In this document: in pieces, positions 1 through 31,674 of the stretch | How the letters are laid out: each line of letters opens with the position of its first letter | Position numbering within the stretch: the first letter of the stretch is position 1 | IMG/VR virus record: IMGVR_UViG_3300040806_002501 | Coordinates: 1-31,674 of that record | Source: a virus | Reading direction: 5' to 3' (one strand) | DNA: 31,674 nucleotides | Position numbers and translations under genes: made by a program | The notes under the pieces: generated by a model | What the model was told of the DNA's origin: nothing | The model's database searches: none | Seen by the model: the letters and a program-made list of their open reading frames with translations, nothing else

Positions 1-251
1 GCACCGACACGCTGCCCGGCGGTCTGGCCGCTGGCACCCTTTACTGGGTCAAGGTCATCGACGCCGACCAGTTCACCCTGCACGGCGGCGGCCGCGTGGC
101 CGTCCGCTACGGCCAGGTCGACATCACGAGTGTCGGGGTGGGCACCCACTCGATGGAGCGCGCAGAGACCGCCGAGGCGATGTTCCACGCCCAGCGCATC
201 AACGACCCGCGAACGATCGCCGCGGCGACCGACGTGGACAACCTGGCCTGA
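1..251 (+). CDS. 3' end of an unidentified phage structural gene (partial)
   Basis: An open frame enters the window in phase with base 3 and stops at TGA 249-251, giving 82 visible residues. The visible part contains a beta-rich stretch (LPGGLAAGTLYWVKVIDADQ) of a kind often seen as an accessory domain in phage head and tail proteins, followed by a helical tail. The next gene starts 20 bases later on the same strand, ahead of neck genes, so this is probably a head protein (capsid or decoration). The family cannot be named from the C-terminus alone. Confidence 0.6.
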   Translation, partial: TDTLPGGLAAGTLYWVKVIDADQFTLHGGGRVAVRYGQVDITSVGVGTHSMERAETAEAMFHAQRINDPRTIAAATDVDNLA

Positions 252-271
252 CGGCCGAGGAGACCCCCAGC

Positions 272-937
272 ATGAACATCCAACAAGCCCTACTGGCCCT
301 TGACCCGAAGAACGACCAGCACTGGACCGACGCAGGTCTGCCGCGACTGTCGGAGCTCAAGCGCCTCACCGGCAACGACGCACTGACGCGCGCGGACGTC
401 AACGACGTCGACAGCGAGTTCCACCGCGACATGGTTGGCGTGGTCCACGAGGTCCTCGACGACATCTTCGGCGAGACCTCGGACGATTCCGCCGAGGACC
501 AACCCGAGCCAGCTGTGGAGCGGCAGGAGTCCGTGCTGGGGCTGCCCCTGCCGCAGATCCTCGGTGACCCCGAGGTGGCGCGTCAGGCCCTCCAGGAGCT
601 CAATGGGCTCCAGCTCGAGGCGGCCAACCGACTGAAGGTTGTGCAGGATGAGCAGGCCCAGCTGGCGGCTCAGGTTGCCGTAGTCGAGCGCGCGGTGGAG
701 CGCCACCGCCGGGCCATGGGCACCTCGGAGGACTCCTCGGGGGTCCGTGCGTACCTCGAGCGGCAGCGCCAGGTGCGCGAGGAGCGGGCGACCCGGCGGA
801 AGGCGTTCATCGAGTCGGGCGTGACTGCCGGCGAGGTGGCCGCCGAGCTGCGCGGCCAGGCCCCGATCGACGCTGCGATGAACGCACGTGGCAACAGTCG
901 GGGCACGTCGCGGCCCAAGATGGGGGTGACGCGCTGA
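272..937 (+). CDS. Hypothetical virion-region protein with LDP-x-HW-x-GLP motif and coiled coil
   Basis: The gene encodes 221 residues. The ATG at 272 has a GAGGAG ribosome site about ten bases upstream. Residues 10-42 carry LDPKNDQHW then GLPRL and a TRADV segment, a short motif I associate with the N-termini of several uncharacterised phage proteins. A central acidic linker (about 70-85) precedes a long charged helix, probably a coiled coil, at about 110-190. The C-terminus is basic. The gene overlaps the next one by one base (TGATG). Its place between a structural gene and the neck cluster suggests a virion or scaffolding-like role, but no enzymatic motif is visible and I cannot assign a function. 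Confidence 0.75.
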   Translation: MNIQQALLALDPKNDQHWTDAGLPRLSELKRLTGNDALTRADVNDVDSEFHRDMVGVVHEVLDDIFGETSDDSAEDQPEPAVERQESVLGLPLPQILGDPEVARQALQELNGLQLEAANRLKVVQDEQAQLAAQVAVVERAVERHRRAMGTSEDSSGVRAYLERQRQVREERATRRKAFIESGVTAGEVAAELRGQAPIDAAMNARGNSRGTSRPKMGVTR

Positions 938-1305
938 TGTTCGGCTCCCTGGGATCGCCGCGCCGGGTTCGGGCCAGGCTGCACGCTGCACTGTTCCACG
1001 CGAGGGAGCAGCGCCGCGGGCGGCTCCTGGCCCCGCCGGCGTCGACCCAGGGGGACGTCGATCACGCTGAAAACAGCCCCTTCAGCCTGACCCTCGAGGA
1101 CGGCAGCGGTGACTGGGTCACGACAGTGCAGATCTCGCCCGAGCTGCCTCAGCTCAGCTTCGACGGTGCGGACCTGGCGGGCACCCTGCCGTCGGTATCG
1201 GAACCCACGGACCACGTCGTGAGCGTCCGTCGCCGCAACGGCTACGGAGTCAGCTACGCGACCTTCACCCTTACCATCCTGAACACGGAGCAGGGCGGAC
1301 GCTGA
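937..1305 (+). CDS. Small hypothetical protein with Ig-like C-terminal fold, possible virion decoration
   Basis: The gene encodes 122 residues, begins inside the previous stop and ends inside the next start. The first 35 residues are very Arg-rich. The rest is beta-rich, and the C-terminus (about 90-118: DHVVSVRRRNGYGVSYATF then TLTIL) has the alternating pattern of the last strands of a bacterial Ig-like or cadherin-like domain. Translational coupling on both sides places it in the head-neck operon. A surface decoration role is a guess from fold and position. Confidence 0.65.
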   Translation: MFGSLGSPRRVRARLHAALFHAREQRRGRLLAPPASTQGDVDHAENSPFSLTLEDGSGDWVTTVQISPELPQLSFDGADLAGTLPSVSEPTDHVVSVRRRNGYGVSYATFTLTILNTEQGGR

Positions 1306-1826
1306 TGGCTGCCACCTTTGAGGTCGAGGACGGTACGGGAAAGGCCGACGCCAACGCCTACGTGGCGGTGCCCACGGTGACGCAGTACGCGGAGGACTAC
1401 CTGGCGGACGCCTCGGTGTGGACGGGTTTGGCGTGGGGCGTGCAGGAGCGCCACATCCGGGTCGCGACGCGCTACCTAGACGCGACCCTGTGCAACCGCT
1501 GGAAGGGCTCGCGGGCGAGCCAGTCGCAGGCTCTGGACTGGCCTCGCAAGGGCGTGGTGGACCGCAGCGGGTTCCAGCTGGATTCGGACGCCCTGCCGGC
1601 CGCGCTCAAGCAGGCCTGCTGCCAGTTCGTGATCGAGGCCCTGAGCAACGACCTGCTGCCGAACCTGGACAGCGCCGGCCGAATCACCCGCAAGCGGGAA
1701 AAGCTGGGCGACCTCGAGCAGGAGATCCAGTACGAGGGCGGGTTCGACGAGGGGAAGGTCTACCAGCTGGCCGTGGCCCTCCTGGATGAGCTCCTCGTGC
1801 CTCGCGGGCGGGCGGTGAGGGCCTGA
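1305..1826 (+). CDS. Head-tail connector (DnaT-like annotated family)
   Basis: The gene encodes 173 residues. The N-terminus (FEVEDGTGKADANAYVAV then QYAEDY) matches the start of a phage family often labelled 'DnaT-like ssDNA-binding protein', which in head-tail operons is the first connector or adaptor below the portal. The remainder is helical, with the WKGSRASQSQALDWPRKGV segment typical of that family. It should act at the neck, forming a ring on the portal. It is coupled by TGATG overlaps to both neighbours, and a head-closure and a gp10-like gene follow, which fits the connector reading better than a DNA-binding one. Confidence 0.75.
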   Translation: MAATFEVEDGTGKADANAYVAVPTVTQYAEDYLADASVWTGLAWGVQERHIRVATRYLDATLCNRWKGSRASQSQALDWPRKGVVDRSGFQLDSDALPAALKQACCQFVIEALSNDLLPNLDSAGRITRKREKLGDLEQEIQYEGGFDEGKVYQLAVALLDELLVPRGRAVRA

Positions 1827-2209
1827 TGGGAATCCTGGACAGCACCTTCCGCAGCCTGGCAACGAGCCTGGTCGGGCGCTTTCGCGACACCTCGAGCACC
1901 CTGACGAGGATCTCCGAGGGGGCCGGCTACAACCCGGCCACGGGCAGCTCGAGCAGCTCGAGCACCAGCGCCTCGATCAAGCGCTCGCCGGCGATGCCGT
2001 TCAAGACCTCCCAGATGCAGGACGAGGAGGTGCTCGAGGGCGATCTGTACTGCTACGTAGACGCGGCCAGCTGCGAGTCGGCGGGCGTCTCGCCCGTTCC
2101 CGGTGACGGCTACCGGGTCGAGCTCGACGGCTTACGAGTCATCTCGGCCACGGCGCTCGAGTCGGGCGACCAGAACGCGGCCTACCTGCTACACCTGCGG
2201 GAGGCGTGA
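1826..2209 (+). CDS. Probable head closure protein
   Basis: The gene encodes 127 residues. The pattern fits small phage head-closure proteins: an N-terminal helix, a 'TRISEGAGYNPATGSSSSSS' strand-turn region with a Ser-rich loop (residues 28-50), then beta strands with 'PGDGYRVELDGLRVISATAL' near the C-terminus. This family plugs the connector and forms the tail docking surface. It lies between the connector-like gene and the gp10-like gene, the usual position. It starts in the preceding stop, and the next start (GTG 2211) is one base after its stop. The assignment rests on pattern and order, not on catalytic residues. Confidence 0.6.
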   Translation: MGILDSTFRSLATSLVGRFRDTSSTLTRISEGAGYNPATGSSSSSSTSASIKRSPAMPFKTSQMQDEEVLEGDLYCYVDAASCESAGVSPVPGDGYRVELDGLRVISATALESGDQNAAYLLHLREA

Positions 2210-2210
2210 C

Positions 2211-2630
2211 GTGAGCCTGCGCAGTGAAATCGAGCTCTTCGGCCAGGCCGTCGAGGCCCGCGGCAACACGCTGGCCAGGAAGGTGGCCCTGACCGCGCTC
2301 CAGGGCGTTGTCTTTCGGTCGCCGGTGGACACCGGCCACTTCCGGCGCAACTGGCGGGTGTCGCAGGGCAGAGCGGAGCTCGACGTCCGGGGCAAGCGTG
2401 GCGACGGGGCGGCCGAGGGGCCGGGTGAGACGCTCTCTCGCGGCCAGGCCAAGCTCCAGGATGCGGGCTGGAACGATTCGATCCACGTGAGCAACCACGT
2501 GGAATACGCGGCGTACCTCGAGGCGGGGAGCTCGCCGCAGGCTCCGCCGAACGGGATCGTGGGCCTGACCATGGACGAGGTCCGGGCGCGCTTTGCCGGC
2601 CTGGTCAAAGAGGTGCGAGGTGGCCGGTGA
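2211..2630 (+). CDS. HK97 gp10-like neck/tail completion protein
   Basis: Starting at GTG 2211, one base after the preceding stop, the gene encodes 139 residues. An upstream in-frame start at 2103 would overlap the previous gene by about 100 bases and is rejected. Residues 30-50 read RSPVDTGHFRRNWRVSQG, the 'SPVDTGxLRxxW' signature of the HK97 gp10 / phage minor tail family. 'YAAYLEAGSSPQAPPNGIVG' near 98-117 corresponds to the conserved 'YAxxVExGts..ApxGm' segment. The protein joins head and tail at the neck. It overlaps the next gene by four bases (GTGA). Confidence 0.85.
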   Translation: MSLRSEIELFGQAVEARGNTLARKVALTALQGVVFRSPVDTGHFRRNWRVSQGRAELDVRGKRGDGAAEGPGETLSRGQAKLQDAGWNDSIHVSNHVEYAAYLEAGSSPQAPPNGIVGLTMDEVRARFAGLVKEVRGGR

Positions 2631-3058
2631 CGCACTACGACCGCAGCGCCTTTCGGTACGCGGCCCGCGGCGTCCTGGCTGCGGTGTCGGGGTATCCCGG
2701 GCACGACTTCCTCGAGTGGGAGGGCCGCGCCTGGACGCGCGACGGAGACCCCACCAACGGGCTGTTCGTGCGCGAGCTGCTGCTGCCGGTGTCCGAGGAG
2801 AACTCCAGCTCGGGCTACATCATCGCGCGCGGCCGAGCGAACTACGACGTCTTCCTGGCGCGTGGCGCACTTATCGAGCCGGCGGAAACGCTGGCCAAGA
2901 ACATCGCGGAGGCCTTTGCCGGCGGTCAGTCGATCGCGGCCTCGGGCTTCTCGATCGTTGTGAACCGATCCGAACGTGGCGAGCTGCGACCCAGCCCGTC
3001 GCCGGAGTGGTCGTTCATTCCCACCTCTTTCTCCTGGTACGTCTACACGGCGAAGTGA
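2627..3058 (+). CDS. Tail terminator protein
   Basis: The gene encodes 143 residues, with a GTG start in a GTGA overlap with the gp10-like gene. Size, position directly before the tail tube gene, and the motif order (N-terminal helix; FVRELLLPV strand; RGRANYDVFLARG; C-terminal 'WSFIPTSFSWYVYTAK') fit small tail-terminator proteins of the DUF4128 / lambda gpU type. Such proteins cap the tail tube and fix its final length. The family call comes from order and pattern only. Confidence 0.7.
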   Translation: MTHYDRSAFRYAARGVLAAVSGYPGHDFLEWEGRAWTRDGDPTNGLFVRELLLPVSEENSSSGYIIARGRANYDVFLARGALIEPAETLAKNIAEAFAGGQSIAASGFSIVVNRSERGELRPSPSPEWSFIPTSFSWYVYTAK

Positions 3059-3075
3059 CCCTGGCAGGCTGAATC

Positions 3076-4593
3076 ATGGCTCTTGCATCTGGAAACACGA
3101 CCAACCTGATCTACTGGCGGGAGCGCGTTCCTGGCGTGCAGCCTGCCGCTCTTGCGACTGCGACGACTGGGCTCGGCTGGGCTGAGGGCGACGACGCCAA
3201 CAGCTTCAAGGTGACCCGGGCCTCTGGCGACTTCACTACGGACGGCTTCGTCGAGGGGCAGATCGTGCGTCTCGCGGGCTTCACGACGACTGGCGGCACT
3301 TCGCCGGTCTCGCCGACCACGGGTGCGTACCGCATCCGCTCGGTCGCCGCGACCACTGTGGTCATCGAAGACACGGCCAGTGCCACCGCTCTGAACGGGG
3401 GCACCTCGGGCAGTGCCGGCACGATGCAGATCCAGGCGATGACCCTGCGCTCGACGTCGATGAACGTCAACCTCGAGCGCAACCTCTTGGAGTCCGGGGA
3501 GATCAGCTCCTCGGGTATGCAGAAGGACGTCCGCCACGGCTTCAACCAGATCACGGGCTCGCTGGGCTTCGAGCTTTCCCGTGGTGCCTTCGACGACTGG
3601 ATGGAGGCGGCACTCCGTGGCCGGTTCACCACGATCTACGGGGTCAAGGACGCCAGCGAAACCGTCGACGCGGCGGCTGGCTCTGCGGCCGGCACCTCGA
3701 AGTTCACCCGCAGCGGCGGCAGCTGGCTTGCCAACGGCTTCCGGGTGGGGGACATCGTCAGCGTCGGCGCGCCCTTCGACTCGGACAGCCAGGGGCAGTA
3801 CCGAGTCCTCGCTCTGACCGCCACCGTGATGACCGTCGCGGACTCTGCCGGCTCGGTCGTGCCCGAGTCCAGCATCGACGGCGTCGAGTCCATCAACGTG
3901 GTCGGGCGTCGACTTGACGCCGGAACCACGAAGATCACCTTCGGCATGGAGCGTCAGTTCACCGACATCCAGCAGTATCAACTGTTCGCGGGGGTGTCGG
4001 CTGCGAACTTCCAGATCAGCCTGGATCCCGAGCAGATGGCGACCGCCACGGTGGACGTCATCGGCCTGAGCGGTGGTGAGCTTTCGGGCACCAGCGTCGT
4101 CACTGGCAACGTCCTGGCTGCGCGTGCTGCCGCTTCCAACTCGCCCTTCGCCTGGCAGGACGGTGCCGTGTACGAGGGCAAGGTCAGCAACGCCGTGGTG
4201 ACCGGCGGCAGCGTGACGGTGAACCCGCAGCGCTCGCTCGAGGCCGTTGTGGGCAGCCGCTACTCGCCCGACATCTTCGAGGGCACGATGCAGGTGGAGG
4301 CCCAGATCGACGCCTTCCTGGAGACCGGGGCCAGCCTGTTCGGCAAGTTCTACGACGAGACCGAGAGCTCGCTCTGGATCGAGACCCGCGATCCCCAGGT
4401 CGCCACCGGCTTCATGTCGATCGTCGTTCCGCGCACCAAGTACACCGGTGCGCAGCTCGACCCCCAGCAGGAGGGCCCCATCACCCAGAACCTGCCCTTC
4501 CGCGGGCTGGAGAAGGCGGTGGACCTCGCGGCCGGCGGCACCGGCTACACCTCGATCGTCATCCAGGTGTCGAACAACGCCGACGAGTTCTGA
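3076..4593 (+). CDS. Major tail tube protein with two inserted beta modules
   Basis: The gene encodes 505 residues, much longer than simple tube proteins (about 140-250) but in line with the Phage_tail_tube_2-type family. Core elements include 'NTTNLIYWRERVPG' at the N-terminus, 'STSMNVNLERNLLESGEI' (about 128-145), 'GSLGFELSRGAFDDWMEAAL' (about 157-177) and a C-terminal half repeating this plan from about 290. Two modules interrupt it, at about 34-118 and 191-275. Both follow the pattern G-F-x2-G-x-I-V ... G-x-Y-R-[IV] ... T-x-x-V-x-D. The protein polymerises into the tail tube. The gene has its own 17-base leader after the terminator gene. Confidence 0.85.
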   Translation: MALASGNTTNLIYWRERVPGVQPAALATATTGLGWAEGDDANSFKVTRASGDFTTDGFVEGQIVRLAGFTTTGGTSPVSPTTGAYRIRSVAATTVVIEDTASATALNGGTSGSAGTMQIQAMTLRSTSMNVNLERNLLESGEISSSGMQKDVRHGFNQITGSLGFELSRGAFDDWMEAALRGRFTTIYGVKDASETVDAAAGSAAGTSKFTRSGGSWLANGFRVGDIVSVGAPFDSDSQGQYRVLALTATVMTVADSAGSVVPESSIDGVESINVVGRRLDAGTTKITFGMERQFTDIQQYQLFAGVSAANFQISLDPEQMATATVDVIGLSGGELSGTSVVTGNVLAARAAASNSPFAWQDGAVYEGKVSNAVVTGGSVTVNPQRSLEAVVGSRYSPDIFEGTMQVEAQIDAFLETGASLFGKFYDETESSLWIETRDPQVATGFMSIVVPRTKYTGAQLDPQQEGPITQNLPFRGLEKAVDLAAGGTGYTSIVIQVSNNADEF

Positions 4594-4618
4594 TCTGACC
4601 TCTGATCCATACCCCAGC

Positions 4619-5056
4619 ATGGACCTCACTGACTTTGACGTGAAGCGGCGCGCGGAGGAGGGCTCCTGGCTCCACCTCCGCGAGCCGATCAACAACGAGC
4701 TGCTGTTTGCCGACGATGGCGACGAGTACGGGGACTCCGGGGAGCGCCGGCCCATGCGGCTGAAGCTCCTCGGGGCCGACTCCGACACGCTTCAGAAGTA
4801 CGGCAGGGGCCTGCTCGATGAGCAGCGCCGCCAGGCCGCGACTGAGGGGAAGGCCTTCCGCAGCTCGAGCGAGGTCGAGGAAGACCTGATCTCGCTGCTC
4901 GTGGCCGCGACTGTCGACTGCGAGAACATCCTGGTCGACGGCGAGGAGATCGAGCCGACCCGGCGCGAGCTCGAGGCCCTGTACGAGCGATTCCCGTGGA
5001 TCGCCGAGCAGGCCATGCGGCGCGTCCGTGATCGCGCGGCGTACCTAAAAAACTGA
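4619..5056 (+). CDS. Tail assembly chaperone (G-type)
   Basis: The ATG at 4619 gives 145 residues (MDLTDFDVKRR start); no good Shine-Dalgarno is visible in the 25-base leader. The protein is small and acidic, has an N-terminal beta part and a helical C-terminus, and sits between tail tube and tape measure, the position of lambda gpG-like chaperones that coat the tape measure during tail assembly. Its last codons are CTA AAA AAC TGA and contain a perfect A_AAA_AAC slippery heptamer, so a share of ribosomes should shift -1 and make a G-T fusion of about 285 residues. The call rests strongly on position and the frameshift signal. Confidence 0.85.
   Translation: MDLTDFDVKRRAEEGSWLHLREPINNELLFADDGDEYGDSGERRPMRLKLLGADSDTLQKYGRGLLDEQRRQAATEGKAFRSSSEVEEDLISLLVAATVDCENILVDGEEIEPTRRELEALYERFPWIAEQAMRRVRDRAAYLKN
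5047..5053 (+). promoter_or_regulatory. -1 programmed ribosomal frameshift heptamer A_AAA_AAC
   Basis: The zero frame reads CTA AAA AAC TGA, so the seven bases AAAAAAC form the canonical X_XXY_YYZ site with the phase required for simultaneous slippage. The zero-frame stop follows immediately. The -1 frame continues for 140 codons into a T-like chaperone domain. Confidence 0.9.
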
Positions 5057-5475
5057 CGGACGGGCTGGTGGCGTGGGCTCGCAAGCAGTTCGAGCTCGCC
5101 GCGCCATCAGCCCGCGGCAAGTCCAACCTGGCGGCGCACATCCGCCAGCTGGCCAAGTCGGGCAGGGCACCAGAATGGGCAAAGGAACTCAGCGCGCAGA
5201 CCGTCACAGAACCCCCGGGGCTCTTGCCTCAGTGGGGAATCTACTGCGCTCTGAGTCGCCGTCGCCGCAGTGGGATGAACGGCCCGGAGCCTCTGACGGA
5301 TCTGGACCTGCTGGCCTGGGAGCGAGGCTATTCCGTCTCGCTGGCCGTGTGGGAGCGCGAGCTGCTCTTCGATCTCGACTCAGCCTTCCTGGAGGTGTGG
5401 CATGACCGATCTCGCCAATCTCGAGATCCAAATCCGGGCCAAGGGCGTCGAAGAGGCGCGCCGCGCTCTCGGTGA
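5053..5475 (+). CDS. T-part of tail assembly chaperone, read by -1 frameshift from the G gene
   Basis: This -1 frame relative to the upstream chaperone opens at the slippery site and runs 140 codons to TGA 5473-5475. It would be fused to the 145 G residues. The segment 'PLTDLDLLAWERGYSVSLAV' with following WERELLFDLD (about 76-105 of this part) resembles C-terminal tail chaperone T domains that bind the tape measure. A GTG at 5068 could in principle start it alone, but it has no ribosome site. The last 74 bases overlap the tape measure start and encode a basic, probably disordered tail. Confidence 0.85.
   Translation: MTDGLVAWARKQFELAAPSARGKSNLAAHIRQLAKSGRAPEWAKELSAQTVTEPPGLLPQWGIYCALSRRRRSGMNGPEPLTDLDLLAWERGYSVSLAVWERELLFDLDSAFLEVWHDRSRQSRDPNPGQGRRRGAPRSR
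5062..5113 (+). promoter_or_regulatory. Frameshift-stimulating RNA stem-loop
   Basis: GGGCTGGTGGCG (5062-5073) pairs with CGCCATCAGCCC (5102-5113): 12 base pairs including one G-U. Inside, 5074-5081 pairs with 5091-5098 (8 pairs, two G-U) around a nine-base loop, with three bases bulged at 5099-5101. The spacer from the heptamer is eight bases (5054-5061), within the usual 5-9 range for -1 stimulators. Confidence 0.85.
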
Positions 5476-8400
5476 GCTGGCCAAGGCAGCGGTCGAGGTC
5501 GAATCTGCGGTGGACGAGATGGGCCGCGGCACCCGCGAGGTGGGGCGTGCCACCGGCCAAGCCGAGCGGGCTGCTGATCGCCTGGGCCGCGAGCTCGACA
5601 ATGCGGGCAAGAGCGCGCGAAAGACCGGCCAGGAGTCGAGCCGCGCCGCGGACAAGATCGACGAGCTGGATACTAGCTCGAGGCGCGCCGCTGGGGGGGC
5701 GCGCGAACTGGACGAGTCCGCTGAGCAGCTCGGCCGTACAGCTGGGGGGCTGTCGGGGTCGCTTGGCGGGCTCTCTACCATCCTCGGAGCGCTGGGTGGC
5801 GCGGTGTCCTTCGGGGCACTTGTGGGCACCCTGAACGAGTTCGAGGACGGCCTGGTCGGGGTCTCGAAGACCACCGGCATCAGCGGCGCTGCGCTTGCCG
5901 AGCTCGAGGCCGGCATTGAGGGGCTGGCAACGCAATCGAGCGCGGCCGTGGCGGACCTGTTTGGCATCGCGCAGAGCGCCGGCCAGCTCGGCATCCAGGG
6001 TGGCGAGTCGATCCTGCTGTTCACGGATGCGGTGGCGAAGCTGACGGATGCGGCACCCTCTCTTCGCGGGTCCTCGGAGGAGACTGCTCTCGCCCTGGCG
6101 CGAATCCTGGCGGTCTCCGGCGAGTCGACCGACAACGTGACGGCCCTCGCCTCCACGATCGCACTGCTCGGCGACAGCTTCGCCACGGTGGAGAGCTCTG
6201 TCCTGGCCACCGGCCTCGAGGTCGCCAAGGCCGGCGCAGCGTTCGGGGTTTCGGCTGAGGAGGCCCTTGGCCTGGCGACCGCCTTCGACGTCATCGGCAC
6301 CGAGGCCGAGCTGTCGCGGTCGGCCATTGTGCAGGTGTTCGGCGAGATCACGAAGGCCGTCGCCGAGGGCAGCGAGCGCCTCGAGGGCTTCTCTGCCTCC
6401 GCTGGCCTGTCCTCCGAGGCGTTCGCCGACCTGTTCCGCAGCTCGCCGGTGGAGGCGCTCCAGGCGTTCCTGGGCGGCCTCGGCGAGCTGGGCGACGCCG
6501 GAGCCGAAACGACGCTGGTGCTGGACAGCCTGGGTCTGACCTCGGTGCGCCTCCAGCCGACCCTGCTGACCCTAGCGAAGAACTCGGACATCCTGCGAGA
6601 CGCCCTGGCGGCCGCTGCCGCAGAGTTCGAAAACCCGACGAAGCTGCAACGGGAGTTCGAGGCCGGCTCAGACCGCCTGGGAGCCGCTCTACAGCGTCTC
6701 GCCAATACCGCGAAGGTGGCGGTGGACAACTTCGCGGACGACAGCACGGGGCTTGCTGGGGGCCTTCGCGGGGTCGTGGAGGCGTCCACCGACGCCCTGC
6801 GGGTGCTGGCGGGCCTGGACGACCAGGTGCAGGGCTCACGAGGCGTGGCTGCGGCCACGGCCGGTGCCTTTGCTGGCCTTGGCACTGCCATCGGGATCTA
6901 CGCCGCCGCGGCCGGCACCGCGAAGATCGCGACGATCGCACTCAACTCGACCCTGCTGAGTACGCCGGTGGGGGCCGTCGCGGTGGGGGTTGGCGCTCTG
7001 GTTGGTGCTGTGGTCGCGCTCGACGGTGCCTACAGCGACATCAACGGCAAGAGCGTGTCTTTCATCGACGACCTCAAGGTCATCGGCGGAGAGGCCATGA
7101 ACGCCGCGGAGGCATTCCTTGGCCTGCCCGAGTCGGCCTCCGTGGGGCTCGGCGGCACCTTGGACATCTTGGCGGCGATTTCCGACCGCATCACGGGGCT
7201 CCTGTTGACGCCGTTTGAGGCCATCGGCATCGCCATGGAGCGTTCGGCGGAGCAGTGGCGGCGCTTCGGGGACGTCATTTCCTCGACCCTCGCGGCCATC
7301 CAAAACGGCGACTGGTCACGGGCGTTGGAGTCGCTCAACGAGTTCGGCCGTGGCGGCTTCGAGGCCATGGACCTTGGCGACATCGTGGCCGAGGCGTTCG
7401 ATCGCGGTCAGAGCAGGAAGTTCGCCAGCAGCCTCCTGGGTGGGGTGCGCGAGGAGCTCGACGCGATCGTTGGAGCGGTCAACGTGACCGCGAACCAGAT
7501 CCGCCTGAGCCGCAGTGCGGGCGTGCCCGCGGAGGCTGGAGGGGCAACGGGGACCGCCTCATTGCCGGGGGTTGATTCTGCGCCTGTCGCCGGGCCTGAC
7601 GGGGGGGCCGGCCTTGAGGCGCAGCTGGAGGGCCTGGCGGCCCGCCTGGCGCGCCTTGGCCAGACGGGCCAGGACGCCAGCCGCGGCCTGGGGCCGCTGT
7701 CCACGGCCATTCTGGGCGCGGGGGTAGCGGCAGCCAACGCGGCTGGCCGGATGGCGCTGCTCGCAGCCGAGCAGGATCGGGCTCGCCAAGCCTCGCTGGA
7801 CCTGATCGAAGGCCTGAAGGGTGACGCGGCCGAGCTGGATTTTGCCCTCGAGCAGGTGCTGCGTAGCGGGCCTGAGGCTCGCAAGGCGGCAGTGCTGCGC
7901 GACGTGGCGGCAACGCTGCGCGACGCGGGCGTGGCCGGCGAAGCGGCCGGGCAGGTGCTGGACGACTTCTCGGCGAAACTAGACCGCCTGACCGAGCTCG
8001 AGCGGCTCAACGGACTGGCCCGCGGGTTCGCTGACGCTTTGGGGGATGGCCTGAAGTCGGCCGTGCTCGACATCGAGAACGCCGATGAGGCGCTGCGCAA
8101 TCTGGCGGCACGGCTGGGCGAGGTCGCCCTCGACCGCCTGGTCATCGACCCCTTCGTTCAGGGCACCGGCGACGCTCTGGCTGGCCTGGCCGGTGGCTCT
8201 GTGGGTGAAGCGGCCGCAGACGCGGGCCTGCAATCTGCCAGCGCGCTACTGCAAACGGCGGGCACGGGGCTTCAGGCTGCTGGCAGCACCCACCAGGCCG
8301 CGGCATCGGGGCTTCAGGCCGCGGCCGCGGGTCTCCAAAGCGCCGCCTCGGCTCTCCAGGGTTCAGCCGCCAGCGATCTCGGCGAGGGCATTGTGGAGGG

Positions 8401-8905
8401 TGCCGCTGCTGGAGCTACTGCCAGCGCGCGCGGCAACGCTTTTGTGGGTGGTGGCGTGATGCGCTTTGCCAATGGAGGCGCATTCGGGCAGGGCCTGCGA
8501 GGGCGGTTTGGCGACGTAATCCGGTCTCAGGTCGCTTTCCCCATGGGCATTGCGGGGGAGGCTGGCCCGGAGGCGATCATGCCTGGACGCCTGGCCGGTG
8601 GCCGCTTCTTGGTGGGTGCCGTGCAGAACGGCCAGCGCATGGACCTGCCCTTGGCGCGAGACGCTGGAGGCGAGCTCGTTGTCGATATGGGACGACGCTT
8701 TGCAGCTGGTGCCGCCTTCGGGCCGGGACTGATGAGCCTGCCTGCGCCGGCCGTTGCCGCCTCGTCCTCGGGAGAGGCCGGCAACAGCTACCAGTTCACC
8801 TACAACATCCAAACGCCGGACGCTGACTCGTTCCGTCGCTCGAGGAGCCAGATTGAGGCAGACGCCAGGCAGCGCTACGGCGAAAGCACCCGGAGGCGGG
8901 TCTGA
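5402..8905 (+). CDS. Tape measure protein
   Basis: The gene encodes 1167 residues. The ATG at 5402 follows a GGAGG ribosome site. Residues about 8-105 are a charged coiled coil. About 120-420 is the conserved tape-measure domain with 'TTGISGAALAELEAG' and 'AFGVSAEEALGLATAFDVIG'. About 481-543 holds hydrophobic Ala/Gly/Val helices of the type proposed to enter the membrane during DNA ejection. About 900-1060 resembles the lambda-type C-terminal domain (ALRNLAARLGEVALDRLVID ... FANGGAFGQG ... GEAGPEAIMPGR), interrupted by seven-residue LQ-rich repeats. It sets tail length: at about 0.15 nm per residue the tail would be near 175 nm, a rough scaling inference. Confidence 0.95.
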   Translation: MTDLANLEIQIRAKGVEEARRALGELAKAAVEVESAVDEMGRGTREVGRATGQAERAADRLGRELDNAGKSARKTGQESSRAADKIDELDTSSRRAAGGARELDESAEQLGRTAGGLSGSLGGLSTILGALGGAVSFGALVGTLNEFEDGLVGVSKTTGISGAALAELEAGIEGLATQSSAAVADLFGIAQSAGQLGIQGGESILLFTDAVAKLTDAAPSLRGSSEETALALARILAVSGESTDNVTALASTIALLGDSFATVESSVLATGLEVAKAGAAFGVSAEEALGLATAFDVIGTEAELSRSAIVQVFGEITKAVAEGSERLEGFSASAGLSSEAFADLFRSSPVEALQAFLGGLGELGDAGAETTLVLDSLGLTSVRLQPTLLTLAKNSDILRDALAAAAAEFENPTKLQREFEAGSDRLGAALQRLANTAKVAVDNFADDSTGLAGGLRGVVEASTDALRVLAGLDDQVQGSRGVAAATAGAFAGLGTAIGIYAAAAGTAKIATIALNSTLLSTPVGAVAVGVGALVGAVVALDGAYSDINGKSVSFIDDLKVIGGEAMNAAEAFLGLPESASVGLGGTLDILAAISDRITGLLLTPFEAIGIAMERSAEQWRRFGDVISSTLAAIQNGDWSRALESLNEFGRGGFEAMDLGDIVAEAFDRGQSRKFASSLLGGVREELDAIVGAVNVTANQIRLSRSAGVPAEAGGATGTASLPGVDSAPVAGPDGGAGLEAQLEGLAARLARLGQTGQDASRGLGPLSTAILGAGVAAANAAGRMALLAAEQDRARQASLDLIEGLKGDAAELDFALEQVLRSGPEARKAAVLRDVAATLRDAGVAGEAAGQVLDDFSAKLDRLTELERLNGLARGFADALGDGLKSAVLDIENADEALRNLAARLGEVALDRLVIDPFVQGTGDALAGLAGGSVGEAAADAGLQSASALLQTAGTGLQAAGSTHQAAASGLQAAAAGLQSAASALQGSAASDLGEGIVEGAAAGATASARGNAFVGGGVMRFANGGAFGQGLRGRFGDVIRSQVAFPMGIAGEAGPEAIMPGRLAGGRFLVGAVQNGQRMDLPLARDAGGELVVDMGRRFAAGAAFGPGLMSLPAPAVAASSSGEAGNSYQFTYNIQTPDADSFRRSRSQIEADARQRYGESTRRRV
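8225..8372 (+). repeat. Tandem seven-residue LQxAAxG repeats inside the tape measure
   Basis: Codons about 942-990 of the tape measure encode about six to seven degenerate heptads of the form LQ[TAS]A[GA][TSA][GAS], for example LQAAAAG and LQSAASA. The repeat is clear in protein and weaker in DNA. It lies between the helix EVALDRLVIDPF and the glycine-rich 'FANGGAF' region of the lambda-type C-terminal domain, where lambda-like proteins have a variable Gly/Ala linker. Confidence 0.75.
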
Positions 8906-9906
8906 TGTCCTTTCACGAAGACGCGATTTTTCCGACTCGTCTGTCCACGGGATCGCGGCGCTCGCTCAGGTTCAACACGGCAATCGTGCGGCACGACGGT
9001 GGCGCAGAAACGCGGATCCCGCGCTACACCCAGCCGCTCCTGCGCTTCACGCTCGAGGACAACCTGAGGACGCAGGCAGACGCTTACGACCTGGTCGAGT
9101 TCTTCTGGGCGCGGCAGGGGGCCACCTACGGGTTCCGCTTTCGCGACTGGGGCGACTACGCTACGACGAGCTCGGGGTCCACGGCCCAGGGCGAGTCTGT
9201 CGCGGCTACTGACGCCAAGCTCGTGCGTGTCTCGGACGAGGACACCGGCAGCGTTGGAGACGGGAGCTCGACGCAGTTCCAGCTCGCCAAGCAGTACACC
9301 TCCGGGGCCACGGTGCGGTGGCGGAACATCACCAAGCCCGATGCCAGCACGGTGAAGATCGCGTTGAACGGGGTGGTCCAGTCTTCGGGCTACACCCTCG
9401 ACGACACCACCGGCGTCGTGACCTTCTCTAGCGCGCCCGGGGCCGGTGTGGAGGTCCGGTGGGGGGGCGAGTTCTACGTTCCCTGCCGGTTCTCCGCAGA
9501 GACGGACAACGACGGGCTCGTTTCGAGCGCCGAGGATTTCAACGCCAACACCTTCTCGCAGGTGGTGGTCGAGGAGATTCGCGGCGAGATCGCCATGGCC
9601 GAGGTGCCCAACCCCGGGGGCTCTGCCACGTTCGACCCGATGGCCGCCGACGTGCAGCTCGGGATCGGCACCGGCCGCGCGATCCTGGTCGACCCTGACC
9701 AGGCCGGGCGCTCGTTGCTGCTGCCTGGCACCCAGTACCTGGGCGCGGGCATCGGCCACTTCTACATCAAGAACCTCAGCGCCAGCTACACGGTCGCGCT
9801 CCGGTATGCCGGGGCCTTGGTCCACACGATCGCGACCTTGAGCTACGTGGAGGTGGGCTTGGTCAAGAACACGGCCGGCGTCTACGAGTGGGTGGTGTTC
9901 TCTTGA
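8905..9906 (+). CDS. DUF2460 distal tail protein (GTA gp12-like) with extra C-terminal domain
   Basis: The gene encodes 333 residues, starting inside the tape measure stop (TGATG). The N-terminal 230 residues follow the DUF2460 plan: 'FHEDAIFPTRLSTGSRR' start, 'LVEFFWARQGATYGFRFRDW' (about 56-75), 'GDGSSTQFQLAKQY' (about 117-131), 'DDTTGVVTFSSAPGAGVEV' (about 169-187) and 'EFYVPCRFSAETDNDGLVS'. The family forms the distal tail ring of GTAs and related siphophages. Normal members end soon after that, but here about 85 further residues (249-333) form a beta domain that resembles the N-terminus of the following sulfatase. Confidence 0.9.
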   Translation: MSFHEDAIFPTRLSTGSRRSLRFNTAIVRHDGGAETRIPRYTQPLLRFTLEDNLRTQADAYDLVEFFWARQGATYGFRFRDWGDYATTSSGSTAQGESVAATDAKLVRVSDEDTGSVGDGSSTQFQLAKQYTSGATVRWRNITKPDASTVKIALNGVVQSSGYTLDDTTGVVTFSSAPGAGVEVRWGGEFYVPCRFSAETDNDGLVSSAEDFNANTFSQVVVEEIRGEIAMAEVPNPGGSATFDPMAADVQLGIGTGRAILVDPDQAGRSLLLPGTQYLGAGIGHFYIKNLSASYTVALRYAGALVHTIATLSYVEVGLVKNTAGVYEWVVFS

Positions 9907-12266
9907 ACGCGAGGCAGTTCTTCGGCGGCGGCCTGCGACGTGACCTGACCCAGGACGGCACTCTGGTGATTGAAGAGAGTCGCCTTCAGGTGTTCAACGC
10001 GACCGGTGGTGCGACCCGGTCGCTGGTTCTCAAAGATGCCCGGCAGTACCGCACTGGCCCGCGGCTGGTGACTGTCGTCAACGAGGGCGACCAGGCCATT
10101 GCCGTGCGGCGCTCGGACAACACCTTCCTGGGGGGCATCACCTCGGGGCAGGCCGCGACCATCGGTCTGACCGACAACTCGACCGCGGTGGGGGTGTGGA
10201 CGCTGGACGTGCGCACGGTGGACATCAGCGCGCCGTGGAACATTGTCCACATCAACATGGACGACCCTGGTCGGAGCGAGTTCGGCCAGTACCACCCGAC
10301 GTTCGATGGCCGCACCCCGACGGTGCCGCTGAACAGCTGGCCCAGCGCGAACCACCCGTACCCGGTCATGGCGTGGCTGGATGCCAAGGCCCAGGCCGGC
10401 ATCCGGTTCACCCGGGCTCGACAGTTCGCCAGGTGCTCGCCCTCGAGGGCCGCCAACCTGACCGGGCGCTATCCTCACGTGAGCCTGGCCCATCCTCACG
10501 GGACGCAGGTGGGAAACATTCCGCAGCAGGACGGCATCGACGCGGACAACCCGCTGGTGCTGGGCGTGCTGGGTTCCATGAACCCGTGGCCGAAGGTGCT
10601 CCGCGACGCAGGGGGGGATCATGCGACCCTGCACGTCGGCAAGCTGCACGCCTCCAGGCACGAGTACATCGGTGGCCAGGCCGTGGAGACGGACTTCGCC
10701 CAGATCGTGACCGAGGTGGGTTTCGACGAAGCCTACAAGACCGAGCTCGGCTCCCAGGTGACGGGCACCAGCACCCTGGACACGACCGAGCCGTACCGGG
10801 GGTACTTTGCCTTCGACGCCAAGCACGTGGATGGCGACGGCACCGTGACCTCGCTGACGGTGGACCCCCAGCACTACTACCTGACCTGGGAGCTCGAGAA
10901 GATCCAGGAGTGGCTGGACACCAAGCTGTCTGCGGACGAGGGCGCGCCTTTCTTCCTGAACTGGTGGACGAACGCTCCCCACGGGATCATGCCCGCGATC
11001 CACAGCCACATCGGCCCCGTGGACGACTCCACGGCGGTGACCTCGGTCACTAGCCTGGCCGGCGGTGTCGCGGGCGAGAGCATCGTGCAGGTGGCGGCCG
11101 GGCAGGCGGGCATCTGGGCGAGCCAGGGCTACGCAGCTGGCCAGTGGGTCGAGCTCACTGGGTTCAGCTGGTCCGGCACCCGCAAGCGGTTCCTGATCCT
11201 CGAGCTCGCTGGCGACAACCGCAGCATGATCCTGGCCGACGACGACAATGAAATCGTCCAGGACTTGGGAGCCACGGGCGCGGTGAAGCAGCTGAAACCG
11301 GTGCTCCAGTCGATGGACTACCAGGACCAGATTCCCTTCGCGGCCGGCTACACCGGGGAAATCAAGAAGAGCATTGTGCGGTGGGCGGACTACACCGACG
11401 TCGGGCCTGGGTACGACGAGTTCGGTGTGGCGAGCTCGCCCTTCGACCCGGACGCGGTGGGCTACGAGTACGGGCCTGAGGGCGCGGGCAACGTGCTATT
11501 CCGGCGCATGAGGGCCAACCTCGAGGCCTGCGACACCCTGTTTGGGATGCTCGAGGACTGGCTCGAGGCGAACTACCCTCTGGCCGCAGCTCGCACCCTG
11601 TGGATCATCACCTCGGACAACGGGGTGAGTGGCCAAAACATCACCCCGCAGGTCGACCGCAAGTGGGCCGCAGTGGGAGCGCAGTACGCCAACGTGATCC
11701 CGCCCACCTCCGACGGCACCGTCAATGGCGACCTGTATCACTTCCCCGACGACGGCAAGAATGACGTGGCCGACGAAGGGGTCCTGGTGCCGTTGATTAT
11801 CTGGTCTAGCGGTCTGGATGCGGCCGTGCAGGGCACGGATTGCGATCAGCTGATCGACGCCACCGACTTCTACGGCACCTTCCTCGACCTGACGGTGCCC
11901 GGGTGGCGCGACCAGCTCGGTGCAACTGAGGCGGCCAAGGTCGACGGGCAGAGCTTCGCCCCGGCGATCTACAACCTGGAGCACGAGCCGCGGACGCACT
12001 CTCTCCACATGATCTACAAGCCCTCGCCGCAGATCGAGGGCCAGCTGACCCGGATCGAGCGTGCCGTAATCGACCAGGACAACTGGAAGCTGATTCGCAG
12101 CTACGACGAGACCGTAGATCCGGTGGTCGACACCTGGGAGCTATACGACCTCGACAACGACCCTCGAGAGCAGACCAATCTGTACACCTCGAGCGACGTC
12201 ACTGCGGCCTCCAAGCGGGCATCGCTGCTCGCCAAATACGAAGAGCTGGTCGGGAACCGAGACTGA
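9903..12266 (+). CDS. Tail-operon sulfatase (type I, formylglycine-dependent) with phage-type N-terminal domain
   Basis: From TTG 9903, in a TTGA overlap with the DUF2460 stop, the product is 787 residues; GTG 9888 would add five. Residues about 20-106 resemble the end of the preceding tail protein. From about 115 it is a sulfatase of the alkaline phosphatase superfamily. Metal ligands are D120-D121 (INMDDPGR) and D572-N573 (SDNG). The CSPSR signature is C178 to R182, followed by AANLTGR, with C178 the residue oxidised to formylglycine. K247 and H249 (GKLH), H360 (NAPHG) and K619 complete the active-site set, and ELYDLDNDP lies near 745. An inserted module at about 372-466 resembles the tail tube modules. 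Family enzymes cleave sulfate esters. No signal peptide is visible, as expected for a virion protein. The target glycan cannot be told, and no maturation enzyme (FGE) gene is in the window. Confidence 0.92.
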   Translation: MNARQFFGGGLRRDLTQDGTLVIEESRLQVFNATGGATRSLVLKDARQYRTGPRLVTVVNEGDQAIAVRRSDNTFLGGITSGQAATIGLTDNSTAVGVWTLDVRTVDISAPWNIVHINMDDPGRSEFGQYHPTFDGRTPTVPLNSWPSANHPYPVMAWLDAKAQAGIRFTRARQFARCSPSRAANLTGRYPHVSLAHPHGTQVGNIPQQDGIDADNPLVLGVLGSMNPWPKVLRDAGGDHATLHVGKLHASRHEYIGGQAVETDFAQIVTEVGFDEAYKTELGSQVTGTSTLDTTEPYRGYFAFDAKHVDGDGTVTSLTVDPQHYYLTWELEKIQEWLDTKLSADEGAPFFLNWWTNAPHGIMPAIHSHIGPVDDSTAVTSVTSLAGGVAGESIVQVAAGQAGIWASQGYAAGQWVELTGFSWSGTRKRFLILELAGDNRSMILADDDNEIVQDLGATGAVKQLKPVLQSMDYQDQIPFAAGYTGEIKKSIVRWADYTDVGPGYDEFGVASSPFDPDAVGYEYGPEGAGNVLFRRMRANLEACDTLFGMLEDWLEANYPLAAARTLWIITSDNGVSGQNITPQVDRKWAAVGAQYANVIPPTSDGTVNGDLYHFPDDGKNDVADEGVLVPLIIWSSGLDAAVQGTDCDQLIDATDFYGTFLDLTVPGWRDQLGATEAAKVDGQSFAPAIYNLEHEPRTHSLHMIYKPSPQIEGQLTRIERAVIDQDNWKLIRSYDETVDPVVDTWELYDLDNDPREQTNLYTSSDVTAASKRASLLAKYEELVGNRD

Positions 12267-13192
12267 TGCCGCACCCTCTTACAGCTGCGATGGACGCCCT
12301 GCGCGTGCCGGCCGTCGTCCACCTGGCCGCTTGCTGGAAGGTCACCCGGCAGGACGGTGTCGCGCTGCGCCTGACTGACGCGGACGCGCCCATCGTGCTG
12401 GCCAGCGGCGAGACGTACGAGCCAACGGGCTCGGCCGAGGCATCCGCGCGCCGCAAGGAGGGGGAGCTCGAGTCTCAGAGCGTGGAGATCCTCGGGGTGA
12501 TGTCGAGCGACAAGATCACCGCCGAAGATCTGCGGCGCGGCAAGTACCGCGACGCACTGGTCGAGTACTTCCTCGTGGATCGCCGCTATCCCTGGCAGGG
12601 GCATTTTCACCGCCAGCGCTTTTGGATGAGGGCACCGACTTTTGACTCCGAGAGCTGGTCTGCGGAGCTCGAGGGGTTTGGTGGCCGCCTCGAGCGTGAA
12701 GTCGGGCTCGTGGCCGCGCGCCACTGCCGGCACGAGCTCGGCGACGGCTTTGGCACGCCAAAGCTGGGGTGCACGGTCGACCTGGCGCTGCACACCGTAT
12801 CCAACAAGCCTGTGGTGTGGGTCGATAGCACCCTGAACCGAGTCAAGTTCCGCATCGACTACGACAGCCCGAACAGCGACGGGCATTTTGCCCTGGGCAA
12901 GGTCGTGTGGTTGACCGGGAACAACGCCGGCAGCGTGAGCCGGGTGCGCACCGACTCCAAACAAGACACCGACAAGTGCCAGCTGGAGCTCTTTCTCGAG
13001 GCCGACTACGACATCGAGGTGGGGGATACCTGCGACCTGATTTTGGGTTGCAACAAGCTGGCGGGGGTGGGCACAAACGACACTACCGGCCATTGCAAGA
13101 ATCGGTTCGGCATCAACGGCGGCATCCGTCCCGAGTTTGGAGGGGATCCGTATATTCCGGGCACTGCGAAGATCCTCAGGAGGCCTCTCTGA
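12266..13192 (+). CDS. DUF2163 / BR0599-type tail hub protein (GTA gp13-like)
   Basis: The gene encodes 308 residues, starting in the sulfatase stop (TGATG). The N-terminal DUF2163 part includes 'CWKVTRQDGVALRLTDAD' and 'GSAEASARRKEGELESQSVE'. The C-terminal part ends with the BR0599 pattern: GC-N-K at 261-263, C277, 'RFGINGGIRPEFGGDPYIPG'. Four cysteines (154, 169, 262, 277) are placed as in the family. The analogous lambda gpL binds an iron-sulfur cluster, so cluster binding here is plausible but inferred. The protein forms the hub below the distal tail ring. In GTA-like operons it normally follows the DUF2460 gene directly; here the sulfatase separates them. Confidence 0.88.
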   Translation: MPHPLTAAMDALRVPAVVHLAACWKVTRQDGVALRLTDADAPIVLASGETYEPTGSAEASARRKEGELESQSVEILGVMSSDKITAEDLRRGKYRDALVEYFLVDRRYPWQGHFHRQRFWMRAPTFDSESWSAELEGFGGRLEREVGLVAARHCRHELGDGFGTPKLGCTVDLALHTVSNKPVVWVDSTLNRVKFRIDYDSPNSDGHFALGKVVWLTGNNAGSVSRVRTDSKQDTDKCQLELFLEADYDIEVGDTCDLILGCNKLAGVGTNDTTGHCKNRFGINGGIRPEFGGDPYIPGTAKILRRPL

Positions 13193-13614
13193 TGTTGGGC
13201 CGCCGAGTCGTGGAGGCTGCGCGAGCCCAGATCGGCACCCCGTACCGCGACCGATCGGCGCAGGCTGGCAAGTCGGTTTGCTGCTACGGCCTAGTCCTTG
13301 TGGTGGCGGCCTCCCTGGGCGTGGAGCTGCCTGGTCTCGACGAGCTGGGGCGGCCTGATCTCGAGACGGCGCGCAGCATGGCCCACCGGCACCTTGGTGT
13401 GCTGCACGCGGATGCAGAGGGTGCGCTGGTGCTCATGGCCGGCCTGGGCCAGCGGCGAGCATCGGTGCACCACTGGGGTTTCTTGACGGCGCGCTCCCGC
13501 GGAGGGTGCAGAGGCATCATCCATTCGCATCGGCAAGCTGGCATGGTCATCGAGGAGCCGTACTCGAGGACGTGGCAGCGAATGACCTGCGGGCATTTCG
13601 AGCTCCCTGGATAA
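13192..13614 (+). CDS. NlpC/P60-family tail-tip peptidase
   Basis: The gene encodes 140 residues, with its ATG in the preceding stop (TGATG). The plan is that of phage NlpC/P60 proteins: 'VVEAARAQIGTPYRDRSA' helix, then C30-C31-Y-G in place of the usual D-C-x-G so that C31 is the predicted nucleophile, H94 in HHWGF, and a C-terminal 'IIHSHRQAGMVIEEPYSRTW'. In GTA-like tails this protein sits at the tip and cuts peptidoglycan peptides during entry. It lies between the DUF2163 hub and the large tip protein, the usual order. The residue before the catalytic Cys is Cys rather than Asp, a mild oddity. Confidence 0.85.
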   Translation: MLGRRVVEAARAQIGTPYRDRSAQAGKSVCCYGLVLVVAASLGVELPGLDELGRPDLETARSMAHRHLGVLHADAEGALVLMAGLGQRRASVHHWGFLTARSRGGCRGIIHSHRQAGMVIEEPYSRTWQRMTCGHFELPG

Positions 13615-13616
13615 GC

Positions 13617-16301
13617 ATGGCGACTCTGATCCTCACGACCATCGGTGGCACACTGGCAGAGGGGGCACTTGGTGTCTTTTACGGAGCTGTCGGAGGAGCT
13701 CTGGGTTCGTACCTCGACAAGGAGTATCTGTTCCCTGCACCGGACATCGAGCAGCCCCGTGTCGGGGACCTGCGCACCCAGCTGGCCAGCGAGGCCATGC
13801 CGCTGAACTACGCGATCGGACCGGATGTCCGGGTAGCCGGCAAGGTCGTTTACGTCGGGCCCGAGTTCCCTCTGATTGTCGATGACGTCGAGCGCGCGGA
13901 CGTGCTCATTGACCTCTGCCAGGGGCCCGTCGAGGAGGAGGACTTCCTCGTGGACATCTGGGCCAACGGCCAGCGCATCTACCAGTCGAGCCCGAACCTC
14001 CAGTTCGAGACTCCCAGCTACAGCGCGGAGCTCCAGGTCGTCTTTCGGTTCGGCCAGGGGTTCTACTACTACCGGATGTGGCTACGTTTGACGACGTCCG
14101 ACCAGGCCGTCGATCTCACGGCGCTCCAGGAGGGGTACGACGTTGAGGTGTCGGGGCTGGACGATCCCATTGGCAGTGACTTGAAGGCCAATGGCACGTG
14201 GCGCGTCAAGGAGTCGTACACCACGTTCGGGTCGCCTCCCTCGACCACGGTAGTGCTCGAGAACACCCAGACGTCACTGAACTTCTATAGCCTGACCACG
14301 ACCGCACTCACGGTGACCAACTCGCTCGTCGTGTTCCAGCAGCTGCCCGTGTTCAGCGGCAACCTGATCCAAGACGTCCGGCTGTACAGGGGCACAGAGA
14401 CGCAGCTGGCCGATCCGACGATCGAGGCGCAGCGCGGAGCCGGTAACGTTCCAGCCCGCTACGGCCGAGCGGCCGTGATGCTCGTGGGGCTGAACAAGTC
14501 CAAGTTCGGAAACCAGGTCCCGAACTTCGAGGTGCAGTTCCGCGAGCGCGTGTCCATGACCGTCGCTGAGGCCATTGACGAGCTCATGCTGCGTCAGGGC
14601 TTCGAGCGCGGGCTCTGGGACACGAGCGGGGTGTCCGGGTACTTCCGGGGGCTGGTGGCGGAGGAGCCGATTGACTCCAAGGGGCTGCTGCAAATCGTGA
14701 TGCAGGCCTACGGGGTTGTCGCGCAAGAGGTCGATGGGCGCGTCTTCTTTCTGATGCGCGACCAGGTACCGGTCCGCGTCATCCCCAGCGCAGAGCTGGC
14801 GGCTGCCGACGAGTCAGGGCGTCAGCAAGGGCGTCTGGTACGCTTCGAAGACCGAGAATCGCGCGAGCTCCCGACCCGCGTCGAGCTGGTCTACAACGAC
14901 GCGGAGCGCGACCTGGCGCAGGCCAGTGTGCGAGAGACTCACGCGCCGACCGAAGGAGCCAACGAGGGGCGCATCGTCCGTGTGCGCACGCCGCTCAGTT
15001 TGACCGAGGCCGAGGCGGGTGCGATGGCGCGGCAGATCATGCTCGACGCCTACGCTGGACGATACGGCATCTCCACCAGCCTGCCGACGTCTCAGCTCGA
15101 CTTGGCCGAGGGTGATGTCTGGGAATCAAGCCTGGACGGCCAGCCGGTGCGCGCGACGATCAGCCGCGTCGAGCTCGGTGCCAACGGGCTGGTGGCGATT
15201 GCTGGAAAGTCCTACCAGCCGCAGATCGGGCTGGTCGGGGCCGACGAGGTCGACTCAGGCCCGACGGATACGGCCTCCGAAATCCCGTTGTCGCTGTACC
15301 TCGACCTGTTTGCGGTCGATCTGGTCGCCCTCAATGACGCACAGGCCAGCACTGTCGGGGTGGCGTGGACGATTCTCGACAACGGCGGAGAAGGGGCCTA
15401 CGGCGGTGGGGCGCTGTATCAGCAGGTCGACGCCGCGGAGTACGAGCTCGCCCAGGAGCTGCCGCCGCCGCAGTCCCCGGTGGGGTATGGCGTCGTCGTC
15501 TCGTACTCCAATGCCACAGGTGGCCAGGGCCGCTGGTGGGACCTGGAATCCACCTTCACGGTGCGTGGCGTCAACGGCTGGGCTCCGAGCTCGAGCACGC
15601 GCGACGCGGTGATGGGGGGTGCCAACCGAGTTCTGGTGGGCCACGAGGTCGTGGGGTACGTGCAGGCGACCGACAACGGCGACGGCACCTACACCCTGTC
15701 CGAGCTCATGCGCAGCCTCAACGGCTCTCGCACCTTCGATTCGAGCAACCCCACCATCGTGGTGCCTGTGGCGTCGCTCGAGTTCAACGACCAGGTGCCC
15801 TCGAGCGCCATGGGCTCCGTCGTTTCGCACAAGGCGGTAGGCACCGGCTGGTCGCTGGAGCAGGTCGATGCCTGGGGCATGGACTTCGCGGGTCGATCGG
15901 TGCTGCCGGCCTGGGTTCACTCGATTCAGGGGCACCGCGACGCCAGCGACAACATCGAGCTGGCCTGGCGGAGGCAGTCGCGCCGGCCTTGGCCGATTTT
16001 CAGCGGCGCGGCCTCCCTCGACCTCCCTGATCCGGCCGAGCAGTACGAGGTCTCCATCTACAACGCCTTCGGAATCGAGGCGTCCACCTCGCCGCAAATC
16101 GTGACGGCGACGGCCGGAGCTGACGGACGGGTCCGATGGACCTACACCGCGGCCCTGGCTGCCACCGAAACCGGCCTGAACTTCGGCCCGTCGGTGTCGA
16201 AACGCTTCGTGATCCGGCAGGTGGGGGCCTACGGAAACAGCTACTGGGGCAACGAGGTCACGGTTCCGGTCGGGGTGGGGCTGGCCTACTCCGACGCCTG
16301 A
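13617..16301 (+). CDS. Large tail-tip protein with Phage-tail_3 domain (GTA gp15 / host-specificity type)
   Basis: The ATG at 13617 lies two bases after the peptidase stop and gives 894 residues; an in-frame start at 13506 inside the previous gene is rejected. A Gly/Ala-rich helix (about 8-32, TIGGTLAEGALG...) opens the protein, as in many tail-tip baseplate proteins. Residues about 300-540 fit the Phage-tail_3 domain: 'YFRGLVAEEPIDSKGLLQIV', 'VDGRVFFLMRDQ', 'DLAEGDVWESS', 'VRATISRVELGANGLV'. A small inserted beta module lies at about 160-240. The last 300 residues are beta-rich, with fibronectin-like strands (IELAWRRQSRRPW). It should close the tail tip and carry fibres. An untranslated gap of 62 bases follows. 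Confidence 0.85.
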   Translation: MATLILTTIGGTLAEGALGVFYGAVGGALGSYLDKEYLFPAPDIEQPRVGDLRTQLASEAMPLNYAIGPDVRVAGKVVYVGPEFPLIVDDVERADVLIDLCQGPVEEEDFLVDIWANGQRIYQSSPNLQFETPSYSAELQVVFRFGQGFYYYRMWLRLTTSDQAVDLTALQEGYDVEVSGLDDPIGSDLKANGTWRVKESYTTFGSPPSTTVVLENTQTSLNFYSLTTTALTVTNSLVVFQQLPVFSGNLIQDVRLYRGTETQLADPTIEAQRGAGNVPARYGRAAVMLVGLNKSKFGNQVPNFEVQFRERVSMTVAEAIDELMLRQGFERGLWDTSGVSGYFRGLVAEEPIDSKGLLQIVMQAYGVVAQEVDGRVFFLMRDQVPVRVIPSAELAAADESGRQQGRLVRFEDRESRELPTRVELVYNDAERDLAQASVRETHAPTEGANEGRIVRVRTPLSLTEAEAGAMARQIMLDAYAGRYGISTSLPTSQLDLAEGDVWESSLDGQPVRATISRVELGANGLVAIAGKSYQPQIGLVGADEVDSGPTDTASEIPLSLYLDLFAVDLVALNDAQASTVGVAWTILDNGGEGAYGGGALYQQVDAAEYELAQELPPPQSPVGYGVVVSYSNATGGQGRWWDLESTFTVRGVNGWAPSSSTRDAVMGGANRVLVGHEVVGYVQATDNGDGTYTLSELMRSLNGSRTFDSSNPTIVVPVASLEFNDQVPSSAMGSVVSHKAVGTGWSLEQVDAWGMDFAGRSVLPAWVHSIQGHRDASDNIELAWRRQSRRPWPIFSGAASLDLPDPAEQYEVSIYNAFGIEASTSPQIVTATAGADGRVRWTYTAALAATETGLNFGPSVSKRFVIRQVGAYGNSYWGNEVTVPVGVGLAYSDA

Positions 16302-16363
16302 GAGGGTTAGACCTGCGGGCCCAAGTCCCTAGCCTCAAACATCAGCAGACCTCGCGGACATAA
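16302..16363 (+). promoter_or_regulatory. 62-base gap before the fibre genes, possible weak internal promoter
   Basis: This is the longest gap in the rightward block. TTAGAC (16307-16312) and TAGCCT (16330-16335) are separated by 17 bases and weakly resemble a sigma70 promoter. No convincing terminator hairpin is present. The -10 match is poor, so this is only a candidate. Confidence 0.2.
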
Positions 16364-17818
16364 ATGGCGACCCCTGGTTTCAGTCTCGATACGCACCCCG
16401 CGCAGGGTGCCAACAGCCACCTGGTGGCCAACGAGAACTACGTCTGGCTCGAGGCGCTGACGGGGGTGCTCAATGCCGTGGACTTCAACGCCACGGCACC
16501 GATCGCCTCGCCGGCACCCGCCGAGGGTGACCTGTACGTACTGGCGTTGTCGGGCTGCACGGGTGCATTCGCCAGTCACGACGGCCAGCTGGCCCTGTAT
16601 CTGGGTGGGGCGTGGCAGTTCCGCGCTCCGGTGAACGGTCTGCGCGTCAGAATCGCCACGAACGCGCCTTCCACGACGATCTCGAGAGGGCAGATCGCAA
16701 CGTATATCCAGGGGCGGTGGGGCGTCGATGTGGCAACGACGGTCGCTCCGGTCAACTACGACCAGGCCACCGGCACGGGCAACGGCCGGCCCGAGTTCCT
16801 CGAGCTCGGCAGCCGGTGGCTCGATGTAGTCGGCAAGAAGGAGTACGTGTGTGTGCAATCGGGGGCGCTCGCCTCCGAGTGGAAGGAGACGACGGCCTCG
16901 GGCGGCACTGGCACGGGCGATCCCGACCAGAACATCTGGCTGAATGTTGCCGGCGACACTGGCAGCACCACGGCCAACTCGACGGCCGACACCCTGACGA
17001 TCGCCGGCTCCGCGACCTCGGGGCACTCCACCAGCGTGTCGGGCGACACCGTGACGGTGGAGCAGGCCCAGGCGCACAGCGGACAGAGCGGGTACTTCCC
17101 GAGCTTCGACTACTACGTCCTGATGGCCAACCGGTCTCCGGCCTCGCGCAGGTGGGTGAACGGGTTCGGCTCGGTGACCCCGCCGGCATCGCCCACCCAC
17201 GGGGCGACCTACATCCTCGGAGACGGCACCCGCACGGGGGCCTGGGCAGCTGGTTCAGCGGGCCAGATCGCTGTCTATGAGTCCAGGGCCGGGCAGTGGC
17301 TGTTCTTCTCGCCTGATGGCGGGGAGCGGGCCTACATCCCGCACACTGTTCTCGAGTACCAGTGGGACGTGGAGGTGTATCCCGACTTCCGCGGCCGAGA
17401 GATCGCCTACAACAACGAGGCTGGGCGCTGGTATCCGGTCCAGGATCTGGCCTCCGAGGTTGCGCACTTCACTGGTCGGTGGACCGCGAACGGAGAGCAG
17501 ATCTGGGCGAAGCACATCCGCAGTCCGTTCTCGTGGAACTGGAACACGTCGCAGAGCTACTGGTACACGGTGCCTGCTCACGGCGTCAGCATCTGGTTCA
17601 ACGAGCCGTCTAGGGTGACGGGGGTCATGTACAAGACCAGCAACCCCGCATCGACCCAGAACGCAGGGTACGGCATCGCGATGCCGCAGCTGTTCAGCGG
17701 CTCTGCGCTCCAGTGCTACTCGACGCAGAACGGTATCTACATCCGCACGGACTCGATCGACCCGGCCACCTACAGCTTCGACATGAGGCTCGAGTACGTC
17801 CCTAACCCGAACACCTGA
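16364..17818 (+). CDS. Fibre-like protein with two DUF2793-type modules
   Basis: The gene encodes 484 residues. A DUF2793-type module lies at about 5-97: 'VANENYVWLEALTGVLNAVD', 'SPAPAEGDLYVLALSGCTGAFA', GQLALYLGGAWQFRAP. A second copy lies at about 255-360: 'SVTPPASPTHGATYILGDGT', GAWAAGSAGQIAVYES, GQWLFFSP. Between them is a Thr/Ser/Gly/Asp-rich beta region with possible heptad strands (about 185-240), and the C-terminus (about 370-484) is a beta domain. DUF2793 proteins accompany tail-tip genes in many alphaproteobacterial phages and are thought to be fibre or receptor-binding components. It overlaps the next gene by one base. Confidence 0.75.
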   Translation: MATPGFSLDTHPAQGANSHLVANENYVWLEALTGVLNAVDFNATAPIASPAPAEGDLYVLALSGCTGAFASHDGQLALYLGGAWQFRAPVNGLRVRIATNAPSTTISRGQIATYIQGRWGVDVATTVAPVNYDQATGTGNGRPEFLELGSRWLDVVGKKEYVCVQSGALASEWKETTASGGTGTGDPDQNIWLNVAGDTGSTTANSTADTLTIAGSATSGHSTSVSGDTVTVEQAQAHSGQSGYFPSFDYYVLMANRSPASRRWVNGFGSVTPPASPTHGATYILGDGTRTGAWAAGSAGQIAVYESRAGQWLFFSPDGGERAYIPHTVLEYQWDVEVYPDFRGREIAYNNEAGRWYPVQDLASEVAHFTGRWTANGEQIWAKHIRSPFSWNWNTSQSYWYTVPAHGVSIWFNEPSRVTGVMYKTSNPASTQNAGYGIAMPQLFSGSALQCYSTQNGIYIRTDSIDPATYSFDMRLEYVPNPNT

Positions 17819-18561
17819 TGCAGCGGTTCATCGTCAAGTCGATTGCAACGAGCGCCCAGCCGGGCTCGCCGACCGACGGCGACACCTACCTCCTGCCGGC
17901 CAGTGGCTGCACCGGGTCCGACTGGGCCGGCCAGGACGGCCGCATCGCGCGCTATGACCAGCTGGCCGGCTGGCTGTTCTTTCGCCCTGGGCCGGGCAGC
18001 GAGGTGATCGTCGACGACGCCTCAGCGACCAGGTTGATTTTTACGCCGGCGACCGCATCTCCCGCGGCGACCTGGGTCCGTCGCTCGCAGTTCCTGGCGA
18101 GCGGTGGTGGGAGCGCCTCAAGTGACCTCACCACGTCGTTCGCGGAGCTCACCGAGTGGTCGGCCCCGGAGAAGGTTGACCTGATCGGCAGCTACGGCTG
18201 CTTCGACTGGGATCAGGTGACCCCTGGCACCATGACCCTGGCCAGAGACTGCTATGGCCCGCTCAAGATCCGGGCCAAGTTCCTCGTGCAGCAGGTCGTG
18301 GCCGGCAACCTGAACAGCTACACGGTCAAGATGCAGAAGGACTCCGGGGCCGGCTGGAGCGACGTCGCTGGCTGCCTGTCCGGTGGGGCGACGTACTCCA
18401 ACGCCCTCATGTTCGTGGACACCTCGGTCATCACTTACTCCGACGACGCGGCGAGCTCGGGCGACCAGTACCGGTTCGTCGCTCAGGCCGAGTCGGACTC
18501 GGGCAGCAACATCCTGCGCGTGCAGGACATGGTCTTGGAGATGTACGAGGACTTGCCGTGA
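17818..18561 (+). CDS. Short fibre-like protein with a DUF2793-type N-terminus
   Basis: The gene encodes 247 residues, starting in the previous stop. Residues 5-60 are a third copy of the module seen in the preceding gene: 'SAQPGSPTDGDTYLLPASGC', DWAGQDGRIARYDQ, AGWLFFRPGPG. After a short Ser/Gly linker (about 95-102) comes a C-terminal beta sandwich-like domain (about 105-247) with Cys pairs (C122, C142, C186). The shared N-terminus and different C-terminus suggest a common tail anchor carrying different tips. The C-terminal domain is not recognised. Confidence 0.7.
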   Translation: MQRFIVKSIATSAQPGSPTDGDTYLLPASGCTGSDWAGQDGRIARYDQLAGWLFFRPGPGSEVIVDDASATRLIFTPATASPAATWVRRSQFLASGGGSASSDLTTSFAELTEWSAPEKVDLIGSYGCFDWDQVTPGTMTLARDCYGPLKIRAKFLVQQVVAGNLNSYTVKMQKDSGAGWSDVAGCLSGGATYSNALMFVDTSVITYSDDAASSGDQYRFVAQAESDSGSNILRVQDMVLEMYEDLP

Positions 18562-18866
18562 TGAATGAGCCCGCAGCCATCGACGGCTCGACGAAGATCA
18601 ACGTGGTGGTCGCCGGCAGCCTGTTCGCCGCGGTGGCGGGCAGCTACTTCGGCATAGACGCGCAGCTGGACCAGCTAAAGCTGGACTCCATCCAGCAGTA
18701 CGCGGGGTACCAGAGCGAGCTCCAGGCGCTCAAGTCCGAGGTCCGCGAGGTCAAGCTCGAGGTCCGAGGCTATAGCGAGGGCCGCATCTCGCGAGGCGAG
18801 ATGAAGCAGTGGGCGAAGCACCTGCGCGACGCGAACCCTGGATTCAACGTACCGGACATCCCGTGA
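18561..18866 (+). CDS. Small membrane protein with coiled coil, candidate holin/lysis component
   Basis: From ATG 18561 (TGATG with the previous stop; GTG 18558 is an alternative) the product is 101 residues. One hydrophobic helix spans about 13-31 (INVVVAGSLFAAVAGSYFGI). A charged coiled coil follows at about 32-75 (LQALKSEVREVKLEVRGYSE), then a polar tail. It opens a run of membrane, lipoprotein and secreted products directly after the fibre genes, where siphophages usually keep lysis genes. A holin-associated or spanin-like role is possible but not shown by sequence family. Confidence 0.65.
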   Translation: MNEPAAIDGSTKINVVVAGSLFAAVAGSYFGIDAQLDQLKLDSIQQYAGYQSELQALKSEVREVKLEVRGYSEGRISRGEMKQWAKHLRDANPGFNVPDIP

Positions 18867-19204
18867 TGAAGTACCTCCTGGCGACCCTGACTCTCCTTGC
18901 CTCCTGCGTGGGGCCCGGCAGCTGGACGGCGGAGGACTTCCAACGCGAGGCCGAGCTGGCGGCGATTGACCTGCGCAACGCCTCAGAAATCGTGGCGGAC
19001 GAGACGGCCCAGGTGCTGCTCGTCGACCTCGCCGAGGCGCTCGAGTCGATCGACTCTGGGGAGGGCCTTGACGGTCTGGACCTGGCCATCGACCTCGCCC
19101 AGTCCTTCGCCCGCGAGCACCTCGAGGGCGACGACCGCCAGAACGTACTTGCCGCCCTGCTGGTGGCGGAGAGCGCCTACAACCGCTGGAGGGCGTACCA
19201 GTGA
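18866..19204 (+). CDS. Small lipoprotein, possible outer spanin-like protein
   Basis: From ATG 18866 (TGATG overlap) the product is 112 residues. MKYLLATLTLLASC is a textbook lipoprotein signal with lipobox LASC and lipidated C14. The rest is acidic and helical (about 22-110), with no enzymatic motif. Placed after a membrane-coiled-coil protein and before a second small membrane protein, it could be an outer-membrane spanin subunit or a superinfection-exclusion lipoprotein. It implies a host that processes lipoproteins, probably Gram-negative. Confidence 0.75.
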   Translation: MKYLLATLTLLASCVGPGSWTAEDFQREAELAAIDLRNASEIVADETAQVLLVDLAEALESIDSGEGLDGLDLAIDLAQSFAREHLEGDDRQNVLAALLVAESAYNRWRAYQ

Positions 19205-19416
19205 ACCCCACGAACCCCTTCCTGAAGACGGAGCTCCCTCTTTCAGTCGCCGCCGGGTGGGCGGCCTGGGAGCTCGCCAGCGTACCCGGTAAACCCACGT
19301 GGCAGCAGGCAACCCTCGGCCTGTCGATCGCCGCACTGGGCATCGCGTACACCCTCGGCCGCAGCTGGGTCAAGCGCGGCTGTGAGGGCACCCAGGACGC
19401 CTGGGAGGACGAGTAA
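19201..19416 (+). CDS. Small two-helix membrane protein, candidate holin
   Basis: The gene encodes 71 residues, with a GTG start in a GTGA overlap with the lipoprotein gene. Hydrophobic segments lie at about 13-28 (PLSVAAGWAAWELASV) and 35-53 (QATLGLSIAALGIAYTLGR), followed by a charged C-terminus (VKRGCEGTQDAWEDE). Size, two helices and a charged tail match class II-like holins. No specific family was recognised. Confidence 0.65.
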   Translation: MNPTNPFLKTELPLSVAAGWAAWELASVPGKPTWQQATLGLSIAALGIAYTLGRSWVKRGCEGTQDAWEDE

Positions 19417-19453
19417 GCCTCCCGGGGCTCCCAGACCCCAACTCCACCCAGCC

Positions 19454-20182
19454 ATGCGCTCCAGTGCATTCTGGCGCGCCGTGACGGCCCTTGTAGCCGT
19501 TGCGGTGCTGCCCTCGTTGCTGGTGGCCCAGAACCCCGTCGCCGGGGGCTCTCTGGCCACGAGCTCGCCGACACCGCGGCCGATCATCCTGACCCACCGT
19601 GAGCTGATCGGGCACGGTATCCCGCGTCAGTTCGAGATCCCGCTGAAGTCCGACCCGGGCCAGGACACGCTCCAGGTTCGGTTGTGGACGAGGCAGTGGT
19701 CGAAGGTCGGGGGCCAGAACCGCAGCGGCCAGGTCCACCCCGGGTTCGACTACACCTTTCCCGAGCCCTCTCACGCTCGAGCGAGCCTGCACCAGCGGTT
19801 CTACGACGAGGACGGGCACACCGCTCTGCCCTACTCCTGGAACGCCCACATCGTCCTCTTCGAGTGGGGTCCGACTCAGCCGGCCAGCCCGTCCGAGTAC
19901 ATCGACCCGGCCGACTGGCCGTGGGCGTGCGAGACGGACCCGACCTGCTACTGGGGCGCGGCCACCTACAACGGCAGCAAGGGCCACCGCGACGAGGATC
20001 GCAGCTACACCATCACCCAGGGCGACCCGTGGTATCAGGCCGCCCAGACGCCGGGCGCGACGGTCTACTACGTCCCGACCCTCGACTGGTACGACGCCCA
20101 AGGTGTCTGGGACGGCTCGCACGCCTGGCCGGTGGCTATCAGCTGGGAGCAGACGACCCTGCTGTGGCTCTGGTGGGAGTGA
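19454..20182 (+). CDS. Secreted protein of unknown function in the lysis position
   Basis: The ATG at 19454 is chosen because it puts a signal peptide at the N-terminus (RSSAFWRAVTALVAVAVLPS then LLVA); in-frame GTG 19382 would add 24 basic residues inside the previous gene. No clear ribosome site is seen. The mature part (about 215 residues) is beta-rich with many Trp and Tyr and one likely disulfide pair in 'WACETDPTCYWG'. It ends in a strongly hydrophobic LLWLWWE. I see no lysozyme, amidase, chitinase or peptidase motif. Its position suggests a lysis or envelope role, but it may equally be a host-modifying cargo gene. Confidence 0.6.
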   Translation: MRSSAFWRAVTALVAVAVLPSLLVAQNPVAGGSLATSSPTPRPIILTHRELIGHGIPRQFEIPLKSDPGQDTLQVRLWTRQWSKVGGQNRSGQVHPGFDYTFPEPSHARASLHQRFYDEDGHTALPYSWNAHIVLFEWGPTQPASPSEYIDPADWPWACETDPTCYWGAATYNGSKGHRDEDRSYTITQGDPWYQAAQTPGATVYYVPTLDWYDAQGVWDGSHAWPVAISWEQTTLLWLWWE

Positions 20183-20183
20183 G

Positions 20184-20468
20184 ATGACCAGCAAGCTGAG
20201 GAAGTACGCCAAGGCTGCTTCCAGCGCGTCGCACGCGCGCGACAGATGCGCCACCTGTCGCGATTATCCCGCAGCGCTGGACAGCATTGAGGCGTTTTGC
20301 GCTGCCCAAGATGCGGGTGATCCCGACTTTCGTGACCTCCCGATCGCCAGCGAGCCGCACCGGCCGTCGTTGCAGACCTTTCTCCGCGAGGAGTTCGACT
20401 ACCAGCTGTGCGAGAACGCCCTTCGCCGGCACGTGACGAGGTGCGTCCGTGGCAAGAAAAAAGGATGA
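20184..20468 (+). CDS. Small Cys-rich helical protein of unknown function
   Basis: The ATG at 20184 follows a GGGAG ribosome site just after the previous stop; the product is 94 residues. CATC at about 22-25 and further Cys at about 39, 76 and 87 could bind zinc. The second half, 'PSLQTFLREEFDYQLCENAL' then RRHVTRC, looks like a helix-turn-helix with a conserved 'ALRRHV' helix. It overlaps the metallophosphoesterase gene by 20 bases, so the two are probably made together. A DNA-binding partner for the next protein is a reasonable guess, no more. Confidence 0.6.
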   Translation: MTSKLRKYAKAASSASHARDRCATCRDYPAALDSIEAFCAAQDAGDPDFRDLPIASEPHRPSLQTFLREEFDYQLCENALRRHVTRCVRGKKKG

Positions 20469-21516
20469 CCTTCGCGAGTTCGCCCTGAGGGCGCAGCTCG
20501 AGGACATCAAGGTCGCGCACGCTCGCGAGCTCCGCGCCATCAAGGCCGAGGCAACCGAGCTGCGCGCCCAAAACAAGGCTCTGCTCGAGCGTGTCGACCA
20601 GCAGGAGGTCGAGCTCGACGCCTACGCACACGCGCTGCGCCCGCGCCGAGCGCCGCGGGCCATCAGGCCAGCCCGGAGGGCCAAGGCGTTCAGCGAATCG
20701 ACACTGGTCGTCGTGGCCTCCGACTGGCACGTCGACGAGATTGTGGAGCCCTCCACGGTGGCGGGTCTCAACAGCTACAACCCGGACATCGCCCGGGCCA
20801 GGTCTGAGCGCTTCTGGCAGGGCATCCTGAGGGTGCTCGAGATGGCCCGCGCCCACACCACCGTGGACAACCTGGTGGTCGGCCTCATTGGCGACTTCAT
20901 CAGCGGCTACATCCACGAGGAGCTCGTTGCGACCACCGCCATGCCACCGCTCGAGGGCATTGACTTCGCCACCGACCTCGTCCGCCGCGGCCTGACGCTG
21001 CTGGTGGAGCACGGGAAGTGCCAGCGGATCGTTGTCCCGTGCGTCGCCGGCAACCACGGCCGGATGACGCGCCGCCGGTGGTTGGCCCACGAGGCCGGCA
21101 CTAACCTCGAGCACTTCATGTTCCGCCGCCTGGTCGACGACTTCCAGGACGTGCCGGGCGTGGAGATTCTGGTCGGCGAGTCCATCTACCACGACCAGGT
21201 GGAGGTCTACGGTCGCCGCCTGCGGTTCTGCCACGGGGAGACCCTCAAGTACGCCGGCGGGCTTCAGGGTATGTACGGAAGGCTCTACAAGCTGCACCTC
21301 GAGCAGAACCGGATCACCCCGGCGTTCTGGACGATCTGCGGGCACTGGCACCAGCTGCACCTGTTCCAGGGCCTGGGCATTGTGAACGGCAGCCTCATCG
21401 GCACCTCCGCCTACGGCTCGCAGTTCGGCCACGAGCCGCCGAGGCAGGGGTGGGGCCTGATCGAGAAGGACCGTGGCACCACGGCGATGGGGCCGATCTT
21501 CGTGGAGAAGGCCTGA
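20449..21516 (+). CDS. Calcineurin-like metallophosphoesterase with N-terminal coiled coil
   Basis: The gene encodes 355 residues from GTG 20449, inside the previous gene. Residues 1-62 are a coiled coil and 63-80 a basic Arg/Pro/Ala linker. From 85 the five metallophosphoesterase motifs appear in order: D92-x-H94 (SDWH), G148-D149 (GDFISG), N202-H203 (AGNHGR), H262 (CHGE) and GHWH at 298-301. These bind two metal ions for hydrolysis of phosphodiesters or monoesters. Related phage proteins are placed near SbcD/Mre11-like nucleases, but the substrate cannot be told. Its place at the end of the late block, away from the recombination genes, is unusual. Confidence 0.88.
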   Translation: MARKKDDLREFALRAQLEDIKVAHARELRAIKAEATELRAQNKALLERVDQQEVELDAYAHALRPRRAPRAIRPARRAKAFSESTLVVVASDWHVDEIVEPSTVAGLNSYNPDIARARSERFWQGILRVLEMARAHTTVDNLVVGLIGDFISGYIHEELVATTAMPPLEGIDFATDLVRRGLTLLVEHGKCQRIVVPCVAGNHGRMTRRRWLAHEAGTNLEHFMFRRLVDDFQDVPGVEILVGESIYHDQVEVYGRRLRFCHGETLKYAGGLQGMYGRLYKLHLEQNRITPAFWTICGHWHQLHLFQGLGIVNGSLIGTSAYGSQFGHEPPRQGWGLIEKDRGTTAMGPIFVEKA

Positions 21517-21836
21517 TGGTGGAAAGATGGTCGGCGCAGGAGTGGCGCGAGGCCATCGAGTCACTGAAGGCCATTTGCCCGACGCAACACCCGGTCAGCG
21601 TCCGACGAGTCCACCTCCCGCTGATGCACTACGGGGACTGCACCAAGGACGGCCGCCGCTTTCGGATCCGGGTGACCAAGACCGCAGGAATGCACGAGGC
21701 GCTGCTCCTGCTGTGCCATGAGTGGGCCCACGCGATGGTCTGGGATCTCCAGACGCGCCGCGACGCCCACCATGAAGAGCACTGGGGCATCGCCTACGCC
21801 CGGTGCTATCGGGCGGTGTTCCCCATGAACCCCTAG
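21516..21836 (+). CDS. HExxH metalloprotein, SprT-like
   Basis: From ATG 21516, in the previous stop (TGATG), the product is 106 residues. Residues 68-72 read HEWAH within 'LLLLCHEWAHAMVWD', a zincin motif. H85, H86 or H89 in 'HHEEHWGIAYARCY' can supply the third zinc ligand, as in SprT-like domains with a downstream H. An N-terminal pair of helices and two strands match a minimal SprT core. SprT/Spartan proteins cut proteins crosslinked to DNA, but a short phage protein may act otherwise. It is the last rightward gene; its TAG shares CTAG with the converging gene. Confidence 0.75.
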   Translation: MVERWSAQEWREAIESLKAICPTQHPVSVRRVHLPLMHYGDCTKDGRRFRIRVTKTAGMHEALLLLCHEWAHAMVWDLQTRRDAHHEEHWGIAYARCYRAVFPMNP

Positions 21837-22228
21837 TTCTGGTGGGGCGAGTAGCGGGGTAAAGCGCTGTGGAGCTCGCTCTCCACTGCGACCTTTGGCA
21901 GCAGCTTGCCTGCGCATAGCAGCGCGTGGGAACCCGCGCGCGCGAGCGCCTTCAACGCCGTTCCCTGCCCCTCGGCGTTGGCCATGAGCTCGCGGCGCAC
22001 GTTCGCCAGGAATAGGAGCGTCGCCTTCTGCTGGGCCAGCCTCCCGCGTTCCTCGGCAATCTCCAGCGCGGCCTCGAGGATCGGAGCCACCTCGTGCACC
22101 AGGTCGTTGTCGATGAGGATCTCCCCGTTGACCTCGTCGATGAGGCAGGCCACGAGCTGGCCGCCCCAGGGGATTTCCCCCAAGGCGACCTTCCGCAGCA
22201 GCGCCTTCCTCGCCGCAGCCTGGTCCAC
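21833..22228 (-). CDS. Hypothetical helical protein, last gene of the leftward block
   Basis: From GTG 22228, overlapping the upstream gene's stop (TAGTG), the product is 131 residues. It is largely helical: 'PWGGQLVACLIDEVNGEILI' near 20-40, then a long amphipathic helix (about 45-95, EVAPILEAALEIAEERGRLA). No motif or membrane segment is recognised. Its stop codon lies within a CTAG shared with the rightward SprT-like gene. Confidence 0.65.
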   Translation of the reverse strand: MDQAAARKALLRKVALGEIPWGGQLVACLIDEVNGEILIDNDLVHEVAPILEAALEIAEERGRLAQQKATLLFLANVRRELMANAEGQGTALKALARAGSHALLCAGKLLPKVAVESELHSALPRYSPHQN

Positions 22229-22452
22229 TACTTCACCTTCCCGCCTCGCGGAGCGACGCCCTCAAAGCCGTAGCCATCGCGGTTCTCCGCGGGCGGCGGA
22301 ACGAACGGCGACACGCGCTCGAGCTTGGGCGCAGTCGGTGCCGGGGACTCGGGAGCCGTGATGCGGCCCGCGACAAAACCGCTAAGGAAGATCACGGCGA
22401 CGACGGTGACGGCGCACCCGATCTCGAACTTGGGGTCGGCTTGGTAGATCAT
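22228..22452 (-). CDS. Small single-pass membrane protein
   Basis: The gene encodes 74 residues from ATG 22452. A hydrophobic helix spans about 11-29 (IGCAVTVVAVIFLSGFVAGR). The rest is a Pro-rich, positively charged tail (ITAPESPAPTAPK..., ending PRGGKVK). It overlaps the upstream coiled-coil gene by four bases and the downstream gene by one. The function is unknown. Confidence 0.65.
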   Translation of the reverse strand: MIYQADPKFEIGCAVTVVAVIFLSGFVAGRITAPESPAPTAPKLERVSPFVPPPAENRDGYGFEGVAPRGGKVK

Positions 22453-22697
22453 TGTGCCTCACCTCCCCCTAGCGTTGCCGCCCAGCGTGCGGCTGCGGCT
22501 CGGTATTCTTGGATGCGATCGAGGGCTGCCGAAAGTTGGGCTTCAAGTTCGGCCTCGCGTGAGGTCTTGCAACGGTTCTCGTTGCGCCGCTCTAACCACA
22601 CCTGGAAGTCGGGCGCTTCGTCACGCGATGCGTAGTCCCGCCCAGCATTGAAGGCCGCGAGCAGATCATCCTCACACTGGCGAACGACCTTGTTCAT
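22449..22697 (-). CDS. Small coiled-coil protein; true coding frame probably begins upstream of its ATG
   Basis: From ATG 22697 (ATGA overlap) the product is 82 residues: an acidic helical N-terminus, 'DEAPDFQVWLERRNENR', then a coiled coil 'REAELEAQLSAALDRIQEYR'. Sixteen codons directly upstream in the same frame (to ATC 22745) all end in G or C and encode INDNNSIQDAREWIAA, while the annotated upstream gene in that stretch has many A-ending codons. So the frame is probably translated from at least 22745. That would come through a frameshift or indel at a four-base G run (22748-22751 on the complement), or from an ATC start behind a GAGGAGGGG ribosome site. Confidence 0.6.
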   Translation of the reverse strand: MNKVVRQCEDDLLAAFNAGRDYASRDEAPDFQVWLERRNENRCKTSREAELEAQLSAALDRIQEYRAAAARWAATLGGGEAQ

Positions 22698-23080
22698 CGC
22701 GGCGATCCACTCGCGGGCGTCCTGGATGCTGTTGTTGTCGTTGATCGCCCCTCCTCGGTAAGACGTTCAATCCCATCCCCAGAAACATAGAGCTTGATGA
22801 TTCGGGCGACGCCCAAGGGCAGTTCAGCGATCGCCTCGCCCGTCGTCCAGTTGTGGCAATCACCGCGCTCATACTCCATATCGGTCTGCGCTTGCCGGTA
22901 TTCATCCAGCACAGTTTCCAAGGCCACAGCTAGGTCTGTTGCGGCTTTGATGGCGCGGTCACGCTGCGACCTTAGCTCTGCGATGCGCCCATGTAGCTTT
23001 TGCTCCTCCGAAGCCATGCAGTAGCAAACGGAACCAAGCACCTCACGGTTGCAGTTAGGACAGGTCCAAGTGGCAGACAT
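22694..23080 (-). CDS. Zinc-ribbon plus coiled-coil small protein
   Basis: The ATG at 23080 is preceded by a strong GGAGGAGGAGGAG ribosome site, so the much longer frame reaching through the pentapeptide gene is rejected. The product is 128 residues. CPNC (about 7-10) and CYC (about 18-20) suggest a small zinc site. A coiled coil (about 24-62, 'ASEEQKLHGRIAELRSQRDR') follows, then 'ERGDCHNWTTGEAIAELPLG'. The last 17 residues (STTTTASRTPASGSPR) have poor codon use and are probably out of frame with the original gene; a one-base shift would fuse it to the next gene. Confidence 0.6.
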   Translation of the reverse strand: MSATWTCPNCNREVLGSVCYCMASEEQKLHGRIAELRSQRDRAIKAATDLAVALETVLDEYRQAQTDMEYERGDCHNWTTGEAIAELPLGVARIIKLYVSGDGIERLTEEGRSTTTTASRTPASGSPR

Positions 23081-23550
23081 CACTCCTCCTCCTCCTTCAC
23101 GATCTTCCAGCCCCCGGCCAACCTGGCCCCGCTCAAGTCGGCCTCGCTCAAGTCGGCCTCGCTCAAGTCGGCATCGCCCAAGTCGGCCCCGATCAATCTG
23201 GCCCCGTACAAGTTGGCCCCGTACAAGTTGGCCCCCCTCAAGTCGGCCTTGCTCAAGTTGGCCCCGCTCAACTTGGCCCATCTCAACTTGTCCCCGCTCA
23301 AGTCGGCCCCGCTCAAGTTGGCCTCGCGCAAGTTGGCCCCGCGCAAGTCGGTCCATCTCAAGTCGGCCCATCTCAAGTCGGCCCATCTCAAGTTGGCCTC
23401 GCGCAAGTTGGCCTCGCGCAAGTCGGTCCATCTCAAGTCGGCCCATCTCAAGTCGGCCCCGATCAAGTCGGCCCGTTCGCCCTTCTCGCCCCCGCTCTTC
23501 AGCCAGAGATAGTGAGCCTCCAGGATCTTCCTCAGTTCTTTGGTGGTCAT
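23080..23550 (-). CDS. Pentapeptide repeat protein (24 repeats)
   Basis: From ATG 23550 the product is 156 residues, with its start in the next gene's stop (TGATG). Residues 1-25 are a helical leader (TTKELRKILEAHYLWLKSGG). Residues about 26-145 form 24 unbroken A[DN]LxX pentapeptides such as WADLR, EANLR and GANLS, followed by a short acidic tail KEEEE. This predicts a right-handed quadrilateral beta helix of about six turns. Some such proteins mimic DNA and bind gyrase, but many have no known role. The charge is mixed, with many Arg and Trp at the variable positions, so a DNA mimic is not obvious. The DNA is lower in GC than neighbouring genes. Confidence 0.9.
   Translation of the reverse strand: MTTKELRKILEAHYLWLKSGGEKGERADLIGADLRWADLRWTDLREANLREANLRWADLRWADLRWTDLRGANLREANLSGADLSGDKLRWAKLSGANLSKADLRGANLYGANLYGARLIGADLGDADLSEADLSEADLSGARLAGGWKIVKEEEE
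23316..23459 (-). repeat. 75-bp tandem duplication within the pentapeptide gene
   Basis: The 69 bases from 23316 recur at 23391 with a single mismatch, an offset of 75 bases or five pentapeptides. The copies span WTDLR-GANLR-EANL and WTDLR-EANLR-EANL units. Shorter 15-base repeats occur throughout 23110-23475. Confidence 0.85.
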
Positions 23551-25040
23551 CAGAGGTCCCCCGTGTAGGCGTTCATCGGGTGCGAGCCCCACCATGGCGT
23601 GCTGGGCTGCACCGCGGCCTCGAGCTCGGCCTGGGTCGCGGTGCCCCCAATCAGATTGTCCCAGGTCGCCTGCTTGGGCGAGCTCCACTCGGGGTGGTCG
23701 ATCACCTCGAGCTCGGCATTGCGGCCGCCCAGCCGGCGACGCAGCAGGTCAGCGAACTTGCCCGCCTTGGCCGTAGGCCAGCCGCAGCGCGCCGCAGCCT
23801 GCAAGCCCAGCAGCACCAGAGAGTGCTCGAAGCCCTTGTAGATGTCCGGGCGCTCCCCATCGGGAACGGTGTTGCCAAACCCCTCCTGCATCTTGTGCGA
23901 CCACTTGTTGCTCGGCTTGCCGGCTTCGTCGAGATAGCGGATGACGTACAGGGCCTCGCGCTCCTGGTCGATCATCAGGTTGACGAATGCCAGGATGCGG
24001 TCGAGCGCCTGGCCGTACCGGTGCCAGCCCGGTTCGTCGAGGTCGAAGGGCAGGCCGTCGATTGCCGCGGCGAGGGCTTGCAAGGCTCCGTTGAGCTGCC
24101 GCCCAGCGTGCGGGGTGCCGATGCCAGCAGGGGTGTGCTTCTCAATGCCGGCCACGCTCCACCAGTGGCTCTTGCCGAGCTTGGCGTCGCTGGTGTTCGG
24201 CCTGACCCAGTGGGCAATGACGTCATCCGCCAGCGCCCGGCAGCAAACCTCGCCAAAGGCGTACCCCTCGGTGGCCATGGTTCGCGCCGGGTGGACCATC
24301 CGCACCAAGTGCGCGTGGTCCAGCTGCCCATACCCCTGCATCTTCAGGCCGCCCTCGTATCCCTGGGGCGCGAAGGTGCGAGTCTCATCGAGCCCGTGGA
24401 AGTCATCGTTCCACTCGTGGGGCTCGAGCCGGCCGGCGTCGAAGGCGTCCCGATCCCAGCGGAAAATGCCCTGCCGGTTAGCCCAGCCGATCAGCATGGC
24501 GTGCGAGTCCTCCAGGCCCTCGGAGCAGCCCACGGCCCACTGGCTTTCCTGGTAGATGCCCTGGCCGCCGGGGGCGTTGGCGTCCTTCGGCCCGTACACC
24601 TCGAGGCCAGCCACCTCGGTCAGCTGGACCCGGTGCTTCTGGGCGTTGACTCGCCCGGCCTCGGTCGCGGTGGCAGGATCCGGGAACCCGCGCGTGCTCG
24701 TGACGGACCACCTGCCGTAGCCAGGGTGCAACTCGTAGCCGTCCACCTCGAGGATGCCGGTGCCCGCGAATGCGTTTACCTTGCCCTCGACGACGGTGCC
24801 CTGGCTCTCAAGGCGCACGACGGCGATCCCGCGCTCCGCGGTGTTCATGGCCATGCCCTCGACGTTCTGGCACTCCTTCCAGACGTTGTAGGCCGGGGCA
24901 GCGGGCCGGCGCTGGCGCTGGCGCTGGCGCTCTGCCTCTTTGATGTCCCGATCCACGCGCGCCAGGGCCTGCCGGGCCAGTCTCAGGTTGCCCTCCGCAG
25001 CGCTGATGCGCTGGAGGATGTCGTCGAGTGTCTTGTTCAT
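23550..25040 (-). CDS. Large protein of unknown function (496 residues)
   Basis: From ATG 25040 (MNKTLDDILQRISAAEGNLR), which overlaps the RusA stop (ATGA), the product is 496 residues; an upstream in-frame start inside RusA is rejected. Residues 1-45 are a coiled coil with an Arg/Gln repeat. About 50-170 is beta-rich. About 170-480 is helical and rich in His and Trp: 'GQLDHAHLVRMVHPARTMAT', 'YAFGEVCCRALADDVIAHWV', 'RQLNGALQALAAAIDGLPFD'. Repeated helix pairs suggest an alpha-alpha toroid or repeat fold, but no catalytic motif is certain and there is no signal peptide. It is the longest leftward gene, between RusA and the pentapeptide gene. Confidence 0.75.
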   Translation of the reverse strand: MNKTLDDILQRISAAEGNLRLARQALARVDRDIKEAERQRQRQRRPAAPAYNVWKECQNVEGMAMNTAERGIAVVRLESQGTVVEGKVNAFAGTGILEVDGYELHPGYGRWSVTSTRGFPDPATATEAGRVNAQKHRVQLTEVAGLEVYGPKDANAPGGQGIYQESQWAVGCSEGLEDSHAMLIGWANRQGIFRWDRDAFDAGRLEPHEWNDDFHGLDETRTFAPQGYEGGLKMQGYGQLDHAHLVRMVHPARTMATEGYAFGEVCCRALADDVIAHWVRPNTSDAKLGKSHWWSVAGIEKHTPAGIGTPHAGRQLNGALQALAAAIDGLPFDLDEPGWHRYGQALDRILAFVNLMIDQEREALYVIRYLDEAGKPSNKWSHKMQEGFGNTVPDGERPDIYKGFEHSLVLLGLQAAARCGWPTAKAGKFADLLRRRLGGRNAELEVIDHPEWSSPKQATWDNLIGGTATQAELEAAVQPSTPWWGSHPMNAYTGDL

Positions 25041-25405
25041 GCTGGGTGCAGTTCGATGCGAATGCCTTGGTCGGCCACCTTGCCGACCTTCTCCTGTCGG
25101 GTGACGAGCTCGACCACGACCCCCGGGCCGTCGTCGGGAAGTGCGCCACAGCGCACCAGCGCGTCGAGGGGCTGCTTGAGCGAGCTCGCCGCGTTGTCGA
25201 GGTCCATCGGCTGCCGGGCGTACCGGCGGACGTAGACGAGGCGCAGGGGGGGCTGCGGTGCCGCTGGAGCGCACGAGACGGCCCAGCTGACCATTGAGTC
25301 CCAGCGCCGCTGGAGACGCTCACGGGCGCTCCAGTGCATTCTGATGAGGCCTTTCGCTCCGTTCAGGCCGACAGGCAGCTCGGCGATCTCGATGGCCCAG
25401 GTCAC
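25037..25405 (-). CDS. rusA: RusA-type Holliday junction resolvase
   Basis: The GTG at 25405 is chosen: it lies seven bases after an AGGAG site and overlaps the upstream stop as GTGA. The product is 122 residues, the usual RusA length. Motifs are 'MDLDNAASSLKQPLDALVRC' (67-86) with D68 and D70, and D91-D92 in ALPDD, the acidic residues that bind the metal; K77 and K107 are also in family positions. RusA dimers cut branched DNA late in phage replication or recombination. It sits with the replication and annealing genes of the early block. Confidence 0.9.
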   Translation of the reverse strand: MTWAIEIAELPVGLNGAKGLIRMHWSARERLQRRWDSMVSWAVSCAPAAPQPPLRLVYVRRYARQPMDLDNAASSLKQPLDALVRCGALPDDGPGVVVELVTRQEKVGKVADQGIRIELHPA

Positions 25406-25671
25406 CGGCGAGCTCCTACCTGAGCGTGCGCAGGGTTGATGCAGAGCTCGTTTCCGCACCCGGGTTTCAGGTAGCAGCCTTCCGGCAGCTCCCTTCCATC
25501 GTCCCGCCATAGCCAGCGACGTGCGCTCACGGCGTTCCGGCCACCGTACTGCCAGAGCGGCCGGTCGCTGCCGGCGTGAGTCCTGCCCACCCAAACGATG
25601 CAGTCGCCAGCTGGCCGGCAGAACCCGGCGAACTCTGCGCGCTCGGCCGCGAGATCCGGGTCGTGATCCAC
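25402..25671 (-). CDS. HNH-fold zinc protein lacking the first HNH histidine
   Basis: From GTG 25671 the product is 89 residues. It has the plan of small phage HNH proteins: 'CIVWVGR' (24-30), 'YGGRNAVSARRWLW' (42-55), then 'LPEGCYLKPGCGNELCINPA' and H82. In active relatives the segment before the first knuckle cysteine reads V-x-H-x-C; here the His position holds Lys (LKPGC). Cysteines 72 and 77 and the NP-x-H remain. It may be a DNA-binding or inactive HNH-fold protein rather than a nuclease. It overlaps RusA by four bases. Confidence 0.7.
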   Translation of the reverse strand: MDHDPDLAAERAEFAGFCRPAGDCIVWVGRTHAGSDRPLWQYGGRNAVSARRWLWRDDGRELPEGCYLKPGCGNELCINPAHAQVGARR

Positions 25672-25672
25672 G

Positions 25673-26212
25673 TCAGCTGGCGGCTCCCGTCCGCCGGAAC
25701 TTCCAGGCCTCGTAAATCGCCCGCAGGCGCTTTTCGGGCGAACGGGAATAGACCTTCGTGCGGTGGGCGTCCCAGCACTTGCGGCATCGAGATGCGCCGG
25801 CGGTCACAGGCACCCCGCAGTCCGTGCACTCGCTGCCTTGGCGCTCGAGGCGGCGCAGGTACTTGTCGCGCCGGGCAACGACACGCTGCTCGAGGGTGAA
25901 CTGGTCTGGCCGCGGCCGCGGGGGGCCCTGCCTGGGGGGCAGCTTGTGCGCGCCCTCAGGCTGGATCTTGCGCGCACTCAGGTAGTGGTGCTCCGGGTTG
26001 ACGCAGCGGCACGTTCCGCAGGCGTTGCGCACCGAGCGCCTGGCCGGCACCGGCCCGTAGGTTTGCTCCCAGATCCACCTCGCCGCGGTCCTCATCCGGC
26101 CACCGACCGAGAAGAACGGGGTGCGCTTGTCCTTGCCGGTGCAGGCCGCCTGCCAGATCCAGCACTCGTCCACGACCTTCACGTGGCTCTCGAATCTCTC
26201 GAGGTCGCTCAT
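25673..26212 (-). CDS. HNH-fold protein with C-terminal zinc ribbon, first HNH histidine replaced
   Basis: From ATG 26212, behind a GAGG site and overlapping the upstream stop, the product is 179 residues. Residues 15-80 are an HNH-like domain: CWIWQAAC, 'RTAARWIWEQTYGPVPARRS', then 'VRNACGTCRCVNPEHHYLSA'. The expected R-H-x-C His is Asn (RNAC). A basic linker precedes a zinc ribbon (about 128-145: CTDCGVPV...CRKC) and a basic C-terminal helix. It resembles the next gene downstream, so the two may be paralogues. A sequence-specific DNA-binding role is plausible; nuclease activity is doubtful. Confidence 0.7.
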   Translation of the reverse strand: MSDLERFESHVKVVDECWIWQAACTGKDKRTPFFSVGGRMRTAARWIWEQTYGPVPARRSVRNACGTCRCVNPEHHYLSARKIQPEGAHKLPPRQGPPRPRPDQFTLEQRVVARRDKYLRRLERQGSECTDCGVPVTAGASRCRKCWDAHRTKVYSRSPEKRLRAIYEAWKFRRTGAAS

Positions 26213-26514
26213 CGGACCACCTCGTAGGTCTGGCTCGGGCGTCCCGTGATCGAGCAGGCCCGGACGCCGGCGCACCGGATCCGGCCTTTCTTCTCGAGCT
26301 CGCTTAGCCTGCGCCCGATCCTCCGGGGGTCCCGCAGGTCAATGGCCGCCGCCATCTCGTTGACCGTCTGCCGTGGGAACTCGTCCACGATGCGCAAGGC
26401 CCAGGCCTGCATCCCCGGCAGCCTGTCCGCCACGGCCCTGGCGGCCATCTGGCTTGTCTCCGGGTCGCTGCGGCGCGCCACTCTGGGGCGGGTGAACATC
26501 TCAATCTGCCTCAT
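26209..26514 (-). CDS. Winged-helix DNA-binding protein
   Basis: From ATG 26514, six bases after GGAGG, the product is 101 residues. An N-terminal 'RRSDPETSQMAARAVADRLP' segment of the type common in phage regulators is followed by a winged helix (about 37-98): 'QTVNEMAAAIDLRDPRRIGR' recognition region, 'RLSELEKKGRIRCAG' wing, 'ITGRPSQTYEVV'. It may regulate the early block or act in replication. It overlaps its upstream neighbour by 14 bases and its downstream neighbour by four. Confidence 0.75.
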   Translation of the reverse strand: MRQIEMFTRPRVARRSDPETSQMAARAVADRLPGMQAWALRIVDEFPRQTVNEMAAAIDLRDPRRIGRRLSELEKKGRIRCAGVRACSITGRPSQTYEVVR

Positions 26515-26740
26515 CGGTCGCCTCCTGCTGGTCAGACAGCACCGAGCGCAGGTGCCAGGTCCCGCACCCCGACGAGATCAGCAATCCGGCCTGCGCCAAC
26601 TTCTCGAGGTGGTAGTTCGCCGTCCGCCGCGTCGCGTTCAGCGCGCTTGCGACGGCCGAGCTCGTGTCCATGCCGTCGCGGACGAGCTCGAGGACCCGCT
26701 GAGTCGTGGCCCCGCTCTTGATTCCCTTGGGGCGTCCCAT
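26501..26740 (-). CDS. Small helix-turn-helix protein
   Basis: From ATG 26740, in the DnaC-like stop (ATGA overlap), the product is 79 residues. The core (about 12-68) is a winged helix: 'TQRVLELVRDGMDTSSAVAS', 'TRRTANYHLEKLAQAGLLIS', then a short wing. The 'NYHLEKLAQAGLL' helix is typical of ArsR/MarR-like folds. It may be an autoregulator of the early genes. No operator was identified. Confidence 0.75.
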   Translation of the reverse strand: MGRPKGIKSGATTQRVLELVRDGMDTSSAVASALNATRRTANYHLEKLAQAGLLISSGCGTWHLRSVLSDQQEATDEAD

Positions 26741-27432
26741 CAGCGGTATGCCTCCCAGCTGCACTCGACCAGCGCGCCCGTCTCGGGCTCGCAGAGTCGC
26801 GAGTAGATCGAGTCCCCGAGGCTCTCCCGCAGGTGGCCGGCGTCGCGGTAGTTCCCGATCAACACGGTGCGCTTGAGTTCGCCGTAGCGGTCGTCGACCA
26901 GGTCGACCAGCTCGCCGCGATCCCAGGCCGATCCGCCCAGGCCAGCGTCGACCTCGAAGACCTCGTCCAGGATCAGCAGTCCACACCGCCGGGCCTCCTC
27001 GAGGGCGTGGTTCGAGCCGTTTCCGAATCCTCTCTTGACCTCGCCCAGCCATCGCCGAGCTCGCCAGTAGCGGGTGTGGCATGACTCGCTCCGCTCGCCC
27101 AGCCGGTAGGCGGCCTCGAGGGCCATCCACCCGGCCAGCTGCGTCTTGCCGACCCCTCGGGGGCCGATCAACGCGATCAGCGCTCCGGGGCGCTCGAGCT
27201 TGGCGAACAGCTGCTCGAGCCGCTCGCGGCCAACCCGGGAGAAGAACTCCGCGGCCGCGTCGACCCCGTAGCGGTGGGGGTAGGGCATGGCCTTGCGGTG
27301 CCGCAGCGGCAGGCCGCTCGACCTCCACGCCTCGATGTTCCCGTTGAGGTGATGCATGACCTCAGATGGCCTGAGGACGCCGTTCGGGCTCTCGTCGATC
27401 GACGCGAGCACTGTCGTGACGCTGTGCGCCAT
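26740..27432 (-). CDS. DnaC-like helicase loader ATPase
   Basis: From ATG 27432, nine bases after AGGAGG, the product is 230 residues. Walker A is GPRGVGKTQ (90-98), Walker B GLLILDEV (151-158), sensor 1 LIGN (191-194), and the arginine-finger region DSIYSRL contains R212. This is the DnaC/IstB-type AAA+ plan, about the usual length of 200-250. It should load the host replicative helicase at the phage origin. The start overlaps the end of the upstream DUF1376 gene by 71 bases, and this pair resembles the lambda O-P arrangement of initiator and loader. Confidence 0.88.
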   Translation of the reverse strand: MAHSVTTVLASIDESPNGVLRPSEVMHHLNGNIEAWRSSGLPLRHRKAMPYPHRYGVDAAAEFFSRVGRERLEQLFAKLERPGALIALIGPRGVGKTQLAGWMALEAAYRLGERSESCHTRYWRARRWLGEVKRGFGNGSNHALEEARRCGLLILDEVFEVDAGLGGSAWDRGELVDLVDDRYGELKRTVLIGNYRDAGHLRESLGDSIYSRLCEPETGALVECSWEAYR

Positions 27433-28150
27433 GTCGGGTTGCCTCCTGGCGCGCCTTTCGCGCGCTCTCGAGTCCGGCGATCACGCCGGTCCACTGGTTC
27501 TCCTCGCACAGCTCGACCGCCTCCATGGCGATCTCCACGGGGTACTGCGCAAGGTGATCGAGGTGCCGCTGGAGGGCCTTGGGCGACGCCCAGAGCTTCC
27601 TTGCGGACTTGAGGGCCTCGGCCCACTGGCGGACCTTCTTGGGCCCGTCCGGGATTGCCCCGACGAAGGGGTGGCCCTTCGCAATCTCCTCGGCCTTGGC
27701 CGGCGTCGGCGAGCTCGAGGACTTCGGCGGCCGCGGCCTGGGCTTTCCTGCCGCGGCCTTGGCCTCGGCGAGCTCGTTGGCCTGGCGCAGGGCCTGCGCG
27801 GCCTCATCGTCTTCGTCGACCCGTCCGCTGGCCCAGCCCGTCAGCGCGGCCCGGCGGGCCTTCTCGCTCTTCTCGTTGGCCTCGGCGCGCTGTTGCTCGA
27901 GACGGGGCTGCCGCCAGACGCCGGCGCGACGATCGAAGACCCAACAGTCGCGGATCTCCTCCCAGACTTCCTCTGGGTTCTCTACCCCGAAGGCCAGGCG
28001 GATTTGAGCGACCGGGTTCTTGAGCCCGTCCAGCTGCCAGGCCAGGTCGATCAGGGCGGCATAGACCAGCCGGGAGATGGGGGTCATGCACACGACCCGT
28101 GCGTCACCCCAGAGGTCGGTGGGAAATCGTTTGTACCAGGGCCGGGCCAA
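27362..28150 (-). CDS. DUF1376-type replication protein (initiator-like)
   Basis: The conserved region begins at RPWYKRFPTDLWGD, so TTG 28150 (MARPWYKRF) is taken as start, giving 262 residues. No ribosome site precedes it and no ATG or GTG lies nearby upstream, so the start is uncertain. Residues 3-100 match DUF1376/YdaU proteins: 'CMTPISRLVYAALIDLAWQL', 'IRLAFGVENPEEVWEEIRDC'. A charged linker (100-170) follows, rich in Lys, Pro and Ser, and then a C-terminal helical domain. DUF1376 proteins usually precede DnaC-like loaders in phage early operons and are thought to be origin-binding initiators. Confidence 0.75.
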   Translation of the reverse strand: MARPWYKRFPTDLWGDARVVCMTPISRLVYAALIDLAWQLDGLKNPVAQIRLAFGVENPEEVWEEIRDCWVFDRRAGVWRQPRLEQQRAEANEKSEKARRAALTGWASGRVDEDDEAAQALRQANELAEAKAAAGKPRPRPPKSSSSPTPAKAEEIAKGHPFVGAIPDGPKKVRQWAEALKSARKLWASPKALQRHLDHLAQYPVEIAMEAVELCEENQWTGVIAGLESARKARQEATRHGAQRHDSARVDRREPERRPQAI

Positions 28151-28266
28151 AACGAAGCGGAATGGGGACAGCGGCGAAAGGGGAGAAGGAGCGCGGCGAG
28201 CTGGGGCCCTGCCGGTGAAACCCGAACCAAGAGCCCGCGCGGCAGGGTTCGCCGCGCTCCTTTTGC
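28151..28266 (-). promoter_or_regulatory. Untranslated gap with long inverted repeat upstream of the DUF1376 gene
   Basis: This is the only sizeable noncoding gap in the leftward block (116 bases). Bases 28186-28199 and 28249-28262 are a perfect 14-bp inverted repeat. Inside it, 28207-28213 pairs with 28241-28247 (7 bp). A competing pairing of 28223-28228 with 28246-28251 would break the outer stem. In the leftward transcript the 5' arm carries AAGGAG and the 3' arm its complement CTCCTT, so a ribosome-site-like sequence is hidden by the stem. No start codon in the DUF1376 frame follows that AAGGAG closely. It could be a control structure or part of a replication origin. Confidence 0.6.
28186..28262. 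repeat. 14-bp perfect inverted repeat with nested 7-bp stem
   Basis: The arms are AAGGAGCGCGGCGA and TCGCCGCGCTCCTT, separated by 49 bases, with CCCTGCC/GGCAGGG nested inside. A rightward terminator is unlikely because of the long loop, although four T follow the right arm. Confidence 0.85.
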
Positions 28267-28398
28267 TCAGCGACTCTTGGCGAGTCGCTCCACGGCACCG
28301 GTGACCCAGACGGCCACCGTCAGCCCGCCGAGCAGGTACGCTCCGAGCCGGAACTCGGGCACCTGCCACCAGAACTCGAGACACTCGGCGACAGTCAC
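28267..28398 (-). CDS. 43-residue single-pass membrane peptide
   Basis: From GTG 28398 to TGA 28267, the start overlaps the upstream stop as GTGA and lies about six bases after a GGGAGG site, the same coupling seen across this operon. The peptide begins MTVAECLEFWWQV. It has a hydrophobic segment at about 19-34 (GAYLLGGLTVAVWVTG) and a basic end (VERLAKSR). It is short enough to be missed by length-filtered gene finding. The function is unknown. Confidence 0.65.
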   Translation of the reverse strand: MTVAECLEFWWQVPEFRLGAYLLGGLTVAVWVTGAVERLAKSR

Positions 28399-28667
28399 GA
28401 CGCCCTCCCTCGAGCTCGCTCGGTGCGCTCAAGCCTCAGGATCGCCAGCCGGCACTCGCGGGCCCGGCGCTCCTCGAGGTTCTCGCGCATCCCTGCCGGG
28501 GGCGGCAGCACCCGCCGGCGCGCGTTCTCCAGGGCCTCGGCCTTAGCCTCGGCCATCAGGTCCGCATAGCCCGGCGCGGCCGGCACGTAGGTCCCACACT
28601 GGTGGCACTCGACGCGGCAGAGCTCCTCGTCGTACTGCCAGAGGTGGCGACACTGGTCGGGACTCAC
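28395..28667 (-). CDS. Small zinc-finger-like protein
   Basis: From GTG 28667, in a GTGA overlap, the product is 90 residues. C6 with H8, then C17, C21 and C24 (CHQC), suggest one zinc site near the N-terminus: 'CRHLWQYDEELCRVECHQCG'. The remainder is a charged helix (about 38-85). Similar small Cys-His proteins are common in phage early operons. No function can be assigned. Confidence 0.65.
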   Translation of the reverse strand: MSPDQCRHLWQYDEELCRVECHQCGTYVPAAPGYADLMAEAKAEALENARRRVLPPPAGMRENLEERRARECRLAILRLERTERARGRAS

Positions 28668-28930
28668 GGCTTCACCCCCAGGACGCGGTAGAAGTGCCGC
28701 CGGTCGATCTCGGCGTCCACCTGCCGCATGGCGGCCAGGTTGCGCTCCGAGAGCAGATCAGACTCCGCATCGCACCGCCGGCAGGTCTCGGCCCACTCGC
28801 GGCTCCAGGCCTTTTCGCGCAGCCACCTCTCGCGTGCCTCGTAGGACCGGTGAGTGCGGTCCAGCTCCCAGAGAAGCAGGGCCGAAGTGAGCAGCCAGCC
28901 GCCCAGGGCGACGTAGAACTCGAGCTCCAT
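28664..28930 (-). CDS. Small membrane-anchored protein with Cys motif
   Basis: From ATG 28930, seven bases after AGGAGG, the product is 88 residues. The N-terminal helix ELEFYVALGGWLLTSALLLW is a membrane anchor. A charged coiled coil follows (about 23-50), then TCRRCDAESD and a helical end. An in-frame extension far upstream through the RecT-like gene is rejected as a shadow. The function is unknown. Confidence 0.7.
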   Translation of the reverse strand: MELEFYVALGGWLLTSALLLWELDRTHRSYEARERWLREKAWSREWAETCRRCDAESDLLSERNLAAMRQVDAEIDRRHFYRVLGVKP

Positions 28931-29565
28931 CACTCGACCTCCTGGCGCTCGCCTTCCTCGGCCACCGGCTCGGCGGCCTGGGCCATGGCTGCGTTCAGGG
29001 CAGCGGCCGGGTCGTCCTCGAGGATCACCTCGCGGGGCTCGGCAGCAGCCATGTCCTCGAGCTCCTCGACGGTCTTGGCCCCGCCCAGAACTTGAGGGCA
29101 GGTCTGGCGCACGAAGAAAGTGGCGGCTCGGTAGCGAAACATCACCGAGGGCATCGACTTGTACTTCGCGTTGGACAGCCAGCCCTCGCTGGCGACCATC
29201 TCCATGGTCACCCACGGGCCCCAGTACATCTCGCCCTTGATGGGCGCGCCGGCCCGGACCCGGTAGCCCTTCTCGCCCGGCTCGCCCTCTTCCTCGTAGC
29301 GGATGGGGGCGTCGAAGATCCCCGAGCTGTTGGCCCGGCCGATCAGGAACTCGGCCTTGAAGCCCAGGGTGCCATGCACGACGAACGTCGCCCTCATAAT
29401 TGAGAGCACCGGCTCGCCCATGTGCTCGGCGTAGTCGCAGGCGATCAGGCAGTTGGCCGGGTCGCCCTGGTAGTGCTTCGGCACGATCTTCGACTGCGCC
29501 AGCATCTTCGCCATGGCGACGATGCCGGGGGTGCCGCCGTTGCCGCTCTGGATGGCCTGAGTCAT
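28930..29565 (-). CDS. RecT-like single-strand annealing protein
   Basis: From ATG 29565, seven bases after AGGAGG, the product is 211 residues. The order fits a phage RecT-type family: 'MAKMLAQSKIVPKHYQGDPA' (about 18-37), 'VVHGTLGFKAEFLIGRANSS' (about 62-81), 'GPWVTMEMVASEGWLSNAKY', then 'MFRYRAATFFVRQTCPQVLG' (about 143-162) and an acidic Ala/Glu tail. RecT anneals single strands left by its partner exonuclease; the exonuclease gene lies directly upstream in the operon. The family is divergent, so the name is by pattern and partner gene. Confidence 0.78.
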   Translation of the reverse strand: MTQAIQSGNGGTPGIVAMAKMLAQSKIVPKHYQGDPANCLIACDYAEHMGEPVLSIMRATFVVHGTLGFKAEFLIGRANSSGIFDAPIRYEEEGEPGEKGYRVRAGAPIKGEMYWGPWVTMEMVASEGWLSNAKYKSMPSVMFRYRAATFFVRQTCPQVLGGAKTVEELEDMAAAEPREVILEDDPAAALNAAMAQAAEPVAEEGERQEVE

Positions 29566-30434
29566 CACGCCACCTCCTGCTGGGCTTCCAGCTTGGCCCA
29601 CGCCGGGCACTCGAGGGTGAGCGCCTGGCCGCCGGCGATGCCCGGCCAGTGCCCGGTCTTCTCGCACTCGGCGAGCAGGTCCACGGCCTGGCGGAAGCGA
29701 GCCTCGCCGCGCCGCCGGAAGTCCAGCGACATGAAGTAGACGGCGACCTCGTAGGGGGGCTCTGCCTGGAAAGCGAACCACGCGAAATCGCAGGGCTTCC
29801 CGATGATGGACGAGACGCCCTCGCAGTACATGGCCGCGGAGAAGTCGTAGCCGAGGTCCACGGTCTTGCGAGCAAAGGGCCCAGGACGCGGGTCAGTCGT
29901 GGACTTGAGGTCCACGATCAGGGCCCGGTTGGCCGACATCCAGCTGGTCTCGTTCAGGGCGTCCGGACGAGCCTTCAGCAGCTGCCCGGTGCCCTCGTCC
30001 TGCCAGTAGTAGCTGCGCTCCTTGGCAGGCTGGTCGCCCATCAGGTGACGCCAGCTCGGGTGGCTGGTGACCGCGTCGGCGATCGCCAGGAAGCGGGCCG
30101 GGCCCTCGCGGACGATCTCCGCGCCGGTCTCCGCAGCCTCCTCCTGGAGGTCGGCCCACTGGGCCTTGCCGGCCTTGGTGCGCAGGTCGATGCCCTCCGC
30201 CCAGATGTAGCGGCGCTCGAGCTCGTGGGGCTCCAGGATCGCCGTGTGCAGGATCCTGCCCTGCTGCATGGCAGGGGTGTCCGCCAGCGGGGGAGCCGTC
30301 GCGTAGTGGAGGGGGCTCCAGTCGACGATGCGCTTGAGCTTCGTTGAGCTCACGCCGGGGCCACCGTGGTAGATCTCCGGGTCGAGCTCGTCGTACCACT
30401 TGCCCGGCTTCGGGTTGAAGAGGTTGAAGTTCAC
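29565..30434 (-). CDS. Exonuclease VIII-like PD-(D/E)xK nuclease
   Basis: GTG 30434 is chosen over GTG 30440 because it lies seven bases after GGGAGG and overlaps the upstream stop as GTGA. The product is 289 residues. Motifs are 'MQQGRILHTAILEPHELERR' (56-75) with H63, D158 in KARPDAL, and D175-L-K177 in LIVDLKSTT, then YDFSAAMYCEG. This is the catalytic set of RecE/exonuclease VIII-type nucleases. It should degrade one strand at double-strand ends to feed the RecT-like protein encoded next. Phages use such pairs for repair, circularisation and recombination. Confidence 0.9.
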   Translation of the reverse strand: MNFNLFNPKPGKWYDELDPEIYHGGPGVSSTKLKRIVDWSPLHYATAPPLADTPAMQQGRILHTAILEPHELERRYIWAEGIDLRTKAGKAQWADLQEEAAETGAEIVREGPARFLAIADAVTSHPSWRHLMGDQPAKERSYYWQDEGTGQLLKARPDALNETSWMSANRALIVDLKSTTDPRPGPFARKTVDLGYDFSAAMYCEGVSSIIGKPCDFAWFAFQAEPPYEVAVYFMSLDFRRRGEARFRQAVDLLAECEKTGHWPGIAGGQALTLECPAWAKLEAQQEVA

Positions 30435-30673
30435 GACCACGCCTCCCAGGCCTCGATGGCCTGCTGGGCGTAGCGGCGAGCCGCCTCGCAGATCTCCTCC
30501 TCGGTGGCCCTGGCGTCGGCCAGGAAGGCCGCAGCGGCTTCCTCGAGGTCGCGGTGGCCCAGGTCGGCGGTGGGCTCCAGCGCGCCGCCGGTCTCCTCGT
30601 TTCGCCGCCAGCAGCAGTCGACGAGGTCGCGGATGACGTGCTCGTCAGCCGCGGGGTGGGTGTTCAGAGTCAT
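30431..30673 (-). CDS. Small acidic helical protein
   Basis: From ATG 30673, nine bases after AAAGGAG, the product is 80 residues. It is strongly acidic and helical ('HRDLEEAAAAFLADARATEE'), with CC at about 20-21. It overlaps the exonuclease start by four bases and the end of the integrase frame by 29 bases. No family was recognised. Confidence 0.65.
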   Translation of the reverse strand: MTLNTHPAADEHVIRDLVDCCWRRNEETGGALEPTADLGHRDLEEAAAAFLADARATEEEICEAARRYAQQAIEAWEAWS

Positions 30674-31674
30674 GGTTCGGGTCTCCTTTCGGGAGCGCCG
30701 TACCCACGACGATGATGGTCAGAGTCTCCCCGAGGGGGAGTGCGTCGGACTGGACCAGCAGTGGTGCGCGGTATCCTCCATTGGGATTTCCTGATGGAGG
30801 GGTCTTGTGCGCGGTACTGCGCGTCCCGTAGTCGTCGTTCGCGGAAGAATCTCCGCCGACCACTACGGTATCGACGTGGGCAGGTGCGGGGTTTTCAGGT
30901 TGGGAAGCGACAGCCGGTGCTGCCGCCTCCCCGGTCATAAACACTTCGGCCAGCCGCGCAAGGTTCTGGCCGAGATTTTTCCCGAGGCCCGCGTCCGATG
31001 CCATCGCGGGTCGATTCTGGGATTGCTGAATGGGGGGATGGGGCCCAGCGTCCCCGCCCTCGGGCTGTGTCGGCTCGCCAGGGCCCATGGGGCTGCCGGC
31101 CTCGAGAGCGGCGATTAGCGCCTCCACCTTCTCCGCGTCCAGGCCTTCGGCCTTGGCCATCTCGAGCAGGCGGGCGAGCGCCTTGTGGTGGTGCCTCGCC
31201 GAGCGCCTCGTGTAGTGGCGCTCAGTCACGCGGGGGTCAGAGTGCCCCAGGAGCGCCTGGCGCTCCCCGAGCTCGACGCCCGCCTCTGCCATCCGGGTGG
31301 CGTAAGTCGTCCGCAGGGCGTGCAAGTCCAGCGAGTACCCGTCCACGATTCGGGGGATCCCCGCCAGCTCCAGCCATCGCCGGAGCAGCCGGTTGGTCCG
31401 GTCCGGGTTCGTCACCCCGTGGTAGGGCTTGCCCCGGGCCGACAGGAACACCAGGTCGTTCTCGGTGACCGGGCGTCCTTTCAGCTTCTCGTGGTACGGG
31501 ATCAAGCCCAGCACCGCCTTGGCGCACTCGGCAGGCACCGGCACAATCCGCTCCTTGCCGCTCTTCGTGACGGTCAAGCGAACCTCAGCTGCGCCCTCGA
31601 GGACGTCGCTGGAGACGTCAAACGACCAGTGCCGCCACCGAGTGGCAAGCAGCTCGCCGCGACGTGCGCCGCTG
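30645..31674 (-). CDS. int: Tyrosine recombinase (integrase), 5' end outside the window, with long C-terminal extension
   Basis: The frame is open from the window end to TGA at 30645. The visible part begins with SGARRGELLATRW, containing the first catalytic Arg. It continues with Lys in TKSGKERIVPVP, H-x-L-R in DLHALRTTYATRM, the second His box LLGHSDPRV and the nucleophile in RHYTRRS (codon 31214-31212). TTG 31577 is therefore internal, not a start. After the tyrosine come about 188 residues: a helix (KALARLLEMAKAEGLDAEKV), then Pro/Gly/Asn-rich disordered sequence, far longer than the usual short tail. The enzyme should integrate and excise the phage genome. Confidence 0.9.
   Translation of the reverse strand, partial: SGARRGELLATRWRHWSFDVSSDVLEGAAEVRLTVTKSGKERIVPVPAECAKAVLGLIPYHEKLKGRPVTENDLVFLSARGKPYHGVTNPDRTNRLLRRWLELAGIPRIVDGYSLDLHALRTTYATRMAEAGVELGERQALLGHSDPRVTERHYTRRSARHHHKALARLLEMAKAEGLDAEKVEALIAALEAGSPMGPGEPTQPEGGDAGPHPPIQQSQNRPAMASDAGLGKNLGQNLARLAEVFMTGEAAAPAVASQPENPAPAHVDTVVVGGDSSANDDYGTRSTAHKTPPSGNPNGGYRAPLLVQSDALPLGETLTIIVVGTALPKGDPNHDSEHPPRG
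30764..30816. repeat. 10-bp direct repeats flanking a 7-bp hairpin in the integrase 3' end
   Basis: GTGCGCGGTA occurs at 30764-30773 and 30807-30816. Between them CCTCCAT (30775-30781) and ATGGAGG (30794-30800) form an inverted repeat with a 12-base loop. Nearby CTCCCC/GGGGAG (30726-30740) forms a 6-bp stem with a three-base loop. These could be recombinase arm sites or operator elements; the location beside the integrase supports this, but it is not proven. Confidence 0.45.

Follow-up and report, generated by a model that had tools for sequence, protein, structure and literature searches.

A predicted S1-type sulfatase encoded between the distal tail and baseplate hub genes of an uncultured phage

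Introduction

The enzymes borne on phage tails decide which capsules a phage passes; those known so far act by cleaving the polymer or by deacetylating it. In GTA-like tails, the gene for DUF2460, the distal tail protein, stands ahead of that for DUF2163, the baseplate hub of GTAs and phages. The S1 (formylglycine) sulfatases include carbohydrate sulfatases; examples of S1 enzymes are the carrageenan sulfatase ZgCgsA (PDB 9hh2, S1_19), BT4656 (PDB 5g2v, S1_11) and the Pseudomonas arylsulfatase (PDB 1hdh).

Here we analysed a 31,674-base linear fragment of an uncultured phage (IMG/VR record IMGVR_UViG_3300040806_002501; hereafter the window), in which a gene for a predicted S1-type sulfatase sits within such a tail module. 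The protein is similar to the three S1 sulfatases above in Pfam domains, fold (Z 33-36) and catalytic set. Compared to the cellular enzymes, however, it is fused to a probable phage tail domain, has no signal peptide, is encoded in a tail operon and belongs to its own deep clade at about 20-30% identity. It also resembles the phage tail depolymerases, lyases and deacetylases, such as the tailspikes that act on capsule, in that a predicted glycan-active enzyme is carried on a tail-type N-terminal domain, whose closest solved fold is in a tailspike depolymerase. Unlike the depolymerases, which cut the backbone with a β-helix, it would remove a sulfate substituent with an alkaline-phosphatase fold, and would need a host maturation enzyme. 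The DUF2460 and DUF2163 genes stand around the sulfatase gene in the same order as in the GTA-like tail module, whereas the window differs in a DUF2460 protein enlarged by a C-terminal domain and in one additional protein encoded in the slot between the two genes.

The original prediction knew of no characterised phage of this type, and our searches agree. A tblastn search of 50,697 phage records with the sulfatases of the window and of two further viral loci (L025 and L187) gave no match at 1e-3; at a loose limit, the same records gave, in addition to a match of the N-terminal domain to phage ctIqW946, only weak matches to the sulfatase, in one Salmonella record and in short phage fragments from the human gut. 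The full-text literature, with most subscription journals outside its scope, yielded no description of a virion sulfatase. Papers that combine phage with "sulfatase" deal with host genes or with the FGE-fold lectins of diversity-generating retroelements (PMC4159848, PMC12724379, PMC5175280, PMC13288928, PMC11318856, PMC7354516).

Results

The sulfatase gene is embedded in the tail operon and under purifying selection

The sulfatase open reading frame starts with TTG at 9903, stops at 12264-12266 and encodes 787 residues. Its parts and its neighbours in the window are as follows:

3076..4593, + strand, tail tube protein (context)
5402..8905, + strand, tail tape measure protein (context)
8905..9906, + strand, DUF2460 distal tail protein with a C-terminal extension, 333 aa
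9601..9903, + strand, C-terminal extension of the DUF2460 protein, assigned to the same domain family as the sulfatase N-terminal domain
9903..12266, + strand, predicted tail sulfatase gene, 787 aa (PF00884, PF16347; AlphaFold core against solved S1 sulfatases, best Z 35.6)
9903..10226, + strand, N-terminal β domain, aa 1-108, probable tail-attachment domain (hhalign, AlphaFold pLDDT 89.7, fold matches)
10227..12263, + strand, sulfatase catalytic domain, aa 109-787, split by an insertion (Pfam, AlphaFold, structure matches)
10260..10265, + strand, predicted metal ligands D120-D121 (conserved residues)
10434..10448, + strand, formylglycine motif C178-S-P-S-R182 (C178, P180 and R182 identical in the window and in three other phage sulfatases, L002, L113 and L187)
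10641..10649, + strand, predicted active-site K247 and H249 (conserved residues)
10980..10982, + strand, predicted active-site H360 (conserved residue)
11019..11297, + strand, insertion in the sulfatase, aa 373-465 (hhalign against tail tube β domains; dN/dS 0.34)
11616..11621, + strand, predicted metal ligands D572-N573 (conserved residues)
11757..11759, + strand, predicted active-site K619 (no variation at this position in the alignment of 52 sulfatases)
12266..13192, + strand, DUF2163 / GTA-type baseplate hub protein
13617..16301, + strand, central tail protein (context; phrog_4271)

The predicted position between two tail genes was confirmed by Pfam and NCBIfam matches on both flanks: DUF2460 upstream (E 1e-51), with TIGR02217 just under its cut-off, and DUF2163/GTA hub downstream (E 8e-34 and 3e-11), with TIGR02218 above its cut-off. 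The sulfatase gene is co-oriented with the rest of the operon, which is completed by the tape measure, tube, connector and central tail protein genes. The overlaps of 1-4 bases in the original prediction are also present, namely 4 nt (TTGA) with the DUF2460 gene and 1 nt (TGATG) with the DUF2163 gene, and give the sulfatase gene a translationally coupled position. The sulfatase gene has the same G+C content as its neighbours (0.66, and 0.88 at third positions) and thus no sign of recent arrival. Neither a tRNA nor a DNA-level host link was found for the window.

Among 2.9 million viral contigs, the only close relative found was L002 (IMGVR_UViG_3300017989_002442), which has the same neighbours and a sulfatase of 83% identity, and in which both overlaps are kept (GTGA at the start, TGATG at the stop). 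The dN/dS of the sulfatase against L002 is 0.20 over 779 codons, so the open reading frame is neither a chance occurrence nor a frame artefact but is under purifying selection. By part, this ratio is 0.13 for the N-terminal domain plus the first half of the catalytic domain, against 0.34 in the insertion; the neighbouring DUF2460 and DUF2163 genes have values of 0.13 and 0.34, respectively.

The protein has the fold and catalytic residues of S1 sulfatases

Pfam assigns the 787-residue protein to PF00884 Sulfatase (E 4e-11, 43.2 bits against a curated cut-off of 25) and PF16347 SGSH_C (E 4e-10, 40.4 bits against 29.3). The complete active-site set of the original prediction was found residue by residue: D120/D121, C178-S-P-S-R182, K247, H249, H360, D572/N573 and K619. 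Across 52 aligned sulfatases, D120, P180, R182, H360, D572 and K619 are invariant, and D121, C178, K247, H249 and N573 are conserved at 90% or more. In the window, L002, L113 and L187 sulfatases, the catalytic and metal-binding residues are all identical.

The AlphaFold model built from 52 sequences has a core with pLDDT mostly of 80-96; D572/N573 and K619 adjoin low-pLDDT loops in this otherwise confident core. The loops, the insertion and the N-terminal domain were poorly predicted in this model, because relatives are few. Structural similarity search using Foldseek and VIA-align revealed that the best solved match is the carrageenan sulfatase ZgCgsA, with a Z of 35.6 and an RMSD of 3.0 over 397 residues, followed by a human 4-sulfatase, a fucan-type sulfatase, PAS and others. 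The structure prediction named as a possible refutation in the original prediction thus came out in favour at the level of fold, with a high-confidence S1 core in which the active-site residues would come together. The top solved matches are mostly carbohydrate sulfatases, of the carrageenan S1_19, chondroitin/GalNAc and fucan types, with PAS also among them.

The fold is shared by phosphonate monoester hydrolases, which match at a Z of about 32, and cross-activity occurs within this superfamily. A phosphoesterase or phosphonate monoester hydrolase acting on phosphorylated surface polymers is therefore possible, though very unlikely, since Pfam assigns Sulfatase and SGSH_C and the top structural matches are mostly sulfatases, with the hydrolases at ranks 44 and 49. 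The shared fold counts against a sulfate substrate to this extent, and the substrate class is a prediction. Altogether, the window gene encodes an intact S1-type sulfatase, as judged from its sequence and modelled fold, with predicted activity.

Consistent with the original prediction, there is no signal peptide: the best 12-residue hydropathy mean is 0.57, compared to 2.73 in the phage sulfatase L017. A gene for the formylglycine-generating enzyme (FGE, PF03781) was found in 0 of the 6 phage records searched, with matches in the control genomes; thus maturation would depend on the host.

The insertion (aa 373-465) evolves faster than the rest of the sulfatase. It has a weak similarity to the small β domains of the same phage's tail tube protein, with an hhalign score of 24.2 over 25 columns, whereas 200 shuffles reached no more than 17.7; this is at most suggestive of a tail-tube β domain.

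The N-terminal domain is related to the extension of the distal tail protein

Residues 1-108 lie outside the sulfatase fold region and form a separate β domain. Pfam found no match in the protein outside the sulfatase part, and PHROGs had no significant match for this domain. By tblastn, it matches (32%, E 8e-5) the start of a kelch-like protein in phage ctIqW946 (MW202657), which is likewise encoded between DUF2460 and DUF2163. In these phages, the DUF2460 protein is extended at its C-terminus by about 105 aa.

Profiles of the slot N-terminal domains and of the DUF2460 extensions align over their full length (hhalign 97.8%, score 70.6, with no more than 16.2 in 200 column shuffles); an earlier comparison of three-sequence profiles scored 38.0, and 300 shuffles reached no more than 19.1. 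Moreover, an HMM of the DUF2460 extensions alone finds the N-terminal domain of the window at 7e-15 in a search of eight such domains. Single-sequence BLAST of the domain against DUF2460 gave nothing significant (E 3.9), whereas the profiles with more members matched. On this profile evidence, the N-terminal domain and the extension at the C-terminus of the adjacent DUF2460 protein are homologous.

AlphaFold predicted an all-β fold for the domain family, with a pLDDT of 89.7. The nearest solved fold is the tailspike depolymerase of phage Solidus (PDB 24qj), with a Z of 9.6, followed by the Pa223 capsid spike (8.7), CBA120 TSP4 (8.5), the KP1 baseplate (8.1 and 8.0) and T4 gp9 (7.5). Two non-phage structures come next (6.3 and 6.0), and the remainder are below 4. 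Matches in BFVD are long phage proteins, several of which are annotated as fibre proteins, chaperone-domain proteins or polysaccharide lyases. The homology to the DUF2460 extension and the predicted fold together suggest that the N-terminal domain is probably a tail-attachment domain.

A 27% match between L017 and residues 8-193 of the window protein was considered as a shared N-terminal domain and ruled out, as L017 begins with a signal peptide.

The slot between DUF2460 and DUF2163 is variable

We surveyed 80 further viral loci with DUF2460 in addition to three found earlier. DUF2460 and DUF2163 are adjacent at 39 loci, separated by a gap without the N-terminal domain at 32, and at four loci no DUF2163 was detected. 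The normal adjacency of the two genes claimed in the original prediction holds for about half of the loci, 39 of the 79 with both genes found; the gap is a variable slot. The gap clusters lacking the N-terminal domain mostly hold apparent lysis genes; as read from sequence, their products are a membrane-type protein of 116 aa and a protein of about 220 aa that resembles lysozyme. The N-terminal domain occurs in a slot protein at 8 of 8 loci with an extended DUF2460 and at 0 of 75 without the extension; part of these statistics rests on a profile made from the same loci, with L107 and L108 outside its N-terminal domain set and still matching it, at 9e-5 and 2e-4.

The slot proteins of related phages have the following composition:

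L110, the N-terminal domain alone, 119 aa
L111 and L114, the N-terminal domain plus kelch-like repeats
L107-L109, the N-terminal domain plus possibly lectin-like regions, as read from sequence
L112, the N-terminal domain plus a large part of no assigned family
L113, the N-terminal domain plus a sulfatase, 1,139 aa

At L112, the longest slot reading frame starts upstream of the DUF2460 stop, and the N-terminal domain is present. The search for other phages with a sulfatase between DUF2460 and DUF2163, proposed with the original prediction, thus yielded L002 and the diverged L113 (IMGVR_UViG_3300028895_000202, with a partial near-copy in 3300017992), whose catalytic domain is 41% identical to that of the window with all catalytic residues kept. 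These comparisons suggest that the enzyme part of the slot protein is exchangeable among related phages for a kelch part, a possibly lectin-like part or none.

Many tail proteins bind without cleaving, and the kelch parts (L111, L114 and ctIqW946) and possibly lectin-like parts (L107-L109) on the same N-terminal domain are apparent binding modules. It is therefore possible, though unlikely, that the sulfatase fold, whether catalytically competent or fading, mainly binds sulfated glycans as a lectin-like receptor-binding protein without cleaving them. A pure binder would need none of the catalytic and metal-binding residues kept, however, and these are identical in the four phage sulfatases down to 41% identity.

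The Planctomycetota genome G545 has the same tail module, with a slot protein composed of the N-terminal domain and a kelch-like part, which offers at most a hint of possible hosts. No close relative of the sulfatase was found in 392 Planctomycetota genomes, in a search run without a positive control.

Two kinds of phage sulfatase are separable

The seven-sequence alignment A2 gave 10 loci in viral contigs, and alignment A4 was used for the genome scan. A separate structural operon in three contigs (L021, L023 and L025) encodes a protein of about 1,050 aa with a C-x-P-x-R sulfatase, whose N-terminal part of about 215-220 aa is related to a neighbouring gene via phrog_5417. This arrangement suggests an independent fusion of a sulfatase to another domain common to neighbouring structural genes. 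In addition, L187 encodes a sulfatase of 49% identity near the terminase, without the N-terminal domain. The enzyme can thus also be encoded outside the slot, which counts against the reading as a tail-borne enzyme.

In a maximum-likelihood tree of 59 sequences, the window, L002, L113 and L187 proteins form one clade (100/100), which adjoins the L021/L023/L025 clade (100/99); the stems of both are long (2.5 and 1.8), so this sisterhood may be an artefact. L017 falls within the cellular enzymes, as does L014, a sulfatase of a gut phage, and two kinds of phage sulfatase can thus be told apart.

The second kind bears on whether the window gene is a moron or auxiliary metabolic gene. Such a gene is autonomous and of cellular type, and its product is usually exported if extracytoplasmic; here, the enzyme would act in the infected cell by freeing sulfate or altering host metabolism, and its gene would be in the tail operon by chance. 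L017 and L018 likewise encode an S1 sulfatase among phage tail genes, between the tail tube and tape genes, and L187 has a relative of the window enzyme outside the slot. However, the L017/L018 sulfatase has a signal peptide, groups with cellular enzymes in the tree and is encoded on the strand opposite to the tail genes, whereas the window gene is on the same strand as the tail genes with conserved start and stop overlaps, and its product has no signal peptide, is fused to a tail-type domain and falls in a separate clade. A metabolic role is highly unlikely, and we rejected it for the window on strand, absence of signal peptide, fusion and tree.

Discussion

The computed family and fold, catalytic set, tail-type N-terminal domain, operon position, selection and recurrence support, as the best reading, a tail-borne sulfatase acting on host-surface glycans; its virion location and activity are what we infer. 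We put at roughly 0.7 the probability that it is a virion-borne, formylglycine-dependent S1 sulfatase at the distal tail that desulfates a host-surface glycan at entry. In such a mechanism, the N-terminal β domain would anchor the sulfatase at the DUF2460 ring or DUF2163 hub, as its homology to the DUF2460 extension and its fold suggest. Before assembly, an FGE or anSME of the host would turn C178 into formylglycine in the cytoplasm, so that export of the sulfatase would not be needed. During adsorption, the catalytic domain would then hydrolyse the sulfate esters of a host-surface glycan, such as a sulfated capsule or exopolysaccharide, and this desulfation may let the tail move inward or expose its receptor.

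The same tail anatomy would serve an enzyme acting mainly at release, which desulfates debris or neighbouring cells so that the progeny do not stick, and receptor-destroying virion enzymes occur in other viruses. Such a role is possible, if quite unlikely: the sequence holds nothing that separates release from entry, and the known distal-tail glycan enzymes are mostly described as acting at entry.

For phages beyond the window, we favour on balance the proposal that virions carry working tail sulfatases, recruited at least twice, into separate tail architectures, against sulfated surface polysaccharides. In one phage group, the gap between DUF2460 and DUF2163 would be a dedicated slot whose modules are interchangeable on a common domain, and the sulfatase would be one of these modules, alongside kelch, possible lectin or none.

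If the enzyme is indeed a tail-borne sulfatase, phages would have a chemical tool of a new kind with which to pass the sugar coat of the host. Sulfation of bacterial surface glycans would then act as a phage barrier, and some phages would depend on the formylglycine machinery of the host to arm their particles. Further glycan-active tail modules could be sought in the slot that separates the distal tail and hub genes, and enzymes of this kind would be a source of export-free sulfatases expressed in the cytoplasm.

Insertions in the sulfatases and related proteins

The tail-operon sulfatase of the window contains an insertion (window 11019-11297) that by eye resembles the small β-domains of tail tube proteins, as does an insertion (roughly residues 355-410) in the sulfatase of L113, a diverged phage carrying its enzyme at the same site, between the DUF2460 and DUF2163 genes. 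The positions of the two insertions differ. For that of the window, profile evidence weakly suggests a relationship to the tail tube β-domain.

The N-terminal β-domain of the window sulfatase also occurs in other proteins encoded at this site. At L112:5939-8866, it precedes a large further part in a protein of ~975 residues. In a Planctomycetota genome, a prophage-like GTA-type tail module (L199; G545:C1:3678000-3697000) has an extended DUF2460 protein, and its intervening protein joins this domain to a kelch-like part.

Sulfatases in other phages

Two signal-peptide-bearing sulfatases, probably phage moron sulfatases, lie on the strand opposite to the flanking tail tube and tape measure genes:

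L017:3875-6229, + strand, sulfatase with signal peptide
L018:2764-5118, + strand, sulfatase with signal peptide

A separate type, of ~1,050 residues, is encoded within structural operons of uncultured phages, and its N-terminal part is common to neighbouring genes (phrog_5417):

L021:6311-9472, structural-operon sulfatase
L023:6179-9319, structural-operon sulfatase
L025:6335-9502, structural-operon sulfatase

Other genes in the window and in the DUF2460/DUF2163 gap

In the right third of the window (19000-31674), the ten long ORFs scanned gave no Pfam match except helix-turn-helix matches and one sub-threshold match.

In ~28 IMG/VR loci (e.g. L118, L134, L158, L161 and L186), the gap contains a predicted lysozyme-like gene, often preceded by one for a putative membrane-type protein of 116 residues. 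Judged from sequence, this is apparently a lysis cassette flanked by two tail genes.
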